This document shows positions 1-64,000 of a DNA stretch of 64,000 nucleotides, piece after piece. Made by a program: the position numbers and the translations under genes. The stretch covers positions 555,264-619,263 of the forward strand of contig NZ_JAGOBJ010000001.1 of assembly GCF_017983445.1 (NCBI RefSeq), given 5' to 3'. Within the stretch, counting starts at the first letter, position 1; each line of letters starts with the position of its first letter. The DNA is from Halomonas sp. GTDB lineage: Bacteria > Pseudomonadota > Gammaproteobacteria > Pseudomonadales > Halomonadaceae. The notes below the pieces were generated by a model. That model had not been told where the DNA came from. It saw only the letters and a list, made by a program, of their open reading frames with translations, and made no database searches.

Positions 1-744
1 CTGCTTATCAAACGCGCTTGCCTGATGACCGATAACATCTGTCAATACCGCCATGGGCAGCACTTCCTGGCCATTTTCCAGCTGAGTAAAATCACACGCG
101 GTTTCCAGTAGGCCCAGTGCTCGCCGGGCGTCACCAGCACTTGCATGCGCCAGGGCTGCGAGGACTTCGTCATCAACATGGATATTACGCTTGCCAAGCC
201 CGCGCTTGGCATCGCTAAGCGCCTGGCGCATCACGCTGATCAGTTCTTCTTGGTCGAGCGCTTTAAGCACGTAAACCCGGGCGCGCGAGAGCAGGGCGGA
301 GTTAACCTCGAACGAGGGGTTTTCCGTCGTTGCGCCGATCAGGGTTAATAGACCAGATTCCACATGGGGCAGCAGTGCATCCTGCTGGCTTTTGTTTAAA
401 CGGTGAATCTCATCCAAAAAGAGAATAACCGGCGAAGTGTGCTGCTGGGCACGTTCCACCGCCGCACGAATCTCTTTTACCCCAGCCATCACCGCGCTTA
501 AATGCTCAAGCTGAGCATTGGAGGCATGAGCGAGCAGTTCGGCAAGCGTCGTTTTTCCAACACCGGGAGGGCCCCATAAAATCATTGAGCGCACAAGGCC
601 CGCTTCAGCCATGCGGCGTAACGGTTTGCCGGGCCCCATCAGCGCCTGTTGGCCTACGTAGTCATCCAGCGTCTGCGGGCGCATCCGGTAGGCCAGGGGA
701 GCGTCATCACTGGGCGCTGAGCGCTGAGAATCAAACAGGTCCAT
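1..744 (-). CDS. rarA: Replication-associated recombination protein A (partial, C-terminus outside window)
   Basis: This AAA+ ATPase of the RarA/MgsA/WRNIP1 family acts at stalled replication forks with SSB and RecA. The first 248 codons are visible and the gene runs off the left edge. The Walker A motif GPPGVGKTT lies near residues 58-66 and the Walker B FLDEIHR near 109-115. The sensor-1 stretch GATTENPSF follows near 137. The ATG at 744 is preceded on the minus strand by a GGAAG ribosome binding site. The N-terminal [12 protein letters not shown] block matches the family start. Recognition comes from family motifs and is very secure; only the clamp-loader-like C-terminus cannot be judged. 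Confidence 0.95.
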
Positions 745-945
745 ATAAACTTCCGTTGTAAATCTAGACGTTGAGCAGCAAAGTAACTACAAGTGTGTAT
801 GGTAAACGGCGTATTGTCAGACTACCTTTTGCATAGCTTTCGCTAAAAAATGATACGAACAATACGCTTGCTAGCGTAATGCCTTAAGTGCATGGTGAAG
901 TTAGTCAGCGTACTTACTGGAAGGTGCTATGTGCAGTACTTTTTT

Positions 946-1036
946 GAAGAACTTGTTTGAAGAACTTGTTTGAAGTGCTTGTCTAAGGTACTCGCTAGAA
1001 GTATTTGGTTGAAGCACTAGGTTTGCGTACTTAGCC
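946..1036. repeat. Degenerate 13-bp tandem repeat, seven units
   Basis: Seven consecutive 13-bp units start at 946, 959, 972, 985, 998, 1011 and 1024. The first two are identical (GAAGAACTTGTTT) and the rest decay progressively. The array lies in the 437-bp intergenic region upstream of the hemerythrin-like gene. A minus-strand open frame across it looks like a by-product of the repeats, not a gene. No function is evident. Confidence 0.85.
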
Positions 1037-1040
1037 ATCG

Positions 1041-1100
1041 GTATAGACATACCGTGTATAGACATATCGTGTATAGACATGTCTTGTATGGATATAGTGT
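1041..1100. repeat. Degenerate 15-bp tandem repeat, four units
   Basis: Four adjacent 15-bp units start at 1041, 1056, 1071 and 1086, built on GTATAGACATACCGT. They sit directly after the 13-bp array and about 80 bp before the start codon at 1182. Because 15 is a multiple of three, the minus strand reads as a repeated Met-Ser-Ile peptide, which I treat as an artefact. Confidence 0.85.
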
Positions 1101-1181
1101 AGTGATACACGCTTATGATTGCGTGCCCCACGCCACTTAAGGGTTAGGCGGTCGGCATGACACAACCAAGGAGACGGCACG

Positions 1182-1727
1182 ATGTTAAACCAACTGCGTC
1201 TAGATCATGCCAACATGGCGCGAATGCTCCATGTATTGCAGCTTAAACAAAAAACGCTGGCCGTGGGTGAGCGGCCTAATTTTCAGCTGATGCGTGAAGT
1301 AGTGGATTACATTCTGGCCTACATGGAAGGCTTTGCCGCCCCGTTAGAGCGTATATGCGTTGAACGCTTGGAGACTAAAGCCCCTGAGCATCTGGCGCTG
1401 ATGGAGCAGATGGCAAGTGATTACCTTAAGCTCAAGCCTCGGCTACAGCAGCTTTCGGACAATATCGATATGATCCTGATGGATAATATTCTGCCCATGG
1501 ATCGCTTTGCAGAGGATCTGGGCGATTATCTTGAAGCGCACCGGGCGTACCTTCGTCATGAGCGTGAAGGCCTGTTCCCACTGATTGATCAACATTTTAC
1601 CCAAGAAGATATGCAGGAATTGCTGCAAGCCTTGCCTGAAGGCGCCGAGCAGGATCTTGAACGCCTGCAGCAGGCTTACCCGGAACTTTATGCTGAATTA
1701 CGCGGCGCAGAAGTACCTCCGGTCTAG
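1182..1727 (+). CDS. Hemerythrin-like (HHE domain) protein
   Basis: The 181-residue all-helical protein has the spacing of a hemerythrin/HHE cation-binding domain. It has an N-terminal LDH histidine near residue 9, acidic and Met/His-rich central helices, and an EAHRAYLRHE segment near 119-128 that supplies further His and Glu ligands. Such domains bind a diiron centre and are linked to oxygen, NO or iron handling. The ATG follows an AAGGAG ribosome binding site nine bases upstream. It is monocistronic with its own repeat-filled upstream region. The fold assignment is good; the ligand and physiological role cannot be read from sequence. Confidence 0.8.
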   Translation: MLNQLRLDHANMARMLHVLQLKQKTLAVGERPNFQLMREVVDYILAYMEGFAAPLERICVERLETKAPEHLALMEQMASDYLKLKPRLQQLSDNIDMILMDNILPMDRFAEDLGDYLEAHRAYLRHEREGLFPLIDQHFTQEDMQELLQALPEGAEQDLERLQQAYPELYAELRGAEVPPV

Positions 1728-1748
1728 CCAGAAAGCTTAGTCAAGAGA

Positions 1749-1815
1749 GCTTCCTTCAGCGGTTAGCGGGGCGTGTTAAACTAGCGCCCCGTGAATGAGC
1801 GGCTGAAGGAGAAGC
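1749..1815 (+). promoter_or_regulatory. Stem-loop leader upstream of murI
   Basis: The arms GCTT-CCTTCAGC (1749-1760) and GCTGAAGG-AG-AAGC (1802-1815) pair with one two-base bulge. They enclose an inner GC-rich hairpin of CGGGGCG and CGCCCCG around 1767-1791. The right outer arm contains the AAGGAG ribosome binding site of the short leader frame at 1818. The pairing would therefore hide the site needed to translate into murI. The base pairing is seen directly; regulation is inference. There is no T-run, so it does not look like an intrinsic terminator. Confidence 0.5.
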
Positions 1816-1817
1816 AG

Positions 1818-1871
1818 GTGTATCTATTCAAACCAAAGGCTAAGGCCAAACAAGAGCCAAAGAGGCAGTAA
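1818..1871 (+). CDS. Possible 17-residue leader peptide coupled to murI
   Basis: A GTG at 1818 follows AAGGAG with seven bases of spacing. It opens a 17-codon frame rich in Lys and Gln whose TAA stop overlaps the murI ATG (TAATG at 1869-1873). The frame can also start at GTG 1791, giving 26 residues. Stop-start overlap suggests translational coupling to murI. I recognise no family. It may simply be a coupling leader whose translation opens the upstream stem-loop. Confidence 0.35.
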   Translation: MYLFKPKAKAKQEPKRQ

Positions 1872-2659
1872 TGGCTGGCCCCGTGCTGATTTTTGACTCC
1901 GGCGTGGGCGGGCTTTCCGTAGCTCGTTCGCTGCGCCACCATTATCCCGATACAGCCATGTGCTACGCCTGTGATAACGCCTGGATGCCTTATGGGCTGC
2001 GTGATGACATCACGCTCTCGGCTCGAATTGTGGCCGTTTGCCAGGCAGCTGTTCAGGCCTGCCAGCCTAGTGTTTTAGTGGTCGCCTGCAATACCGCCAG
2101 CACGCTCGCACTTGATGGCCTGCGTAAGGCTTTGACGATTCCCGTAGTTGGTACAGTACCCGCCATAAAACCTGCCGCGGCCATCAGCCAGACGCGTCAT
2201 ATTGGCCTGCTGGCCACACGGGCAACGGTGGGCAGGCCCTATACGCAAAAGCTTATCGAAAGTTTTGCCAGCGACTGCATTATTACCCGGGTCGCGGCAG
2301 ATGCGCTGGTGCTTGAAGCCGAGGCGCTGCTTGGTGGGACTTCTCCCAACACTGAACGACTTCAGCAGGCCCTATTACCCCTTTGGCAAGCGACCGATAC
2401 CCAGCCGCCCGTGGATACCGTTGTGCTGGGCTGCACTCACTTTCCTCTGCTCAAACCCTGGCTTGAAGCGCTGGCACCTACGCCTGTGAACTGGATTGAT
2501 TCTGGAGATGCCATCGCCCGGCGCGTCGGTCAGATAGCCCCGGTGTTAAAAAAAGGGCAGGATGGGCGCTTTTTCACGAGTGCGTCAGCCGATGCGCTAG
2601 GCCAGGGCTTTGCCCAGTATGGTTTTTGTATTCCAGGCCGATTGGAATTAAGCGCCTAA
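1871..2659 (+). CDS. murI: Glutamate racemase
   Basis: The enzyme converts L-glutamate to D-glutamate for peptidoglycan precursor synthesis in the cytoplasm. Its 262 residues match the family length. The N-terminal FDSGVGGLSV motif and the MPYG substrate loop near 39-42 are present. The two catalytic cysteines lie in VACNTAST (Cys73) and LGCTHF (Cys188). The ATG overlaps the stop of a short upstream frame, and no good ribosome binding site stands immediately before it, which fits coupled translation. Identification is very secure. Confidence 0.96.
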   Translation: MAGPVLIFDSGVGGLSVARSLRHHYPDTAMCYACDNAWMPYGLRDDITLSARIVAVCQAAVQACQPSVLVVACNTASTLALDGLRKALTIPVVGTVPAIKPAAAISQTRHIGLLATRATVGRPYTQKLIESFASDCIITRVAADALVLEAEALLGGTSPNTERLQQALLPLWQATDTQPPVDTVVLGCTHFPLLKPWLEALAPTPVNWIDSGDAIARRVGQIAPVLKKGQDGRFFTSASADALGQGFAQYGFCIPGRLELSA

Positions 2660-2704
2660 GCCGCGTATTTTCCAGCCTGAGCTGACACTACTACCAGTAC
2701 TAGC

Positions 2705-2747
2705 ACGGTTATTAAAACCGTTATTAATAACTATTGTTAATAACCGT
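2705..2747. promoter_or_regulatory. 11-bp inverted repeat upstream of trmA
   Basis: ACGGTTATTAA at 2705-2715 is the exact reverse complement of TTAATAACCGT at 2737-2747, with a 21-bp AT-rich spacer that carries a further GTTATTAA half-site. It lies just ahead of the trmA ribosome binding site. It could be an operator or a leader hairpin; nothing in the sequence decides. Confidence 0.45.
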
Positions 2748-2770
2748 TATTGAACAAAAGAGGCGCCGAC

Positions 2771-3895
2771 TTGGCTATCCCCGTGATACATCCCGAACGT
2801 TATGACGAGCAGCTCGCCGAGAAGCGTGCATACCTGGAAGACACTTTTGCGGTGTTTAACCCGCCCGCGCTTGAAGTGTTTGCCTCGCCGCCTAGCCATT
2901 ACCGTCAGCGCTGCGAGTTTCGGATATGGCATGAAGGTAATGATCTTTTTTACGCCATGTTTGAGGTCGACCCTGCCGACCCAAAAAACAAGCGTGTGGT
3001 ACGCCTTGATCAGTTTGATGTCGCAAGCGAGTCCATCAATGCGTTAATGCCGCGTTTACGCGAGGCTTTTTTAGCCAGCCATGAGCTGCGGCGTAAGCTT
3101 TTTCAGGTGGAGTTTCTCACCACGCTCTCAGGCGAAGCGCTCGTGACACTGGTTTATCACCGCCCGCTGGAAGAGTCCTGGGAGCAGGAAGCGCGCGCTC
3201 TGGAAGCCGAGCTTGGCATCATGATTATCGGCCGCTCGCGCAAGCAGCGTTTGGTGTTGACCCGCGACCACGTATGGGAGCGCCTGACGGTTGATGGGCG
3301 AGCGCTCGATTATCAGCAGGTCGAGAATAGCTTTACCCAGCCAAACGCGCATATCTGCCAGAAAATGTTGGGCTGGGCACGGGAAGTGACCGCAGGCCGC
3401 CAGGCAGAAGATCTGGTGGAGCTTTATTGCGGCAATGGCAACTTTACCATTGCCCTGGCCGACAACTTTCGGCGCGTGCTGGCGACCGAGATCTCGCGCA
3501 CGTCGGTGGCCAGTGCCAACGTCAATCTTGAAGCTAATAACATCACCAATGCGCATGTGGCGCGGATGTCGGCTGAAGAGTTTGCCCTGGCGCTCAAAGG
3601 TGAAAAAGGTGGTCGTCGTGTGGCCGAAATGGCGTTGGACGAATATCGCTTCTCCACTGTACTGGTTGACCCGCCCCGTGCAGGCCTGGACGCGCAGAGC
3701 TGCGAGCAGATCAGCGAATATGACCAGATCGTCTATATTTCATGCAACCCGGCAACACTTGCCGATAATCTAGCGCTGCTTACCAAAACGCATCAGATCG
3801 AGCGTTTTGCTTTATTTGACCAGTTTCCGTTCACCCACCACTGTGAATGTGGCGTATGGCTCACGCGGCGCGAGATTAATCAAGAGGATGTGTGA
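2771..3895 (+). CDS. trmA: tRNA (uracil-5-)-methyltransferase
   Basis: TrmA makes 5-methyluridine at position 54 of tRNA using S-adenosylmethionine. The SAM motif LYCGNGNF, the DPPRAG motif and the catalytic YISCNPATL segment are all present in the expected order in the C-terminal half. The N-terminal FRIWHEGNDLFYAMF block is typical. I choose the TTG at 2771 because AGAGG stands seven bases before it and the resulting N-terminus aligns with the usual short start. A TTG at 2750 or a GTG at 2783 are alternatives in the same frame. The product would be 374 residues. Confidence 0.92.
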   Translation: MAIPVIHPERYDEQLAEKRAYLEDTFAVFNPPALEVFASPPSHYRQRCEFRIWHEGNDLFYAMFEVDPADPKNKRVVRLDQFDVASESINALMPRLREAFLASHELRRKLFQVEFLTTLSGEALVTLVYHRPLEESWEQEARALEAELGIMIIGRSRKQRLVLTRDHVWERLTVDGRALDYQQVENSFTQPNAHICQKMLGWAREVTAGRQAEDLVELYCGNGNFTIALADNFRRVLATEISRTSVASANVNLEANNITNAHVARMSAEEFALALKGEKGGRRVAEMALDEYRFSTVLVDPPRAGLDAQSCEQISEYDQIVYISCNPATLADNLALLTKTHQIERFALFDQFPFTHHCECGVWLTRREINQEDV

Positions 3896-4040
3896 TGCGA
3901 AAGTGGCATACACCATAATGAACATGTCAGAAGGATAGAGTGATGAACTTGGGTAGCGTAAGCTAGTGGTTATATTGGCCTAAAGGCCTATCGTTCTACG
4001 TTTTTTTGGCCAAGTGTGGCCCCGGCAGTCGAGGTGATGG

Positions 4041-7000
4041 ATGGATTACGTTGCGAGTGAAGAGAGTCGGCAAGACCTTTTGAAGCAGCTTTTTGAGCGC
4101 TTGGAAGCGCGGCTGGAACCGGACCGAGCAACGGCGATAGAAGCGTTTGCGCGACGATTTTACGCAAGCGTGCCGGTAGAGGATCTTGTCGATCGTCGTC
4201 TGGATGATCTGTACGGCGCCACGCTATCCATTTGGCAGTTTCTGCAGCACCATGATGCAAAGCATCCTAAAGTGCGCGTGTTTAACCCTGATTTCGAAGA
4301 AAACGGCTGGCAGTCGACCCATACGTTTGTGGCGGTGTTGCATGAAGACATGCCGTTCTTGGTCGACTCGGTACGCATTGAGCTGAATCGCCGCGGTCTC
4401 ACCGTGCATGCGATTCAGAACTCCGTGTTTGCCGTTGCCCGCAATGAACAGAATCAGCTGCAAGCGCTGGCCTCACCCCGCGATGCCAACGCGCCTGACG
4501 CACGCGAGTCACTGATCGTGATCGAGGTAGATCGTCATACCGATCCTGAAGCGCTTTCGAATATCGAAAAGCAGCTGCATCAGGTATTACGCGATGTTCG
4601 CACGGCGGTTGATGACTACGATGCGATCTGTGGGCAAATCACTGCTACGATCCAGGAGCTGGAAAAAAACTGCCCGCCGCAGATCGACCCCGATGACCAT
4701 GAAGAAGCCATTGCCTTCCTGGAATGGCTGGTAAAAGATAACTTCACCTTCCTGGGGTATGACGAATATCTGCTAGAAGGCAACGAGCTGCAGCGCGACC
4801 CCAATAGCCTGCTGGGCGTATTCCGCCTTGACGAGCCGCGTTACGATGAGCGCATTCGTGCCGAAGAAGGCGTTGATGAGCAGGGCAACTATGTGCTGGT
4901 GCCTCAACTGCTCTCTTTTGCCAAGAGCGCCCACCACTCACGGGTACATCGTCCTACCTATCCTGATTACATCACCGTTGACCGTTATGACGACGACGGC
5001 AACGTGATCGGCGAGCGCCGCTTCTTTGGCCTGTTTACCTCGACGGTATACAACGAGTCGCCGCGCAATATTCCGCTGTTGCGTCGCAGGCTCAAAGCGG
5101 TGATGGATATCGCCGGATTCAACCCGCAAGGCCATAACGGCAAGCAGCTTTTGCAGGTGCTTGAAGTCTATCCTCGTGATGATCTTTTCCAGATCAGTAC
5201 GGATTCACTGGCGCATACCGCACTTGGCATTCTCGATATTCGCGAACGCCGTCAGGTGCGTCTGTTTATTCGTGCCGACGTCAGCGGCAAGTTTTACTCG
5301 TGCCTGGTATTTGTGCCGCGCGATGTATTTTCGACCGACCTGCGCCAGCGTATTCAGAACCTGCTATGCGACGAGCTTGATGCCCACTTTGGCGATTTCA
5401 ATACCTACCTGTCCGAGTCGGTACTGGCGCGCATCCAGCTGATTTTACGTTTCAACGGCAGCGCGCCAAGTCAGTTCGACCTTAAACGTCTGGAGAACAA
5501 GGTTGCCCGTCTCGCGCGTAGCTGGCGCGATGAACTGATGGCCGCCATGGTAGAAGGCTTTGGGGAAGAGAATGCCAATCATCAAATGGAGCATTTCCAG
5601 AGCGCATTCTCGGCAAGCTATCGTGAAGAGTTTACCGCGCGTACGGCAGTATTCGATGTCCAGCATCTGCTGACACTCAATAACGGCGATGACCTGTCGC
5701 TGTCGCTTTATCGGCCGCTGGAAGAAAAGGGCAGCGGGGTCAATCTCAAGCTGTATCACCGCGGTTCGCAGATTCCGCTTTCCGACGTGCTGCCAATGAT
5801 GGAAAACTTGGGCCTGCGAGTGATTGGCGAGCGCCCGTATGAAATCAATGCCCCCGAACAGCGCTACTGGATCCACGACTTCGAGCTTGAACACGGTAAT
5901 AAAGACGTTAACCTGGGCGAAATGCGGGAAACCTTCAGCGAAGCTTTCAAGCGTATCTGGGCGGGCGAGGCTGATAACGACACTTTCAACCGGCTGATCA
6001 TTACCGCTGGACTGGACTGGCGCGAAGTGGCGATGCTGCGTGGCTACGCGCGCTATCTCAAGCAGATCCGTTTTGGCATGTCGCAGCACTACATCGCCGC
6101 GACACTGGCCAATTATCCGCAGATTACCCAGGAGCTGGTGGAAATGTTCCGCCTGCGCTTTGATCCGGCCCTTGATTCTCACGATACCGATGAGTGCGTG
6201 GCGCGGCTAAATGAGCACCTGGAAGCGGTTGCCAGTCTCAATGATGATCAGCTGTTGCGTCGCTTCATGGAGCTTATCCAGGCAACGTTGCGTACCAACT
6301 ACTACCAGCGTGCCGAGGATGGCCGCTTTAAAGACTATATCGCCTTTAAACTTGAGCCTTCCAAAGTCACCGGCATGCCCAAGCCGCGGCCGATGTTCGA
6401 GATTTTCGTCTGCTCGCCGCGGGTGGAAGGTGTTCACCTGCGCGGCGGCAAGGTCGCCCGGGGTGGCCTGCGCTGGTCTGATCGCCATGAAGATTTCCGT
6501 ACCGAAGTGCTCGGCCTGGTAAAAGCCCAGCAGGTTAAAAACGCGGTCATCGTGCCGGTCGGTGCCAAGGGCGGTTTCGTGTGTAAGCGGATGCCGGAAA
6601 ACGCTGACCGCGAAACCCAGCAGAAAGAAGGTATCGCCTGCTATAAAATCTTTATCCGCGCGCTTTTGGATGTCACGGACAATTTGAACGGTAGCGACGT
6701 TGTGCCGCCTGAAAACGTCGTGCGTCATGATGAGGATGATGTCTATCTGGTCGTGGCAGCTGATAAAGGTACGGCGACGTTCTCGGATATCGCCAACAAA
6801 ATTTCCATTGAGTATGGCCACTGGCTGGGGGATGCATTTGCCTCCGGCGGCGCTAACGGCTACGACCACAAGAAAATGGGTATTACCGCCCGCGGTGCCT
6901 GGCAGTCGGTCAAGCGCCACTTCAAGAACCTGGGTATCGACACCCAGCAGGATCTGTTCAGCGTTGTAGGCGTGGGCGATATGGCCGGCGACGTGTTCGG

Positions 7001-8864
7001 TAACGGCATGCTGCTGTCTGACAAGATTCAGCTGGTCGGCGCCTTCAACCACCTGCATATCTTTGTGGATCCGAATCCTGATGCCGAGGCGGCCTTTGCC
7101 GAGCGCAAGCGGCTGTTTGATCTGCCGCGCTCCAGCTGGGAAGACTACAGTGCCGAGCTGATTTCCCAGGGCGGCGGTATCTTTAGCCGCAGCGCCAAAT
7201 CGATCGCGATTACTCCGGAAATGCAGCAGGTGTTCGGCATTCAGGAAGAGCGCCTGTCGCCCAATGAACTGATTCGCGCCATGCTCCAGTCCAAGGTGGA
7301 TTTGATCTGGAATGGCGGTATCGGCACCTATGTGAAAAGCTCGGATGAAACCGATGCCGATGTGGGCGACAAGGCCAATGATGCGCTGCGCATTAACGGC
7401 GCTGATCTCAACTGCCGCGTGGTAGGTGAGGGCGGTAACCTGGGCCTTACCCAGCGTGGGCGTATGGAAGCCGCCGCCAAGGGCGTGCGCGTTTATACCG
7501 ACTTTATCGATAATGCGGGCGGCGTGAACTGCTCTGACCACGAGGTCAATATCAAGATATTGATTGATGACGTGGTCAAACGTGGTGACATGACCGACAA
7601 GCAGCGCAATGAACTGCTTGCCGAAATGACCGATGAAGTGGCCGATCTGGTGATTCTGGATAACTATCGCCAGGCGCAGGCGCTTGATCTCTCGGAGATT
7701 CTTTCTCTTCAGGGCATCGGGCCGTACCGTCGCTTTATCAGTGAGCTGGAAGCCGCTGGTCAGATCGACCGTGAACTTGAGTTCCTGCCCACTGATGAGG
7801 TGCTAAAAGAGCGTGCCAGCAATCAGCAAGGGATGCGCTTACCTGAGCTCTCGGTGCTGATCTCCTACGCCAAGAGTACGCTTAAGGGTGATCTGATTAC
7901 CTCTGATGTGCCCGATGATACGTATATTCATCGCCATATCGAGCGGCTGTTCCCATCGGTATTGACCGAGCGCTATCAGCCGGAAATGTATGAGCACCGA
8001 CTGAAGCGCGAGATCGTTGCCACGCAAGTCGCCAACGATCTGGTCGATCATATGGGCATCGTGTTTGTCCGCCGGTTAAGAGATTCCACCGGTGCAGGCC
8101 GGGCCGATATCGCGCGTAACTATGTGATTGCCCGTGACAGCTTCAACCTGCCCTCGCTTTGGTCGCAGATCGAAGCGCTGGATAACCAAGTACCAAGCAA
8201 GGTACAGCACTCCATGATGCTGGATCTTATGCGCTTGATTCGCCGTTCGACCCGCTGGTTCCTGCGTCAGCATCTCGGACTTACCACGCAGGATACGATC
8301 GAGTATTTCGGTCCTCGCCTGGCCCAGTTGCAAGAAGACATGGGTGAGCTGTTAAGCGGTGAAGAGCTGGACGCATGGCGCGCTCGTCGTGATGAACTGC
8401 AGGAAGCGGGTGTGCCTGAAGCGCTGGCTGCAACCGTCGCGGCAGCGCCTAGCCTTTATGCGGGGTTGGGTATCATTCAGGCCGCGCGCGTCACCAGCGA
8501 GAAGCCCCAACGAGTAGCTGAGGTGTTCTACGAAATCGGCAGCCGCCTGGAGCTACCCTGGATGAGTCAGCAGGTCACTCAGCTGGAAGTGCGCGACGCA
8601 TGGCAAGTGCAGGCGCGGGAAACCTTCCGCGATGATATCGACCGTCAGCAGCTGGCGCTTACCACCAGCGTGTTGAAGCTTGAAGCTGGCAGCCGTGATA
8701 CGCCAGAACGTGTTGAGCAGTGGCTTGAGCAGCACGAGCACCTGCATAACCGCTGGCGCCGTTTGCTTGAAGAGGTACGCGGTGGCAGTGAAGGCGGATT
8801 TGCGCTGTTTGCAGTAGCCGTACGTGAGCTGGTAGACCTTGCTGAAAGCGACAGCGAAGCTTGA
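4041..8864 (+). CDS. gdhB: NAD-specific glutamate dehydrogenase, large (180 kDa) type
   Basis: The 1607-residue protein belongs to the giant NAD-GDH family (Bact_GDH), which deaminates glutamate to 2-oxoglutarate and feeds amino-acid carbon into the TCA cycle. A long N-terminal regulatory region with ACT-like segments precedes the catalytic core. In the core, RGGLRWSDRHEDFRTEVLGL near residues 806-826 and PVGAKGGF near 840 form the glutamate/lysine site. WNGGIGTY near 1090 begins the nucleotide-binding part. The ATG follows GAGGTG. The gene is monocistronic and ends before a strong terminator. The symbol follows Pseudomonas usage. Confidence 0.95.
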   Translation: MDYVASEESRQDLLKQLFERLEARLEPDRATAIEAFARRFYASVPVEDLVDRRLDDLYGATLSIWQFLQHHDAKHPKVRVFNPDFEENGWQSTHTFVAVLHEDMPFLVDSVRIELNRRGLTVHAIQNSVFAVARNEQNQLQALASPRDANAPDARESLIVIEVDRHTDPEALSNIEKQLHQVLRDVRTAVDDYDAICGQITATIQELEKNCPPQIDPDDHEEAIAFLEWLVKDNFTFLGYDEYLLEGNELQRDPNSLLGVFRLDEPRYDERIRAEEGVDEQGNYVLVPQLLSFAKSAHHSRVHRPTYPDYITVDRYDDDGNVIGERRFFGLFTSTVYNESPRNIPLLRRRLKAVMDIAGFNPQGHNGKQLLQVLEVYPRDDLFQISTDSLAHTALGILDIRERRQVRLFIRADVSGKFYSCLVFVPRDVFSTDLRQRIQNLLCDELDAHFGDFNTYLSESVLARIQLILRFNGSAPSQFDLKRLENKVARLARSWRDELMAAMVEGFGEENANHQMEHFQSAFSASYREEFTARTAVFDVQHLLTLNNGDDLSLSLYRPLEEKGSGVNLKLYHRGSQIPLSDVLPMMENLGLRVIGERPYEINAPEQRYWIHDFELEHGNKDVNLGEMRETFSEAFKRIWAGEADNDTFNRLIITAGLDWREVAMLRGYARYLKQIRFGMSQHYIAATLANYPQITQELVEMFRLRFDPALDSHDTDECVARLNEHLEAVASLNDDQLLRRFMELIQATLRTNYYQRAEDGRFKDYIAFKLEPSKVTGMPKPRPMFEIFVCSPRVEGVHLRGGKVARGGLRWSDRHEDFRTEVLGLVKAQQVKNAVIVPVGAKGGFVCKRMPENADRETQQKEGIACYKIFIRALLDVTDNLNGSDVVPPENVVRHDEDDVYLVVAADKGTATFSDIANKISIEYGHWLGDAFASGGANGYDHKKMGITARGAWQSVKRHFKNLGIDTQQDLFSVVGVGDMAGDVFGNGMLLSDKIQLVGAFNHLHIFVDPNPDAEAAFAERKRLFDLPRSSWEDYSAELISQGGGIFSRSAKSIAITPEMQQVFGIQEERLSPNELIRAMLQSKVDLIWNGGIGTYVKSSDETDADVGDKANDALRINGADLNCRVVGEGGNLGLTQRGRMEAAAKGVRVYTDFIDNAGGVNCSDHEVNIKILIDDVVKRGDMTDKQRNELLAEMTDEVADLVILDNYRQAQALDLSEILSLQGIGPYRRFISELEAAGQIDRELEFLPTDEVLKERASNQQGMRLPELSVLISYAKSTLKGDLITSDVPDDTYIHRHIERLFPSVLTERYQPEMYEHRLKREIVATQVANDLVDHMGIVFVRRLRDSTGAGRADIARNYVIARDSFNLPSLWSQIEALDNQVPSKVQHSMMLDLMRLIRRSTRWFLRQHLGLTTQDTIEYFGPRLAQLQEDMGELLSGEELDAWRARRDELQEAGVPEALAATVAAAPSLYAGLGIIQAARVTSEKPQRVAEVFYEIGSRLELPWMSQQVTQLEVRDAWQVQARETFRDDIDRQQLALTTSVLKLEAGSRDTPERVEQWLEQHEHLHNRWRRLLEEVRGGSEGGFALFAVAVRELVDLAESDSEA

Positions 8865-8930
8865 ACGACGCGGCGCTAGCTAGGTAAAACGCGTAAGGGC
8901 TGTAGAAATAAGCGTTGTGGAAAAAAGTAA

Positions 8931-8961
8931 CCGTGCCTGGGCAATCCAGGCACGGTTTTTT
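8931..8961 (+). terminator. Rho-independent terminator after NAD-GDH
   Basis: A perfect 10-bp stem, CCGTGCCTGG with CCAGGCACGG, closes a five-base loop and is followed by a T-run at 8954-8961. It lies 66 bp after the gdhB stop codon. Confidence 0.9.
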
Positions 8962-9065
8962 GGTCTTTACTCACCGGTCATGGCTGAGTGCCGTGCGCTA
9001 AAAGGGGAGTTTGCGCTATACTCGGCGCCGCTCAGCACCGCTCACCTTAATAAGAGACTTAGTCG

Positions 9066-10079
9066 ATGTACTCACTTGCACGCTCGCTGCTCTTTCGTAT
9101 TGACCCTGAAACCTCTCACGGGTTGGCTCTAAAGACGTTAGACGCGTTGCACCGCGTGGGTGGCGTAGTGCCACTGGTGGGTAAGTCGATAGACGATTCG
9201 GTCGAACTGATGGGGCTGCGGTTTGCCAACCGCGTAGGGCTAGCCGCGGGGCTTGATAAAGATGCCGACCACCTGGATGCGTTGGGTGCTCTAGGGTTTG
9301 GGTTTGTGGAAGTAGGCACTGTGACGCCCAAGGCGCAGCCGGGTAACCCCAAGCCGCGCCTGTTTAGATTGGCAGGCCATGACGCCATCATCAATCGCTT
9401 TGGGTTTAACAACAAAGGGGTTGAACACTTGGTGGCTCAGGTTAAAAAGCGCCATTACCAGGGCGTGGTAGGTATTAATATCGGCAAGAATCTCAGCACC
9501 GCCGTCGATAATGCGCTGGATGACTATCTGGTCTGCCTGGATGCTGTTCACTCGGTGGCTGATTATATTACGGTGAATATTTCTTCGCCCAATACCCCGG
9601 GGTTGCGCACGCTGCAGTTTGGCGAACAGCTCGATGCGCTGTTGAAACCCATCCGGGAGCGTAGCCGAGTGCTGGATACCGAAACGGGCCGTAAGGTGCC
9701 GCTTTTGATTAAGATCGCGCCGGATATGAGTGAAGAGGAAGTTGCCCTGGTAGCGGGAAGCATTGCCCGTAACGAGCTGGATGGCGTGATTGCCACCAAC
9801 ACGACCGTTTCCCGAGAAGCGGTACAGGACGACCCGCAGGCTGGCGAGGCGGGAGGTCTTTCAGGTAAGCCTGTCTTTGAGGCTTCCAACGTTGTGATTC
9901 GTCTACTGCGCCAGTATCTGCCAACGCTTCCGATTATTGGAGTAGGCGGCATTGATAGCGAGGAAAGCGCCAAAGCTAAAATAGCGGCGGGTGCTGATTT
10001 GGTTCAGCTCTACTCGGGGCTAATTTATCAGGGGCCAGGGTTGGTTAATGCGTGTGCCCGTGCATTAAAAGCACAGTGA
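9066..10079 (+). CDS. pyrD: Dihydroorotate dehydrogenase (quinone), class 2
   Basis: The enzyme oxidises dihydroorotate to orotate in pyrimidine synthesis and passes electrons to the quinone pool at the inner membrane. Its 337 residues and N-terminal amphipathic helix are those of class 2. The FMN-binding AAGLDKDAD segment near residue 60 and the catalytic-serine block NISSPNTPG near 170-178 are clear. The C-terminal GVGGIDS and LYSGLIYQGP phosphate-site motifs also match. It has its own upstream region after the gdhB terminator. Confidence 0.97.
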   Translation: MYSLARSLLFRIDPETSHGLALKTLDALHRVGGVVPLVGKSIDDSVELMGLRFANRVGLAAGLDKDADHLDALGALGFGFVEVGTVTPKAQPGNPKPRLFRLAGHDAIINRFGFNNKGVEHLVAQVKKRHYQGVVGINIGKNLSTAVDNALDDYLVCLDAVHSVADYITVNISSPNTPGLRTLQFGEQLDALLKPIRERSRVLDTETGRKVPLLIKIAPDMSEEEVALVAGSIARNELDGVIATNTTVSREAVQDDPQAGEAGGLSGKPVFEASNVVIRLLRQYLPTLPIIGVGGIDSEESAKAKIAAGADLVQLYSGLIYQGPGLVNACARALKAQ

Positions 10080-10090
10080 TTGGCCTGGCA

Positions 10091-10122
10091 GAAAAGCTAA
10101 AAAGCCCGCTGCGAAGCGGGCT
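10091..10122 (-). terminator. Terminator shared at the pyrD/rmf convergence
   Basis: AGCCCGCT (10103-10110) pairs with AGCGGGCT (10115-10122) across a four-base loop. On the minus strand the stem is followed by TTTTTAGCTTTT, so it mainly serves rmf. It may also slow transcripts leaving pyrD on the plus strand. Confidence 0.8.
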
Positions 10123-10160
10123 CCATGTTCCAAAATGTAAATGATGGAATATACAAATTG

Positions 10161-10370
10161 CTAGGTCATAACCATGGGGTTTTTGTGGATACCGGAAATG
10201 CCGGTCATACCGTCCCACTGGTCTCCGCGACCTTCACGCCAACCGCTCATCCAGTACTCGCGTAAATTGACATCTTGACTGGGACAATCATCACGGGAGC
10301 GGCCGATAACACCTGCTTTATACCCGTGAACATAGGCCCGCTGGAAGCGGTCACGTTTTTGTCGTTTCAT
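10161..10370 (-). CDS. rmf: Ribosome modulation factor
   Basis: RMF binds 70S ribosomes in stationary phase and promotes their dimerisation to inactive 100S particles. The N-terminus MKRQKRDR and the spaced GYKAGVIGRSRDDCP and SGWREGR blocks are diagnostic of the family. At 69 residues it is slightly longer than the E. coli protein, with an extended Gly/Met-rich tail. It is convergent with pyrD and shares a terminator with it. Expression is likely growth-phase controlled, which is known for the family and not visible here. Confidence 0.96.
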   Translation of the reverse strand: MKRQKRDRFQRAYVHGYKAGVIGRSRDDCPSQDVNLREYWMSGWREGRGDQWDGMTGISGIHKNPMVMT

Positions 10371-10707
10371 TGGCTAACCTCTTTTCATGAAAGCCTTTAA
10401 AAAGAAATAGTGCACTATGCCTTTGGCGTTAGGCCCCTATTTCGAGAGCTGACTTCAAGAGCAGGCTGCCAGCCGTGCGCTAATGTCTAGCACTCACGAG
10501 CTGAACCGGCTAGGCGGCAACCAAAACAAGCCTTCAGTCTGTTAATGACCCGTGGGTCTATTAATAACTAAGACAAGCAACGCATGCGTTTTCAGTAGCT
10601 ACTCCTTTATTCTTAGATCATTATGGGGGCACTTGTCGACCCCCAAATTGTCATAAGATGTAAATACATTTGCCATATATAGGAATATCGCGCGGTTACG
10701 CGCTGCC
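10371..10707. other. Intergenic region between rmf and rlmKL
   Basis: This 337-bp divergent intergenic region must hold the rmf promoter (minus strand) and the rlmKL promoter (plus strand). It is AT-rich over its right third. I see no open frame, strong hairpin or repeat, and no hexamer pair good enough to call. Confidence 0.5.
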
Positions 10708-12912
10708 ATGACTATGACCGAAACGAGTCAAAACGCCCCTCTAAATCTTCTGGCGACTTGCCCTAAAGGCATTGAAGGCCTGCTGGCCGATGAGCTGACA
10801 GCGCTAGGCGCGACGCCTGGTAAAACCACCGTGGCTGGTGTGTACTTTTCCGCCAGCCAAGCCATCGCCTACCGTGTATGCCTGTGGTCTCGGCTTGCCA
10901 ACCGGATAATTCTGCAGCTGGTTCGCGAGCCGATGATTGAGACGCCAGAGCAATTACGCGATGTGGTTGCCCGTATTGACTGGACTCAGCATTTGGCGGT
11001 TGGCAAAACCCTGGCAGTGGATTTTCATGGCCGCAGCGATCACATTCGACATACCCGGTTTGGCGCCCAAACGGTAAAAGATGGCGTGGTAGACGCGCTA
11101 CAGCTTGCCGGGCAAGAGCGTCCTTCCATCGATATCAAAACGCCGGATTTGCGTCTTTACGCGCATCTGCATCGCGCCAACCTGACCATTGGTATCGACC
11201 TTTCGGGGGAGAGCTTGCACCGTCGGGGCTATCGTCGTGATGTCGGGCATGCGCCGCTCAAGGAAAATCTCGCGGCAGCGTTGCTGATCCGTGCCGGGTG
11301 GCCCGAGCGGGCGAAAGCCGGCGAGCCGTTGATCGACCCGCTGTGTGGTGCCGGTACGCTGCTGATTGAAGCCGCGCTGATGGCCGCCGATCAGGCGCCG
11401 AACCTGGACCGTGAACGGTTCGGCTTCAAGGGCTGGGCCGGGCACGACGAGGCGCTTTGGCTTGAGCAGAAGCGTGAGGCCGAAGCGCGTGCCTCGATTG
11501 GTCGCAAGCGGTGTAAAACCCAGCTATTGGGCTTTGACCAAAGCCCGGCGGCGCTGTCGGCTGCAAAAACCAATGCGATGCGTGCAGGTATTCCGGCACT
11601 TATCACCCTGCACGGGCAGAGCCTTGCGCAGCTGACTCGCCCTGAAACGCTATCGGCAGAAAGCGGGCTGTTGATCACGAACCCGCCTTACGGCGAGCGG
11701 TTGGGTGAGCTTCCTGAGCTTGTGCGCCTATATTCCCAGCTAGGTGAAAAAGCCAAAGCGCTGTTTCCTGGTTGGACGTTAGCGATGTTTACCGGCAACC
11801 CCGATTTGGGGCACCGGCTGGGCCTGCGCGCGCATAAGCAGTATGCGCTTAAAAACGGCGCGCTGGACGCCAAGCTGCTGCTGATGGATATCGGTATGCC
11901 AGCGGTGGGTAACGACGCCCAGACGGAAGGTGCGAGAGCTGATGCGCCGCCTAAAGCAGCACCTGCGGTGTCTGAAAACGCGCAAATGTTCGCTAATCGG
12001 CTGGGCAAGAACCAGAAGCGCCTCAAGAAGTGGCTGAAGCAGAGCGGTGAAACCTGTTACCGAATCTATGATGCGGATATGCCCGAGTTTGCGTTGGCGA
12101 TTGACCGCTATAGCGACCGCGTACACGTTCAGGAGTACGCCGCACCCAGCTCGATAAACCTGGCTCAGGCCCAAAAGCGCCTGTTTGATGCGCTGGAAGT
12201 ACTGCCTGATGCGTTAGGTGTTGAGCCTAGCAAGGTATATATCAAACGCCGTGAGCGGCAAACCGGCACTGCCCAGTACCAAAAGCGTGACGCCAGCGGT
12301 GAGCGATTTGAAGTGCATGAAGGCGATGCGCGGCTATGGGTCAACCTGCGCGACTACCTGGATACCGGACTGTTTCTGGATCACCGGCCGGTACGCCGTA
12401 TGCTGGGTGAAATGGCTCGCGGCAAGCGATTTTTGAACCTGTTCTGCTATACCGCCACGGCCACCGTGCAGGCAGCCTTGGGCGGCGCGAGCGACAGTGT
12501 CAGCGTGGATATGTCCAACACTTACCTTGAGTGGGCGAAGGATAACTTTACCCTGAACAAGCTCGATCTGCGCCTTCACCGCGTAGTGCGCGATGACTGT
12601 TTCCGCTGGCTGGAAACCGCCAACGCCGAGTTTGACCTGATCTTTATGGATCCGCCGACGTTCTCCAATTCGAAGAAAATGCGCGATACGCTGGATATAC
12701 AGCGTGACCATCCGCGCTTGGTGGAACTTGCCATGGCCAGGCTCGCTCCTGGCGGCACGCTGGTATTCTCTAACAACCAGCGCCGTTTCAAGCTTGATGA
12801 TGCGCTTAGCCAGCACTACGCGGTAGAAGAGATCACCTCGCGCACCTTTGATCCGGACTTTCAGCGGCGTACCAACATGCACCATGTGTTCCTGCTGCGT
12901 CACCGCCGCTAG
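10708..12912 (+). CDS. rlmL: Bifunctional 23S rRNA (G2445-N2)/(G2069-N7)-methyltransferase RlmKL
   Basis: This 734-residue fusion methylates two guanines of 23S rRNA helix 74. It carries a THUMP domain at roughly residues 45-155. The RlmL methyltransferase follows, with DPLCGAGTLLIEAA near 210 and the N6-MTase-like NPPYGERL near 325. The C-terminal RlmK half carries NLFCYTATATV near 577 and DPPTFSNSK near 647. The length is normal for the gammaproteobacterial fusion. ATG 10708 and ATG 10714 are both possible starts, and neither has a strong ribosome binding site. The DUF836 gene follows 19 bp later, probably in the same transcript. Confidence 0.96.
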   Translation: MTMTETSQNAPLNLLATCPKGIEGLLADELTALGATPGKTTVAGVYFSASQAIAYRVCLWSRLANRIILQLVREPMIETPEQLRDVVARIDWTQHLAVGKTLAVDFHGRSDHIRHTRFGAQTVKDGVVDALQLAGQERPSIDIKTPDLRLYAHLHRANLTIGIDLSGESLHRRGYRRDVGHAPLKENLAAALLIRAGWPERAKAGEPLIDPLCGAGTLLIEAALMAADQAPNLDRERFGFKGWAGHDEALWLEQKREAEARASIGRKRCKTQLLGFDQSPAALSAAKTNAMRAGIPALITLHGQSLAQLTRPETLSAESGLLITNPPYGERLGELPELVRLYSQLGEKAKALFPGWTLAMFTGNPDLGHRLGLRAHKQYALKNGALDAKLLLMDIGMPAVGNDAQTEGARADAPPKAAPAVSENAQMFANRLGKNQKRLKKWLKQSGETCYRIYDADMPEFALAIDRYSDRVHVQEYAAPSSINLAQAQKRLFDALEVLPDALGVEPSKVYIKRRERQTGTAQYQKRDASGERFEVHEGDARLWVNLRDYLDTGLFLDHRPVRRMLGEMARGKRFLNLFCYTATATVQAALGGASDSVSVDMSNTYLEWAKDNFTLNKLDLRLHRVVRDDCFRWLETANAEFDLIFMDPPTFSNSKKMRDTLDIQRDHPRLVELAMARLAPGGTLVFSNNQRRFKLDDALSQHYAVEEITSRTFDPDFQRRTNMHHVFLLRHRR

Positions 12913-12931
12913 AACGTAAAGGCTTGCGGCG

Positions 12932-13264
12932 GTGATTCCCCTTACGCTCTATACCACCCTGGGTTGCCATTTGTGCGCCCAGGTGGAAGCTTTGCTGTCA
13001 GCGCTTGCCAATCAACCGGTGGCGCTGAAGCGCGTGGAGATCAGCGAGCATACGGCCTTGCTCGAGCGCTATGGTGAGCTTATTCCGGTGGTGGTGGATA
13101 GCCAGGGCAGGGAGCTGATACGAGGGTTTGAAGTGGCGCGTATGAGCGATTGGCTAGGCGAGCGCGGCTGGCTTGATGAGCGCGCGCTAATGTCGTTGAA
13201 GGAGCCTGAAAAATCGCCGCCAAAGGGCATGCACCTGCATAACGGGCGGCGTTTTCTGGGTTAG
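12932..13264 (+). CDS. Glutaredoxin-like protein (DUF836)
   Basis: The 110-residue thioredoxin-fold protein has a CHLC redox pair (residues 11-14) after the first strand and a cis-Pro IPVVV segment near residue 52. This is the pattern of the DUF836/YbbN-adjacent glutaredoxin-like family. A C-terminal extension of about 30 residues is unstructured and basic. It starts at GTG 12932, close behind rlmKL, so it is likely co-transcribed. The substrate is unknown. Confidence 0.8.
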   Translation: MIPLTLYTTLGCHLCAQVEALLSALANQPVALKRVEISEHTALLERYGELIPVVVDSQGRELIRGFEVARMSDWLGERGWLDERALMSLKEPEKSPPKGMHLHNGRRFLG

Positions 13265-13315
13265 TGAGCACTTAGCCCGCTGGGTCTAAGCAGGCATGCT
13301 TTTAAACAATAGTGC

Positions 13316-13645
13316 CTAGAGCAGGTCCAGCAGCGAAAGCTGGCGCATGGCTTCCTGGCCTTCCGGGGTGTGATCATCAACATCCAGCACCTTATGAAAC
13401 CCGCGCGACTTTTGAATCGTCGTCTCATCTTCCAGCCACATCTGAGCCAGCTCAAGGGTGTCGGCCAGTTGGTGCTTTAAACCGCCAAACTGAGTGCCGA
13501 TTTGCCCCCAGGCACGGCTGAAAATCCAGTCGCCAAACATGTCTTGATGAATATGAACCAGCACATAGTCATGGTCGGTTTCCCACCTAACGATCACAAG
13601 CTTACTCCTAGGGTTGCTCTTGACGCTGGCCTGCCCATTAGGCAC
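13316..13645 (-). CDS. WGR-domain-like hypothetical protein
   Basis: The 109-residue protein has the core of a WGR domain: RWETDHDYVLVHIHQDMFG, then SRAWGQIGTQFGG and a following helix. The central Trp-Gly is kept while the usual third Arg is replaced by Gln. WGR domains occur in PARP-like and MolR-like proteins and in many small bacterial proteins, where they are thought to bind nucleic acid. The ATG at 13645 follows AAGGAG on the minus strand. The 5' side abuts a 13-bp repeat array. No partner gene points to a role. Confidence 0.6.
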   Translation of the reverse strand: MPNGQASVKSNPRSKLVIVRWETDHDYVLVHIHQDMFGDWIFSRAWGQIGTQFGGLKHQLADTLELAQMWLEDETTIQKSRGFHKVLDVDDHTPEGQEAMRQLSLLDLL

Positions 13646-13655
13646 TCCTTATCAC

Positions 13656-13695
13656 AAATACCGTTCCCAAATACGATTCCCAAATACCATTTCCC
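13656..13695. repeat. 13-bp tandem repeat, three units
   Basis: AAATACCGTTCCC at 13656, AAATACGATTCCC at 13669 and AAATACCATTTCCC at 13682 repeat with a 13-bp period. They lie immediately upstream of the WGR-like gene on the minus strand, where its promoter should be. Confidence 0.8.
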
Positions 13696-13769
13696 AATTC
13701 GGTGTGGCGGGCGGTATTGTAAAGCCCGTTATCACAAACGACCATGTCTGGCGATCAATAGCCTGGTTT

Positions 13770-13835
13770 GACTGTAAATAGGTCTGACTGTAACTAGGTC
13801 TGAGACTATAAATATGTCTGACTATCAATAAGTTG
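13770..13835. repeat. 16-18-bp degenerate tandem repeat upstream of pdxB
   Basis: Units GACTGTAAATAGGTCT (13770), GACTGTAACTAGGTCT (13786), a related 18-bp unit (13802) and a 16-bp unit (13820) follow one another and end 44 bp before the pdxB start. They differ in sequence from the neighbouring 13-bp array, so two unrelated arrays share one 234-bp intergenic gap. Confidence 0.75.
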
Positions 13836-13879
13836 ATATAGATAGATTTTCTTGTCCTGCGTTTTACAAGGATACCGCT

Positions 13880-15028
13880 GTGAAGCTGATTGTAGATGCC
13901 AACATACCCGCCGCCGAGCGCTGCTTTGGTGATTTTGGCTCACTGACCCGCGTGCCGGGGCGTGAGATAAGCGCTGAGCACGTCAAAGACGCCGATGCGC
14001 TGATCGTACGCTCCATCACCCAGGTGAATGCCGCGCTACTTGCCGATAGCCCGGTACGCTTTATCGGCACCTGCACGATTGGCACCGACCACATCGACCA
14101 TGCCGCACTGGCCGAACGGGGCATTGCCTTTGCAAGCGCTCCTGGCTGCAATGCCGAAGCCGTGGTGGACTACGTGCTAAGCAGCCTGCTGACGCTTGCT
14201 GAGCGTGATGGCTGGTCGCTTGCGGGGCGCACTGTCGGCGTTGTCGGCGTAGGTAATGTGGGCAGCCGTTTATTGGCGCGGCTAACGGCGCTAGGGGTTG
14301 AAACGTTGGCCTGCGACCCGCCCAGAGCGGAGCAGGAAGGCGAGCAGGGCTTCGAGTCACTAGATACGCTGATCGACCGCTGCGACATCCTTTGCCTGCA
14401 CACGCCGTTGGTAGCCCAGGGGCCGCATGCCACCTATCAGCTGCTGAATGCGCAGCGCATCAACGAGCTGGCACCCAGCACCGTATTGTTAAATGCAGGG
14501 CGGGGCGACTGTATCGATGGGTTGGCACTGCGCAGCCGCTTGACGGGGAAAGGGGATATCGCCGCCGTTCTGGACGTGTGGGAGAGCGAGCCGGAAATCG
14601 ATGCCGGGTTGCGCGACCTGGTCGCACTCGCCACTCCGCATATTGCCGGACATAGCCTGGATGGCAAACTGCGCGGTACCTGGATGATCCAGCAGGCGTT
14701 AGCCCGCTATCTCGGCCGTGTCAGTCAGGTGACGTTTGCCGATATCTGCCCGAGGCCGGTATTGGCGGCGCTGCATTTGCAGGATGCGCTGCCCGTCGAG
14801 GATGCGCTGCGTGTGTGCATGCGCGCGGTTTACGATGTACGCCGGGATCACGATAGCCTGCAGCGTCAGGTACTCCAGCAGGGAATTAAGCAAGGTTTTG
14901 ATACTTGCCGGGCCAACTATCCGCTGCGCCGCGAGTTTGCCACCCTGAACGTGCAGCTATCGGGCAATGCGGTGGCGCTCGAAGCGCCGCTCAGTGCTGC
15001 AGGTTTTCGTGTCTCGCGGATGTCATAA
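13880..15028 (+). CDS. pdxB: Erythronate-4-phosphate dehydrogenase
   Basis: PdxB oxidises 4-phosphoerythronate in the DXP-dependent pyridoxal 5'-phosphate pathway. The 382-residue protein has the D-2-hydroxyacid dehydrogenase layout. The Rossmann motif VGVVGVGNVGSRLL lies near 118-131, the catalytic Arg is in LLNAGRGD, the acidic residue in DVWESEPE, and the His in TPHIAGHS. The PdxB-specific dimerisation domain fills the C-terminal 90 residues. A GTG start at 13880 follows AAGGA. It ends at a bidirectional terminator facing htpX. Confidence 0.95.
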   Translation: MKLIVDANIPAAERCFGDFGSLTRVPGREISAEHVKDADALIVRSITQVNAALLADSPVRFIGTCTIGTDHIDHAALAERGIAFASAPGCNAEAVVDYVLSSLLTLAERDGWSLAGRTVGVVGVGNVGSRLLARLTALGVETLACDPPRAEQEGEQGFESLDTLIDRCDILCLHTPLVAQGPHATYQLLNAQRINELAPSTVLLNAGRGDCIDGLALRSRLTGKGDIAAVLDVWESEPEIDAGLRDLVALATPHIAGHSLDGKLRGTWMIQQALARYLGRVSQVTFADICPRPVLAALHLQDALPVEDALRVCMRAVYDVRRDHDSLQRQVLQQGIKQGFDTCRANYPLRREFATLNVQLSGNAVALEAPLSAAGFRVSRMS

Positions 15029-15077
15029 CGCAGCATGCTAATTCATCATGCTTATCTGGTTTGCCATGTCATGAATG

Positions 15078-15112
15078 CAATCAGGCCCGCTTAAGCGGGC
15101 CCGATTGTTTTT
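15078..15112. terminator. Bidirectional terminator between pdxB and htpX
   Basis: CAATC-A-GGCCCGCTT pairs with AAGCGGGCC-C-GATTG, followed by TTTTT on the plus strand. The convergent genes pdxB and htpX both point at it. Confidence 0.9.
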
Positions 15113-15133
15113 AGCTGATGAGCGAGAGGTCGC

Positions 15134-16039
15134 TTACTGGCGGTAGGCGGCTTCTTTTAGTGCGCGAATGCGCTCATCCAGCGGCGGGTGGCTGGCAAAC
15201 AGCTGCTCAAGCAGCGAGCGCGTCTGGCCTTTGGTGATCGCCATGGCGCGCATGGTGTCGGGCATTTGATCCGGCAGCTCGGTTTCCGCTTTCAGGCGGG
15301 CCAGCGCGTTCACCATGGAACCCGTACCTGCTAAGCGCGCGCCAGCCTCATCGGCACGATATTCGCGGTAGCGCGAGAACCAGGCAACGATAGCCGAGGC
15401 GACAATCCCGAATACGATTTCCGCGACAATAACCACCGCGAAGTAGCCCATAAAGCCCAGGCCGCCTTCGCCGCCGCTGCGGCTTTTAAGAAAACCATCC
15501 ACCAGCTGAGCTACCACGCGGGCAAAGAACATCACGAAGGTGTTCACCACGCCCTGAATCAGCGCCAGCGTCACCATGTCGCCATTGGCCACGTGGCCGA
15601 TTTCGTGGGCAAGCACCGCGCGCACTTCATCAGGGCGCATCCGGTTTAAAAGTCCGGCTGAAACTGCCACAAGCGCATCATCCTTGTTCCAGCCCGTAGC
15701 AAAGGCATTTGACTGCTGGGCGGGGAAAATACCCACCTCGGGCGTTTTAATGCCTGCCTCTCGCGAAAGCTCTGCCACTGTATCCACCAGCCACTGCTCG
15801 GTAGCGTTGGAAGGCGCTTCAATAATCACCGTGCCGGTGCTGCGTTTCGCCATCCATTTGGAAATAAACAGCGAGATCAGTGAGCCGACCATGCCGAAGA
15901 TAAAGCAGAAAATCAGCAGGCTGGTAAAGTTGATTCCCTGGCTGCGTAAGTAACCCTCAACGCCAAACAGGCGCAGCGTAATACTGGCGACAAGCAGCAC
16001 CGCCAGGTTGGTGGCTAAAAACAGCACAATTCGCATCAT
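15134..16039 (-). CDS. htpX: Protease HtpX (M48 zinc metallopeptidase)
   Basis: HtpX is an inner-membrane zinc protease that degrades misfolded membrane proteins together with FtsH. The 301-residue protein has two N-terminal membrane segments (about residues 4-24 and 38-58) and the zinc motif [10 protein letters not shown] near 144-153. A second pair of hydrophobic segments follows, with the third ligand Glu in the [11 protein letters not shown] block. In many gammaproteobacteria its expression depends on Cpx envelope stress; no binding site is visible here. Confidence 0.96.
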
Positions 16040-16146
16040 GGTGCAGGTTCTCCGTAAGAGGTCATCAATGCGTTACCGGGTTTTCAAGCCCTGGAATGTT
16101 TGCTTAGATACGTACACTTCATGGCAGTTTCAAGTCACGGTGCGCT

Positions 16147-17397
16147 TTATTGGCGGTAGCGGGACAGGAAGTTACCGAACCGGTCCAAGGCATCGCCCAA
16201 CTGGTCGGCCCAGGGGAGTGTCACGATGCGCACGTGATCGGGCTCCGGCCAGTTGAACGCCGTGCCCTGCACCAGCAGAATTTTCTCTTGCAGAAGCAAG
16301 TCCAGCACCAGCTTCTGATCGTCCTGAATATTGAACACCTTGGGGTCTAGGCGTGGAAACGCATAGAGCGCGCCTTTGGGCTTGACGCAGGACACTCCCG
16401 GGATGGCGTTGAGCTTTTCCACCGTGATATCGCGCTGAGCCAACAAGCGGCCACCCGGCAGAATCAGATCATTGATGGACTGATAGCCACCCAGCGCCGT
16501 TTGAATCGCATGCTGGGCAGGTACATTGGCGCATAGGCGCATGGAGGCCAGCATGGTTAGCCCTTGGATAAAATCCTTGGCGCGCTGCTTGGCAATCGTG
16601 CCGGAAATCGTCATCCAGCCTGAACGAAAGCCCGCACAGCGGTAGCTTTTCGACAGCCCGTTCATGGTAATCACCAGCTGGTCATCGTCGGCCAGGGCGC
16701 CGGTCGCGGTGTGTTCTACACCGTCATAAAGGATCTTGTCGTAGATTTCATCAGAGAACACCACAAGGTTGTGCTCTTTGGCCACGGCCAGCACGTCGCG
16801 CACCACGGCCGGTGGATAAACCGCACCGGTCGGGTTGTTGGGGTTAATCAACACAATGGCGCGGGTACGGCTGGTGATCTTGGCGCGGATATCGGCAATA
16901 TCTGGCGTCCAGTCGGCCTGCTCATCGCACAGGTAATGCACCCCGTGGCCGCCAGAAAGGTGAGCGGCGGCGGTCCACAGCGGGTAATCAGGCGCCGGGA
17001 TCAGGACTTCATCGCCATCGTTTAATAGTGCCTGCATGCACATCACGATCAGCTCGGATACGCCGTTACCGATGTAGATATCTTCAATGCCAACGCCCGG
17101 AATCTCCTTGCGCTGGCACTCCTGCATGATGGCCTTGCGTGCCGAGTAAAGGCCTTTGGAGTCGCAATAGCCCTGGGCGGTGGGCAGGTTGCGCATCACA
17201 TCCTGCAAAATCTCTTCAGGTGCTTCAAACCCAAACGGCGCCGGGTTGCCAATATTGAGCTTTAAAATCCGCTGGCCTTCATCTTCCAGTCGTTTGGCAT
17301 GATCAAGTACCGGGCCACGGATGTCGTAGCAGACGTTATGCAGCTTATGGGATTTTTTTAGCGTCTGAGGAGGCGCTTGAAGCTGAGAGGTTTCCAT
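16147..17397 (-). CDS. alaA: AlaA-type PLP-dependent aminotransferase
   Basis: This class I aminotransferase matches the AlaA (glutamate-pyruvate transaminase) subgroup, which makes alanine. NIGNPAPFGF near residues 52-61 binds substrate. INPNNPTGAVYP, SDEIYDKI, and the PLP lysine in NGLSKSYRCAGFRSGW follow in the usual order. I start at ATG 17397, giving 416 residues; a GTG at 17439 in the same frame adds a non-conserved 14 residues. The C-terminal VRIVTLPW is typical of AlaA. It lies between htpX and ylqF, and each appears separately transcribed. Confidence 0.9.
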   Translation of the reverse strand: METSQLQAPPQTLKKSHKLHNVCYDIRGPVLDHAKRLEDEGQRILKLNIGNPAPFGFEAPEEILQDVMRNLPTAQGYCDSKGLYSARKAIMQECQRKEIPGVGIEDIYIGNGVSELIVMCMQALLNDGDEVLIPAPDYPLWTAAAHLSGGHGVHYLCDEQADWTPDIADIRAKITSRTRAIVLINPNNPTGAVYPPAVVRDVLAVAKEHNLVVFSDEIYDKILYDGVEHTATGALADDDQLVITMNGLSKSYRCAGFRSGWMTISGTIAKQRAKDFIQGLTMLASMRLCANVPAQHAIQTALGGYQSINDLILPGGRLLAQRDITVEKLNAIPGVSCVKPKGALYAFPRLDPKVFNIQDDQKLVLDLLLQEKILLVQGTAFNWPEPDHVRIVTLPWADQLGDALDRFGNFLSRYRQ

Positions 17398-17454
17398 GTG
17401 TGATTTATCCAAGAGTGTCCAAAGGCCGTGCGACGGCACCGGTCGGTCCGCTCA

Positions 17455-18408
17455 TTATGCGTCGGAAAGTACTTGATTGTCTTCGTCGTTATGCACAATA
17501 GGCGGCGGAATATCGTCAGGCGTTTCCAGCGTCAGGCGGCCGAGCTTGCCATCACGCAGTTCGTGTAGCAGCACTTCGGCGCCGCGGTGCAAATCGACCT
17601 CGCCCCCAGATCGCAAGCCGCCCCGTTTGCCGGCGATTTCTTTTAAGATCGCATGGCCATCAAACCCGGCAATGGCGAGGAAATCCGGCTTTTTCGGCCC
17701 ATCCGCATCGACTTCATTGCTAACCGGCGCCTCGTAGGTGGGCAGGGCCTTTAACTTGTAGCGAGCGGTTAACTCGGTGGGGTAACGCTTGGCAAGCTCG
17801 GCACTGGTCACAATTGCCACGTCGGTATATTCGATTGCCGTATCCCGAATAGCCCCGCTTGCCGCCAGCCGGTAGGCGCTTGCCTGGTCTTCAATTTTTG
17901 GCCACAGCACCCCGGGTGTATCAATTAGCGCCACGCGCCCATCGATACGCACCTTTTGCTGGCGTTTGGTCACCGCGGGCTCGTTACCGGTTTTGGCAAT
18001 TTTGCGCCCGGCCAGGCCGTTAATCAGAGTCGATTTTCCCACGTTGGGAATACCCATCACCATCACCCGAACGTCACGGTCGGCGCGTACGGCACCTGCC
18101 AGCTCATGGCAGAGCTTGGGGATTTTCTTGAGCTCACGGGTGTTGGTCGTGGTAATCGCGAGCGCGCGGGTATCGTTCTGGGCATCAAAAAACGCCACCC
18201 ATTCGGCAGTGCGCTCAGGGTCGGCAAGATCCGCCCGGGAGAGGATTTTCAGCACCGGCTTATGCCGGGTCAGCTCGGCCAGCATCGGGTTGGCGCTGGA
18301 ATAGGGCAGGCGTGCGTCCAATACTTCAATGACCACGTCAATTTCCGGCAGCGCATCCTTTATCTGGCGGCGGGCCTTATTCATATGTCCGGGGAACCAG
18401 CCGAGCAT
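17455..18408 (-). CDS. ylqF: Ribosome biogenesis GTPase YlqF/RbgA
   Basis: This circularly permuted GTPase acts late in 50S subunit assembly in well studied homologues. The G motifs are permuted: the G4-like SRADL lies near residue 57, ahead of the P-loop GIPNVGKSTLIN near 118-129 and the G3 DTPGVLWP near 163. The C-terminal ANTAR-like RNA-binding domain follows. The N-terminal GWFPGHMNKARR block is diagnostic. Length (317) is normal. Confidence 0.92.
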   Translation of the reverse strand: MLGWFPGHMNKARRQIKDALPEIDVVIEVLDARLPYSSANPMLAELTRHKPVLKILSRADLADPERTAEWVAFFDAQNDTRALAITTTNTRELKKIPKLCHELAGAVRADRDVRVMVMGIPNVGKSTLINGLAGRKIAKTGNEPAVTKRQQKVRIDGRVALIDTPGVLWPKIEDQASAYRLAASGAIRDTAIEYTDVAIVTSAELAKRYPTELTARYKLKALPTYEAPVSNEVDADGPKKPDFLAIAGFDGHAILKEIAGKRGGLRSGGEVDLHRGAEVLLHELRDGKLGRLTLETPDDIPPPIVHNDEDNQVLSDA

Positions 18409-18512
18409 GAGTTTCTCCTACAAGTACAAAAACGGGCATAAAAAAGCGAGCGACCATTCTACCAGATGGTGCCCGCTTTGCCGGAGTTCGTTATACGTTT
18501 ATGCCGTAGCGC

Positions 18513-18911
18513 TTACTCGTCAGGATGGAACTCAAGTGAAACGGAGTTGATGCAGTAGCGAAGCCCCGTAGATTCCGGCGGCCCGTCAGGAAACACGTGC
18601 CCCAGATGGGCATCGCAGTGGGAACACACTACTTCCGTGCGTACCATGCCGTGAGTCGTGTCGCTATGCTCTTCTACGCTGTTTCTGCCCAACGGCCTGT
18701 CGAAGCTTGGCCAACCGCAGCCAGCATCAAACTTGTGCTCGTTTTCAAACAGCGGCGCATGGCAGCAGATACAGTGGTAAATACCCTGAGCGTCGCGAAC
18801 CTGATAATCGCCGGTAAAAGGACGCTCGGTGCCTTTCTCACGCGCTACTCGGTACTGCTCGGGAGTCAGCTGTTCGCGCCACTGCTCGGGGGATTTGTCA
18901 ATTTTGACCAT
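18513..18911 (-). CDS. msrB: Peptide-methionine (R)-S-oxide reductase
   Basis: MsrB reduces the R epimer of methionine sulfoxide in proteins. Both zinc CxxC pairs are present (CICCHAP near residue 47 and [10 protein letters not shown] near 97), as is the catalytic cysteine in [10 protein letters not shown] near the C-terminus. The [10 protein letters not shown] and [10 protein letters not shown] motifs are intact. At 132 residues it is a free-standing MsrB not fused to MsrA. Confidence 0.96.
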
Positions 18912-19210
18912 TTAATGTCTCCTTTCCCTCTATTACTTGCAGGCTAGCGTACTCTTTTCAGTAAAGACAAATTTCGGTAAAGACTGAGCACATCAACAAA
19001 CATACAATCACTGATAATTAAGAGCAGGGTCTGCTAAGACAGCATAGCATCCACCTGAGTTCGGCGGACTAGAGAACGTAACTGCCAGTTTAGAATGCGG
19101 ATTGATAGTAAAGGCTAAGAACAGGGAGCCAGCAGTGCTAAAAACAGTGCTTGAAACAGGGCTTACAAGAGCTTGATACACGGATAGAAAGCAGAGCGAT
19201 ATCAGAGTGC
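18912..19210. other. Intergenic region before the tRNA cluster
   Basis: About 300 bp between msrB and the tRNA promoter. It shows loosely repeated words (GTAAAGAC at 18962 and 18976; AGTGCT and CAGTGCTT around 19134-19150) but no credible gene. The minus-strand frame here lacks a ribosome binding site and any recognisable motif. Confidence 0.5.
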
Positions 19211-19239
19211 TTGACAGAAACTCATGCTCTGAGTAATAT
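19211..19239 (+). promoter_or_regulatory. Sigma-70 promoter of the tRNA cluster
   Basis: TTGACA at 19211-19216 and TAATAT at 19234-19239 are separated by exactly 17 bp and followed by the GC-rich discriminator ACGCGCC, as expected for a stringently controlled stable-RNA promoter. The first tRNA begins 29 bp after the -10 element. Confidence 0.85.
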
Positions 19240-19267
19240 ACGCGCCACCTCGACGAGGCAATGAAAC

Positions 19268-19343
19268 GTCCCATTCGTCTAGTGGTCTAGGACACCGCCC
19301 TTTCACGGCGGTAACAGGGGTTCGAACCCCCTATGGGACGCCA
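19268..19343 (+). tRNA. tRNA-Glu (TTC), copy 1
   Basis: The 76-nt cloverleaf has a 5' GTCCCAT/ATGGGAC acceptor stem, anticodon loop CTTTCAC with anticodon TTC, T-loop GTTCGAAC and an encoded CCA. It is first in an array of alternating Glu and Gly tRNAs. Confidence 0.98.
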
Positions 19344-19367
19344 ATTACATCGTTAGGGTATCGGAAT

Positions 19368-19442
19368 GCGGGAATAGCTCAGTGGTAGAGCATCGCCTTG
19401 CCAAGGCGAGGGTCGAGAGTTCGAATCTCTTTTCCCGCTCCA
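19368..19442 (+). tRNA. tRNA-Gly (GCC), copy 1
   Basis: The 75-nt cloverleaf has acceptor GCGGGAA/TTCCCGC, anticodon GCC within CTTGCCAAG, T-loop GTTCGAATC and encoded CCA. It lies 24 bp after tRNA-Glu copy 1. Confidence 0.98.
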
Positions 19443-19468
19443 ATTTGGTTGTGTGGTTAAGCAAGTGC

Positions 19469-19517
19469 AGGTCGAGAGCTGGTACGCCAGTCCGATCAAA
19501 TCTCTTTTCCCGCTCCA
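19469..19517 (+). pseudogene. tRNA-Gly 3' fragment 1
   Basis: AGGTCGAGAG and, after a 17-bp insert with a CTGG/CCAG hairpin, AATCTCTTTTCCCGCTCCA reproduce the 3' part of tRNA-Gly including CCA, with no 5' half. The T-loop carries TCAAATC in place of TCGAATC. It is repeated with small changes at 19731-19779. Confidence 0.8.
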
Positions 19518-19523
19518 AAAAAC

Positions 19524-19599
19524 GTCCCATTCGTCTAGTGGTCTAGGACACCGCCCTTTCACGGCGGTAACAGGGGTTCGAACCCCCTATGGGACGCCA
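19524..19599 (+). tRNA. tRNA-Glu (TTC), copy 2
   Basis: Identical in sequence to copy 1 over all 76 nt, including the encoded CCA. Confidence 0.98.
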
Positions 19600-19622
19600 A
19601 TCCGATTTGCAAAATTGATTAA

Positions 19623-19697
19623 GCGGGAATAGCTCAGTGGTAGAGCATCGCCTTGCCAAGGCGAGGGTCGAGAGTTCGAATCTCTTTTCCCGCTCCA
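19623..19697 (+). tRNA. tRNA-Gly (GCC), copy 2
   Basis: Identical to the first tRNA-Gly over 75 nt, 23 bp after tRNA-Glu copy 2. Confidence 0.98.
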
Positions 19698-19730
19698 ATC
19701 AAGTGATTGATAGTGTGGTAAAGCAAGCGC

Positions 19731-19779
19731 AGGTCGAGAGCTGGTGCGCCAGTCCGATCGAATCTCTTTTCCCGCTCCA
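19731..19779 (+). pseudogene. tRNA-Gly 3' fragment 2
   Basis: A second 49-bp fragment with the same structure as 19469-19517. Here the T-loop reads TCGAATC as in the intact tRNA. Its presence shows that the Glu-Gly-fragment block was duplicated as a unit. Confidence 0.8.
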
Positions 19780-19798
19780 ATCAAATAGATGTCTATAC

Positions 19799-19874
19799 GT
19801 CCCATTCGTCTAGTGGCCTAGGACACCGCCCTTTCACGGCGGTAACAAGGGTTCGAACCCCTTATGGGACGCCA
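19799..19874 (+). tRNA. tRNA-Glu (TTC), copy 3
   Basis: Differs from copies 1 and 2 by T to C in the D-loop and by a compensated T-stem pair: CAAGGG/CCCTTA replaces CAGGGG/CCCCTA. The paired change preserves folding, so it is functional. Confidence 0.98.
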
Positions 19875-19897
19875 TCTAGCATGTGCATGTTTACATT

Positions 19898-19972
19898 GCG
19901 GGAATAGCTCAGTGGTAGAGCATCGCCTTGCCAAGGCGAGGGTCGAGAGTTCGAATCTCTTTTCCCGCTCCA
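19898..19972 (+). tRNA. tRNA-Gly (GCC), copy 3
   Basis: Identical to the other two tRNA-Gly genes. It is flanked by GTTTACAT and ATGTAAAC, which could extend the acceptor stem in the precursor transcript. No third 3' fragment follows. Confidence 0.98.
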
Positions 19973-20151
19973 TGTAAACACTTCCAGCTCGTTGCCCCTC
20001 TAGTTCGCTATCTCTTGTGCTTTACTCTTCTGAATATGTCGTTTCTATCCACCGTCTTTGATGACGGCGTTTTGCCGTGCGCGTAATTTATACACAGGTG
20101 GTTGATAATGGCTTACGCCCAAGCGGCATGCCTGAGCGTAAGCGGTGATGA

Positions 20152-21798
20152 TTAACTAAGCGTGAAGTGATTGACGATGCTGTTGAGCGACTGGGAGCGC
20201 TGTTTCAGGTCGTGCGCCGAGTCGGCGGTTTGCTGAACCATGGTGGCGTTATCCTGGGTCGATTGATCAAGTTGGGCAATGGCCACATTGATCTGTTCAA
20301 TCCCCTGGGTTTGCTCGTGAGTGGCGGCGGTGATATCCGCGAACAGGTCGTTGATACGCTGAATCTGCTGATCGATATGCTGCATGCGCTCTCTGGCGGT
20401 GGTCACCAGCGATGCGCCGTTATCTACTTGCGCATTAGATGTGTTGATCAGCGTTTTAATCTCGTGGGCGGCCGTTGCCGAACGGTTAGCCAACTGACGA
20501 ACTTCGCCAGCGACGACGGCAAACCCTCGACCATGCTCGCCGGCCCGTGCGGCTTCAACAGATGCGTTGAGCGCCAGAATATTGGTCTGGAAGGCAATGC
20601 TGTCGATCAGCGTGACAATATCGGCAATCTTGGCTGCTTCGGCGCTGATTTCCTGCATGGAGGTAACGGCTTCACCGATGGCCTTCTGGCCAACCTGTGA
20701 GGTGTCACTCGCGCTGCGTACCAGTTCCTTGGCTTGTTCGACGTTCTCGGCGTTCTGACGCACGGTCGCGGTGACTTCTTCCATGCTGGCGGAGGTTTGC
20801 TGAAGGGCGGCGGCCTGCTGCTCGGTGCGCGATGAAAGCTCCTGGTTGCCTGCGGCGATATCGCCAGAGTTATTATCTACCGCCGCGCTGGTCGTATGGA
20901 TTTCCTGCATGGTGGTGTGCAGCTTGTCACGCATCTGTTGGATATCGTAAAGCAGGCTGCTGGTGTCGTTAGCGCTCAAATTCACCTGGGCGGTCAAATC
21001 ACCCTGGGCAATCCGCCCAACCACGCTTGCGGCATAGCTAGGTTCACCGCCTAAACGACGGAGAATCAGGGAAATCATTCCCCAGAACGCCAGAGTGACC
21101 AAAGCGCCTGCCAATAGGCCAACCAGAATGCTTTTCATCAGCTGGCCCATGATCGTGCGGCTGATATCGCCCATAAAGACGCCGCTGGCTATATATACGT
21201 CCCATGGGGCATAGGCTTCGGCGTAGGCACGCACCAAAGGCATTGCATCGTTACCCCGAGCGAAGTTGGAGTAGTACTCGGTAAAACCGTGCCCTAAGGC
21301 TTGCGTGTTATCTAGAATGGAGCGGAAGATTAACTTACCTTCTGGGTCCGCTGTTTGGGAGACATCTTCCCCGAAGCTGCGACTTGGATGGGCAAGCATT
21401 TTCAGGTCGCCGTTAAACGCAAACAAATAGTTATTGTCTTCGCCAAAGCGCACATCGCGAATCGTTTCAAACGCGAGCGTTTTTGCTTCTTCCTGGGTTA
21501 TTTCACCTTGCTGGACGAGCTTATGAAAGTGTTCCAAGGTGGAAATTGCAATATCCACGGCAGTCACCATGCGCTGCTCACGCTCATGATGCAGCAGAGC
21601 CCGACTTTGCCAGGCGTTTACGGCAATCATGATGGCCAGTATGAGCCATAAAACGCCAACGCCAATCAGCCGTTGGCGACGTAAAGACAGGGCGGACAAG
21701 CTTCGCTTGGTTTGATCGGATGAGTTTTCAATAGCAGGTTGATTCGTGAAGGCGACAGAGGGGTAGGGCGTCATCGTGCTCATTAGGTAATTTCTCAT
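20152..21798 (-). CDS. Methyl-accepting chemotaxis protein with single Cache domain
   Basis: This 548-residue chemoreceptor has a first membrane helix near residues 44-62. A periplasmic single-Cache (sCache_2-like) sensor follows, with [12 protein letters not shown] and [11 protein letters not shown] motifs. The second membrane helix is near 222-244, then a HAMP domain and a signalling domain with the conserved hairpin tip, [20 protein letters not shown]. sCache_2 receptors often bind small organic acids; the ligand here is unknown. A start at the inner ATG 21783 is as likely as 21798. It is a lone receptor with no che genes nearby. Confidence 0.93.
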
Positions 21799-21852
21799 TT
21801 ATTTATAAGTGCTTTATTCCCTTGAATGCCATCGCGATAACACAAAGGCATA

Positions 21853-21874
21853 AACTAATACTAAAGTATTAGTT
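21853..21874. promoter_or_regulatory. 22-bp palindrome upstream of the chemoreceptor
   Basis: AACTAATACT-AA-AGTATTAGTT is a perfect 10-bp dyad around two bases, 55 bp upstream of the chemoreceptor start on the minus strand. It is a good operator candidate for the receptor or for the divergent ABC transporter. Confidence 0.5.
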
Positions 21875-21885
21875 GTATGGCTGGG

Positions 21886-21902
21886 TGTGACAAAGTGTCA
21901 CA
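21886..21902. promoter_or_regulatory. TGTGACA-AAG-TGTCACA palindrome
   Basis: A perfect 7-bp dyad with a 3-bp spacer. It resembles a CRP/FNR-family half-site pair (TGTGA...TCACA), but the spacer between TGTGA and TCACA is seven bases, one more than the canonical six. It lies in the divergent region between the chemoreceptor and the ABC transporter. Confidence 0.4.
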
Positions 21903-22054
21903 AAAGTGCCATAAGCAGAAAATAATTAGCCAATTAACGAACCAGCCACTGGGTATGATGAAATGTTGGCTTGAAAAAAACGCCAAATGCCCCGATATCA
22001 TGGCTTCTTACGCATTTTTTATATGCCCCTATTTTGCTGACAGGACATCTTTTT

Positions 22055-23020
22055 ATGGCCGAACCGGCATTGTCTATCCGTGGCCTTACCAAGGTGTATG
22101 GCAACGGCTTTCAAGCGTTAAAAGGCATCGATCTAGACGTTCAGCAGGGCGATTTTTTTGCGCTGCTAGGGCCCAACGGTGCGGGTAAATCCACCACGCT
22201 GGGGGTTGTGTGCTCACTGGTGCAGAAGTCCGAAGGCAAGGTGTCGATTTTTGGTATCGACATCGACAAGGACTTCGCCAAGGCCAAGTACCAGTTGGGC
22301 GTGGTGCCGCAGGAGTTCAATTTCAACCAGTTCGAGAAAGTGCTGGATATCGTACTGGCACAGGCGGGCTACTACGGCATGACGCGCAGTGAAGCGCTGC
22401 CGCGTGCCGAGCAGCTGCTGCGCGATCTGGGCCTGTGGGACAAGCGCAACGGCAACGCGCGCATGCTTTCCGGAGGCATGAAGCGCCGCCTGATGATCGC
22501 CCGGGCGCTGATGCACCGCCCCAAGCTGCTAATTCTGGATGAACCCACGGCAGGGGTGGATATCGAGCTGCGCCGCAGCATGTGGGAATACATGCGCCGC
22601 ATCAACGAAGATGAAGGCACTACCATTATTCTGACCACCCACTACCTGGAAGAGGCGGAAAGCCTGTGCCGCAATATTGCTATCATCAATCACGGCGAAA
22701 TTGTGCGTAACACCAGCGTGCGTGAACTGCTTGCCGAGCTTGATACTGAAACCTTCCTGCTGGATCTGGCAGAGCCGGTAAGCGCACCACCCGTGGTTGA
22801 AGGGTTTGAGATTGCCCAGGTAGAGCCTTCGCAGCTGTCATTGGTCATTCACCGTGGGCAGCAGTTAAACGATGTATTCAAGGTGCTAAGCGAGCAGGGT
22901 ATGCAGGTCGTTTCCATGCGCAACCGCGCCAACCGGCTAGAAGAAATGTTTGTATCTATGGTAGAAGCGGGCAATAACGCGATAGATCAGCGCCCCGTGG
23001 ATAAGGAGGCGCAGGCATGA
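22055..23020 (+). CDS. yadG: ABC-2 type transporter ATP-binding protein (YadG-like)
   Basis: The 321-residue ATPase has Walker A GPNGAGKSTT, Q-loop VVPQEFNF, signature LSGGMKRR, Walker B LLILDEPTAGVD and switch His in LTTHYLEEAE. The C-terminal tail of about 90 residues resembles YadG/CcmA-type exporters. I start at ATG 22055, where AGGA stands upstream; the frame remains open further upstream but that part is not conserved-looking. The permease gene overlaps its stop (ATGA), so the two form one complex. The substrate is unknown. Confidence 0.93.
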   Translation: MAEPALSIRGLTKVYGNGFQALKGIDLDVQQGDFFALLGPNGAGKSTTLGVVCSLVQKSEGKVSIFGIDIDKDFAKAKYQLGVVPQEFNFNQFEKVLDIVLAQAGYYGMTRSEALPRAEQLLRDLGLWDKRNGNARMLSGGMKRRLMIARALMHRPKLLILDEPTAGVDIELRRSMWEYMRRINEDEGTTIILTTHYLEEAESLCRNIAIINHGEIVRNTSVRELLAELDTETFLLDLAEPVSAPPVVEGFEIAQVEPSQLSLVIHRGQQLNDVFKVLSEQGMQVVSMRNRANRLEEMFVSMVEAGNNAIDQRPVDKEAQA

Positions 23021-23790
23021 ACGCCACTCAAACGCTCGTTGCGCTATGGACGCTGGTACTTAAAGAGATCAAACGCTTTACCCGTATCTGGCCGCAAACG
23101 CTGCTGCCGCCGTCCATCACCATGGCGATGTACTTCATCATCTTTGGCAACCTGATTGGCTCGCGTATTGGGGATATGGACGGCTTCTCCTATATGGACT
23201 TTATCGTCCCTGGCCTGATCATGATGTCGGTGATTACCAACAGCTACTCGAATGTGGCCTCAAGCTTCTTCTCGAACAAGTTTCAGCGTTCGGTGGAAGA
23301 GTTGATGGTCTCACCCATGCCGAACTGGGTGATTCTATCCGGGTTTATTCTAGGCGGCATGGCGCGTGGTTTAGGCGTGGGCCTGATCGTGACACTGGTA
23401 TCGCTGTTCTTTACCCAGCTGACGGTCGAGCACCCGTTATTAACCATCCTGGTGGTGGTGTTAACCTCGGCGCTGTTCTCGATTGGTGGCTTCATCAATG
23501 CGCTGCTGGCCAACAAGTTTGATGATATTTCCATCGTGCCGACCTTTATCCTGACCCCGCTGACGTACCTGGGCGGCGTGTTCTACTCCATCTCCATGCT
23601 GCCTAATTTCTGGCAGGGCGTGTCGATGTTGAACCCCATCCTGTACATGGTTAACGTCTTTCGGTACGGGTTCCTGGGGGTATCGGATATTCCGGTAGGC
23701 TGGGCGCTGGCGGCCATCTTTGCATTTATCATTGTGCTATTTTTTGCAGCACTGGCCATGCTGGAACGTGGCAAAGGCATTCGCAGCTAA
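23017..23790 (+). CDS. yadH: ABC-2 type transporter permease (YadH-like)
   Basis: The 257-residue inner-membrane protein has six predicted membrane segments and the ABC-2 signature around LTPLTYLGGVFY and NPILYMVNVFRYGFLG. Its ATG overlaps the ATPase stop, so translation is coupled. Together they form an exporter of the YadGH class, whose physiological substrate is unsettled. Confidence 0.93.
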   Translation: MNATQTLVALWTLVLKEIKRFTRIWPQTLLPPSITMAMYFIIFGNLIGSRIGDMDGFSYMDFIVPGLIMMSVITNSYSNVASSFFSNKFQRSVEELMVSPMPNWVILSGFILGGMARGLGVGLIVTLVSLFFTQLTVEHPLLTILVVVLTSALFSIGGFINALLANKFDDISIVPTFILTPLTYLGGVFYSISMLPNFWQGVSMLNPILYMVNVFRYGFLGVSDIPVGWALAAIFAFIIVLFFAALAMLERGKGIRS

Positions 23791-23811
23791 TCGCACGATC
23801 GTTTTGTCACA

Positions 23812-23837
23812 ATACCGTTTATAAAGATACCGTTTAT
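23812..23837. repeat. Two-copy ATACCGTTTAT direct repeat upstream of queF
   Basis: ATACCGTTTAT at 23812 and 23827, a 15-bp period, directly before the queF ribosome binding site. The word ATACCGTT also begins the 13-bp array at 13656. Confidence 0.6.
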
Positions 23838-23854
23838 CAAGAGAGCACTGCCCT

Positions 23855-24688
23855 ATGGCACATCGCCCCGATACCTTAGAGCACGCGCCCCTGGGGCGCG
23901 ATTCCGCCTACCCTGAGCAGTACGATGCCGGGCTACTATTCCCCATCCCCCGCGCTGCTAACCGGGCACCGCTGGGAATCGAAGAGGGCGAGCTGCCCTT
24001 CGTGGGCGAGGACGAGTGGCACGCCTTTGAGGTTTCCTGGCTTAACGCCCGCGGCAAGCCCATCGTGGCCGTGGCTCGTTTTCGCCTGCCCGCTGAATCG
24101 CCCAGCCTGATCGAATCCAAATCCTGGAAGCTCTACCTCAACAGCTTTAACCAGACCCGTGTGGAAAGCCGCGAAAAAGTGATCGAAACACTTACGCGCG
24201 ACCTGAGCGCGGCAGCCGGGGCCCCGGTAAGTGTTGAGCTGTTAGATGTGGAAGACGCCGAGCTTGCCCCCCAGCCGCTGCCGGGTGACTGCCTGGATGA
24301 CCTGGATATCGAAGTAAGCGATTACACACCCAGCGCTGCCCATCTGGCGGTAAGCGACGAGGTAGTAGAAGAAACGCTGCACTCGCACCTGCTCAAATCC
24401 AACTGCCCGGTGACCGGCCAGCCGGACTGGGGCAGCGTGCTGATTCGCTATAAAGGCCCCAAGCTTGATCGCGAAGGCCTGCTGCGCTATCTGATTGGCT
24501 ATCGTCAGCATCAGGACTTTCACGAGCACTGTGTTGAGCACATCTTTACCGACCTGATGGCGCACGCCAAACCCAGCGAGCTTCTGGTGCTAGCGCGTTA
24601 CGTGCGCCGGGGCGGGCTGGATATCAGCCCCTGGCGCGCCACGCCGGGCCTTACGCCGCCCAGCCCTTTGCGTCTGGCAAGGCAGTAA
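23855..24688 (+). CDS. queF: NADPH-dependent 7-cyano-7-deazaguanine reductase
   Basis: QueF reduces preQ0 to preQ1 in queuosine synthesis. The 277-residue protein is of the long, bimodular YqcD type. The N-terminal half carries the QueF-specific ESKSWKLYLNSFNQT block. The C-terminal T-fold half carries the catalytic cysteine in SNCPVTGQPDWG and the Glu/His site in HQDFHEHCVEHIF. It is followed by an unrelated nitroreductase gene. Confidence 0.96.
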   Translation: MAHRPDTLEHAPLGRDSAYPEQYDAGLLFPIPRAANRAPLGIEEGELPFVGEDEWHAFEVSWLNARGKPIVAVARFRLPAESPSLIESKSWKLYLNSFNQTRVESREKVIETLTRDLSAAAGAPVSVELLDVEDAELAPQPLPGDCLDDLDIEVSDYTPSAAHLAVSDEVVEETLHSHLLKSNCPVTGQPDWGSVLIRYKGPKLDREGLLRYLIGYRQHQDFHEHCVEHIFTDLMAHAKPSELLVLARYVRRGGLDISPWRATPGLTPPSPLRLARQ

Positions 24689-24736
24689 GCGACTACGCTA
24701 CAGTAGTGCCTAACCGATTGATTGGATGGAACCTAA

Positions 24737-25297
24737 ATGGATGCACTCACGCTTCTTCATGAACGCAGCTCAATGGGTAAGCTTATCGAGCCTGCACCCA
24801 CGGCCGAGCAAATGGATGCCATTTACCAGGCGGCCCTGCGCGCCCCAGACCACAAAGAGCTGCGCCCCTGGCGGTTCATCGAGTTCACCGGAGAAGGGCG
24901 TACGCGCCTGGGTGAGCTGTTTGCCGAAGCCGAGTTCCAGGAAGACCCCAGCGCCAGCGACGATACGCTGAATTCCGCGCGGAAAAAGCCGCTGCGCGCA
25001 CCGATGATTATCGCCGTGATCGCCAAGGTAACGCCGGAGCTTCCCAAAGTGCCCAAGATGGAGCAGGTAATTTCTGCTGGCTGCGCTGCTCACGGCATCT
25101 TGCTGGCGGCCCACGCGCAGGAGCTGGGCGCCATGTGGCGTAGCGGTAAGTACGCCTTTGACCCGGTAGTGCGCAAAGGGCTTTCCCTGGAAGAAGACGA
25201 CGAAGTGGTCGCGTTTATCTACCTGGGCAGCCTAGGCGGGCGTCACAAGCCGCTGCCCCAGCATAACGTGGCCGACTTTGTAGAGCGTTGGGCGTAG
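24737..25297 (+). CDS. Nitroreductase family protein (YdjA-like)
   Basis: The 186-residue FMN-dependent oxidoreductase of the short YdjA-like subgroup has RAPDHKELRPWRFIEFTG near residue 35, which binds FMN. The GCAAHGILLAAHAQELG helix and GSLGGRHKPLP loop near the C-terminus also fit. YdjA homologues act as homodimers; their natural substrate is not established. The thioesterase gene starts three bases after its stop, so they are very likely co-transcribed. Confidence 0.88.
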   Translation: MDALTLLHERSSMGKLIEPAPTAEQMDAIYQAALRAPDHKELRPWRFIEFTGEGRTRLGELFAEAEFQEDPSASDDTLNSARKKPLRAPMIIAVIAKVTPELPKVPKMEQVISAGCAAHGILLAAHAQELGAMWRSGKYAFDPVVRKGLSLEEDDEVVAFIYLGSLGGRHKPLPQHNVADFVERWA

Positions 25298-25299
25298 AT

Positions 25300-25812
25300 A
25301 TGACAGCCATGCGACAGCCCGGTGTACCGCATCCACGTTTGCCACTGCCCGAAGGCCAGGAAGACTTGGCCGCCTTTCAGAAGTGGCTAGGCGAAGCAAT
25401 CCCGATGGTAGGGGCTCTCGGGATTGAAAAGATGTCGCTGCATAATCAATCGCTCACCTGGCAGCTTGCCCTGATGCCTAACCTGAACGATAAAGGCACC
25501 GGCTTTGGCGGTGCGTTAAGTGCCCAAGCCACGCTGCAAGGCTGGTGCTGGGTAACGCTATGGCTACGTGGCCAAGGGCTGGCGCGTGATGTAGTGGTCG
25601 CTGAAGCCTCACAGCGCTTCCTGGCCCCGGTAACGCATGACTACCGCTTGATATGTACGCCCAGCGACGCGGACGGCGTCGAGAAGCTCACCCAAAAGCT
25701 TGCCGAACGCGGCAAAGGGCGCATTGCACTCACCCAGCAGCTCTACTGTGGTGATGCACTCTGTTTAGAGGCCCACGGCAGCTACGCGGTGTTATCGAGT
25801 AGCGATACTTAA
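25300..25812 (+). CDS. Thioesterase-like protein (YiiD C-terminal domain family)
   Basis: The 170-residue protein matches the hot-dog-fold domain found at the C-terminus of YiiD, with FGGALSAQATLQGWCWVTLWL forming the central helix after GTG. I take ATG 25300 over an upstream TTG, because it begins just after the nitroreductase stop. Thioesterase activity is inferred from the fold; no substrate can be named. Confidence 0.8.
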   Translation: MTAMRQPGVPHPRLPLPEGQEDLAAFQKWLGEAIPMVGALGIEKMSLHNQSLTWQLALMPNLNDKGTGFGGALSAQATLQGWCWVTLWLRGQGLARDVVVAEASQRFLAPVTHDYRLICTPSDADGVEKLTQKLAERGKGRIALTQQLYCGDALCLEAHGSYAVLSSSDT

Positions 25813-25853
25813 TGGCAAGTGGCTAGCGGCAAGCCACTGATTCTGAAAAAGGC

Positions 25854-25882
25854 TTGCTATTTGGCCGCTTAAACCATAGTAT
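25854..25882 (+). promoter_or_regulatory. Promoter of tRNA-Ser
   Basis: TTGCTA at 25854-25859 and TAGTAT at 25877-25882 are 17 bp apart and followed by a GC-rich ATGCGCCG discriminator. The tRNA begins 52 bp downstream. Confidence 0.7.
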
Positions 25883-25933
25883 ATGCGCCGTTCTGTCGCG
25901 AAAGGCACAGCCTAAGTGATTGAACCAAAATGT

Positions 25934-26021
25934 GGAGAGGTGTCCGAGTGGTCGAAGGAGCACGCCTGGAAAGTGTGTAAGTCGTAAGGCTTCGAGGGTT
26001 CGAATCCCTCCCTCTCCGCCA
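25934..26021 (+). tRNA. tRNA-Ser (GGA)
   Basis: An 88-nt class II cloverleaf with acceptor GGAGAGG/CCTCTCC, anticodon GGA in CCTGGAAAG, a long variable arm (AAGTCGTAAGGCTT), T-loop GGTTCGAATCC and encoded CCA. The last 14 bases are the attachment core of the integrated element and are repeated at 45154-45167. Confidence 0.97.
26008..26021 (+). repeat. attL core of the integrated element
   Basis: CTCCCTCTCCGCCA, the 3' end of tRNA-Ser, is repeated exactly at 45154-45167. The integrase gene starts 141 bp inside, as in tRNA-targeting P4-type elements. Confidence 0.88.
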
Positions 26022-26035
26022 GAATACCCAGAATT

Positions 26036-26059
26036 AGCCGCCCTTGAGGCGGCTTTTTC
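26036..26059 (+). terminator. Terminator at the element's left end
   Basis: AGCCGCC (26036-26042) pairs with GGCGGCT (26048-26054), followed by TTTTT. It lies 15 bp inside the element and would terminate tRNA-Ser transcripts in place of the original terminator, which integration displaced to 45181. Confidence 0.85.
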
Positions 26060-26162
26060 GTTTCTAAGCCCCGCCGTTGCTGGTTTTCCTTGTCTCACGC
26101 CGTATCACCTACTATCATCCAATAACGTCTATTTATGTTGGGTATATAGTTGGGTGCTGGAT

Positions 26163-27410
26163 ATGCCGAAAATCGCTAAAGAATTGAGCCCACTTGAGGT
26201 TAAGCGCCTGAGTACCCCCGGTTTTCATGCCGTGGGCGGTGTTTCTGGGCTTCACCTTCAAATCAATGATCGTGGTGGCCGCTCTTGGATACTACGCACC
26301 AAGGTAGGCAGCAAGCGCCGCGATATCGGCCTTGGTGGTGCCTCAGAAGTTACGCTAAAGGATGCCAGAGAGCGTGCCGCTGAGGTCAAGCAGCGTATTA
26401 AGGTCGAAGGTATAGACCCTGTTCTTGAGAAGAAGAGCAAGCGTGCTGCATTGATTGCTGCCCAGGCTAAGGCGGTCACTTTCGAAGACTGTGCTCGCCG
26501 CGTTATCACCAAGAAGCAAGCTGAGGCTGGCAATAGAAAACATGCCAAGCAGTGGGAGTCTACGCTTGAGCGCTACGCATACCCGGTACTTGGAAAAATA
26601 GCCGTTGGTGATATTGAGCTAGCTCATATTGTTGAGGTGTTGGAGCCGTATTGGTCTACTAAAACGGAAACCATGACCCGGGTGCGCCAGCGAATAGAGG
26701 CCGTTTTGGCCTACTCCATCACCCATGGCTACCGGGATACTGCCAATGTGGCAGTCTGGAAAGGCAACCTTGAAACGATCCTGCCAGCACCTACAAAAAT
26801 AGCGAAAGTGGCGCACCATACTGCGCTGGCCATTGATGATATGCATGGCTTTATGATCGATCTTCGTAACCGGACCGGCAACGCTGCTAGATGCCTGGAG
26901 TTTACGGTTCTAACCGCCACACGGTCAGGAGAGGCGAGGGGAGCCACTTGGGACGAGATAGACTTAGCTTCCAGGGTTTGGGTTATTCCTGCAGAGAGAA
27001 TGAAGGCAGGCCAAGAACACAGGGTGCCGCTATCTGACCAGGCTATAAAGTTGTTGGAGGCCCAGCCGAGAGATAACCGCCTAGTGTTTCCTGCACCCCG
27101 AGGAGGAAAGCTTTCAGATGCCGCCATGAGCGCCTTGCTTAAAAGGATGGGCATTAAGGCTACCGTTCACGGCTTCCGTTCTACCTTCCGCGATTGGGCT
27201 GCCGAGCGCACATCAACCCCTAATCAGATTGCCGAGATGGCGTTAGCCCACACTGTAAAAGGCGTAGAAGGTGCTTATCGCCGCGGTGATCTATTAACGA
27301 AGCGGGGGCGCCTGATGGGCCAGTGGGCCGACTTCATTGATCAAGAAGTTAATCCAAGCGTAGCGAGCATTAGAGGCCAAGATAAGATAGGGAGAACAAC
27401 TAATGGTTGA
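26163..27410 (+). CDS. int: Tyrosine-type integrase, P4 family
   Basis: The 415-residue site-specific recombinase has the N-terminal arm-binding domain of P4-type integrases (GLHLQINDRGGRSW, GLGGASEVTLKDAR) followed by the catalytic domain. The active-site residues lie in TATRSGEARGATW, HGFRSTFRDWAAE, MALAHTV and the tyrosine in GAYRRGD. I start at ATG 26163; the frame runs open upstream through the tRNA, which is not coding. It integrates the element into tRNA-Ser. The next gene overlaps its 3' end by 8 bp. Confidence 0.95.
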   Translation: MPKIAKELSPLEVKRLSTPGFHAVGGVSGLHLQINDRGGRSWILRTKVGSKRRDIGLGGASEVTLKDARERAAEVKQRIKVEGIDPVLEKKSKRAALIAAQAKAVTFEDCARRVITKKQAEAGNRKHAKQWESTLERYAYPVLGKIAVGDIELAHIVEVLEPYWSTKTETMTRVRQRIEAVLAYSITHGYRDTANVAVWKGNLETILPAPTKIAKVAHHTALAIDDMHGFMIDLRNRTGNAARCLEFTVLTATRSGEARGATWDEIDLASRVWVIPAERMKAGQEHRVPLSDQAIKLLEAQPRDNRLVFPAPRGGKLSDAAMSALLKRMGIKATVHGFRSTFRDWAAERTSTPNQIAEMALAHTVKGVEGAYRRGDLLTKRGRLMGQWADFIDQEVNPSVASIRGQDKIGRTTNG

Positions 27411-28398
27411 TGTAATTCACCTACCTTTCCGGGGTTACGTATATCTGGACGAGGCTGTAGAAATCGCCTCGCGGGCTTTGGGAAGAGCAGTTGAAGAGCC
27501 AGACATCTTAGGTTTTTGCCTAAAAGGAAAGCTAACGGCAAGCGTAGAATTTAAAGGAGAAACAAAAGGAGTCTTATTAGAGGAAGTAGATGAGCAAGAT
27601 TTGTCTGTCGAAATCAGTAAACCAGGAACGTATTTTTTTCATGACAACCCTTCTTGGGATGCCTTGGATGATGAGGCAAAGCTCGTTAGTGGAGCGAAGA
27701 CTCTCTCCCAAATAGCCGAGGGGAATCCTGAATTATATGCGGCTATACAAGATGGAACTTACCAAGCTAGGCCGATATGGAACGAGATGTTAGGAGGAAC
27801 TAAGCGAGGCATAATAAATTCTCGCCCTTTTGAGATAAATCCAGTGCCTGGGCGCCTTTTTGACGATTATGATGGTAGAAGATGGATAAAATACTTATGG
27901 AAGGCCGCATCTATTAAAGATCGTGAGATCGAGGATAAGCTTTTTAGCCCTATGTCCATGACTGATGAAGGTGTTGTAATTTGCCCTGTTGAGAGAAAGG
28001 AGTATCACCACCCTGGCCTTCTGAGGCGGAGTTCTGACTGGGGAAGCTGGGACGGTTTTCATTACAAAAGATCGAATATGCATGCAAGCAGTCTGCAAAT
28101 TGCATTTTTGAACGAAGACTTCAGCCTCTTCCTTCGTAACGTTTTGCACATCAAGGAAAAAGTCGATGTTGAACAAAGCAATGAAACAAAAGCACTAGAA
28201 GTGCTAGGGCTGTTTATGGAAGCTTTTTCGAAAGAAAAGAAAGGCAACTTAAGAACTGGAGAAAAGCCCAACTTTTCCGCCATAACTAAGTACCTCGGGA
28301 GTCATGTTGAAGATGGTTTTCATGGGTTTGGCGACAGAACTATACAGGGCGTATTAAGCAGCGCATATAAAGAGTGGGAGAAAAAGAAGCGCTCCTGA
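27403..28398 (+). CDS. Hypothetical protein, AT-rich cargo next to the integrase
   Basis: I do not recognise this 331-residue protein. It is soluble, rich in Glu, Lys and aromatic residues, and has no membrane segment or signal peptide. The C-terminal hundred residues (ETKALEVLGLFMEAFSKEKK, later GFHGFGDRTIQGVLSSAYKE) look like a helical module I associate with uncharacterised phage and island proteins. Its start overlaps the integrase stop, so translation is coupled. Base composition is clearly more AT-rich than its neighbours, which suggests separate acquisition. Its position behind the integrase is a common cargo or defence slot in P4-like elements. Confidence 0.75.
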   Translation: MVDVIHLPFRGYVYLDEAVEIASRALGRAVEEPDILGFCLKGKLTASVEFKGETKGVLLEEVDEQDLSVEISKPGTYFFHDNPSWDALDDEAKLVSGAKTLSQIAEGNPELYAAIQDGTYQARPIWNEMLGGTKRGIINSRPFEINPVPGRLFDDYDGRRWIKYLWKAASIKDREIEDKLFSPMSMTDEGVVICPVERKEYHHPGLLRRSSDWGSWDGFHYKRSNMHASSLQIAFLNEDFSLFLRNVLHIKEKVDVEQSNETKALEVLGLFMEAFSKEKKGNLRTGEKPNFSAITKYLGSHVEDGFHGFGDRTIQGVLSSAYKEWEKKKRS

Positions 28399-28450
28399 TT
28401 TGCACTTTTCATTTTGCATTTGCACCACTGACTTAGCCGGATTCTCCACG

Positions 28451-28481
28451 ATACCTCATGTAAACACTAAGCATGAGGTAT
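28451..28481. promoter_or_regulatory. 10-bp inverted repeat over the AlpA-like gene's ribosome binding site
   Basis: ATACCTCATG (28451-28460) and CATGAGGTAT (28472-28481) are exact reverse complements 11 bp apart. The right arm contains the only Shine-Dalgarno-like GAGG ahead of ATG 28488. It may be an autoregulatory operator or an RNA hairpin blocking translation. Confidence 0.55.
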
Positions 28482-28487
28482 CACCGC

Positions 28488-28682
28488 ATGAGTCAAGAAG
28501 CCGAATACTTAACCGCTGCCTCCTTGGCAAAGCGCTATGACGTAGGCCCAGCCACTATATGGCGCTGGTCAGCCAACCCAAAGCATCCATTCCCACAGCC
28601 AATCAAGCTAGGCCCTAACTGCACACGCTGGCGCATTGAGGATATTGAAGCGTTTGAGGCGCGCTGCAAGGAGGTGGCCTAA
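28488..28682 (+). CDS. AlpA/MerR-like DNA-binding regulator
   Basis: The 64-residue protein has a winged-helix excisionase/AlpA fold: SLAKRYDVGPATIWRWS is the helix-turn-helix and the remainder (FPQPIKLGPNCTRWRIEDIE) is the typical wing. AlpA proteins activate integrase or act as excisionase in P4-like elements. An upstream in-frame ATG at 28473 lies inside the inverted repeat; ATG 28488 is preferred. It is followed without gap by the KilA-N gene. Confidence 0.85.
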   Translation: MSQEAEYLTAASLAKRYDVGPATIWRWSANPKHPFPQPIKLGPNCTRWRIEDIEAFEARCKEVA

Positions 28683-29342
28683 ATGTCTTCTTCCAATGTC
28701 ATCCCTCTACAGTACGAAGGCCAAGCTTATAGCTTTAGCGCTGCTGGGTGGATCAATGCTACTGAAGCTGCAAAGCGCTTTGGCAAGAAGCCAAATGACT
28801 GGCTTAAGCAGGATGAAACCAAAGAGTATCTGCTTGAAATGGCAGCGGCGCTTAATTGCGATCCTGAGTCGCTTTTAAAAACTCGCCGCGGTCGATACGA
28901 CAGTGGTACTTGGCTGCATCCTAAACTGGGTGTGCGGTTTGCCCAGTGGCTTAGTACGCGCTTTGCTGTTTGGTGTGACCTCCAAATAGACCGCTTAATC
29001 CATGGCGGTACTGATGGCTGGCAACAGCTACGCGACTCAGCCGCTATAGGTTACCGCGGCATGTGTGACGCACTCCAGTTAACCCGGGAAGCCCAGGGCA
29101 AGCCAGCCGCCCGTCACCACTTCATCAATGAAGCCCGGTTGATCAACATAGCTGTCTTTGGCCAAGCCAAGGGTGTGGATCGTGACAGCCTAAGCCCTGC
29201 TGAGCTTCGCCTGCTGGCGCTGATTGAGCAGCGCGACACCTTCCTATTAGGCCGAGGCCTTGACTACCAGCAGCGTAAGCAAGAGCTGACACGCTACGCA
29301 CAGGAGCAGCTACTGCCTAAGCTGCAAGGCGGCGCCGCATGA
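28683..29342 (+). CDS. KilA-N domain protein
   Basis: The 219-residue protein has an N-terminal KilA-N domain: INATEAAKRFGKKPNDWL near residues 21-38 and GTWLHPKLGVRFAQWLS near 74-90. A helical C-terminus with LDYQQRKQELTRYAQEQL follows. KilA-N proteins bind DNA and are common in phages and satellites; their exact roles are mostly unknown. AAGGAGG seven bases upstream supports the ATG. The next gene overlaps by ATGA. Confidence 0.88.
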   Translation: MSSSNVIPLQYEGQAYSFSAAGWINATEAAKRFGKKPNDWLKQDETKEYLLEMAAALNCDPESLLKTRRGRYDSGTWLHPKLGVRFAQWLSTRFAVWCDLQIDRLIHGGTDGWQQLRDSAAIGYRGMCDALQLTREAQGKPAARHHFINEARLINIAVFGQAKGVDRDSLSPAELRLLALIEQRDTFLLGRGLDYQQRKQELTRYAQEQLLPKLQGGAA

Positions 29343-29599
29343 CTATCAACTCCACTGACTCCGCCAGCCAGCGTACGCGCATTCTGGCCCGCTTAAAGCG
29401 CGGTCCGGTTACCACCCTCGAGCTGATACAAGACGAGAACATCCTGCGCCCAGGCGCGCGTATCTGTGAGCTGCGAGAGAAGGGCCACGACATACGAACC
29501 CACCTGCAGGATGTGATCGATCCATGGGGGCGAAAGCATAGCCGAGTGGCGCTCAACTACCTGCCGACTGGTGCCAATAGTACTAAGGGTGGTGTTTGA
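29339..29599 (+). CDS. Small winged-helix DNA-binding protein
   Basis: The 86-residue protein has a helix-turn-helix pattern (RTRILARLKRGPVTTLELIQ, then RPGARICELREKGHDI) typical of small phage winged-helix proteins whose second helix reads ARISELR. A C-terminal beta-hairpin includes a His-rich turn. Its start overlaps the KilA-N stop. It probably regulates element genes, but the target is not visible. Confidence 0.75.
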   Translation: MTINSTDSASQRTRILARLKRGPVTTLELIQDENILRPGARICELREKGHDIRTHLQDVIDPWGRKHSRVALNYLPTGANSTKGGV

Positions 29600-29677
29600 T
29601 GTTGACCATTCTAATGACTAACCGCTATGCTGATCTTGCTGGCGCAAAATCGTCAGCCGATCTTGGCGGGTCGTATT

Positions 29678-29861
29678 CACAAAGGCGCACCAGCGCCCCT
29701 ATCATAGCAGGCGCTTTTTTTGTGTCCGCTATGCGTTATGGCGGCTGTGCGTGGAATGCCTTCGGGCATGCCGGTTTCCTTTGTGTCCGGTCCGCCAATC
29801 CGCGTACAGTCGCCCCCATTCGTTGCTTGGCGGCAACCGGGGACGACTCCAAACACAAAGG
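29678..29861 (+). ncRNA. P4-immunity-like structured RNA leader of the replication operon
   Basis: This stretch carries two copies of TTTGTGTCCG (29719-29728 and 29780-29789) and two complementary words (CACAAAGG at 29678-29685 and ACACAAAGG at 29853-29861). In one fold CCTTTGTGT (29778-29786) pairs with 29853-29861 around two inner helices, including CCGCCAA with TTGGCGG; this covers the AAGGAG ribosome binding site of the gene at 29872. A terminator sits between the first complementary word and the first copy. Competing complementary words ahead of the replication operon resemble the seqA/seqB/seqC system of phage P4. The base pairing is seen; the function is inferred. Confidence 0.55.
29692..29721 (+). 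terminator. Terminator within the leader
   Basis: AGCGCC (29692-29697) pairs with GGCGCT (29710-29715), followed by six or seven Ts. It stands between the regulatory genes and the replication operon, so transcription into the operon should depend on reading past it. Confidence 0.8.
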
Positions 29862-29871
29862 AGTTACACCC

Positions 29872-30057
29872 ATGGCATCATTACGCCTATTCCTTACCCC
29901 AAATCCCTCTAAACGTGCTGCTGCCCATCGAGCAATGGCTAAAGCTGCCTTGTTTGCTGATACCAGTGCTAGTACCCGCCTTAAGCGTTACAACCACCAT
30001 ATTGAGAAAGCTCGCCATCTTGAAGCCGCTGTTAGTGGTTTGGAGGTGCGCTCATGA
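29872..30057 (+). CDS. Hypothetical small basic protein
   Basis: The 61-residue protein is strongly basic and helical (SLRLFLTPNPSKRAAAHRAM at the start), with no recognised family. AAGGAG nine bases before the ATG is a strong ribosome binding site, but it lies in the arm of the upstream RNA structure. A longer upstream frame overlaps the structured leader and is probably not translated. It is first in a run of overlapping genes to 34888. Confidence 0.65.
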   Translation: MASLRLFLTPNPSKRAAAHRAMAKAALFADTSASTRLKRYNHHIEKARHLEAAVSGLEVRS

Positions 30058-30287
30058 GTACTGCAAAGCACCACATTGACGCCCTTGAAAGCCGTATCGG
30101 CTTAATGGCCACACTCGCCAATATTATCAACATCGACAGGATGCGTGATGGCAACGAAGGCGAAGCACCTGTTCTCAACGACTACTACTACGGTTCGCTA
30201 GTAGAGGCTATCGATATAGTGGCCGAGAGCTGCTACCGAGAGCTTGGTCAGCTTGATGAGAAGATTGAAGGGGAGGCCAAGCCATGA
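30054..30287 (+). CDS. Hypothetical protein, satellite replication operon
   Basis: An acidic helical protein of 77 residues, overlapping both neighbours by four bases (ATGA). It opens with KHHIDALESRIGLMATLANI and carries a YYYGSLVEAID motif. It is not recognised. Similar small acidic proteins sit between regulators and primase genes in many phages. Confidence 0.7.
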   Translation: MSTAKHHIDALESRIGLMATLANIINIDRMRDGNEGEAPVLNDYYYGSLVEAIDIVAESCYRELGQLDEKIEGEAKP

Positions 30288-30538
30288 GTGTTTTTACGCT
30301 ACCCCCAGAAACTCCCAATGGTGTCCTGGACGATGAAATAGGGCATCACCTTCATGCGCTACGCCATACAGTTATGCTTGTTGAAATGGCGCTTACCGAT
30401 GCGTCAGACGACGACAATGCGATAGCTCCTCACGTATTGGCTGCCGTTCTGTTTGGCACCCAGCATCACATAGACGCCCTTGAGCAGCTAACGGTACACG
30501 CTTACCGCACCAGCGAGCCAAAAGGGGGTGATTTATGA
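30284..30538 (+). CDS. Hypothetical protein, satellite replication operon
   Basis: An 84-residue acidic, His-rich protein with ATGA overlap on both sides. HHLHALRHTVMLVEMALTDA and QHHIDALEQLTVHAY echo the HHIDALE word of the upstream protein, so the two may be diverged duplicates. No function is suggested. Confidence 0.7.
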   Translation: MSVFTLPPETPNGVLDDEIGHHLHALRHTVMLVEMALTDASDDDNAIAPHVLAAVLFGTQHHIDALEQLTVHAYRTSEPKGGDL

Positions 30539-30945
30539 ATACCCGCCAAACACACCTAACCCTGGACCAGGTCAACGCACTAATTGCCATTGGTGACAAG
30601 GTAGACAGCCTGGCAGGTGAGCTTGAAACCGATGGCGTAGCTGATAAAGCCATTGCTCACTATGCCCAAGCCTGTCACCACATATCGGAAGCCTCTAACG
30701 CGCTATTGGAAGCGATGCGCTTTTCTTCACATCCAGTCACCCAGGCCTCAAAGCGAGTGGTGTTGTCATTATGTGCCGATGATGCCTACGACCTAGCGCA
30801 CCTGCTCAAAGATGCAGCGCAAGTGCTAGAGAAAGGGCCGCGTGATCTAAAAGTTACTACTGAAGATGCTGATATTCGCATGGAGCGTGATGGCCTGATG
30901 GTTGGCACGATCAAGGTAGCTGATAAGGCAGGGGGCCATGAATAA
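30535..30945 (+). CDS. Hypothetical protein, satellite replication operon
   Basis: A 136-residue protein with helical N-terminal (LTLDQVNALIAIGDKVDSLA) and middle parts. It is not recognised. The C-terminal 25 residues form charged strands. The next gene starts on its last base, so expression is coupled to the primase gene. Confidence 0.7.
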   Translation: MNTRQTHLTLDQVNALIAIGDKVDSLAGELETDGVADKAIAHYAQACHHISEASNALLEAMRFSSHPVTQASKRVVLSLCADDAYDLAHLLKDAAQVLEKGPRDLKVTTEDADIRMERDGLMVGTIKVADKAGGHE

Positions 30946-31883
30946 TGGCCTATCAAAATAAAACGCCCAGCGGAAGCCAGGCGGAGTACAGCAGCATTGT
31001 CGAGATGCCCAGCCATCTTAGCATAGAGGTTGCCGCTGAACAGGTCGCCAGTGACCTCTATGGCGCGTCCCGCTTTTCAGGCAAAGGCAAGTGGCGTCGG
31101 TTCATCCCTGGTGGAGCCAATAGTCAGAGTGGCTATATCGGTCTGCTAGGGGATACCGCGGCGGTGGTGGGTGACTGGCGTGACTCTCAGCGCCTGGTAA
31201 TGTTGGTTGATGATGCTGACGACGATATCACGCGCACCGAGAAGCGCCAGCAAGCCCGCATGGAAGCACAGCGCCAGCGCGACCAATGGGAAGCCGAGCG
31301 TATCGCTAAACAGGCAGAGACAGCAAAGCAGGCCCGCCAATGGTGGGCGTCTGCCAAACCGGCAGATACCAGCCACCCCTATCTGGTTAAAAAGCAACTA
31401 CGGCCATACGGTCTGCGTCAGCGGGGCAATGCCCTGCTGGTACCGCTGTATGTCGATGGCGAACTGATCAATCTGGAGCGCATCTTCCCCGATGGTGCTA
31501 AACGCCCGCTGCCTGGTGGCCGGGTAAAAGGTGCTGCCAGCTTGATTGGCCGCATAGCTGGCGCCAATCGGGTACTGGTAACCGAAGGCTGGGCAACGGG
31601 CGCCGCGCTCTATGCGTCTACTGGCTGCCCAGTGGTGGTTGCCCGCAATGCCGCCAACCTTGAGCCGGTCGCCCGCCGTCTGCGCCAGCGCTTACCCGAA
31701 GACGTGTCTATCACAATCGCAGCGGATGATGACCGCTTTACCGATGGTAACCCTGGCATGGCCAAAGCGCGGATCGCAGCGCTGGCCGTCGGGGGCAAGT
31801 TGCTCACGCCTGTATTTTGCGACCGTTGTGCTTCATGCACCGACTTTGCCGACGTGGCCCTATGCCGCAAGGGGGCCGTATGA
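30945..31883 (+). CDS. Toprim-domain primase-like protein
   Basis: The 312-residue protein has the central insert region and Toprim core seen in P4 alpha-like and plasmid primases. SHPYLVKKQLRPYGLR and LLVPLYVDGELINLERIFPD precede the Toprim motif VLVTEGWATGAALYASTG, with the catalytic Glu. The DDD-type acidic motif is in ITIAADDDRF. No zinc ribbon is visible at the N-terminus, although CDRCASCTDFAD at the C-terminus could bind metal. The helicase gene overlaps its stop (ATGA), so primase and helicase functions are carried on two coupled genes, not one fusion. Confidence 0.88.
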   Translation: MAYQNKTPSGSQAEYSSIVEMPSHLSIEVAAEQVASDLYGASRFSGKGKWRRFIPGGANSQSGYIGLLGDTAAVVGDWRDSQRLVMLVDDADDDITRTEKRQQARMEAQRQRDQWEAERIAKQAETAKQARQWWASAKPADTSHPYLVKKQLRPYGLRQRGNALLVPLYVDGELINLERIFPDGAKRPLPGGRVKGAASLIGRIAGANRVLVTEGWATGAALYASTGCPVVVARNAANLEPVARRLRQRLPEDVSITIAADDDRFTDGNPGMAKARIAALAVGGKLLTPVFCDRCASCTDFADVALCRKGAV

Positions 31884-33907
31884 GCTGGAAGCCAGACGAT
31901 AACTTGAGCCTGTTTGACGCCCCGGCAGATGAGGATCAAAGCCGTCCCACTACAAATGCAGCGGGAACAGCGGGAACAGTGGGAACAAGGGGCATTAAGG
32001 ATCACAAAAACAGCAGCTTAGAAGATTCTGATAGCGTTCCCGGTAGCGGGAACAGTGTGGGAACACCGAGAACAGGCACCACCGACGCTAATGAACAGAG
32101 CAACCAGGAGTCTGCGAGCGCAGAAGAGTTAGCAGCGTTTGATGATGCGGCGCCTTTGGGCAAAGAGGTGTCGCCCGGAGAAGCTGAACCGCTAGACGGC
32201 AGCGTTAAGCGTCCCGACTTCACTAGCCATGCGAACTGGTTCCATATCGGGGACAAGCGGTGTCCTCCGGGATTGTGGTGGCACGGTATACGCACCGGAC
32301 AGAACGGCTCCACCAATGAGGATGTGTACATTGCTGACCCTATTGAAGTAATCGCCATTAGCCGTGACGAACACGGCGGTAACTTCGGGCGTCAGGTTCG
32401 CTTTATGAATAGTGAGGGCAAATGGTGCCGCCGAGTATTGCCCATGCGCTTGCTCAATGAAGGCGGGTCAGAGCTGCGCCGCGAATTACTGGATATGGGG
32501 CACACGCACGTCATCAAGCAGCGCCACCGCCTTGCTGACTACATTATGGAGAGTCGGCCAGAGGCCCGGCTGGTAGCGGCTACTACGACCGGCTGGCATG
32601 ACAACTCGCGCGCCTTTGTTCTGCCTGAGCGCACCATCGGCAATCAGGACTACTGCTTTAGCGCCGATTCTTCTCGAGCCAGCTACTTTGATGTTCGCGG
32701 CACTCTTGATGGGTGGCGCCAGCAGGTTGCCGGGCGTGCAGTTAACAACCCCATCCTAATGCTGGGTATCTGCATTGCTTTAGCCGGACCTTTGATATGG
32801 CCAGCCAAACAGCAGCCGTCTGGGGGGCTGGGCTTCAACTTGCGCGGAGGCTCCAGTAAGGGCAAAACCACCTGCTTGCAAATGGCTAGCAGCGTCTGGG
32901 GCAGTCCTCAATTCATGCGCCAGTGGTCTGGTACCGGCAATGGCATTGAAGCCTTGGCAGCGTCCCAGAACGATACCTGCATGGTGCTGGATGAGATAAG
33001 CCAGGCGAGCCCATATGAAGCGGGCAATATGGTCTATCTGGTAGCAAATGGTGTAGGCAAGCAGCGAGCGGCTAGAATCGGAGGTATTCGTGAAGCTCAG
33101 CGCTGGCGCCTGATGTTGCTATCCAGCGGCGAACGTAGCCTGGCCTCACATATGAGCGAAGCCGGTAAGAAGGCCAAGGCCGGGCAGGACGCTCGCTTGT
33201 TAGATATACCCGCCACCAGTCGCCGTCATGGGGCGTTCGATGACATCCAGGGCATGACCCCTAGTGATTTTGCTAACGCTATTAAGACGGCGACAGCGGA
33301 GCATTACGGGCATGCCGGTAGTGCCTTTATCCAGCACCTGATAAAGCAATCTGACTTACCTGCTCTCTACCGCGACACCATGGAAGATCCCGTATTTACC
33401 GGCGCTCTGGATGGCGTTTCCAGTCGTGCAGCCGGAGCCTTTGGATTGCTTGCCATGGCAGGAGAGTTGGCGACAGATGCCGGGTTAACAGGATGGGCCC
33501 CTGGTTCGTCTATCGAGGCTATTGGTACGTGCTTTCAGCTATGGCAATCCGAAAGGGGGAGTTTGCCACCGGAAGACCAGGCCATCATGGAAGGTATCGC
33601 AAACTTCATTCAGCGCCACGGTGATAGCCGATTTAGCGAGATGGGCGCTTCAAGTGGCGAGAACAAGCCCGGAGTCAGAGACCGTGCTGGCTATTGGTCA
33701 GACATGGCAGAGGGGCGTGTCTTTTACTTCCATCGTGCAGCACTGGAGGAAGCGGCCAGCGGGTATGACCCCAAGATGATTGCCAGCGTACTGGATAAGG
33801 CTGGCTGGCTCTATGAAAAGGAGTCGGGAAGATTCGCGGTCAACAAGCGCACGCCTAATGGGCTTCAACGCCTTTATGCCGTCTTGCCAAAGGAGGGTGA
33901 CCAATGA
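31880..33907 (+). CDS. DUF927-type replicative helicase
   Basis: The 675-residue protein has a low-complexity N-terminus of about 110 residues encoded by iteron-like repeats, then a DUF927 domain. The ATPase core has FNLRGGSSKGKTTCLQMA as Walker A near residue 325 and MVLDEISQAS as Walker B. KQQPSGGLGFNLRGGSSKGK is typical of the family. It probably unwinds satellite DNA for the upstream primase. The start is ATG 31880, overlapping the primase stop. The oddity is that six GTTCCC/GGGAAC sites at 31963-32064 lie in the 5' coding region, giving a Ser/Gly/Thr-rich stretch. Confidence 0.9.
   Translation: MSWKPDDNLSLFDAPADEDQSRPTTNAAGTAGTVGTRGIKDHKNSSLEDSDSVPGSGNSVGTPRTGTTDANEQSNQESASAEELAAFDDAAPLGKEVSPGEAEPLDGSVKRPDFTSHANWFHIGDKRCPPGLWWHGIRTGQNGSTNEDVYIADPIEVIAISRDEHGGNFGRQVRFMNSEGKWCRRVLPMRLLNEGGSELRRELLDMGHTHVIKQRHRLADYIMESRPEARLVAATTTGWHDNSRAFVLPERTIGNQDYCFSADSSRASYFDVRGTLDGWRQQVAGRAVNNPILMLGICIALAGPLIWPAKQQPSGGLGFNLRGGSSKGKTTCLQMASSVWGSPQFMRQWSGTGNGIEALAASQNDTCMVLDEISQASPYEAGNMVYLVANGVGKQRAARIGGIREAQRWRLMLLSSGERSLASHMSEAGKKAKAGQDARLLDIPATSRRHGAFDDIQGMTPSDFANAIKTATAEHYGHAGSAFIQHLIKQSDLPALYRDTMEDPVFTGALDGVSSRAAGAFGLLAMAGELATDAGLTGWAPGSSIEAIGTCFQLWQSERGSLPPEDQAIMEGIANFIQRHGDSRFSEMGASSGENKPGVRDRAGYWSDMAEGRVFYFHRAALEEAASGYDPKMIASVLDKAGWLYEKESGRFAVNKRTPNGLQRLYAVLPKEGDQ
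31963..32064. repeat. Iteron module 1 (six GGGAAC/GTTCCC sites)
   Basis: GGGAAC occurs at 31963, 31972 and 31981 (9-bp steps). One inverted site (GTTCCC) is at 32036, then GGGAAC at 32048 and 32059. On the minus strand this is the 2+1 inverted+3 order of modules 2 and 3, so module 1 is in opposite orientation. It is entirely inside the helicase coding sequence. Confidence 0.8.
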
Positions 33908-34623
33908 GTTATCGTGACCTTTTACGACAACGGCGCTTAGCGGCGAGTGTTCCCGCTGTTCCCACCGATGATCGAGCTGTGGGAACAGAAAAAATCCTTG
34001 AAGAACAAGCGTGTTCCCACCGTTCCCACTGTTCCCGCGTCAATTCGAGTGAAGCGGAGAAACAGGAGGCTGCGCAAGAAACACCACTGCTGGCCACCGT
34101 CCGCGACATTAACACCATTATAGGCAGCCTATACGCGGTCGATAGGCCTTTGGAGTCTATTGAAGCTGATGTGCGTGGAGTGATGGCAACCCTTACCCGG
34201 CAAGCGGCGGCTGAGCTGGCTGTGGTGCTGGATGACGCCTTTGAAGTGGCACCCGATACCTACACAGCCCTTAAGCAATGTCATCGTCTGCTGAGCGATT
34301 CCGAGACGCTATCAGCCGCTAAAGCGGTATGGCCTGACCTGCTCCATGCGCCAGCTTCAGAGGTTCCTATAAGCGCTCCTGTTGTTGAACAGGCGCCACG
34401 CTGGTTGCGGCTTGTTCGTGAGCACTGTGCTGTGCTTCCAGAGGATGAACGCCTGATTGGTAAGGTGGCAAACAGCCGAACACCTCAGCAAGCCTTACAA
34501 ATCGCTCAGCGGTATATCACCACATGGCAACACGCTGCCGAGCAGGAGCCTGTCAGCCATAAGCGAGATAACGCCGGTCGCCGTGCCGCCAACCGAGAGC
34601 TAACAGGAGGCCGCCATGCTTAG
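33904..34623 (+). CDS. Hypothetical protein, satellite replication operon
   Basis: The 239-residue protein overlaps the helicase stop by four bases. Residues 14-50 are encoded by iteron module 2 and are likely a linker. The remainder is helical (LDDAFEVAPDTYTALKQCHR and QQALQIAQRYITTWQHAAE). The basic C-terminus KRDNAGRRAANREL could bind nucleic acid. No family is recognised. Its place suggests a replication accessory. Confidence 0.7.
   Translation: MSYRDLLRQRRLAASVPAVPTDDRAVGTEKILEEQACSHRSHCSRVNSSEAEKQEAAQETPLLATVRDINTIIGSLYAVDRPLESIEADVRGVMATLTRQAAAELAVVLDDAFEVAPDTYTALKQCHRLLSDSETLSAAKAVWPDLLHAPASEVPISAPVVEQAPRWLRLVREHCAVLPEDERLIGKVANSRTPQQALQIAQRYITTWQHAAEQEPVSHKRDNAGRRAANRELTGGRHA
33949..34036. 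repeat. Iteron module 2 (six GTTCCC sites)
   Basis: GTTCCC at 33949 and 33958, inverted GGGAAC at 33981, then GTTCCC at 34013, 34022 and 34031. The steps are 9, 23, 32, 9 and 9 bp. It lies within the 5' coding region of the gene at 33904. Module 3 at 38726 has almost identical steps. Confidence 0.85.
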
Positions 34624-34888
34624 CGACGCCGTACAAGAAGCCACACGCCTGGCATCAAGCTTGCGCTCAATCGATCAAAGCGCCAGCCAAAGCGCAGAGG
34701 CTGTAAGAGACACACTGCAGTCCTCGCCTAATGATGACGCCTTACTGGGCTGCGCTGCCACTTTGGAAGCGATAAACGATGCACTCCCTGCCGGAACACT
34801 GGCAGGGCTTGTACGCATTCGTTTGGTTCGTCTGCAGGGGATAGTAAACGCGCTGATTGATACTGACACCACGCCGCCGGCGGCTTAG
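34616..34888 (+). CDS. Hypothetical protein
   Basis: A 90-residue helical protein starting 8 bp before the upstream stop (GGAGG in the overlap supports it). Its Ser/Ala/Gln-rich first half resembles a coiled coil. It is not recognised. Confidence 0.65.
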   Translation: MLSDAVQEATRLASSLRSIDQSASQSAEAVRDTLQSSPNDDALLGCAATLEAINDALPAGTLAGLVRIRLVRLQGIVNALIDTDTTPPAA

Positions 34889-34897
34889 GAGAGCACC

Positions 34898-35368
34898 ATG
34901 ATTAACCACGACACGATTAAACAAGCCGCCGAAAGTGGCACTGGCCTAGATCACCTGACACCTGGGCAAGTATGGGCAGCATACAAAGCCAGCGTTAACC
35001 CCAAGCACCTGCGCCAGCCGATCCGGCACTCCATGATACTGCTACTGGCGAGTTTGGAGCAGAAAGCACGGCAGGCGTTCTTTGGCGGCGTAGGGAGCGG
35101 TGATACGGACGAGATGATTGCTCGCGCTTATGACGAACAGCACCCCATGTTCCTGCGTGCGCCCATCCTCGAAACGCTACAGGAAGGCATGGAGACGTTC
35201 TTTCCCAACCTTAAGGCAACGGCGGTGGATGACGACGGCAGCGCGGTATATCGCCTGGATCACATCGCCAAGGCATTAGGCGCTAGTGAGGAAGAGCTGC
35301 TGGCGCTGGCGAAAGAGAAGGGCATTGAAGACCAGCTTCAAACCAAGCCGACTCACACCCTGCACTGA
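34898..35368 (+). CDS. Hypothetical protein
   Basis: A 156-residue acidic protein preceded by AGGAG. The C-terminus DHIAKALGASEEELLALAKE reads like a short helix-turn-helix or LysM-like helical pair, and the middle is globular. It is not recognised. It lies last but one in the operon, before a ribbon-helix-helix gene. Confidence 0.65.
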   Translation: MINHDTIKQAAESGTGLDHLTPGQVWAAYKASVNPKHLRQPIRHSMILLLASLEQKARQAFFGGVGSGDTDEMIARAYDEQHPMFLRAPILETLQEGMETFFPNLKATAVDDDGSAVYRLDHIAKALGASEEELLALAKEKGIEDQLQTKPTHTLH

Positions 35369-35378
35369 GGAGGCAGCC

Positions 35379-35555
35379 ATGAGCAAGAATCCTCGCCTAT
35401 TCATACAGCCGGTACGTCTAATCGTCAGTGTAGAGAAGAAGACGGTGGATCAGATCGATGAGTTGATGGAAGGGCGCCAGCACCACCAGCACCGTAACCG
35501 TGCCGAGTTTGTGCGCCAGGCTATAGAGCGAGAGCTGGCGCGGTGCCAACAATGA
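35379..35555 (+). CDS. Ribbon-helix-helix (CopG/Arc-like) regulator
   Basis: The 58-residue protein has the RHH pattern: a beta strand (PVRLIVSVEKKTVDQIDEL), then helix A, a loop and NRAEFVRQAIERELAR as helix B. AGGAGG precedes ATG 35379. Such proteins bind short direct repeats as dimers, so the repeat arrays in this element are possible targets. No toxin gene adjoins it. Confidence 0.8.
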   Translation: MSKNPRLFIQPVRLIVSVEKKTVDQIDELMEGRQHHQHRNRAEFVRQAIERELARCQQ

Positions 35556-35623
35556 TGATTTCTGTAGCCCCAAAAAAGAACCTTGATGATTAAGACACCC
35601 CTAAAAGGGGCTTTGATGCTTTC

Positions 35624-35650
35624 GGGGGCCCTAAAAGAGGTCCCCTTTTT
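35624..35650 (+). terminator. Terminator of the replication operon
   Basis: GGGGGCC (35624-35630) pairs with GGTCCCC (35639-35645, one G-T pair), followed by TTTTTT. A second CCCCT/AGGGG hairpin lies just upstream at about 35598. It separates the RHH gene from the HGG-motif gene. Confidence 0.75.
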
Positions 35651-35663
35651 TATAGGCGGGAAT

Positions 35664-35984
35664 ATGGACGATCAAGCAGAGTTGAGGCGGCGCTACAAGG
35701 CGTGGAGCAAGGCGCAAAGAGAAGGCAGGCGGCCACCCATCGACCCAGCCTTTCAAGACCTGCGTTGTGGCGCTAAAACGCGAGCAGGTACGCCCTGTAA
35801 GCGTCGTGACCTTTGGGATAGCGGGCGGTGTAAGCTACATGGCGGTATGTCCACAGGGCCCAAGTCGGGAATACGGGCAAAGAAGGCCGAGCCGGTAACG
35901 CTAGAAGATCCTGATGAGCAAGCCCATAACAGAAGGCTTGAGGAGCTCATTAACAGGCAGATAAGAAGGGCTAGAGTTAGGTAG
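35664..35984 (+). CDS. HGGxSTGPKS-motif phage-associated protein
   Basis: The 106-residue protein has the conserved block RCGAKTRAGTPCKR, then GRCKLHGGMSTGPKSG, with Cys/Cys/Cys/His spaced as a small zinc site. This family is frequent beside terminase or integrase genes in phages and satellites, but its role is not established. A weak GGCGGG ribosome binding site precedes ATG 35664. The helical tail is basic. Confidence 0.8.
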   Translation: MDDQAELRRRYKAWSKAQREGRRPPIDPAFQDLRCGAKTRAGTPCKRRDLWDSGRCKLHGGMSTGPKSGIRAKKAEPVTLEDPDEQAHNRRLEELINRQIRRARVR

Positions 35985-36316
35985 GTTGGTTTAAACCCCA
36001 TGAGAGGTTGATAAAAGTTGATATTGAGGGCGTGTTTTCTGGCGGGGCAATGAAGGTTTTTCTGAAGTCACTACGCGAGCGGTGGATTTTAAGTCTGATG
36101 ATTTTCGGACCAGTACGCGCGTAGCGATTGGTCTAGATTTGTCAGTGGTTGGAGGTGGCCGCGCGTTGGATGGCTGTGGTAGATTCACATTGAGCTTATA
36201 CACATGACATCAAAAATTGATTCGATAGTTAAGGATGTCGATTTTCCAAATACCAGATGTCGCTGTTTTGATGAAGCGTAACCTGTGATAAATAAATAAC
36301 TCTCATTGAGCGAATC
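35985..36316. other. Intergenic region with a 15-bp long-range repeat
   Basis: This 332-bp region holds TTAAACCCCATGAGA at 35991-36005, found again at 44643-44657. The word GTTGATA occurs twice just after it (36008 and 36017). A 70-codon minus-strand frame is present, but it lacks a ribosome binding site and its sequence is low-complexity, so I do not call it. Confidence 0.55.
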
Positions 36317-36661
36317 ATGGAATCACGGAATTTTGAAGATAAAGATCGAGAAAAACTCAATTCACTAACATTCGATGATGTTCGTGATTTTTTAAAAGCT
36401 AACGATTGCCCTGATCGGTGTTACCGCTGCAGAAATGGAACGTTTAAGGTTATGCCAGCCATATCCTATCCCGACGGATCAATATCACTGAAACATCCTG
36501 CGATCACCTTTCTTGATATTCATGACGATACGGCATCTGATCAAGTGGCGAGAATAGCGTCTCTAACCTTCACGTGTGACTCATGCGGATTAATTTGCCG
36601 CACGTCTGCGGATCGATTATTGGGCTGGCTAGATACGGAGCGGGATGATGGAGCTTCGTAG
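36317..36661 (+). CDS. Hypothetical protein with two CxxC pairs
   Basis: The 114-residue protein has CYRCRNG near residue 35 and CDSCGLICRT near 88, a probable zinc ribbon. The lower GC than the replication genes suggests a separate origin. It is not recognised. The next gene starts 17 bp before its stop. Confidence 0.65.
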   Translation: MESRNFEDKDREKLNSLTFDDVRDFLKANDCPDRCYRCRNGTFKVMPAISYPDGSISLKHPAITFLDIHDDTASDQVARIASLTFTCDSCGLICRTSADRLLGWLDTERDDGAS

Positions 36662-37304
36662 AGCTAATGACCTTCAGATAAAGGTTGGATTTGATAAGAA
36701 CGAAGGTGATACTCTCTCAGCCAGAGGGCCGGGCTTTATTTATCCCAGAGCCTTAGGCGCCAAAGTCCTTCGTAGCGAATCAAGAAAAATCTCATCGACC
36801 GCTTCGCTCGAAGAAAAACGAGTTGATCAGGATAAAGAGATGAACCACCAAAGCCGCTACATTGATGCGCGTCTAGCCGGGATCGAAGGCAAGCTCGATG
36901 CTCGCATTGAGGCTATGCAGCGGTTTCAGGAGCAGGCTGAGGCGAGATTTCAGCGTGCCACAGAAAGACACGAAACAGATATTGCTTTGGCTCGACAACA
37001 GATTCATCAGGAGTTCAAAGATGCTCGCGTAGGAATGGCTTCTGAATCCCAAACTAATCGTAAGCATTCAACCCAAGTAGCTTTAGGTACCGTTGCCGGT
37101 GTATTAGCGGCTTTTGCCCTTGTAGTGACTGTAGCTGTTGGGTGGATTAGTGAACAAGGTGGATATTCTGATATGCGTTTGGGTCAACAGCAGTCTGCCC
37201 AAGAGATGAATGAATTCCGGGAGGCCGTCCAAGCAATACAGCAGACGCAGCAGCATATTCTTGAACGTTTGCCTGCAGCTCAAGAGCCGCCTCCCTCAGA
37301 ATAA
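36645..37304 (+). CDS. Hypothetical membrane-anchored coiled-coil protein
   Basis: This protein of up to 219 residues has a central coiled coil (about residues 70-140, e.g. LDARIEAMQRFQEQAEARF). One membrane helix follows at about 146-168 (VALGTVAGVLAAFALVVTVA), then a Gln-rich tail. This layout is common in small phage membrane proteins. The true start could be ATG 36841, because the first 65 residues are of uncertain quality. It ends before a strong terminator. Confidence 0.65.
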   Translation: MMELRRANDLQIKVGFDKNEGDTLSARGPGFIYPRALGAKVLRSESRKISSTASLEEKRVDQDKEMNHQSRYIDARLAGIEGKLDARIEAMQRFQEQAEARFQRATERHETDIALARQQIHQEFKDARVGMASESQTNRKHSTQVALGTVAGVLAAFALVVTVAVGWISEQGGYSDMRLGQQQSAQEMNEFREAVQAIQQTQQHILERLPAAQEPPPSE

Positions 37305-37323
37305 GTACGGCTCGATTTTCTAG

Positions 37324-37348
37324 AACCCGCTTCCCAAGCGGGTTTTTT
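37324..37348 (+). terminator. Rho-independent terminator
   Basis: A perfect 9-bp stem, AACCCGCTT with AAGCGGGTT, around a CCC loop and followed by TTTT. Confidence 0.9.
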
Positions 37349-37364
37349 GTATGGGAGGAAAAGT

Positions 37365-37688
37365 ATGAAAGCGCTTATAACGTATCGTGAAGCCGCCGAA
37401 ATGCTCAGCGTTTCCCACTGGACCGTTCGCACCATGGTACGCCAGGGAAGGCTTAATGCCACTGGCGAGGGGAAAGGCCGGCGCGTCACCATGGGAAGTA
37501 TTTTAAGGCTTGGTGAACTGGATGCTGGAACACTTGAGATAGATGGGCACGCAGCGCCCGACGCTCAGAGCCGAGGTAAAACTGTACGTCACCACGTATA
37601 TGGCAATCCTCGCAGTACAGGGCCCAACAGGACAGCGAGCCAAGCAGAAAAGGAACTGGATGAGCTACTAAAGAAGAAGCTCAACTAG
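37365..37688 (+). CDS. Excisionase-type helix-turn-helix protein
   Basis: The 107-residue protein starts with ITYREAAEMLSVSHWTVRTM, a MerR/excisionase-family helix-turn-helix, followed by the wing GRLNATGEGKGRR. A polar tail ends in a Lys/Glu-rich helix. GGGAGG precedes ATG 37365. It faces the repeat arrays downstream and is a candidate to bind them. Confidence 0.8.
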   Translation: MKALITYREAAEMLSVSHWTVRTMVRQGRLNATGEGKGRRVTMGSILRLGELDAGTLEIDGHAAPDAQSRGKTVRHHVYGNPRSTGPNRTASQAEKELDELLKKKLN

Positions 37689-37828
37689 GCTGCGAAAGGC
37701 GCAATTTATAAGGCGCTGCCTGGGAGCGAAAAGCAACGCTTCAAAAGAGATTCAGGGAGCGTTGAGACCCCACCAAAACCCAACATGAGCATTGCGTTTG
37801 CCCGACACCTCTCTGCGCTATTCGTGCC

Positions 37829-38003
37829 GGTCTCCACGCGATGGTTTCCACTGAGGTTTCCACCAGATCGCCAGCATCCACTTGCTGGTATCCATGGCGG
37901 TATCCACCAAATGGCTAGTTAATACGGCGGTTACCACCCTCAGAGTGGTAGCCAGGTGAAAATACGAATGATGGTACGAGCGATTAGTACGAATTAGTAC
38001 GTG
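37829..38003. repeat. Direct-repeat triplets A-C of the candidate origin
   Basis: Triplet A is GGTCTCCAC 37829, GGTTTCCAC 37843, GGTTTCCAC 37855. Triplet B is AGCATCCAC 37873, GGTATCCAT 37887, GGTATCCAC 37899. Both step by 14 then 12 bp. Triplet C is AATACGAA 37961, GGTACGAG 37973, AGTACGAA 37986 (steps 12 and 13), with an extra AGTACGTG at 37996. GGTTACCAC at 37929 and an inverted GTGGTAGCC at 37945 lie between B and C. There is no gene here. Confidence 0.75.
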
Positions 38004-38021
38004 CCTTGCTGGAATTTGAGG

Positions 38022-38282
38022 CCCTCTTAAAGAGGGTTGCTGTTTCCCCTCGATATGTTGAGAGCGCTTACTTAAGCGAGCCGGTACGCAGCTTGGTACG
38101 CATGATAGGTGCGCAGTCAGAAGTGAGCACTATCAGGCTTGAGAGTCGCTTAAAGCTACTCGCAAAAGTCCGCAGCTAGGTCCGCGCAGATGGTCCGCAC
38201 TCCGGAGTGCGTACTTTAGGCTTGAGAGCGTCTTTAAGACACTCACAAAGGTTCGCACCGAGGTTCGCAGCAAAAGTTCGCA
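38022..38282. repeat. Direct-repeat triplets D-F in three 82-bp units
   Basis: Triplet D: GGTACGCA 38083 and 38095, GGTGCGCA 38108. Triplet E: AGTCCGCA 38167, GGTCCGCG 38179, GGTCCGCA 38192. Triplet F: GGTTCGCA 38250 and 38262, AGTTCGCA 38275. All have steps of exactly 12 and 13 bp. Each is preceded by a TTGAGAG word (38058, 38139, 38222) and a dyad: CGCTTA/TAAGCG at 38065, a 19-bp dyad at 38143-38161 and another at 38226-38244. A further dyad, CCCTCTT-A-AAGAGGG, is at 38022-38036. Confidence 0.8.
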
Positions 38283-38391
38283 GTCAGGAGCGCGACCCCC
38301 TTATATGGCAACAACAGCATGTTAAGGAATGTTAAGGTTCAATCTGAAACGATGCGAAGATAATCGCACCGGCTGGAAGATAAAGGGTGAG

Positions 38392-38425
38392 TTTCACGCA
38401 GGGCTTCACGCACGATTTCCACGCA
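38392..38425. repeat. Direct-repeat triplet G
   Basis: TTTCACGCA ending at 38400, CTTCACGCA ending at 38412 and TTTCCACGCA ending at 38425 repeat the 12/13-bp steps with yet another core. Confidence 0.7.
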
Positions 38426-38515
38426 CCCTAATGCGCTGCATAGGCTCGGCTTGTTGACAAATGTCGGTGCTAAAAAAGCCGGAATCCCGGCCTTAGGCTG
38501 GCGCCAGCACGGTAT

Positions 38516-38530
38516 TACAAAAGTTTTGTA
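38516..38530. promoter_or_regulatory. Odd-length dyad TACAAAA-G-TTTTGTA
   Basis: A perfect 7-bp dyad around a single G, in the context GGTATTAC...GTAGTGCTC. The same 26-bp context recurs at 44268-44293 with paired A/G and T/C changes that keep the dyad. A one-base centre suits a protein dimer site better than an RNA hairpin. Confidence 0.55.
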
Positions 38531-38661
38531 GTGCTCACCAGCCGCATGATAAAAACACAGAAACGCTAGGTGCCTACCCCCGTAAACCCCTTAAAGCGGC
38601 AATGGGTCAAGAAGTGTATGCCTATTTTTAAGTCAGGCCTTTTTGCTGGCCGTTCGTTTCT

Positions 38662-38674
38662 CGGTTTCAAACCG
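38662..38674. promoter_or_regulatory. Dyad CGGTTT-C-AAACCG
   Basis: A 13-bp dyad around one C, about 130 bp after the 38516 dyad. The matching CGGTTT-G-AAACCG occurs at 44355-44367, about 70 bp after the second copy of the first dyad. Confidence 0.5.
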
Positions 38675-38725
38675 GAAAACCCATAGCCGCAAAACTGCGC
38701 TTATTGGTGGGTGCCTCTTTTATCT

Positions 38726-38814
38726 GTTCCCGCTTGTTCCCACTCATAAATCAGCAGTGGGAACAGAAAAACATCTTATTAATCAGCAATGTTCCCGCTG
38801 TTCCCACTGTTCCC
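38726..38814. repeat. Iteron module 3 (six GTTCCC sites, intergenic)
   Basis: GTTCCC at 38726 and 38736, inverted GGGAAC at 38759, then GTTCCC at 38791, 38800 and 38809. The steps are 10, 23, 32, 9 and 9 bp, matching module 2. A 60-codon open frame here translates to a peptide like residues 14-45 of the protein at 33904, but only because the module is shared. It is the strongest single candidate for a replication origin or control site. Confidence 0.85.
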
Positions 38815-38911
38815 GGTCAAAATAGACAGCTGCCACTTATCCATAGTAAGAATTCCCCTCTTTTAAGCTACCCGCTTATACTCCATCGGCTAACAATAAA
38901 ACCGGGGAATA

Positions 38912-39196
38912 ATGATGATTCGAGCCATCATATTGGCACTAATGCTCTGCCTGGCGGGTATGGTCAGTGCCGGGGACGCGGTGGGCGATTCGGAAACATG
39001 GGTAACCCAGGCAGGCCTAAGCGTAAGTGGAGAAGAGGCTGAATGCGATCTAGCCTTTGATGCTATGCCTGATGAGCTCGCTTTTGCTCAAGGTGGTTGT
39101 TGCCGAGTGTGTAAGAAGGGCAAGGCATGCGGTAATTCGTGTATTAACCGCGACTATACTTGCCGCCAGCCCAGAGGGTGCGCCTGTGACGGGTAA
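38912..39196 (+). CDS. Small secreted cysteine-rich protein
   Basis: The 94-residue precursor has a signal peptide (IRAIILALMLCLAGMVSAG, cleavage near residue 20) and a mature acidic segment. Its C-terminal domain carries nine cysteines (CCRVCKKGKACGNSC and YTCRQPRGCACDG). The KGKACGNSC and GCACD words belong to an uncharacterised family of small exported bacterial proteins. It has a GGGG-type ribosome binding site and is probably monocistronic. It is an unusual cargo for a satellite and might alter the surface or act on competitors; that is speculation. Confidence 0.75.
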   Translation: MMIRAIILALMLCLAGMVSAGDAVGDSETWVTQAGLSVSGEEAECDLAFDAMPDELAFAQGGCCRVCKKGKACGNSCINRDYTCRQPRGCACDG

Positions 39197-39234
39197 GGGA
39201 GTGCCAGCTGGTTAGCGATGCAATGATCGTTGCG

Positions 39235-39444
39235 TCACTTGGAGCGCTTAAAAGCCTCAACGGCTTCATTCATGCGCTCTTGCATCCACTGCTCAAGATA
39301 TGACTGCAGGTAGCCAGTACGACCGATGCTGAATCGCGCCGGTGGCGCAATCATCTTGTAATTAGCGTGCATCCGCCAGAGCGTGGTTCGATCAACGCCT
39401 AGCATTTTGGCTGCTTCTCCTATGTTCAGAATCTTATCCTGCAT
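39235..39444 (-). CDS. AlpA-like regulator
   Basis: The 69-residue protein has the helix-turn-helix NIGEAAKMLGVDRTTLWRMH followed by a wing and an acidic helix. ATG 39444 follows AAGAGG on the minus strand; the longer open frame upstream is not needed. It is transcribed away from the tail module, and it is one of four small winged-helix proteins in the element. Confidence 0.8.
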   Translation of the reverse strand: MQDKILNIGEAAKMLGVDRTTLWRMHANYKMIAPPARFSIGRTGYLQSYLEQWMQERMNEAVEAFKRSK

Positions 39445-39593
39445 GGCTGGCCTCTTTTTTGAATTATCGGAAATAGTAAGTCGCGCATTAATTATTAAGG
39501 TGTGCCGGGCGGCTATGGGTGGCATTAGAGTTAACGCTAGGCCAACACCTGCTAAGATCAAGAAACGGCTTATGGATGCCCTGGGAGGCGATT

Positions 39594-39965
39594 ATGAAAG
39601 GTTTGATTGCTGGTGCACTGGCCAGCCTTATGGCGGCTGGCGCTTGGGCTGAAATCAAAGTCATCGATACCGAGTTCCACGGCGATGCTTTTAACAGTAC
39701 GTATAATATGACTGTAGAAAATGAGTCAGACCTCCCCGTTGCTAGGCTCGAGTATCGCTCGGTATTTAAAACTCCTGGCAGGTCGGTGCCGTGGGCTGAC
39801 GAGAGCGGAGGTTTAGATATACCTGGTGGGGTTGAGCCAGGCGAAACAAGAAACCTTGAATACATTATGGCGCCGCTGGGAGTGGAGCAGGCTGGCCAAC
39901 AAGAGGTGGTGGTGGAGATTTACGACTTGGTAGGTATTGGCTTGGACGGAAAGCCAATCAGATAA
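39594..39965 (+). CDS. Secreted hypothetical protein
   Basis: The 123-residue precursor has a signal peptide (KGLIAGALASLMAAGAWA, cleavage near residue 19) and a mature beta-rich domain with regularly spaced hydrophobic strands, resembling an immunoglobulin-like or FxLYD-type extracellular domain. GGGAGG precedes ATG 39594. I do not recognise a named family. With 38912 it is the second exported cargo protein. Confidence 0.7.
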   Translation: MKGLIAGALASLMAAGAWAEIKVIDTEFHGDAFNSTYNMTVENESDLPVARLEYRSVFKTPGRSVPWADESGGLDIPGGVEPGETRNLEYIMAPLGVEQAGQQEVVVEIYDLVGIGLDGKPIR

Positions 39966-39985
39966 CTGCTTCCATCTAATTAAGA

Positions 39986-40005
39986 GCCCGCCAGCTATGG
40001 CGGGC
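39986..40005 (-). terminator. Hairpin downstream of the tail-chaperone-like gene
   Basis: GCCCGCCA (39986-39993) pairs with TGGCGGGC (39998-40005) around a GCTA loop. On the minus strand it is followed by TCTTAATT, a weak T-tract. It separates the convergent genes at 39594 and 40036. Confidence 0.6.
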
Positions 40006-40035
40006 CCATCGTTGTAATGCAACAAAACGCAACAG

Positions 40036-40437
40036 CTATTCTTGCTCAGCAGCCGCGCTTTTGCTGTCTGGAGTATCACGATCAAAGCGCCCAAGGTTAT
40101 TGGCCTGCGCCAGCACAAACTCCATGAGCATTGGGTTTTGTTTGAGTGCCAGCGTTCCCAGCTCAGGCGTATAGGCAGTTGTCTCTCCATTCACTCCGAC
40201 GTTATCCCAGTCTTTAAGCAGCCCCAGCGCTATGGCTTCGCAATGGAGCGTTAAGCTTTGGTCGGCTGTCAGCACATCCCCATATTTACGCTGATACTTC
40301 TTTTCTACCGCCATAAGGTGGTCAAGGTATTCGTGGTTCCCCTTATAGGCCACCTTCAGATGGCTATCTTCCTCTATGCCTACCCACTTTCCTGCTGTGA
40401 ATTTCTCGCTTTCATACCGATCAATGCGAAACGCCAT
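40036..40437 (-). CDS. Tail assembly chaperone-like protein
   Basis: This 133-residue acidic protein resembles phage tail assembly chaperones, with LGLLKDWDNVGVNGETTAY followed by Pro-rich TPELGTLALKQNPMLMEF and a helical tail. Chaperones of this kind coat the tape measure before tail polymerisation. Here it is divergent from the tape-measure operon across an AT-rich promoter region, whereas in normal phages it lies just upstream on the same strand. The assignment rests on pattern and context and is moderate. Confidence 0.6.
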   Translation of the reverse strand: MAFRIDRYESEKFTAGKWVGIEEDSHLKVAYKGNHEYLDHLMAVEKKYQRKYGDVLTADQSLTLHCEAIALGLLKDWDNVGVNGETTAYTPELGTLALKQNPMLMEFVLAQANNLGRFDRDTPDSKSAAAEQE

Positions 40438-40535
40438 AAGTCTCTCCTGTGATTAATTACACCCTGATATAAAACCAGTATATAAGCTATTATATTGCGC
40501 ATATGAACAATTATGTGAAATTTAATTGCGAGTAA

Positions 40536-40721
40536 ATGCAAATGAGCAGAGTAAGAGGAAAGAGAGGGCTTAACCGGCGCCCAGGGAAAGGCGTTATCGA
40601 TCAATGCTGGTTGACGCTGCGCAAGGCTGTAGATAACGGTGACGTAACCGCCGCCGCAAAGCTGATCGAGCTGGATCATATGTTAAGCGCCAGCCAAGGG
40701 CGCCAGGAGGCACAGGCATGA
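40536..40721 (+). CDS. Hypothetical small basic protein, tail operon
   Basis: A 61-residue basic helical protein (KGVIDQCWLTLRKAVDNGDV in the middle). ATG 40536 and ATG 40542 are both possible. Its stop overlaps the next start (ATGA). It is not recognised; it occupies the position of a small tail gene ahead of the tape measure. Confidence 0.6.
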   Translation: MQMSRVRGKRGLNRRPGKGVIDQCWLTLRKAVDNGDVTAAAKLIELDHMLSASQGRQEAQA

Positions 40722-41005
40722 TTGGAGCTGACACTAATGCGATGGTGATCCAGCTTGAGTGGATGCAGTCCACCGGCAGCGCAGACTTTGATGAGATGCG
40801 TGAAGCAACAGCCTCTATGATCAAGGCGTTGGCTAACCTGCAGGTGAAAATGGGGGGCATGACTCACGCAGATCGGCGCGAACTCCTGAAGACAGTCGAT
40901 AAGCTTTGCCCGAAGAAGCAGCTGAGCGAAGGCGAACGCCGCCACCTGAAGCGCGATTTCAAGCGTAATGGTCCTGCCAGTAGGCTGAAGGGTGGCCGGT
41001 CATGA
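40718..41005 (+). CDS. Hypothetical protein, tail operon
   Basis: A 95-residue helical protein with a very basic C-terminus (RRHLKRDFKRNGPASRLKGG), coupled by ATGA overlaps on both sides. It is not recognised. In lambda-like phages this slot holds the second tail chaperone; no slippery heptamer linking it to its neighbour is evident. Confidence 0.6.
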   Translation: MIGADTNAMVIQLEWMQSTGSADFDEMREATASMIKALANLQVKMGGMTHADRRELLKTVDKLCPKKQLSEGERRHLKRDFKRNGPASRLKGGRS

Positions 41006-43920
41006 CAACAAGCAGCTCACGCCTTGAAATCATTATCGATAGCAGTAAGGCCGAGAAAAGCCTGAGCGCTTTGGAGGGTAAGCTTTCGCAAGTCGAAGGA
41101 CGCGGGGAGGCCACTGCCGCCACTATGGGCCGCGTTAACCGGGTGATTGGCCTGCTGGCTGGCGCCTTCTCAATCAGGCAGATCAGCACCTATGCAGACA
41201 CGTGGAGCGACTTGAATAGTCGTGTAGCCAACGCTACAGGCAGTACTGATACCGCGGCGGACACCCTGCAGCGCTTATCCCAGACTGCACGTTCAACCTA
41301 TAGCAGCTTGAACGCGACCGCTGAAACCTTCTTGGCCAATGCCAACACGATGCGAGAGCTTGGTGTATCCACTGAGCGCCAGCTTGATCTGTCTGATGCT
41401 CTGAACAACTCAATGGTGATTAGCTCTATGCGTGGGCAAGACGCCGCCATTGTTATGGATGCCCTATCCCGGTCCTTTTCGCTTGGTGAGCTAAGAGGCG
41501 ATGCGCTGAACACCGTCTTGATGCGTGGTGATCGACTCACTCAGGCATTGGCTGATGGTTTGGGTGTGGCTACCTCTGAGCTTCGTGAAATGGGTGGATC
41601 AGGGACGCTAACCACTGAGCGAGTAATCGCGGCACTAACGAGCCAGATGGAGGTACTGCGTAAAGAGGCCGACGCCATGCCTGCAACGCTGGCCGATGGC
41701 TTTACGTTGATTGGCAATAGCGCGTTAGAGCTGGTGGGCTCTATCGATCAGGCTTTCGGTACCAGTGAAGGTATCGCCGGGATGATGGTGAATGCGGCCG
41801 ATGCAGTGCGGGACAACGTTGGCCCTATTACGGATCAAATGGTTTCGCTTGATTGGGCGCTCCGTGGTGCTACTGGTGCGGTTATTGCCTTAACGGGCGC
41901 AAAGTACGGCCTGGCTACCGCTACCTGGGCAGCTACTACCGCGCAGAGTGCTTTTCTTAAGGTGATACGTCGCAACCCTATCATCCTAGCGGCTACCGGC
42001 GTGACCGCTTTGGCTGGCGCCTACTATGGAGCCCGCGATGCCACCATGGAGTTTGGCGATACACAGGCGAGTGTTGCGGACTGGACGCAGGGCGTGTGGG
42101 TAGGTACTCAGCGAACGGTAAGTGATGCGGCCGGCGGCATGCTTAGCGATACCGAAAGTGCGTTAGGTCGCGCCAGCCAGCTAATGACCAATAGTGCGAC
42201 GCTAGCAGGCGCCGTGTGGTCGGCTATGTATAGTGACCTAATAAGCGATGCGCGGGATTCTGCCAATGGCATGATTGCTTATATGGACACGTTTGGCAGC
42301 TCTGTCGGCCTTGTTGCTGGCGCTACTCGAGATGCCTTCTCTAATGCGTTTAGAGATACGCTGGGTCTTAGCAGAGCTTTTATGATGGATCTGTTGAACA
42401 TCCTGTCTGGTGACAGATCCTTTAGTTCCTTTAACCAACTTCGCGATCAGCTTGCGGACAATTTCACAGCTCCTTTTAAGGAAGCTATTGAGCAAGTAGG
42501 CCAGATTAGCCAAGAAAATCTAAACACCGATTACCTAGGCAACATAGCTGGTGGCTTGTCTGATCGCTTAGGCGTACTGCGTAACAATATTTCAGATGCT
42601 GCCTTTGAAGCTCGCATGGCTCGCGGTGAGTTTGGCCTGGTGGCCGAAGGATTTAGCGAAGGTACCAAGGCTGCAGATGGATTAGGCACTGGCATGCTTG
42701 GACTGGGCGATATTATCCAGGATGTGTCTGGATCATCCAAAAAGGCGACGGAAGATGCTAGGCGCGAGGCCGAACAGTTTGCCAACAGCCTCCAATCCCT
42801 AACCGACCGCCTATTTCCGCTTGAAGCCGCCCAGCGCAGTTATCGCGACGATCAAGAGCTTTTAACGCTCGCATGGGCCAAAGGCGAGATGGGCGTCATG
42901 CGTTACCTAGAAGCGCTTAACCAGTTAGAGCAGGCCCAGCTAAGCACGAAAACAGCAAGCGCTGTTTACGGTGGCGGCGGTGGCTTTGGCGCCGAGATTG
43001 GGAGTCGTGGTGGCTTAGGAGCGCCTACTGATCCCCTGGCTGGCATTGCGGGCAATCAAGACCAAGGCTACTGGGATCGGTGGCTGGAGTCGGCTGAAAG
43101 CGCCTTTACTGACTTTGACCAGCTGTCCGCCAACACGGCGGAGAACTTCCAGCGCGGCTTCGGAAATGCGTTTGAGTCGATGATCTTTGATAGCGAGAGC
43201 GCGGGCGATGCGGCGCGGAACTTGTTTGAGGGGATGGGGCGTACCGCAATTAACACGCTTGGGCAAATGGCTGGACAGTGGTTGGCTTTGCAAGCTGTGC
43301 AACTGGCCATTGGTAAAACGTCGGAGGCGGCTGCAATAGGCTCGGCTGTTACTACCGGTACAGCCATTGCCACAGCCTATGCTCCTGCGGCTGCCGCTGC
43401 CTCACTTGCATCATTTGGCACTAACTCTGTTCCTGCCATGGCGGGCATGTCAGCCACGTACGGGCTCAGCAGCATGCTAGCAATGACTGGCTTCGCAGAC
43501 GGCGGGTATACCGGCTCAGGCGGCAAGTATGACCCGGCGGGCATCGTCCACGCAGGGGAATTTGTCGTGCGAAAGGAGATGGTCGAGCGCCCTGGTGTGC
43601 TTGGAATGCTTGAGGGGCTAAATCGTGGCTATGCCAATGGTGGGTATGTGGGCGCAGCGCCCCTTTCATCTATCTCACCAGCCCCAAGCTATGGCCAAAC
43701 ACTAAACAGCGATCGGCTAGATGCTTACCATGCGAGTGCCAGAGTCGGACGCGATCAGCCACCAGTCGTTATTCACAAGGCTGGTAACACCTACCATATC
43801 CAAGGCAAACCTGACAGGCAGACCATCAAGATGATCGAGCAAGCCGAGGAACGGGCATATCAGCGCGTTCTTAGGGATGCTCGAAGAAATCTAGACATCA
43901 GACAAGCGCTGGGCGTTTAA
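41002..43920 (+). CDS. Phage tail length tape-measure protein
   Basis: The 972-residue protein has the tape-measure N-terminal domain (ISTYADTWSDLNSRVANATG and LSQTARSTYSSLNATAETFL). Long helical and Gly/Ala-rich central parts include membrane-like segments. The C-terminal region resembles lambda H (WLESAESAFTDFDQLSANTA, then DGGYTGSGGKYDPAGIVHAG and EFVVRKEMVERPG). It appears complete. Tape measures set tail length by their own length. No major tail, tube or baseplate genes are nearby, so it would have to work with a helper phage's tail. It is an exceptional gene for a satellite. Confidence 0.92.
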   Translation: MTTSSSRLEIIIDSSKAEKSLSALEGKLSQVEGRGEATAATMGRVNRVIGLLAGAFSIRQISTYADTWSDLNSRVANATGSTDTAADTLQRLSQTARSTYSSLNATAETFLANANTMRELGVSTERQLDLSDALNNSMVISSMRGQDAAIVMDALSRSFSLGELRGDALNTVLMRGDRLTQALADGLGVATSELREMGGSGTLTTERVIAALTSQMEVLRKEADAMPATLADGFTLIGNSALELVGSIDQAFGTSEGIAGMMVNAADAVRDNVGPITDQMVSLDWALRGATGAVIALTGAKYGLATATWAATTAQSAFLKVIRRNPIILAATGVTALAGAYYGARDATMEFGDTQASVADWTQGVWVGTQRTVSDAAGGMLSDTESALGRASQLMTNSATLAGAVWSAMYSDLISDARDSANGMIAYMDTFGSSVGLVAGATRDAFSNAFRDTLGLSRAFMMDLLNILSGDRSFSSFNQLRDQLADNFTAPFKEAIEQVGQISQENLNTDYLGNIAGGLSDRLGVLRNNISDAAFEARMARGEFGLVAEGFSEGTKAADGLGTGMLGLGDIIQDVSGSSKKATEDARREAEQFANSLQSLTDRLFPLEAAQRSYRDDQELLTLAWAKGEMGVMRYLEALNQLEQAQLSTKTASAVYGGGGGFGAEIGSRGGLGAPTDPLAGIAGNQDQGYWDRWLESAESAFTDFDQLSANTAENFQRGFGNAFESMIFDSESAGDAARNLFEGMGRTAINTLGQMAGQWLALQAVQLAIGKTSEAAAIGSAVTTGTAIATAYAPAAAAASLASFGTNSVPAMAGMSATYGLSSMLAMTGFADGGYTGSGGKYDPAGIVHAGEFVVRKEMVERPGVLGMLEGLNRGYANGGYVGAAPLSSISPAPSYGQTLNSDRLDAYHASARVGRDQPPVVIHKAGNTYHIQGKPDRQTIKMIEQAEERAYQRVLRDARRNLDIRQALGV

Positions 43921-43947
43921 GCCTGCATACAGGGAGATAACAGAATT

Positions 43948-43974
43948 AAGCCTTGGCTGACGCCGGGGCTTTTT
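43948..43974 (+). terminator. Terminator after the tape-measure operon
   Basis: AAGCCTTGGC pairs with GCCGGGGCTT (two G-T pairs) around TGAC, followed by TTT. It lies 28 bp after the tape-measure stop. Confidence 0.7.
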
Positions 43975-44741
43975 CCATTTGAAATGGAGGCAGTGAAATA
44001 CCCCTGATTCCGGGGATTTCCTCAGACTGAGGAGAAGGTGGCCTGTCCCAAATTATATATAACAGCTGTAATAGATACTTTGAAATCAGCTTGGCAAAAC
44101 CGCGTTTCAAACGCGGAAGCCTGCGGGAGTTCCATCTTTTCAAGAGCTTGTGTGGTCATGCTGCCAAGGTAGATGCGTCCAGAGTTGAACGTATATAAAT
44201 GCGGGATTTTCTCCCAATTAAATACCCCCAACCGGGGGGATTATTCGGAGTAATACCCCTGGCGCGGGTATTACGAAAGTTTCGTAGTACTCTCCTTGCG
44301 CACCAATATCGGAGCAACTGGCTTTTACCCAAGACTGGGGAAAGCGGGGTTTTACGGTTTGAAACCGGAAAAAGGTGGGGATTCCCACCTTTTAATTGTG
44401 ATCCTGAGTCACTTCAAGCCGCGGTCAACCTGACCACCCCTAGGCGGTCAAATTGACCGTCCAGGCGATGTCCGATAACTGGATAAGCTAATGGGCGCGA
44501 TTTTGCGCTGATTGTCCAGACGCTAACAGAGTCTCTTAAAGATACTCTGTCGCAACAGGGAAGCCACATGCGCGTGGTGATAACAGGGAAGGGCACAAGG
44601 TAGGGAAAAGTAGGGATTTAGGCGTATGCCATGGAATGACCCTTAAACCCCATGAGATGCTAGTAAATGCTAAGGTCGGAAGCCTCGTTATAATCGACAC
44701 AGCTATATTCGGTGCCTGCAATCTTAAAGAGATGCTTGGGG
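43975..44741. other. Gene-free right-hand region rich in dyads
   Basis: This region of about 770 bp has no convincing gene. It holds AAATACCCC at 43996 and 44220 and TAATACCCC at 44251, with nearby GGGG arms. Three odd-length dyads lie at 44100-44116 (CCGCGTTT-C-AAACGCGG), 44272-44286 and 44355-44367. The second copy of TTAAACCCCATGAGA is at 44643-44657. Satellite cos/pac or replication sites would be expected in such a place. Confidence 0.55.
44272..44286. promoter_or_regulatory. Odd-length dyad TACGAAA-G-TTTCGTA
   Basis: Second copy of the 38516 site. Relative to it, A to G and T to C at mirror positions preserve perfect symmetry, and the flanks GGTATTAC and GTAGTACTC are shared. Confidence 0.55.
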
Positions 44742-44930
44742 CTAGTTTCCAAATACCTGCTTATCCTCCCAAGCTTTGAGATCACTTTCACGCCAGCGGG
44801 ATTCAGCGCCGTGGCCACCCTGAATAACGGGCCTGGGAAAGCCTTTCGTCATACGCCACCGCAGCAGAGTGTTTCGGCTACGGCCGTAGCGTTTGCAAAG
44901 CTCACTAGTCGATACGTAACGTTCTTGCAT
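44742..44930 (-). CDS. AlpA/MerR-like regulator near attR
   Basis: A 62-residue winged-helix protein: VSTSELCKRYGRSRNTLLRW is the helix-turn-helix and FPRPVIQGGHGAESRW the wing. It is encoded on the minus strand about 220 bp inside the right attachment site, a position suiting an excisionase. No strong ribosome binding site is seen. Confidence 0.7.
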   Translation of the reverse strand: MQERYVSTSELCKRYGRSRNTLLRWRMTKGFPRPVIQGGHGAESRWRESDLKAWEDKQVFGN

Positions 44931-45153
44931 GATGGCTGCCTAAACTAAAAAGCTGCTATGAAAAGGTAGATGGCTTCCTAGCAACAGGGTAGTAGAAAGG
45001 CTCGGCAAAATGTCAAAGGGTAAGGGCTTAACTTAAGAGCGCTGCATCCAGTATCATGAGATAGCATCCAATAATATTATTTATGTTGGTTTTATTGTTG
45101 GGTAATGGATAATTAGTAATGTAAGGTGATGATAAATATATAATAGTGGCGGT

Positions 45154-45167
45154 CTCCCTCTCCGCCA
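45154..45167 (+). repeat. attR core of the element
   Basis: An exact copy of the 14-bp tRNA-Ser 3' end at 26008-26021. It is followed by the terminator that belongs to the original tRNA-Ser gene. Confidence 0.88.
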
Positions 45168-45180
45168 CAGAATTTGAAAA

Positions 45181-45210
45181 AGCCCGCTGAGTAATCAGCG
45201 GGCTTTTTTG
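45181..45210 (+). terminator. Terminator, probably the original tRNA-Ser terminator
   Basis: AGCCCGCTGA (45181-45190) pairs with TCAGCGGGCT (45195-45204) around GTAA, followed by six Ts. It lies 14 bp past attR, the distance expected for a tRNA terminator before integration. Confidence 0.9.
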
Positions 45211-45979
45211 TGTTTGGGATTTGGAAGGGCATTTTTTCAATTCGGGGTTTTACATACTTTTGTCTCACTTACGTCAATAAGGAAGTGACATAAGATCATG
45301 GTTTCGATAATCTGGTGTTAATCATAATGAGCCTTGATTAGTGCAAGTAACAACTTTAGGTCTAATTGAGGGAGCCTAGGTATGATAAAAAGGTCTTGGT
45401 AATCGCGATACGTATTGCCTTTTGTGCATCTGCAATTAGTATCATGCTATATTAGCGTTGTGTTGCAGAGAAGAAAAGTTTTCATTTTCTAATGTTGAGG
45501 CCTCTGCAAAATATCGTTTCGCTCCCACTACTAGAGATAGTTCTATTTTTTTCAAAGGGGCAACTTCTTTTCTATTTTTGATGAGGTTACAACTGCTTAA
45601 TTCGGTTAAATTTATTACCTAAATATGTCGACGTCGATTTTTTAATAAACGCTGCACCGATTAAGGCGACGTAAAACATCGGGCTAGTGTGCCAAATATG
45701 AAATTAAGCGTTGAGCGTTATCAGGTAAGTCGTTGGTGATGTTAGACTCTACCAGCCCGGCAAAGATAGTCATCTTAAGGGTTGATACGCTCATCTGAAC
45801 GTGGTCAGTTAATAGTTCCGCCAATAGCGTACTGCAATCAAAAAGGTGGTCTATATAGAGCGTCAGCTACTTGATCTATGCTCGGTTTGAGGTTTGTTAG
45901 AGATACAAGAAAATATAAATGTGGCAAATTTAGTACGCAAGCTAGATGATTTCTGCTCCATACAAGAGGTTGTTCAAGC
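45211..45979. other. AT-rich region left of the ABC-3C operon
   Basis: About 770 bp, clearly AT-rich, without a confident gene. On the minus strand 45684-45869 translates as a 60-residue frame containing STLLAELLTDHVQMSVSTLK and then NDLPDNAQRLISYLAH before a stop. It begins after a stop and has no good start, so it looks like a gene remnant of unknown family. The promoter of the operon at 45980 should lie in the last 150 bp. Confidence 0.45.
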
Positions 45980-47182
45980 ATGATTGAGCCAAGAACCCAG
46001 AAAACTGGAGTCGTGTTCATCCATGGTTTTACCGGTGGTACAGCTACTTGGGTAAACCAGGCTGGTGAACGTTTTTGCGACATGTTGTCATCAGAAGCTC
46101 AAATTGCTAACGAGTTCGAGTTTTTCGAGTTTGATTACTACACTCAAGTCCTTGGCGTATTCAAGTCAGCAACTGTACAAAATCTTAAAAAGATGCTCAA
46201 TAAGCTCCCGCTTGTAAAACTTGATACTAAGATCCAAAAGAATAAACCAATACGCTATCTTAGTGACCAATTGAATAGCTATTTGCGTACGGAGCTCGAT
46301 GAGTTTCAGGATGTCGTACTCATCGCCCATAGTATGGGCGGTTTGATTGCCAAAGACCATATCCTTAATTATGTGCCGGAGGAGGGGCCGCGTCCGGTCG
46401 GATATGTATCCATGGCAGTACCACACAAGGGCTCTATCAGCGCTTTATTATTAGCGCCTACGACAAATCCAAACTCTAAGGAAATGCAGCCGCTGTCGGA
46501 ATATTCGGATTCGATAAATACGGAATGGTATGAGCGTCGGAACGAGTTGCCGAAGTGCGTATATCTTATCGCAACACACGATGAATGCGTTTCGGAAGTA
46601 AGCTCTTTGCCCTATAGAGTTAAGACAGCAGATAGGTTTACGCTCAATCACGACCATACTTCAATATGCAAACCTGCTAGTAAAAAAGATCATTCCTACA
46701 AAAGAGTTAAGAAGTTTTTAGAGAACATCTCGTATCAAAAAAAAATGGTAAGTGCGGCATCGCTTGAATACGTTAGTAATGATAGTAACTTCGATAAGGA
46801 AGCTTTCGTTATTAAGCTGATACTATCTAAAATTGGTGAAATGGGAGTTGAGGACGCAAAGTCATCCTTCTTCCATGCTGAAATTATATCGAAGGCTGCT
46901 AGCCGGGATGACAAAGAACGACTTTTAGAGCTCCAGAAACGAGTTTTGAGTATTTATCGTCAGACCTATAATAGTAATCGGTCAAAGTCCGCAAATGAAA
47001 TATTTTGCGCAGTACATAAAGAGCTTCGAGATCAGGACAATCAGCTGCTTTCCTGCGCTGTCAGTTATATTAATTTCATGCACAAAGGAGGCCTGCTTCA
47101 CCAGCTTGCCAATAAAGTCGATCGTACTGTAGTCTGGGATAAAAGCATTACAAATGAAGATATCCGCGAGAATATGTTGTGA
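45980..47182 (+). CDS. Alpha/beta hydrolase effector of an ABC-3C-type conflict system
   Basis: Of the 400 residues, the first 250 are a lipase-like alpha/beta hydrolase. GVVFIHGFTGGTATW forms the oxyanion-hole region, AHSMGG carries the nucleophile Ser near residue 119, and an acidic residue and His (LNHDHTSICKP) near 230 complete the triad. The last 140 residues are helical (SANEIFCAVHKELRDQDNQL and SYINFMHKGGLLHQLANK), like the partner-binding C-terminal domains of ABC-3C effectors. The next gene overlaps its stop. The inferred role is a membrane- or ester-attacking effector held inactive by its ATPase partners. Confidence 0.78.
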   Translation: MIEPRTQKTGVVFIHGFTGGTATWVNQAGERFCDMLSSEAQIANEFEFFEFDYYTQVLGVFKSATVQNLKKMLNKLPLVKLDTKIQKNKPIRYLSDQLNSYLRTELDEFQDVVLIAHSMGGLIAKDHILNYVPEEGPRPVGYVSMAVPHKGSISALLLAPTTNPNSKEMQPLSEYSDSINTEWYERRNELPKCVYLIATHDECVSEVSSLPYRVKTADRFTLNHDHTSICKPASKKDHSYKRVKKFLENISYQKKMVSAASLEYVSNDSNFDKEAFVIKLILSKIGEMGVEDAKSSFFHAEIISKAASRDDKERLLELQKRVLSIYRQTYNSNRSKSANEIFCAVHKELRDQDNQLLSCAVSYINFMHKGGLLHQLANKVDRTVVWDKSITNEDIRENML

Positions 47183-47649
47183 AGAGTGTATCAGACTTAA
47201 TTGACTTTAGAGATGAAATGTATGTTTCGCTATTCCGGCGTTGGTTGATCGTTGAGCAGTTAGGATGTAATTCGAAAGGTGAACCTGTGCTAACTATGCA
47301 AAAGGGAGCTCTTTTCGATTATCTTCTAAAAAATCCAAAGGACATGCATTCTTTTCTTGTTGCCTTTAATCGCGTACATGAGAACTCTCCTTACGATAAT
47401 ATTCTATATAACAATGATGCTGAGTTTGGGTCTTATCAAGACGTTACCGATTTTCTTTATAGTATCTTGATGCTTGAAAATGAAGGATACGTTGAAATTA
47501 AAATTATAGGTTCGGACTGCTTTGTCGTAACGAAACGGAAGCTTGAGATTAGCACAGAGATGGTTGACGGTTGGAAACATAGCCTCTCCCTGCTCAAACC
47601 ACTGGTTGGAAGATCTTTTAGTGCTCTTCAAAAAAATAGCCTGAGGTAG
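47179..47649 (+). CDS. ABC-3C middle component-like protein
   Basis: This 156-residue protein starts at GTG 47179, overlapping the effector stop. Its size, helical N-terminus (MYVSLFRRWLIVEQLG), winged-helix-like end (DVTDFLYSILMLENEGYVEI, then CFVVTKRKLEIS) and place between effector and ATPase match the middle components of ABC-three-component systems. These link the ATPase to the effector. Recognition is by context and pattern. Confidence 0.7.
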   Translation: MKSVSDLIDFRDEMYVSLFRRWLIVEQLGCNSKGEPVLTMQKGALFDYLLKNPKDMHSFLVAFNRVHENSPYDNILYNNDAEFGSYQDVTDFLYSILMLENEGYVEIKIIGSDCFVVTKRKLEISTEMVDGWKHSLSLLKPLVGRSFSALQKNSLR

Positions 47650-47651
47650 AA

Positions 47652-48590
47652 ATGGAATTTAGCCCATACTTAGTGGTTCAAAGGTTGGTTGTAAAAGGAA
47701 TAAGCTCAAACTATGAGGCGAAGTTTAACGAAGGACTTAACGTAATATGGGGAGATATGGATTGCGGAAAGTCAAGCATTCTTAATCTTATCGATTACTG
47801 CCTAGGTGGCAATAACTCCAGTCTCCGCTATGAAGAGATCTCCGCTAAGGGGAGATCCGCCCAACTAGAAGTTGATCTTAATGGAACGCTTTGTACATTT
47901 GAACGTTCTATCTCCGATTCTCAAGGTGCTATCAAAGTGTATATGTGCACTATCGATGAGTTGGCCAGCACGTTTCCTATGTTAATGTCGGGGTCTCCAT
48001 CGCAGACGATGCCTGATGGGTGGGTGTCTGATTTTATTTTAGACTCGTTAGGAATAGCGAAGGTCAGCATTAAAGAATCCCGAATCCGTGATGACGCCAG
48101 CTCGGATAGGCTGAGTTTTCGCGATCTGATGAAATTACTTTACTTGAAACAAACAAAGGTTGGCGCGGATAGCTTACTGGATTATGGTAATGGTGCGTTA
48201 TTCAACAAAAACGTAGAAGTACAGAAGTTTGTATTTAACATACATGACGATAAAATAGCAGCATTAAATAAAGAGCTTGGCTTAGAAGCTGCTGAGTTAA
48301 ATCGACTCAGGGCTAGTCAAAGTGCGGTATTTAAGTTTTTAGCGGATGTAAAAGTCTCTTTGACAGCCGTGTCAATCGAAAGTGAGCTTCAGATGGTAGA
48401 GGCTGATTTAGAAGCGCTAAACGAAGCTGGCGATACTCTCAAACGCGACTATCAGTTTGCTACGGATCTTGCGTTATCTATGGCTGGCGAAATAGCTGAG
48501 CTAAAAAGCGAACTAGCTAAAAGAAATAGATTGATTGAAGATAATCTCAGTAAATACAAATCTTTTTTCAGCTCTGAAGACTACTTATAA
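47652..48590 (+). CDS. DUF3732-like ABC ATPase, N-terminal part (frame broken at a T-run)
   Basis: This frame carries the N-terminal half of an SMC/Rad50-like ATPase: WGDMDCGKSSILNLIDYCLG is the Walker A region near residues 30-50, and a coiled-coil arm begins after about residue 215. It ends at TAA 48588-48590. From the six-T run at 48563-48568 onward, the plus-one frame continues the protein (next entry). Joined, the product would be about 640 residues, the usual size of DUF3732 proteins. The break may be a sequencing error, a real mutation or a switch. Confidence 0.75.
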   Translation: MEFSPYLVVQRLVVKGISSNYEAKFNEGLNVIWGDMDCGKSSILNLIDYCLGGNNSSLRYEEISAKGRSAQLEVDLNGTLCTFERSISDSQGAIKVYMCTIDELASTFPMLMSGSPSQTMPDGWVSDFILDSLGIAKVSIKESRIRDDASSDRLSFRDLMKLLYLKQTKVGADSLLDYGNGALFNKNVEVQKFVFNIHDDKIAALNKELGLEAAELNRLRASQSAVFKFLADVKVSLTAVSIESELQMVEADLEALNEAGDTLKRDYQFATDLALSMAGEIAELKSELAKRNRLIEDNLSKYKSFFSSEDYL

Positions 48591-49584
48591 GAGCGACTTA
48601 GAATGTTTGAAAATATCGAAAATTGCGAGAGAAAATATTTCTTTGGAGAGCTTGGAAAAACATAAACTATCTTGTCCGTTATGTCGTAGCGAAATTTCTA
48701 GCGCGACGGAGTATTTAGATAGTAATGTGATCGAATCCGAGATTAAATCTATAAAAAACAAGATGTCAGGTGTTCAATCTGTACTGGACGAAATGTGGAG
48801 CCAAAATCAAGAAATTGAAAAAGACGTTAAGCAAATCACTGAAGCGCTAAAGAGTGTTTCTGTTGATTTTGATAAGTTGAATATTGAGAATATTTCGGCT
48901 TTATTGAAATCCATTGAGACAGTGGAAAAGCAGAAAGTTGAGTTGCGAGTGAAGGCTTCACAGCTCAAACGGGATATGGCGATAAATAACAAGTACGATG
49001 ATTTGGCTAAGATAATCGGTGGAAAAGAATCTCTCGTTTCTCGTCTTAAATTAAGTATAAAGATCGCTCAAGAAGCCCTTGTGGGTTTGGATGAAGTTGT
49101 AAACAAAATATCGAAACAGTTTAGACTATACATTAGTCGTAGCGGATTACAAAATGTAAGGAATGTTTACCTTGATCAAAAGTTTATTCCTCATTTCAGA
49201 GGATTGTCTTACTACAACCACTCGTCAGGGGGGGTTAGGACTATCACGTCAATATTAAGTTACGTGACACGTTTGAAGTTTTTGCTAACTAACTCAGGAA
49301 ATCTTCCGACATTTCTAATGGTGGATACGCCAGGTCAAAATATTGGTAGAAACGTCCGTGACGATGAGGAGTCTGAATTTTCAGATCCAGTGGTCTATGA
49401 CAAAATATTTAAGCGTTTCGTTTTGATCTGCAACTATGCGAAACGTAAAGAAAGAAAGTGCCAAATCATTGTAGTTGATAACGATTTGCCTAAGTTTTTA
49501 GTAGAAGGTAAGAATTTCCATTTAGTCAAAAGATTTAGCAAACATAGCGAAACATTCGAAAAAGGCTTGATCAACGATTATTGA
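48535..49584 (+). CDS. DUF3732-like ABC ATPase, C-terminal part
   Basis: This frame continues the coiled coil with a zinc-hook-like LSCPLCRS motif at its tip, then returns to the ATPase fold. VRTITSILSYVTRLKFLL is in the signature region, LPTFLMVDTPGQN is Walker B, and CQIIVVDNDLP is the H-loop region. No good ribosome binding site or conserved start exists at the frame's ATG-less beginning, so it is unlikely to be translated alone. Real continuity begins near 48566. Confidence 0.72.
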   Translation: MKIISVNTNLFSALKTTYKSDLECLKISKIARENISLESLEKHKLSCPLCRSEISSATEYLDSNVIESEIKSIKNKMSGVQSVLDEMWSQNQEIEKDVKQITEALKSVSVDFDKLNIENISALLKSIETVEKQKVELRVKASQLKRDMAINNKYDDLAKIIGGKESLVSRLKLSIKIAQEALVGLDEVVNKISKQFRLYISRSGLQNVRNVYLDQKFIPHFRGLSYYNHSSGGVRTITSILSYVTRLKFLLTNSGNLPTFLMVDTPGQNIGRNVRDDEESEFSDPVVYDKIFKRFVLICNYAKRKERKCQIIVVDNDLPKFLVEGKNFHLVKRFSKHSETFEKGLINDY

Positions 49585-49841
49585 ATTAAGACTTCCGAAC
49601 CACAGCCCCTAGGTGGGGCTGCGCAGCCCACGTTGTATGGTGAGCCGTAGCGCAAGCCAAAATGACTAGACGGCTTGTGGCCTACATTAGGCCTGTAAAA
49701 CACACGTTTACTCACCCAACTTCTCCTCAAGCTGCGTCTATATTAACGCACTCTGATGTCCTGTTCCCAATAGCCGTAGACCTTTAGCGCCGGACAATAG
49801 CTCGGCGCGATGTTATTGCTTCGAATTAGAAACCACCCAGC

Positions 49842-50400
49842 TCAACCAACCCTCTCCAACGCTTCTCCATCTCCCTTTTTGTACTTCTGAAAGATCAGTA
49901 CCGACACCAGTCCGGCTAAGGCGGTGGCGGCGCCTGCCAGGGCGGCGCTGGGCAGCCCCAACCCCTGATGAATTACCACGCCGCCTAGCGCGGCGCCGGT
50001 GGCATTGCCGAAGTTGAAGGCGGCGATGTTCATAGAAGATGCCAGGTTAGGGGCGTCGCTTGCTTCTGATACCACCAGCGCTTGCAGCGGTGTCACCACC
50101 GAGAAGCTGGTAATACCCTAAAGAAAGATCAGCGGGGGCACGATCAGCACGTTCTGCATGGAGACGACAAATAGCGTCAGCAGGATGGCGGTGCCCAACA
50201 TAGAGACTATCAGTGTGCCGGTCAGGTTGCGGTCGGCAAAGCGGCCCGAGAGCGTGTTGCCGACGGCAAGTCCCGCGCCGTAAAGCACCAGCATGCAGGT
50301 GATAAATAGCGTACCTACATGGGTTTCATTCTGCAGAATCGGTGCGGTATAGGTAAATGCGGTCGACTGGGCGTACCCCAGAGCAGAGAACGGGACGGCT
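49842..50400 (-). pseudogene. MFS transporter remnant
   Basis: The minus strand encodes the C-terminal half of an AraJ-like MFS efflux protein: LGYAQSTAFTYTAPILQNET, VLYGAGLAVGNTLSGRFADR, then an in-frame TAG near 50122, and on through VTPLQALVVSEASDAPNLAS to the stop at 49842. The N-terminal half is missing; homology ends abruptly near 50400. Only the last 85 residues form an intact frame. It is a truncated pseudogene at the edge of the island. Confidence 0.8.
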
Positions 50401-50476
50401 GGTGAGCCTGCCGGATGATTTTAACCCCAGCGATACCGAAGCAATCCATGCGGTGTTTATCGGGCATGTGTGCTGA
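50396..50476 (+). pseudogene. C-terminal fragment of an unidentified gene
   Basis: The plus-strand frame RLVSLPDDFNPSDTEAIHAV ends at TGA 50474. It has no start and abuts the truncated MFS remnant on the other strand at about 50396-50400, so a rearrangement junction lies there. The family is not recognised. Confidence 0.45.
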
Positions 50477-50509
50477 ACACAAAGACTAATTCTTGGCTAT
50501 CTTATTTCT

Positions 50510-51004
50510 ATGTGCGGACGATTCGCTTTATTCAGCCCTTTATCGCAGCAGGCTAATAAAGTAGATGCTACTCGACCTCGCTACAACGTCGCTCCTGGCA
50601 CATGGGTCACGGCTATAAGACAACCCTCAGAAAGTGAGGCTCCTTTTTTCGATGATCTATGGTGGGGGTATCGACCCGCTTGGGCTAAAGGTAAAAATCA
50701 TCAATCCATTAATGCGCGGTTTGAAACAGTGGCGACTAACGCATATTTCAAGACTGCTTTTTCTAAGCAGCAATGCATAATCCTGACTGACGGTTGGTAT
50801 AAGTGGATCAAAAATACAAACCCAAAACAGCCGCACTTCATTTGCCGTCAGGACAGGTCGCCGTTGTTCTTTACTGGCCTCTACGCTAAGCGTGAAGATG
50901 GCACTTTAGGCTGCGCAATCATTACCGAGCCTACCAGGGGTAATGCATCGGAGACATTTGCATATGAATCTGATGGGCTAATCGCCGGATTTTACAGTCC
51001 ATAG
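50510..51004 (+). CDS. SRAP-domain protein, divergent or truncated
   Basis: SRAP (YedK/HMCES) proteins cross-link to abasic sites in single-stranded DNA through Cys2. MCGRF with Cys2, RYNVAPGTWV, and NARFETV with the active-site Asn are present. The family's Tyr-Glu-Trp is here Tyr-Lys-Trp (GWYKW), and the C-terminal His-Arg-Met-Pro motif is absent because the protein stops after ITEPTRGNASETF and an unrelated tail. At 164 residues it is about 50 short. It is probably impaired or altered in function. Confidence 0.75.
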   Translation: MCGRFALFSPLSQQANKVDATRPRYNVAPGTWVTAIRQPSESEAPFFDDLWWGYRPAWAKGKNHQSINARFETVATNAYFKTAFSKQQCIILTDGWYKWIKNTNPKQPHFICRQDRSPLFFTGLYAKREDGTLGCAIITEPTRGNASETFAYESDGLIAGFYSP

Positions 51005-51027
51005 GGGAGCAAGAAAGGTATGGCTCG

Positions 51028-51498
51028 TTGAAAATTCATCAGATGTTAGTACTGACTCTCATCCTAGCGCTCTGTATTTCCTACTTTTTAGGATATACGC
51101 CAGTGGCTTTTGGCTTGATATTTCTCATTTTTAGCGTAATGACCTATTGGCTATACGCTAAAGACAAAACTGCTGCCAAATTGGGCACATGGAGAGTGTC
51201 AGAGAAGAGTCTTCACATCGCAGCGCTGTGCTTTGGATGGCCTGGGGCGCTGATTGCTCAAGAGCGTCTGAGGCACAAAACCAAGAAGCAGAGCTTCCGT
51301 GCTCTTTTTTGGTTCACGGTTTGTGTAAACGTTGGAATGGTTGTTTGGCTTCACAGCCCCCACGGCAATAGCTTACTTCGAGGGGGGGCGCACAGCGTAG
51401 AAAACATTGTCATATCCAGTGTGCCGCATGAGGCGTTCGTTTCAGGCGTACTGTTCCTGACCAAGTTTCACCCTATGGGGGGGACATGGTTTCATTAG
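51028..51498 (+). CDS. DUF1294 family membrane protein
   Basis: The 156-residue protein has two N-terminal membrane helices (MLVLTLILALCISYFLGY and GLIFLIFSVMTYWLY) and the DUF1294 core: WRVSEKSLHIAALCFGWPGA, then QERLRHKTKKQSFRALFW and a third helix. It has no cold-shock domain, which some relatives carry. A TTG start at 51028 is used. The C-terminal 40 residues look unrelated to the family and may reflect a disturbed 3' end. Function is unknown. Confidence 0.75.
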   Translation: MKIHQMLVLTLILALCISYFLGYTPVAFGLIFLIFSVMTYWLYAKDKTAAKLGTWRVSEKSLHIAALCFGWPGALIAQERLRHKTKKQSFRALFWFTVCVNVGMVVWLHSPHGNSLLRGGAHSVENIVISSVPHEAFVSGVLFLTKFHPMGGTWFH

Positions 51499-51936
51499 CA
51501 AGCCGCTAAAGGTCGACGTTCTGGCTCAGAGTTATATTAGGATTAGCTGAAAAATTGCTTCTGGCCGAATGCTGACAATGTTATCGAGCGTACTCTCTAG
51601 CTGCCAAAATAAGCAAGGTATGCTGTGCGCTCTTCGTCATAGCCTGGCAAGACGGCTGGAGCTGAATTCAACATCTTCACAGACATTCAAAATGGGCCGT
51701 TCACGGTGGCTCATTTCTCATCCATCGTTTCTCCTGCGCACTCAAGCTCATTCTATATCCGCTTATTAAAGGGCTTTCTCACATGGCAAATCGGGTAGTC
51801 ATATAAATTTATTCAAGTGATCGAAAACCAACGTATCTATGTGTTGTGTCCGTCACCAGTATTTCCATATATGCCTAACACCTTGGCGCAATCAGCCCAT
51901 AACCCCTATGTTGTTGTAAAGACAAGGGGAACGCAT
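51499..51936. other. Region upstream of the BCCT transporter
   Basis: 438 bp without a convincing gene. Short frames on the plus strand at 51569-51769 and 51660-51797 are inconsistent with each other and lack ribosome binding sites. A promoter for the transporter is expected here, but no clean hexamer pair was found. Confidence 0.4.
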
Positions 51937-53559
51937 ATGCTCAATAATCTCGCCAGAAAGCTTGGTCTTCGAACGGATCCCACCATTTTTTTCACCTCCG
52001 CAGGCATCATGGTGCTTTTCCTGGTGGCGCTGTTGATTGCACCAGACGCCATAGGAGCCGCCTTTGGTGCAGGACGGGAGTGGGTGGTTACTAACCTTGG
52101 CTGGTTCTTTATTTTAGGAGTGACCACCTGGGTGGCGTTTCTGCTGTGGGTGGCGATGAGTCGTTACGGGGCGATCCGCTTGGGCGGTAACGATGCGAAG
52201 CCTACCTATACCAATGTTTCCTGGTTCACCATGTTGTTTGCGGGCGGTATCGGCACGGTGTTGATGTTCTGGGGGGTGGCCGAGCCCATTTCCCATTTTG
52301 CGACGCCGCCAAGGCCGGGTGTCGAGCCCTTTTCGGTGGAAGCCGCTGACGATGCCATGAGCTTTTCGATTTATCATCTGGGGCTGCATACTTGGGCGAT
52401 TTTCGCCATGCCGGGGCTGGCGTTTGCGTATTTTATCTATCGTTACGATCTGCCGATGCGGTTTAGCTCGGTATTTTACCCGCTGTTGGGTGAGCGTATT
52501 TACGGGCCTGTCGGTAAAACTCTGGATATCTTTGCCATTTTGGGCACGCTGTTTGGAGTAGCGGTTTCCATCGGTCTGGGCACCCAACAGATCAATGCGG
52601 GGCTAACCGAGCTTTTCGGCGTACCGGATGCCGTGTTTACCAAAGTGGCTATCATCGCCGTACTGACCACCGTTGCCGTGGGGTCGATTGTGGCGGGGCT
52701 GGATTCCGGGGTTAAGCGGCTTTCCAATATCAATATCGGCATGGCGGTGGGCTTACTGATATTTGTGCTGTTTACCGGCTCGACCGTGTTTCTTTTGCGT
52801 GCCGTGGTCGAAACCTTTGGCCTCTACATCACCAACCTGCTGCCGATGGCCTTCTGGAATGACACGCTGGCGCGCTATACCAGTACCGATGGCAGCGGCT
52901 GGGGGTGGCAGGGCAGTTGGACGGTATTCTATTGGGCCTGGACAGTGACGTGGTCACCTTTTATCGGCATCTTTGTGGCGCGGATTTCTCGTGGGCGCAC
53001 CATTCGTGAGTTCGTGCTGGGTGTGCTCTTCGCCCCATCGATGTTTACGCTGGTGTGGTTTGCGATCTTTGGCTGGTCGGCCATGGAAATTGACGGGATT
53101 GGGGCCGCGGCCCGGGAGGCGATGGGGGATCAGGCCGGAGTCTTGTCCGCCGCCGTGGCGGAAAGCATTCCGCTTGCCATGTTCGCGTTTTTCGATAACT
53201 TCCCGGCGGCAACGTTAATCCAGGGCTTGGCGGTGGTGATCGTGGCTATCTTCTTTGCCACATCATCAGATTCTGCATCTTTAGTAGTCGATATGCTGTG
53301 TACCGGAAGCCCAGACCCAGGCCCATGGCATCAGCGCGTATTTTGGGGTGTTTCGGAAGGTATGCTGGCGGCCATGCTGATTGTGCTGGCGGGCGATGCG
53401 GGGCTTACCGCGTTGCAGGAGGTAATCACCGTGGTCGGCCTGCCGATGTTTATTCTGGTATTTGTCATGATGTTCTCGCTGCTGCGCGGTCTATCTCATG
53501 AGGATCTCAGCAAAGTGACAGTAGGCAGCCCGCCCCAGCAGGACCAGTTGAACGAATGA
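51937..53559 (+). CDS. BCCT family betaine/choline/carnitine-type transporter
   Basis: The 540-residue secondary transporter has twelve membrane segments. It has GGIGTVLMFWGVAEPISHF near residues 106-124 and the BCCT signature region with repeated Trp residues (FYWAWTVTWSPFIGIFVAR) near 338-356. A Gly-rich helix GVAVSIGLGTQQINAGL precedes it. Such carriers import compatible solutes, often with sodium. I choose ATG 51937, preceded by AGGGGA; the open frame upstream is not conserved-looking. A short C-terminal tail argues against osmosensing of the BetP kind. Confidence 0.94.
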   Translation: MLNNLARKLGLRTDPTIFFTSAGIMVLFLVALLIAPDAIGAAFGAGREWVVTNLGWFFILGVTTWVAFLLWVAMSRYGAIRLGGNDAKPTYTNVSWFTMLFAGGIGTVLMFWGVAEPISHFATPPRPGVEPFSVEAADDAMSFSIYHLGLHTWAIFAMPGLAFAYFIYRYDLPMRFSSVFYPLLGERIYGPVGKTLDIFAILGTLFGVAVSIGLGTQQINAGLTELFGVPDAVFTKVAIIAVLTTVAVGSIVAGLDSGVKRLSNINIGMAVGLLIFVLFTGSTVFLLRAVVETFGLYITNLLPMAFWNDTLARYTSTDGSGWGWQGSWTVFYWAWTVTWSPFIGIFVARISRGRTIREFVLGVLFAPSMFTLVWFAIFGWSAMEIDGIGAAAREAMGDQAGVLSAAVAESIPLAMFAFFDNFPAATLIQGLAVVIVAIFFATSSDSASLVVDMLCTGSPDPGPWHQRVFWGVSEGMLAAMLIVLAGDAGLTALQEVITVVGLPMFILVFVMMFSLLRGLSHEDLSKVTVGSPPQQDQLNE

Positions 53560-53616
53560 CTGGATGTGAGAAGGAAAGGCCGTTAGTTGCCTTCTGCCTC
53601 CAATAATAGAATAGAG

Positions 53617-53647
53617 AAAGCCCGCTAATCTCTTGGCGGGCTTTTCT
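53617..53647 (+). terminator. Terminator after the BCCT gene
   Basis: AAAGCCCGC pairs with GCGGGCTTT over a 10-base loop, with a short T-run. Confidence 0.8.
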
Positions 53648-53714
53648 TGCAGAGTGTGGGAGTGCGAGTCTCCCCATCCGCTCGTATCAACGACAGCTTC
53701 TCGTACCGCCAGCC

Positions 53715-54032
53715 TTATTCCTTCTGGGCAAGAATCACATCCAGCAGGCCGGGGAATCGGCTATTCACATCATCTTGGCGCAGCGAATTCATATGGGTCG
53801 TACCCATTGTCTGGGTGTGCACCAGCCCCACATCGCGCAGTATCCGGAAGTGGTGCGACATGGTGGATTTCGGGCGGCCGCCGTCCAGCTCGCCGCAGCT
53901 TGCCTCACCTAATGTGGCAAGGCGCCGGACAATCTCCAGACGTACAGGATCGCTCAAGGCGTGCAGCAGACGCTCAAGAACGAACTCGCTCACGGGGGGG
54001 TGTTTGAAAGGGCGCATGGATAAATCATACAC
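53715..54032 (-). CDS. ArsR-family transcriptional regulator
   Basis: The 105-residue winged-helix repressor has LLHALSDPVRLEIVRRLATL, then GRPKSTMSHHFRILRDVGLV as the recognition helix. No metal-binding CxC pair is present near the helix; the single Cys in ASCGEL is at a different place, so a metal-independent effector is likely. It is divergent from the flavin reductase gene across a 7-bp dyad, which points to control of that gene. Confidence 0.88.
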   Translation of the reverse strand: MYDLSMRPFKHPPVSEFVLERLLHALSDPVRLEIVRRLATLGEASCGELDGGRPKSTMSHHFRILRDVGLVHTQTMGTTHMNSLRQDDVNSRFPGLLDVILAQKE

Positions 54033-54051
54033 GAATTTGCCCTTTGTCTAT

Positions 54052-54071
54052 AGTTCGAATATTATCGAACT
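54052..54071. promoter_or_regulatory. Operator dyad between arsR-type gene and reductase
   Basis: AGTTCGA (54052-54058) and TCGAACT (54065-54071) form a perfect 7-bp dyad with a 6-bp spacer. It lies 20 bp upstream of the regulator start and 30 bp upstream of the reductase start. It is the likely binding site of the ArsR protein. Confidence 0.7.
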
Positions 54072-54100
54072 TAAGTAATAAATCCTTTGGAGAAATCTTA

Positions 54101-55192
54101 ATGTCTGCGCTGTTTCAACCTTTCACACTTAAAGACGTTACCCTGCGTAACCGTATCGCGATTCCTCCCATGTGCATGTACTCAGCCGAAGAGGGCCTGA
54201 TAAACGAGTGGCACCGTGTTCATTACGCTTCCCTTGCACGGGGTGGGGCGGGGTTGGTGGTTGTCGAGGCAACCGCCGTGTCGCCAGAAGGCCGTATTAC
54301 TCCCGGCTGTGCCGGTATCTGGGATGACGAGCTTGCCCAGGCTTTCGTGCCGGTGGTGGAGTCGATCAAGGCGGCCGGTTCCGTGCCGGGTATCCAGATT
54401 GCCCACGCCGGGCGCAAGGCCAGCGCAAACCGCCCGTGGGAAGGCGATGATCATATTAGCGAAGATGATCCGCGTGGCTGGCAGACCATCGCCCCGTCAG
54501 CGGTTGCCTTTGGCGCCCACCTCGATAAACAGCCGAAGGCCATGACGCTTGAAGACATTGCCCGGGTGCGTGAGGATTTCGTGGCGGCCGCTCGCCGCGC
54601 GCGCGATGCGGGCTTCGAGTGGCTGGAGCTGCATTTCGCTCACGGCTATCTGGCGCAGTCGTTCCTTTCTGATCACTCCAACCAGCGTGACGACGCCTAT
54701 GGCGGTAGCTTCGACAACCGTAGCCGCTTCCTGCTGGAAACCCTGGCAGCGGTTCGCGAGGTATGGCCGGAGAATCTGCCGTTAACCGCTCGCCTGGGTG
54801 TTATCGAATATGACGGTCGGGACGAACAGACCCTGGCCGAGGCTATCGAACTGACACGTCGCTTCAAGGAGGGCGGGCTGGATCTGCTCAGCGTCAGTAT
54901 CGGTTTTACCATCCCTGACTCTAACGTTCCTTGGGGCCCGGGCTTTATGGGCGATGTGGCCCAGCGGGTAGGGCGCGAGGCGGGCATTCCCGTGGCCTCG
55001 GCATGGGGCTTTGGTACGCCGAGTGTTGCTGAAGAAGCCATCAAGAGTGGCCAGTTGGACTTGGCGATGATTGGCCGGTCGCACCTGGTTAATCCTAACT
55101 GGCCCTACCTCGCTGCCCAGGAGCTGGGGGTAGAACGTGCTTCTTGGACCTTGCCTGCGCCCTATGCTCATTGGCTAGAACGCTACAAGTGA
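54101..55192 (+). CDS. NADH:flavin oxidoreductase, old yellow enzyme family (YqjM/XenA-like)
   Basis: The 363-residue FMN enzyme reduces activated C=C bonds or nitro groups of electrophiles. Features of the YqjM class include IPPMCMYSAEEG with the FMN-adjacent Cys, QIAHAGRKAS, and the substrate pair His-x-x-His replaced by ELHFAHGYLAQSFLSDHSNQ. The GSFDNRSRFLLETL and AWGFGTPSVAEEAI FMN-phosphate motifs follow. GGAGA precedes ATG 54101. It is divergent from, and probably repressed by, the ArsR-family gene. Confidence 0.92.
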   Translation: MSALFQPFTLKDVTLRNRIAIPPMCMYSAEEGLINEWHRVHYASLARGGAGLVVVEATAVSPEGRITPGCAGIWDDELAQAFVPVVESIKAAGSVPGIQIAHAGRKASANRPWEGDDHISEDDPRGWQTIAPSAVAFGAHLDKQPKAMTLEDIARVREDFVAAARRARDAGFEWLELHFAHGYLAQSFLSDHSNQRDDAYGGSFDNRSRFLLETLAAVREVWPENLPLTARLGVIEYDGRDEQTLAEAIELTRRFKEGGLDLLSVSIGFTIPDSNVPWGPGFMGDVAQRVGREAGIPVASAWGFGTPSVAEEAIKSGQLDLAMIGRSHLVNPNWPYLAAQELGVERASWTLPAPYAHWLERYK

Positions 55193-55266
55193 TGCGTTGA
55201 GTCGCTGCTTCTTCGGAATCCAGCGATTTAGTACTCATCGAAGCACCGCTTCTACGAAGAAAAGCA

Positions 55267-55302
55267 AAAAGCCCGCTGATTTTTTTCAGCGGGCTTTTCT
55301 TT
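55267..55302 (+). terminator. Terminator after the flavin reductase
   Basis: AAAAGCCCGCTG pairs with CAGCGGGCTTTT around an AT-rich loop, with further Ts after it. Confidence 0.9.
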
Positions 55303-55361
55303 TATAGGCGGTGGAGGTTGGAGTTCCCATCCGCCTTATAAACCTGATTGTTGTCGATTGA

Positions 55362-55445
55362 TTAGAACGGCAGGCCGCCGCTGAAACCAATACCCAGTAC
55401 GGCAATGACGACAACAACAACGACAATAACGGTAGTAGATGGCAT
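55362..55445 (-). CDS. 27-residue single-span membrane peptide
   Basis: The minus-strand frame begins at ATG 55445, seven bases after an AAGGA ribosome binding site. It encodes a peptide with a Val/Ile-rich stretch (TVIVVVVVVIAVLGIGF) and the ending GGLPF. The frame is short, but the strong ribosome binding site, clean membrane span and position in otherwise empty intergenic DNA support it. I recognise no named family. Confidence 0.6.
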   Translation of the reverse strand: MPSTTVIVVVVVVIAVLGIGFSGGLPF

Positions 55446-55564
55446 TTTACATTCCTTGTAAGTGGCTTGGATGGTCTATCAGCTTAGCGCATCGGGCTCG
55501 TTTTAGCACGGGGCAAGGCGTTATCGTTCAAGCGCCGTGAAATGTTGGGAAGCAATACCTTAAA

Positions 55565-55596
55565 AAAGAAAGCGCCCGGCAGAAACTGCCGGGCGC
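55565..55596 (-). terminator. Terminator of the metallothionein gene
   Basis: GCGCCCGGCAG (55572-55582) pairs with CTGCCGGGCGC (55586-55596). On the minus strand it is followed by TTTCTTTTTT. Confidence 0.88.
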
Positions 55597-55635
55597 GATA
55601 TCTTAACGAATAGAATTACGTTGCTAGGCGGCTAG

Positions 55636-55791
55636 TTACTTACCGCAGCTGCAGTTATGACCGCAGCCTGTCGAGCCATCCGTATGGCCAATGGCACAAG
55701 ACTCGGAGCAGAATTTCTGACCGTTTTTCTCGATAGCCTGACTCTCCACCGAGCAATCGCATTTGGGGCATGCACACTGTTGCTGAGACAT
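55636..55791 (-). CDS. Bacterial metallothionein (SmtA-like)
   Basis: The 51-residue protein binds zinc or cadmium in a four-metal cluster. It has nine cysteines with His ligands in the bacterial pattern: CACPKCDC at the start, FCSESCAIGHTDG in the middle and CGHNCSCGK at the end. The strong ribosome binding site AGGAGG stands before ATG 55791 and a terminator follows. No SmtB-type repressor adjoins it; the ArsR gene at 53715 is 1.6 kb away and controls another promoter. Confidence 0.92.
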   Translation of the reverse strand: MSQQQCACPKCDCSVESQAIEKNGQKFCSESCAIGHTDGSTGCGHNCSCGK

Positions 55792-55871
55792 ATTGCACCT
55801 CCTGTGTTGGTACTCTTCAGCATAGACCCGACCCCCAATGTTATGTAATTGCGTTGTCGGCTTATATATAG

Positions 55872-56777
55872 CTATAGCTTTCGCTTGGCGTAGCGTTCGG
55901 CCATGAAGTCCAGCAGCACGCGAACAGAAGGAAGTAACTCACGGCGGGCCAGATAAACCGCATGAATCACTTCCTGGCGAAGCTCCCATTCGGGTAATAC
56001 GAGCACCAGCTGGCCGGATTCAATGGCGCCCGGGAGTACCAGTTTGGGCAGTTGAACAATGCCCACGCCTGCCAGAGTGGCGTGGTAAAGGGCGGTCATA
56101 TCGGTGGTGATCAAGCGTGGCGAATGTTCGATAACTTCGATTTGCTCATCGCGCTGCAATCGCCAGGTGTGCTGTTCGATGGGCCTTGCCCGGCTGATGC
56201 TCGGGAAGCGGGTAAGGTCGCCAGGCGTTTGGGGTACGCCGTACTGGCTGAGCAGTTTTGGGCTGGCTACCAGACACTGGCTGCTTTCAGATAACACTTT
56301 GTGAAACAGATCGCTATCTTCAAAGGGTAGCGGGCGCGCGCGGATGGCAATATCGACCCCTTCGGTCAACGGGTCTACATGACGGTTGGCCGCTTCCAGG
56401 TGAATATGTACCTGGGGATAAAGCACCATGAACTCTGCCAGCATGGCACTGACATGAAAATGGAGTAATCCAGTGGGGCAGCTTAGCCGAATGGTGCCGC
56501 AGGGGCCTGTCTGGCTCTCTTCAACCACTTGCTGGGCTGCCTCGACTTCTTTCAGCATGGCTTTACAGTGCAGGTAGTAGCGCTGGCCGATATCGGTCAT
56601 GCGTAAATGCCGCGTCGAGCGGTGCAGCAATAACACGCCTAGCTGTTTTTCAAGTTCCCCAACGTGTCGGCTAAGGTTCGATTTGGCAATGCCCAGGGCG
56701 CGGCCCGCCGGTGCAAAGCCTTCATGGTCCACCACTTGTACAAAATAATAAAGGTCATTGAGGTTGGGGATTGTCAT
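55872..56777 (-). CDS. LysR-family transcriptional regulator
   Basis: This 301-residue regulator has the winged helix-turn-helix APAGRALGIAKSNLSRHVGE near residues 23-42 and an effector domain starting at GTIRLSCPTGLLHF. It belongs to the AaeR/DmlR-like branch by pattern. The start is ATG 56777. It is divergent from the isochorismatase-family gene at 56924, which it probably regulates, as is common for LysR neighbours. Confidence 0.9.
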   Translation of the reverse strand: MTIPNLNDLYYFVQVVDHEGFAPAGRALGIAKSNLSRHVGELEKQLGVLLLHRSTRHLRMTDIGQRYYLHCKAMLKEVEAAQQVVEESQTGPCGTIRLSCPTGLLHFHVSAMLAEFMVLYPQVHIHLEAANRHVDPLTEGVDIAIRARPLPFEDSDLFHKVLSESSQCLVASPKLLSQYGVPQTPGDLTRFPSISRARPIEQHTWRLQRDEQIEVIEHSPRLITTDMTALYHATLAGVGIVQLPKLVLPGAIESGQLVLVLPEWELRQEVIHAVYLARRELLPSVRVLLDFMAERYAKRKL

Positions 56778-56923
56778 TATCGTTCTCAAAATGAAACGGT
56801 GTGTCGTGATATTCCCATCTAATCATCCGGCTGGCGACCGCTTACACTCAGTTTCGTAAGTCGCAAGGCTAACCGGAGCTGCCAATGCTGATGGCTCCAT
56901 CAACTAAGTGCCAGGAGTGGATC

Positions 56924-57547
56924 ATGTCAAAACCTTACGTTCGTCTCGATAAAGATAACGCCGCCGTACTGTTAGTTGATCATCAAGCAGGCCTGCTTTC
57001 ACTGGTTCGTGATATTGAACCTGACCGCTTTAAAAATAACGTGCTGGCCCTGGCCGATATGGCTAAATACTTCAACCTGCCGACGATTCTGACCACCAGC
57101 TTTGAAAATGGCCCCAACGGCCCGTTAATGCCTGAGTTAAAAGAACTCTTCCCGGATGCGCCCTATATCGCTCGCCCTGGCCAAATTAACGCCTGGGATA
57201 ATGAGGATTTCGTTAACGCCGTAAAAGCGACCGGTAAGAAGCAACTGATTATCGCCGGCGTGGTTACCGAAGTGTGTGTTGCCTTCCCGGCACTTTCGGC
57301 GTTAGAAGAAGATTTCGACGTGTTCGTGATTACCGATGCATCCGGCACCTTCAATGCGATGACGCGTGATGCCGCCTGGGATCGTATGTCCAACGCCGGT
57401 GCGCAAATGATGAACTGGTTTGGCGCTGCGTGTGAACTTCATCGCGATTGGCGCAACGATGTTGAAGGCCTGGGTACGCTGTTCGCCCACCATATTCCCG
57501 ATTATCGCAACCTGATGAATAGCTACAGCACGCTGACGAGCAAGTAG
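56924..57547 (+). CDS. Isochorismatase-family hydrolase (YcaC-like)
   Basis: The 207-residue cysteine hydrolase has the catalytic Asp in LLVDHQAGL near residue 18 and Cys in VVTEVCVAFPALSA near 115. A Lys-containing segment (KATGKKQLIIAG) lies between them. The C-terminal part EGLGTLFAHHIPDYRNLM is typical of the YcaC branch, whose natural substrate is not settled. AGGAG six bases before ATG 56924 fixes the start. It opens a co-oriented group with the ABM and pirin genes. Confidence 0.9.
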   Translation: MSKPYVRLDKDNAAVLLVDHQAGLLSLVRDIEPDRFKNNVLALADMAKYFNLPTILTTSFENGPNGPLMPELKELFPDAPYIARPGQINAWDNEDFVNAVKATGKKQLIIAGVVTEVCVAFPALSALEEDFDVFVITDASGTFNAMTRDAAWDRMSNAGAQMMNWFGAACELHRDWRNDVEGLGTLFAHHIPDYRNLMNSYSTLTSK

Positions 57548-57642
57548 CCACGCATAGCCACTGGCGGCGCGTGTTTCCGGTGGCTTGTTTCTAAGTTGGG
57601 GCAGCGCGGTGTGTTTACCTTCACCGATAACGGGAGCTTCTA

Positions 57643-58248
57643 ATGTCGCAAGAGACGTTTTCAAGTACTGGCTCAAGTACTGATTCAAGCCCAGCTCAAG
57701 CCGCGAACAGCGTCACGCTGAAAATCTGTCATCGCGTCAAGCCCAGTGCGCGAAGCGAATATGAAGTCTGGCTACTTAGAATCATCCAGGCGGCCAGCCA
57801 GTACTCTGGCCATCAGGGGGTACATATTCTAAGGCCTACTGAAGGCCATCATGATTTCGAGATTGCCTTGCGCTTTGCGTCTTCCGAAGAAGCCGCTCGC
57901 TGGCTTGAGTCGGAAGAGCGTCAGGCACTAGTGCGCGATATTCTGCCTGCGTTTCGCCAGGAAGAAGAAATCGAGATTAGTAGTGGAATCGATTACTGGT
58001 TTCATACCGCAGGGGCGGCCCCAAACAAGCAGCCGGTTCGCTGGAAGCAGTGGGTGGTAACGACCGGGGTAATCTGGCCGCTGACCATGTTAGTGCCGTT
58101 TTTATGGGCGCCTATCTTTGAAACGTTTCCAATATTGAGTACGTGGGGAATCCGGCACGGATTTGTGGCCGCCACGATTGTAGGGCTGGTGGTGTATGTC
58201 GTCATGCCACGTGTTGTGCGCTTGGTAGCGCCGTGGATGTTTCGCTGA
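57643..58248 (+). CDS. Membrane protein with antibiotic-biosynthesis-monooxygenase-like domain
   Basis: The 201-residue protein has an N-terminal ferredoxin-like ABM domain (VTLKICHRVKPSARSEYEVW to EEEIEISSGIDYWF) with the His in GHQGVH. Two C-terminal membrane helices follow (WVVTTGVIWPLTMLVPFLWA and FVAATIVGLVVYVVMPRVV). This ABM plus two-helix form is a known uncharacterised type. It is followed by the pirin gene and may handle quinones or reactive electrophiles; that is inference. Confidence 0.8.
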   Translation: MSQETFSSTGSSTDSSPAQAANSVTLKICHRVKPSARSEYEVWLLRIIQAASQYSGHQGVHILRPTEGHHDFEIALRFASSEEAARWLESEERQALVRDILPAFRQEEEIEISSGIDYWFHTAGAAPNKQPVRWKQWVVTTGVIWPLTMLVPFLWAPIFETFPILSTWGIRHGFVAATIVGLVVYVVMPRVVRLVAPWMFR

Positions 58249-58345
58249 GCTTGGCATAAGAAACAAGTAACAAGCCACTTAAGTAATAAGCAATCACTAA
58301 AAAGCCGGGCCGCCATGCCCACGCTATTGTTGAGGAGTGCGACAA

Positions 58346-59296
58346 ATGAGTTGGATGCCGACGATTGAACCCCAATGCCCATCAGCGGGTAGCCTGAAAG
58401 ATATCGAGACGCTGATTATTCCCCGTGCGCGCGATCTGGGCGGCTTTGAAGTGCGCCGTGCGCTGCCTGCACCCAAGCGGCAGATGGTCGGTCCGTTTAT
58501 TTTCTTCGATCAAATGGGGCCAGCTGAGTTCTTGACCGAAGGCGGGATCGATGTTCGCCCTCATCCACATATTGGGCTTGCCACCGTCACGTATCTTTAT
58601 AAGGGTGAGTTTCAACACCGCGATAGCCTGGGCACCAACCAAATGATTTACCCGGGAGAGGTCAATTGGATGGTGGCTGGCAATGGCGTTACCCATTCAG
58701 AGCGCACGAGCCCCGTCACGCGTCGGCAGTCACCGCATTCACTGTTTGGTATTCAAACCTGGGTGGCGCTACCTGAAGAGCATGAAGACAAGCCCGCCAC
58801 CTTTGAACATCAGGGCCAGGACGCACTGCCGCTTTTGCAAGGTGAAGGCAAAGAGGTACGTTTGATTTTGGGCACGGCCTGGGGTGAAAAAGCCCCTGTA
58901 CAGACCTTCTCGGAGATGTTTTACGCCGATGCCACCCTGATGCCGGGCGCTAAATTGCCGCTTCCCGATAATCATGAAGACCGCGGCATTTACATTACTT
59001 CAGGTAGCGTGAGCATCGCAGGGGAAGTGTTCGAGGAAGGCCGGATGATGGTGTTTCGCCCAGGCGACCCGATTACCGTCACGGCCGGCGAGCGCGGCGC
59101 GCGGTTGGTACTGCTGGGTGGCGAAACGCTCAACGGTCCGCGCTATGTGTCCTGGAACTTTGTCGCCTCCTCCAAGGAGAAGCTTGAAGCCGCCAAGGAG
59201 GCCTGGATTGAAGGCGACTTTGAACACGGTCGCTTCCAGCTTCCCCCTGACGACAATGCGGAATTTATTCCTTTCCCAGGCCAGCCGGGCAACTAA
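58346..59296 (+). CDS. Pirin family protein
   Basis: The 316-residue bicupin has metal ligands in DVRPHPHIGLATVTYLYKGE (His-x-His) with further His and Glu downstream, and the VNWMVAGNGVTHSERT pirin motif. Bacterial pirins include quercetinase-like dioxygenases. GAGGAG precedes ATG 58346. It ends before a terminator facing the citrate-type transporter. Confidence 0.92.
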   Translation: MSWMPTIEPQCPSAGSLKDIETLIIPRARDLGGFEVRRALPAPKRQMVGPFIFFDQMGPAEFLTEGGIDVRPHPHIGLATVTYLYKGEFQHRDSLGTNQMIYPGEVNWMVAGNGVTHSERTSPVTRRQSPHSLFGIQTWVALPEEHEDKPATFEHQGQDALPLLQGEGKEVRLILGTAWGEKAPVQTFSEMFYADATLMPGAKLPLPDNHEDRGIYITSGSVSIAGEVFEEGRMMVFRPGDPITVTAGERGARLVLLGGETLNGPRYVSWNFVASSKEKLEAAKEAWIEGDFEHGRFQLPPDDNAEFIPFPGQPGN

Positions 59297-59330
59297 TCGC
59301 CGGATGCGCTAACGATAAACCAAGCCCAAA

Positions 59331-59377
59331 AAAAGCCCGCTGATTCGGTTGATATAAACCTGAGCGCGGGCTTTTGC
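59331..59377. terminator. Terminator between pirin and transporter genes
   Basis: AAAAGCCCGC (59331-59340) pairs with GCGGGCTTTT (59366-59375) over a 25-base loop that has internal partial pairing. T-runs on both strands suit the convergent genes. Confidence 0.8.
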
Positions 59378-59385
59378 ATGACACG

Positions 59386-60747
59386 TTATGGGTACCTTTT
59401 CAGGCTTTTTACAATGTGATACCTGCCGAACAGGTAACCAAACAGCAGCAGCACCAGGCTGAAGCCCCACATGATGCCGAAGGAGTAGCGGATGTGTTTA
59501 CCCATTTCCAGCCCGGCAAGCTGTAGCGCCAACCATACGGCCGGGGTGAGTGGGCTAACAAAAGTACCGATAATATTACCAATCACCATCGCATAAGCGG
59601 TTGAAACCGCTGGAACCCCTGCATTGCCGACCACTTCTACCACGATGGGCAAAAAGGCGAAGAAGTACGCATCGGTGCTGAGGATAAGATCAAACGGCAC
59701 ACCAAAAATGCCGATCAGTATATGCATGTATGGCACTACGGCGGCGGGCAGAATCGCCACGATATCCGCCGACAGTTCGCTCAGCATATTGGAACCGTTA
59801 AGAATGCCCAGGAAAGTACCGGCGGCAATAATAATCGTCGCCATGATCAGGGCATTGGGCGCATGGCGTTTGATGCTCTGCATCTGGCCATCCATATGGG
59901 TAATATTTACCGGCAGCGCCAAGGCCACACCGATCATGAATACCAGTGCGGGCGGTAAAACGTCGGTCGTCAGTGCCGCTACAACGGCGATCAATAACAG
60001 CGCGTTAAACGTCATCCGCCAGGCGGGCACCTTATTGACGACAGGCTGCGCCTCGGGTGTTTCCTGAATAGCGGCGCCACTGGCTGCCTCACCCTGTGAA
60101 GCGTGCGAGGTGAGCGGGGGCAGGCGCTTGATGCGCCGATTTTCCCGCATGCCCAATACCACCGCCAGTGACAGCAGCAGAATTAAGGCAAATATTTGCA
60201 GCGGAATAAGCGGTTGCCATAGCTCACCGGGACTCATGCCGAGTACCGAACCAATCCGGGCGAGTGGGCCAGCCCAGGGAAGCATATTCATGATGCTGGC
60301 GCCCAAAAAACCTACTAGTAACAACAGCAGATAAGGGCTCATGCGCAGGCGCTGATAGGTGGGATATAGCGCTGGAATGGTTAACAGAAAGGTAGTCGCG
60401 CCGGAGCCATCCAGGTGAGCAATACAGGCTACCAGAGCGGTTGCTACCGTAATGCTGACCACATTGCCTTTGGATACCGAAAGCACTTTAAGGATGATTG
60501 GCTCAAAAAGCCCTGCATCCTGAAGAATGCCGAAGAACAGAATGGCAAACACAAACATGACGGCGACAGGAATAACCCGAGCAAACCCTTGCTCATAAAA
60601 CGTTGCGATGTCTTCAATACCAAAACCGGTGACCAGGGCAGCCACAATAGGAACCAGTACAAATGCCACCAGGGGGGATACACGTCCGCTTAACAGCATA
60701 GCTACGATAGCAGCAATAGCAATTAGGCCCGCTAAGCTTAACGACAT
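59386..60747 (-). CDS. CitMHS-type citrate/carboxylate transporter
   Basis: The 453-residue membrane protein has about twelve hydrophobic segments and the CitMHS hallmarks AHLDGSGATTFLLTIPALYP near residues 102-121, PWAGPLARIGSVLG, and the second repeat's DLILSTDAYFFAFLPIVVEV. These carriers take up metal-citrate complexes or related acids with protons. ATG 60747 follows AAGGAG. The promoter region contains a 7-bp dyad at 60789. Confidence 0.88.
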   Translation of the reverse strand: MSLSLAGLIAIAAIVAMLLSGRVSPLVAFVLVPIVAALVTGFGIEDIATFYEQGFARVIPVAVMFVFAILFFGILQDAGLFEPIILKVLSVSKGNVVSITVATALVACIAHLDGSGATTFLLTIPALYPTYQRLRMSPYLLLLLVGFLGASIMNMLPWAGPLARIGSVLGMSPGELWQPLIPLQIFALILLLSLAVVLGMRENRRIKRLPPLTSHASQGEAASGAAIQETPEAQPVVNKVPAWRMTFNALLLIAVVAALTTDVLPPALVFMIGVALALPVNITHMDGQMQSIKRHAPNALIMATIIIAAGTFLGILNGSNMLSELSADIVAILPAAVVPYMHILIGIFGVPFDLILSTDAYFFAFLPIVVEVVGNAGVPAVSTAYAMVIGNIIGTFVSPLTPAVWLALQLAGLEMGKHIRYSFGIMWGFSLVLLLFGYLFGRYHIVKSLKRYP

Positions 60748-60788
60748 ATTCAGCTCCTTGAGCGTGCTTTTCAATCTAGGCTATTTTG

Positions 60789-60809
60789 TTAGTTTCTAAA
60801 TTAAACTAA
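60789..60809. promoter_or_regulatory. Dyad TTAGTTT-N7-AAACTAA upstream of the carboxylate transporter
   Basis: A perfect 7-bp dyad with a 7-bp spacer, 42 bp before the transporter start. A related AAACTAA half-site recurs at about 60818. It is the likely operator of an unlinked regulator. Confidence 0.55.
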
Positions 60810-61034
60810 TGGATAATAAACTAAAGTCGCGCGGATTGTGGTGACTCCGTTTGGGAGGCGCAACCTAGACTTTATGCCTAGACTTTTTAAAAAAGATTAA
60901 ATATCAACGCTGAGACGGCGGTTCAAGGCGGGGTATGATTGGCCCAGAGGGCAGGGCTTTGAAGCATTGCTCTGATGGATACATCTGAGCACTGGAAAAT
61001 GGCATTCTAGGCATGGGCTGCAGCAGTGCGGCGC

Positions 61035-61814
61035 CTATAGGGTATGCCTCAAGGCTGCGCCTAGCTGATGGAAGTAGGCGCTAAATGCTGAATTGATTGT
61101 CTGGCGAGCGTGTCCCTGTGGATAAAGGCCAAGCTCGGCCTCGGGCGTGGCTTTGGTGCCCTTGACCAGAAAGTGGTTCTTTATTGGTGCATCCTGCACA
61201 AAGGCTTCAAACGCTCGGGCGCATAGCTCTTCCGGTTTGCTGTAATACACTTGGCCCAGCCTGCGATCCATCGCTGCCGAGTGCTGGAAAAGCTCGCTGG
61301 GCTGCCAGCCGCCGGGCTGTAGCAGAATGGCCGTAAAGCACTCCATCAGGCGTTGGTTGAGCGGGTGGGGAATGGGCGGCGCGTCAGCTAACCAGGCGGT
61401 CGAAGCAAATGTGCCGCGAGGCAGGGCCTTGAAACATTTCTGCGCAATATAGTGATCAAAGGCGTGGAACCACTCGTGAGCGATACTCCCAGGACCTGCA
61501 TTTTTCGCCAGGGCAAAGCTGCGCTGGCCAGGGTCATAATGGGCCGCGACCCCTGGCCGCCCACCGCTACCATATTGCAGCGCGAGTGAGCCGCGTAACG
61601 ACACCAGCGTCTCAGGTCCTTGCAGAATCAACATCAAATCGCATAGCGCATCATGAAACAGCGTTGCTGCGCGGTCGCGCTCGGTAGGTGTTACCCAGCG
61701 GCCAATCTCGATGGAGCGAAAATCAAACTGGCGCCGAATGAGCGCAAAGCTGCTGGGGTCATGCTGACGATGGGTTGGCCCGTTGCGATAAAACGTTCGT
61801 GCATCAATGCTCAC
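61035..61814 (-). CDS. CLCA_X family protein (metalloprotease-like)
   Basis: The 259-residue protein matches the proteobacterial CLCA_X family, with IAHEWFHAFDHYIA near residue 110 resembling a zinc HExxH motif and ELCARAFEAFVQD near 200 supplying a possible third ligand. Proteolytic activity is plausible from the motif but not shown for the family as far as I know. No partner gene is evident. Confidence 0.8.
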   Translation of the reverse strand: MSIDARTFYRNGPTHRQHDPSSFALIRRQFDFRSIEIGRWVTPTERDRAATLFHDALCDLMLILQGPETLVSLRGSLALQYGSGGRPGVAAHYDPGQRSFALAKNAGPGSIAHEWFHAFDHYIAQKCFKALPRGTFASTAWLADAPPIPHPLNQRLMECFTAILLQPGGWQPSELFQHSAAMDRRLGQVYYSKPEELCARAFEAFVQDAPIKNHFLVKGTKATPEAELGLYPQGHARQTINSAFSAYFHQLGAALRHTL

Positions 61815-61925
61815 GGCGCGCTCACTTGATAGCTGCTGGTTAAGAAAAAATTAGATAACGCAGGCTCTGCACAAGCTTCATCTACAAAGAGCTGTGTAAT
61901 CCCATAGCAGGCTGCCATCGACATA

Positions 61926-63602
61926 TTAATCCTTAACCCCAGCGTCCCGAGCCTGAATAAAGTACTGGCGTAAACGCGCCAATGACTCTTCATCCCAACC
62001 GGGCGGTTCAGAAAGCGCCGCCCATGCATCAATATAATGCTCCGCTGCAATTTCATGGCCAAAGCCTGGGGGCGCGCTTCCTGTCGCCAGGTCCGCCAGT
62101 AATTGCAGCATTGTCACCACCGGATACCAGCGTAGTTCTGGAGAAACATCGGGGCCACGCGGTTCGCGCATCCAGGCCGGTTCACGCCAGAATGCAGCCG
62201 GTTCAAAAAACGTGATGGGGTCACTGGCATATTGTAGATACGCAATACGAAAATCTCCCCATTCCCCCGGTGCTTCCTGAAGCCCTTGTGTCTGGTTCAT
62301 AAAGCGAACTACTGAACCATCGCGAAACGTGGGCAGCCAAGCTGGTGAGCCGGGGTCACGGTCTGCCGTAACGCTCTTCCAGGTGTCGCTTCTAAACGGT
62401 GGGCCGCTCCATAAGGCGCCGTTGAAAGGGTCATCAATAATATCGTAGAGATCAAACGAAAGATCCGAGTTGAGCGCGCCTAAACTGAGGCCAAACAGGT
62501 ATAGCCGAGGGCGCTCGCTGCTGGAGAGGCTAGACCAGTAGTTATATACCGCTGTGAATAACGCACGGGCATTTTCGACGCCGTACTCGGCTTCAGCAAT
62601 AAGCGATAGATGGCTGGGCAGATAGGAGTATTGAGCCGTAATCGTGGCGATGTCGCCGCGGTGTAGGTACTCCACCGTATTTTGGGAGCCTGGATCTATC
62701 CAGCCGCGCCCTGTGGGGGTGGCTAGTACTAATACAGAGCGCTCAAAACCGCCTACCCGAATCAGTTCTGCCAGCGCTAGTTCTGCTCGCTCGGTGGGTG
62801 TTTCAGCAGCGTTAAGACCCACATAAACGCGGAGAGGGTCAGCAGCCTCTTCGCCCAGAAAGTCACCAATTTGCGCGCCGTCAGGCCCTTCGGTAACAAA
62901 GCGGCGGCCACGGCTACCTAACGCTTCCCAGCTAATTAATGATTCAGCACTGCCGGGTTTCATGGGGTCTTCAGGCGGGGAGAGGTCGCTTTGCATCAGC
63001 TCATCTACCTGCTGATAAGAGCGGTCGGCCACCTTTAGCGCATACGAGAAGAGAATGCCTTCGATAACGAGCCAAAACAAAGCAATAGCCGCTACCGTGC
63101 CCAGCACATAGGCCACTCGTCGGGGCAGGATATAAGCCAGCTTGCGAGAAAGCAGCCGGAAGGTACGCTTAAAAAGCAGCGCCATAAGCACTGAAAACGC
63201 AAACACGCCCAGAGTAATTAAAGCGATGGAAAAAGGGTGGGTACCGCTAGCTGACTCCATCGCCATGAGCTTGCGAATACTGTTTTGCCATTCGGCGGCT
63301 CGCCATAAAAAAATGCCAGCGATGCTCAGGGATGCGGCAGCGGCTAACCAATGGAAATACGTTTCCACCCGCGCATTGGGCTCCGGTAAGTGTAGATAGC
63401 GCCAAAGCCCATGCCCTATTACTCCCAAGGCATAGCCTGCGGTAAAACTAAGCCCCGACACGATGCCTTGTGCGATAAATGGACGGGGCACAAGGCTTGG
63501 CGTTAGCGAAAACGCAAAGAAAAGCGTGCCTAGTATCAAGCCTACCCCTGAAAAACGCGCGAGGTGCGAGTTAATCCATTGCCGTTGACTGCTCAGTTCC
63601 AT
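61926..63602 (-). CDS. Membrane-bound alpha/beta-hydrolase family protein
   Basis: The 558-residue protein has four N-terminal membrane segments (e.g. VGLILGTLFFAFSLTPSLVP, then GLSFTAGYALGVIGHGLW). A cytoplasmic or periplasmic hydrolase domain follows with the nucleophile in LFGLSLGALNS near residue 370 and a His near the C-terminus (GHEIAAEHY). This matches the actinobacterial and proteobacterial alpha/beta-hydrolase family with a membrane N-terminal domain, whose substrate is unknown. Confidence 0.85.
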   Translation of the reverse strand: MELSSQRQWINSHLARFSGVGLILGTLFFAFSLTPSLVPRPFIAQGIVSGLSFTAGYALGVIGHGLWRYLHLPEPNARVETYFHWLAAAASLSIAGIFLWRAAEWQNSIRKLMAMESASGTHPFSIALITLGVFAFSVLMALLFKRTFRLLSRKLAYILPRRVAYVLGTVAAIALFWLVIEGILFSYALKVADRSYQQVDELMQSDLSPPEDPMKPGSAESLISWEALGSRGRRFVTEGPDGAQIGDFLGEEAADPLRVYVGLNAAETPTERAELALAELIRVGGFERSVLVLATPTGRGWIDPGSQNTVEYLHRGDIATITAQYSYLPSHLSLIAEAEYGVENARALFTAVYNYWSSLSSSERPRLYLFGLSLGALNSDLSFDLYDIIDDPFNGALWSGPPFRSDTWKSVTADRDPGSPAWLPTFRDGSVVRFMNQTQGLQEAPGEWGDFRIAYLQYASDPITFFEPAAFWREPAWMREPRGPDVSPELRWYPVVTMLQLLADLATGSAPPGFGHEIAAEHYIDAWAALSEPPGWDEESLARLRQYFIQARDAGVKD

Positions 63603-63919
63603 AGTTTACCTATTGGCCACTATCAGGCGTATTAACGATGGTATTCAAACGCTTTGTGCGTCATAGAGTATTGGAATCAGCCACACAGTAAAACGCTGTA
63701 TGACTTTTTTGCGTATCCCTCTTTGGCTGAAGAGAGCAGTTCATACGCTGGTACGGGAGCGGCTAGGCAGGAATATTTCGAATGCTCCTTTTTAGGGCAT
63801 ACGTGAGCATACATCTTATGTACAAAAAAGAGGCACGAAAAACAGGTACAAAAAAAGCGCCCTCAACTGAGGATAATGCCAGTCAGTTAAGGTTTTCATC
63901 AATTAGCAGATCATGAGAC
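63603..63919. other. Intergenic region at the right end
   Basis: No gene is visible in these 317 bp. It must hold the promoter of the membrane hydrolase (minus strand). TACAAAAAA occurs twice (63820 and 63846). A plus-strand terminator follows with no plus-strand gene ahead of it. Confidence 0.5.
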
Positions 63920-63959
63920 AGTCTGGTACCAGTGATTCTCTGGTACCGGACTTTTTTTA
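63920..63959 (+). terminator. Strong terminator with no upstream coding gene
   Basis: GTCTGGTACCAG (63921-63932) pairs with CTGGTACCGGAC (63940-63951), one G-T pair, followed by seven Ts. On the plus strand no gene precedes it for over 4 kb, so it may end a small RNA made from the intergenic region. Confidence 0.85.
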
Positions 63960-64000
63960 TGCACTTTAGCCAAGCCATCGACGCTATTGCGCGTGTAACT

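Follow-up and report, generated by a model that had tools for sequence, protein, structure and literature searches.

Does a small genomic island that carries its own tape measure gene redirect tail assembly of a helper phage, or is the gene a leftover of a decayed prophage? The question is raised by a 64,000-nt stretch of a Halomonas sp. genome (contig NZ_JAGOBJ010000001.1, positions 555,264 to 619,263; hereafter the window), where a satellite island of 19,146 bp (26022-45167) is inserted in a tRNA-Ser gene (Table 1). A 14-bp direct repeat, CTCCCTCTCCGCCA, starts at 26008 and again at 45154. Starting precisely at the repeat, the right flank is matched in 12 of 19 tRNA-Ser loci of relatives (L081-L099), and at L081, L084, L087 and L089 the full 16-base tRNA end runs directly into the window's right-flank sequence. 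The tRNA target, the repeats and these empty sites bear out the original prediction of a 19-kb tRNA-integrated element. A related island, G013, has a 99% identical integrase at the same tRNA.

Table 1. Features of the satellite island and its borders (window coordinates)
Feature	Position	Strand	Evidence or remark
tRNA-Ser(GGA), integration target	25934..26021	+	ARAGORN; left repeat formed by its final 14 bases (26008-26021)
Tyrosine integrase, start codon not settled	26163..27410	+	phrog_1 3.4e-42; Pfam PF22022/PF00589/PF13356
AlpA-like regulator/excisionase	28473..28682	+	phrog_4745 1.7e-10, phrog_1553 5.1e-9, phrog_66 1.6e-8; no Pfam match
KilA-N antirepressor-like protein	28683..29342	+	PF04383 3.7e-18
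C4 antisense RNA	29734..29820	+	Rfam RF01695, 80.9 bits, E=8.2e-15
Toprim primase	30945..31883	+	PF13362 8.5e-8, phrog_2249 9.8e-51
DUF927 helicase	31817..33907	+	PF06048 4.5e-76, phrog_1139 2.5e-68
HTH_17 excisionase-like protein	37347..37688	+	PF12728 6.2e-7, phrog_2907 2.5e-8
Iteron-like non-coding block, GGTWTCCA repeats	37810..37954	+	kept in 7/7 TMP-bearing satellites
HTH regulator next to tail cassette	39235..39561	-	phrog_66 2.9e-10; PF12728 1.1e-5, just below cut-off
Tail assembly chaperone (TAC), divergent from TMP	40036..40437	-	phrog_313 7.8e-17, phrog_8233 5.2e-9
Conserved 35-bp motif, TAC/TMP divergent intergenic region, probable promoter/operator	40464..40498		motif comparison
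61-aa protein, satellite gene	40536..40721	+	homologues in satellites
95-aa protein immediately upstream of TMP	40718..41005	+	satellite homologues
Tape measure protein (TMP), 972 aa, intact	41002..43920	+	Pfam TMP_3 E=1.2e-44; TIGR02675 9.1e-12
Last 60 TMP codons, a proposed module for docking on the tail tip; class 1 (phrog_1302-type distal tail protein)	43738..43917	+	
Terminator-like hairpin after TMP	43948..43971	+	hairpins of this kind not clearly more numerous than in shuffles
AlpA-like HTH gene near right end	44742..44930	-	PF12728 5.5e-8, phrog_1553 1.1e-10
Right repeat (attR)	45154..45167		repeat match and empty-site comparison

The island had been called P4-like. This description fits its tRNA-targeting tyrosine integrase, its AlpA-like genes, its C4 antisense RNA (C4 is the immunity RNA of P4) and its possession of a primase and a helicase. 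It does not extend to Psu, Sid and Delta, no such family having appeared among the window ORFs scanned, 23 with Pfam and 31 with PHROG (divergent analogues are possible), nor to the layout of the replication genes; a single alpha protein joins primase and helicase in P4-like satellites, whereas here the Toprim and DUF927 genes are separate, and TMP and TAC genes are added. The AlpA-like genes were recognized by matches to PHROG excisionase/AlpA-type families and Pfam HTH_17, with zero matches to the AlpA-family Pfam. The C4 RNA is also present in the related islands G011, G010, G025 and G013; the RF01695 search found none in G197. The HTH gene at 37347 had a weak PHROG match to a terminase small subunit (E=9.5e-4), which we rejected as excisionases fit better. 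The iteron-like block scored nhmmer E-values of 4e-40 to 1.3e-29 across seven satellites, using a model made from the same seven. DNA shared with 11 prophage-type regions amounted to short stretches in the TMP and KilA genes; a 24-bp stretch (44391-44414) matches inside a phage KilA-like region, a separate 35-bp match lies at 26024-26058, and no helper cos site was identified in the island by this comparison.

The tail cassette is largely as originally predicted. The TMP gene is intact and recognized by Pfam, PHROG and NCBIfam profiles (many PHROG tape-measure families match, the best at 8.1e-76); of its two supposedly conserved ends, the N-terminal domain is clear, whereas the C-terminal end comes in several exchangeable types, of which this is one. 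Two small genes do lie beside it, with ATGA overlaps coupling the 61-aa gene to the 95-aa gene and the latter to TMP. The 61-aa protein is 100% identical in G011, 80% in G025, 78% in G010 and 47% in G013, with a weak match in G197 (E=0.0034). A search of 18,321 ORFs from the loci examined found homologues of the 95-aa protein only in satellites G011, G010, G128 and G197; the gene is missing from G025, and across the order it was found in 2 of 390 genomes, namely its own and one with a marginal match (5.9e-4). Neither small protein matched any PHROG or NCBIfam family, or any Pfam family above cut-off. The opposite-strand gene that had been described as tail-chaperone-like is assigned to TAC by PHROG profiles, with zero Pfam or NCBIfam matches, and its product is 98% identical in G011, 74% in G025 and 70% in G010. 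A fold search with its predicted structure (pLDDT 74) matched no solved TAC, and a homologue profile search of PDB sequences found no TAC and did not list 5IR0, the TAC of PLE1. The 35-bp intergenic motif is within one substitution of the reference in four satellites, with no further match at up to 9 substitutions in the loci searched; it overlaps sigma-70-like hexamers (40464-40493), a type of site whose count is no higher than in shuffles.

Judged from their sequences, TMP and the divergently transcribed TAC are the only recognized virion genes of the island. The PHROG scan of 31 window ORFs yielded no head or tail family beyond these (the weak terminase match aside) and no baseplate hub family. 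We also searched 20 structural proteins from three local prophages against the islands and four control prophage loci; they had 3 to 7 matches in each control locus and zero in the window island, so that the claim of no other structural gene stands. Together these scans and searches found no capsid, portal or terminase gene in the window island. The dN/dS values (NG86, with dS saturated in two pairs) were 0.08 for TMP residues 1-650 relative to G011, 0.09-0.13 for TAC and 0.08-0.12 for the 61-aa gene, and higher elsewhere (0.24 for the whole TMP, 0.35 for the G010/G025 TMP and 0.42 for the 95-aa gene). By these estimates strong purifying selection acts on TAC and on the part of TMP that stays constant.

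The search of other Halomonas genomes that the original prediction had proposed found four TMP-bearing islands of the same genus (G011, G010, G025 and G013), and the family includes two more (G197 and G128). A complete cluster of tail and capsid genes in this position, named beforehand as the mark of a prophage deletion remnant, is absent from all six, as are relatives of the portal, terminase and tube genes of local prophages. G197 and G128 do have scaffold and major capsid genes next to TMP and TAC, and are the only related islands that local prophage proteins match, through the capsid protein; we saw no terminase or portal in either. Four islands combine the inverted TAC, the 61-aa gene and TMP, and in three of them the integrase is only 27% identical to that of the window. 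In G013 a TMP of another class occupies the corresponding slot, and this island bears an extra orphan TMP C-terminal domain of 164 aa. Among 19 other regions with a related DUF927 helicase (ORFs of at least 380 aa, up to 20 kb, tested), a TMP was seen in none; the tail cassette therefore does not belong to the core of the wider island family, an idea we had entertained. Gene content was inspected for G049 (two prophages), G035, G061, G010, G025, G197, G128 and G013; the G049 region, a candidate satellite, proved on its gene list to be a prophage. Further satellites may lie behind the TMP matches in G012, G017 and G122.

The TMPs of close satellites were compared pairwise, and in all three pairs the N-terminal part is kept and the C-terminal part replaced. 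The window and G011 TMPs are 92-100% identical over residues 1-650 and 24-34% across most of the last 120. G010 and G025 share 62% over residues 1-50 and 88-100% over 51-350, followed by 12-50%; G197 and G128 share 74-98% over 1-400, then mostly 16-34%, and their DNA around the exchange matches for 5,895 bp before it (96.7%) and 2,032 bp from the TMP end on (99.6%). From residue 601 on, the window TMP has 60-88% identity per 50-residue block to the TMP of an ordinary G049 prophage, with 21 of the 22 final residues identical. Satellite TMPs span 734 to 1373 residues; the notion that they are always shorter than phage TMPs fits two comparisons (734 versus 753, 972 versus 1005) and is contradicted by the 1373-residue case. 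By these alignments, related TMP satellites have replaced the far end of the protein time and again, which suggests that they refit themselves to helper phages with differing tails.

The far end of TMP was also compared with the adjacent tail gene in phages. The phage sample comprised the best 80 matches to one satellite TMP plus 16 other loci; of these 96 candidate-TMP loci, 9 lacked a downstream gene and 4 a usable TMP ORF, and the remaining 83 were reduced to 44 by redundancy removal and to 39 once singleton families were dropped. Only TMP and the next gene were taken for G003, G005, G024, G048, G051, G055, G060, G064, G110 and G224. Among the matches listed, the last 60 TMP residues correctly gave the family of the next gene downstream in 36 of 39 non-redundant phages (shuffled control: mean 12.0, maximum 23), compared with 19/39 for the N-terminal 150 residues and 20/39 for the middle. 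Stricter redundancy removal among these matches gave 28/31 for the last 60 residues and 7-12/31 for six other TMP windows, and likewise 17/20 compared with 6-10/20. Linkage could explain part of this association, since the last TMP codons adjoin the downstream gene.

With class assignments limited to the same listed matches, the window TMP end falls in the distal-tail-protein class (class 1, phrog_1302) and that of its near-twin in Halomonas sp. JB37 in another; the ends of G011, G010, G013, G197 and, weakly, G128 are nearest the phrog_384 class (2 of the 5 phages nearest the G011 end belong to another small cluster), and that of G025 fits no tip class. DUF2460 was discarded as a tail-tip family, being found in 1 of 82 genomes and in none of the phages examined. 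Searched against named phages, the window C-terminus had no match and that of JB37 matched two Synechococcus phages. Related assignments of the two ends come from 80alpha, in which the C-terminus of TMP is bound to Tal at the tail tip and the N-terminus lies at the neck (PMC11661146), and from TP901-1, reported to require the N-terminal 154 and C-terminal 60 TMP residues (PMC5099701).

We propose, with a probability of about two in three, that the island is a helper-dependent satellite that supplies its own TMP, TAC and two small partner proteins and borrows all other virion parts from an infecting siphophage. In the mechanism we infer, helper infection would relieve control by C4 RNA and AlpA, and the two divergent operons, that of TAC and that of TMP, would be switched on. 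Once loaded with satellite TAC, the satellite TMP would dock by its last ~60 residues on the helper tail-tip initiator (the distal tail protein and its neighbours) and outcompete the helper TMP; helper tube protein would polymerise on it into a chimeric tail whose length is set by the satellite TMP, predicted at about 146 nm (1.5 A per residue), and satellite DNA in helper heads would exit in virions with such tails. The N-terminal part of TMP would be the satellite's own constant part, with the C-terminal part swapped between satellites to suit helper tail tips. More tentatively, at slightly less than even odds, TMP would serve throughout the satellite family as an exchangeable helper adaptor, in which a constant N-terminal part works with its own chaperone and small partner while a C-terminal ruler and ~60-residue tail-tip plug are replaced for new helper tips. 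Forcing a tail of the satellite's own length is possible, but the sequence comparisons point more to matching helper tails, because the C-terminal part is exchanged and length changes along with it. The helpers of this lineage are probably siphophages. Against the proposal, a profile search of the island's own genome gave no other TMP_3 and no Phage_portal or Terminase_6N match, no helper was identified, and the class-1 distal tail gene was found in none of five same-genus satellite hosts. The satellite helicase was found in no viral contigs.

That the locus is instead the remains of an ordinary siphoprophage that chanced to retain TMP and TAC could be argued from the rarity of TMP among related islands and from the phage ancestry of the TMP, which follows from its block identity to the G049 prophage protein. 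We give this reading almost no credence: the ORFs are intact and under purifying selection, the arrangement of inverted TAC, 61-aa gene and TMP recurs beside strongly diverged integrases, G013 fills the corresponding slot with another TMP class, the small TMP-adjacent gene is absent from the phages searched, and no other prophage structural gene is left. The comparisons support a satellite-type element with a conserved, selected tail cassette.

Two further readings accept a functional cassette. TMP and TAC might poison the tail assembly of a helper or competitor rather than build the satellite's tail. Interference with tail assembly is used as defence by satellites and prophages (Tai, PMC11364771; Rta of PLE11), tip complexes could be titrated by a TMP bearing the docking end of the helper, and the orphan domain of G013 could act so; a full-length TMP with a ruler of varying length nevertheless exceeds what a decoy needs, and full-length PLE TMPs are present in virions (PMC12987554), so that we consider this unlikely. 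TMP might otherwise serve mainly as a pore or pilot in DNA ejection, for example extending host range, rather than in assembly or length control. TMP does take part in genome ejection according to two reports (PMC11661146; PMC5099701), and C-terminal exchange could follow recipient cells rather than helpers. The carriage of TAC, an assembly factor, and the tracking of the downstream tail gene by C-terminal type among the listed phage matches make this reading very unlikely.

Tail takeover itself has a precedent. The original remark that no such satellite had been characterised has been overtaken: a 2026 report presented the PLEs of Vibrio cholerae as the first satellites known to make chimeric tails, own TMP included (PMC12987554). 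PLE TMP displaces that of the helper, the tail is about 10 nm shorter, and TMP deletions lower transduction by 96-99.9% (PMC12987554). PLEs and the window island both encode TMP and TAC; PLEs borrow the remaining tail parts, as the window island is proposed to do. The PLE host phage ICP1 is contractile-tailed, whereas the related phages here are siphophage-type prophages; some PLE variants encode a baseplate hub, which we did not find in the window island; and the window island differs further in its inverted TAC and in a TMP whose C-terminal part is exchanged between close elements. The homologue profile search of solved structures showed no sequence relation between the two TACs.

Other satellites also have structural genes of their own. 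The cf-PICIs have portal and terminase genes besides their own capsid genes; the window island lacks all three, and G197 and G128 resemble them in having scaffold and capsid but show no terminase or portal. Some cf-PICIs have putative tmp genes (PMC12987554). The Pseudomonas satellite AH14b shares a P4-like integrase, AlpA, a primase and one tail-related gene, which is reported to be a lambda I homologue rather than a TMP (PMC4936722). What appears new, from these comparisons, is the TMP design of a constant N-terminal and an exchanged C-terminal part.

With its C4 RNA and different replication genes, this lineage hints at more than one origin of tail takeover and at siphophages as further targets. 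The phage comparison narrows the part of TMP that docks on the tail tip to ~60 residues, a prediction that should be of use in the study of tail assembly generally, and the C-terminal exchange in three close pairs offers a direct and testable handle on the old question of what determines which helpers a satellite can use. If the adaptor reading is true, the final 60 residues of a single satellite protein would specify helper range, and tail length would be a by-product.

A 14-bp repeat (26008-26021 and 45154-45167), corresponding to the end of tRNA-Ser, marks both borders of the island; since the right flank of the window is matched from exactly this repeat onward in 12 of the 19 tRNA-Ser loci of relatives, the insert is 26022-45167. 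Just beyond the right repeat lies a Lamassu-type defence operon (45980-49584; LmuA, 4.7e-76; LmuC, 4.3e-18; LmuB, in two overlapping frames, 47652-48590 and 48535-49584). It is included in ~6.6 kb of additional DNA (45224-51866, between the attR flank and 51867) that is absent from locus L087 of genome G005.

The original prediction placed in this island a tape measure protein (TMP) gene, a tail assembly chaperone (TAC) gene and two small co-transcribed genes, and no other structural gene. The gene set was confirmed as described (table); the small genes, which lie between TAC and TMP, had no match in PHROG or NCBIfam and none above cut-off in Pfam. When 31 window ORFs were compared with PHROGs, virion families matched only the TMP and TAC, with the exception of an HTH gene that had a weak terminase-small match and is better fitted by excisionases.

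Tail genes of the satellite island
Gene	Coordinates	Strand	Evidence and context
TMP, 972 residues, intact	41002-43920	+	Pfam TMP_3, 1.2e-44; PHROG tape measures down to 8.1e-76
TAC	40036-40437	-	tail assembly chaperone families phrog_313 (7.8e-17) and phrog_8233
61-aa gene	40536-40721	+	between TAC and TMP; ATGA overlap with 95-aa gene
95-aa gene	40718-41005	+	ATGA overlaps with 61-aa gene and with TMP

The remainder of the island has satellite-type anatomy, with an integrase, AlpA-like genes, a KilA-N protein, a Toprim primase and a DUF927 helicase. It also encodes a C4 antisense RNA (RF01695, 8.2e-15), which is present in four TMP-bearing satellites of the same genus (G011, Halomonas sp. JB37; G010, H. 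campaniensis SK03, with its island divided between two contigs; G025; G013) and was not found in G197, of another genus, the fifth island searched. We found no Psu, Sid or Delta match and no fused alpha protein in the window island, so the description "P4-like" holds for its regulation and not for membership of P4. In three satellites isrK-like RNAs adjoin the C4 RNA (L054:5458-5544, L244:4183-4269, L113:12382-12461); none was called in the window. Iteron-like repeats occupy a gene-free stretch of the window (37810-38290). Their first block is common to all seven TMP-bearing satellites, even those with different replication genes, while 19 TMP-less islands gave a single match below E=0.01, a weak one (2.8e-4, L245). 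Are these repeats an origin or a packaging site?

TMP matches were found in 17 of the 82 genus genomes searched, and TAC matches in 13 of 275 family genomes. Seven satellite-type islands emerged, including that of the window; all but three of the other matches look like prophages. Nineteen further islands carrying a DUF927 helicase had no TMP-like ORF, and thus the tail cassette is a trait of some satellites rather than of the whole island family. The inverted TAC, 61-aa gene and TMP are common to four islands (window, G011, G010 and G025), the 95-aa gene being absent from G025. Helicases of these three sisters are 88-92% identical to that of the window, their integrases only 27%. The G013 island uses the same tRNA-Ser gene as the window, with an integrase 99% identical over the 323 residues read; its replication genes differ, its 61-aa homologue is 47% identical, and its TMP (1011 aa) is of another class, matching the window TMP only in part (38% over 740-876). 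G013 has an extra, separate 164-aa ORF (L038:3396-3890), in which a GNPAGRPKG-type N-terminus is fused to another copy of a TMP C-terminal domain, sharing 45% identity with the one in the G013 TMP itself; it may be a spare docking module, a decoy or a recombination relic.

G197 and G128 (both of the other genus) carry a scaffold, a major capsid protein, a 95-aa-type gene, a TMP and, following the TMP on its strand, a TAC; profile scans of scaffold (phrog_206, 4.1e-28), capsid protein (PF20036, 1.3e-98) and TAC were run on G197. No portal or terminase was seen in these scaffold-bearing satellites (L056:11984-13542, L058:2897-3835). The two species have the same capsid protein sequence, which shares 27% identity with the capsid protein of a prophage in genome G035.

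Related TMPs and TACs occur in prophages of G035 and of genome G049, amid portal-, capsid-, tube- and tip-type genes (head and tube genes were assigned by eye, and in one prophage a profile identified the tip gene). G049 has two distinct prophages (L035 and L029-L030) with similar tail-tip modules and different head genes and TMPs. The original prediction would have given way to a deletion remnant of an ordinary prophage had close relatives carried a complete tail and capsid cluster. Twenty structural proteins, taken from the G035 prophage and both G049 prophages and named by eye according to gene order, were searched against all seven islands. The sole matches were to the capsid protein, in G197 and G128, while four control prophage loci had 3 to 7 matches each.

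The tail cassette is conserved under purifying values of dN/dS (NG86): 0.08 for TMP residues 1-650 against G011, 0.13 and 0.09 for the TAC against G011 and G025, and 0.08-0.12 for the 61-aa gene. Higher values for the full window/G011 TMP (0.24), the G010/G025 TMP (0.35) and the 95-aa gene against G011 (0.42) indicate weaker constraint there. A 35-bp motif in the TAC/TMP-operon intergenic region has at most one substitution across the four sister satellites, even though the more distant sisters approach saturation at synonymous sites in the genes on either side. Inside it is a promoter-like hexamer pair; such sites are no commoner in the region than in shuffles.

Exchange within the TMP is seen in all three close pairs. 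Over residues 1-650 the window and G011 TMPs share 92-100% identity; this falls to 62-80% and then, in most of the last 120 residues, to 24-34%. Between those of G010 (734 aa) and G025 (1373 aa) identity is 62% in residues 1-50, 88-100% in 51-350 and 12-50% afterwards, the remainder of the elements having 74-91% DNA identity where alignable. Between those of G197 and G128 it is 74-98% in residues 1-400 and mostly 16-34% beyond, with one 98% block (551-600); their DNA is 96.7% identical over 5,895 bp before the exchange and 99.6% over 2,032 bp from the TMP end on. By these identity profiles, the C-terminal part has been replaced, or has strongly diverged, within an otherwise kept element. That of the window resembles a G049 prophage TMP, with 60-88% identity in each block from residue 601 and 21 of the last 22 residues identical.

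We collected 96 related-TMP loci: 80 viral contigs (the best 80 among the matches listed for the G010 TMP), 15 Halomonadaceae genome stretches and viral contig L004. A complete TMP and downstream gene were available at 83, giving 39 non-redundant cases in downstream-gene families with at least two members. When neighbours were ranked by the last 60 TMP residues, the nearest had the same downstream family in 36 of 39 (shuffled mean 12.0, maximum 23), against 33 for the last 100, 19 for the first 150 and 20 for the middle 100. At a stricter threshold the last 60 and last 30 gave 28 and 27 of 31 and six other TMP segments 7-12; at the next, 17 and 16 of 20 compared with 6-10 elsewhere. Linkage may contribute, because the last TMP codons adjoin the downstream gene. 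The association agrees with work on 80alpha, where the TMP meets Tal at the tip with its C-terminus and the neck with its N-terminus (PMC11661146), and on TP901-1, where the N-terminal 154 and C-terminal 60 TMP residues are required (PMC5099701).

Three downstream families, named from a scanned minority of members, are phrog_1302 distal tail protein, phrog_384 virion structural protein and phrog_14 minor tail protein. By the nearest neighbours of its last 60 residues the window TMP groups with phrog_1302 tips, and the TMPs of G011, G010, G197, G013 and, weakly, G128 are nearest to phrog_384 tips, with two of the five nearest phages of G011 and one of those of G197 in a different small cluster. 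The G025 end fits none of the classes.

The genome of the window has no other TMP_3 and no Phage_portal or Terminase_6N match, and the G049-type distal tail gene occurs in 3 of the 82 genus genomes (G005, G035, G049), none a satellite host. Any helper must thus be external or of a family beyond those searched.

The original prediction knew of no characterised satellite that redirects helper tail assembly; PMC12987554 supersedes this. PLE satellites of Vibrio cholerae carry genes for TAC and TMP, and some of them also for a baseplate hub; the PLE11 TMP takes the place of that of phage ICP1 in virions, the tails are shortened by 10 nm, and deleting the TMP reduces transduction by 96-99.9%. An Extended Data legend of that paper lists putative tmp genes both in PLE-like elements and in capsid-forming islands (cf-PICIs). 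The principle of satellite tail takeover is thus already known. Satellite-encoded TMP and TAC are shared with PLEs. Among the open-licence PMC papers listed for satellites with tape measures and for Halomonas satellites, none deals with this lineage or with exchange of satellite TMP ends in its title or the start of its abstract. The sequences establish the satellite-type anatomy, the conservation of the tail cassette and the TMP exchange. We infer that the island would depend on a helper, that its cassette would be regulated and would bear on tail length, and that its TMP would dock on the helper tail tip and replace the helper TMP. The best reading is of a satellite that would build chimeric tails and whose TMP would be an adaptor, exchangeable to suit the tail tips of helpers.
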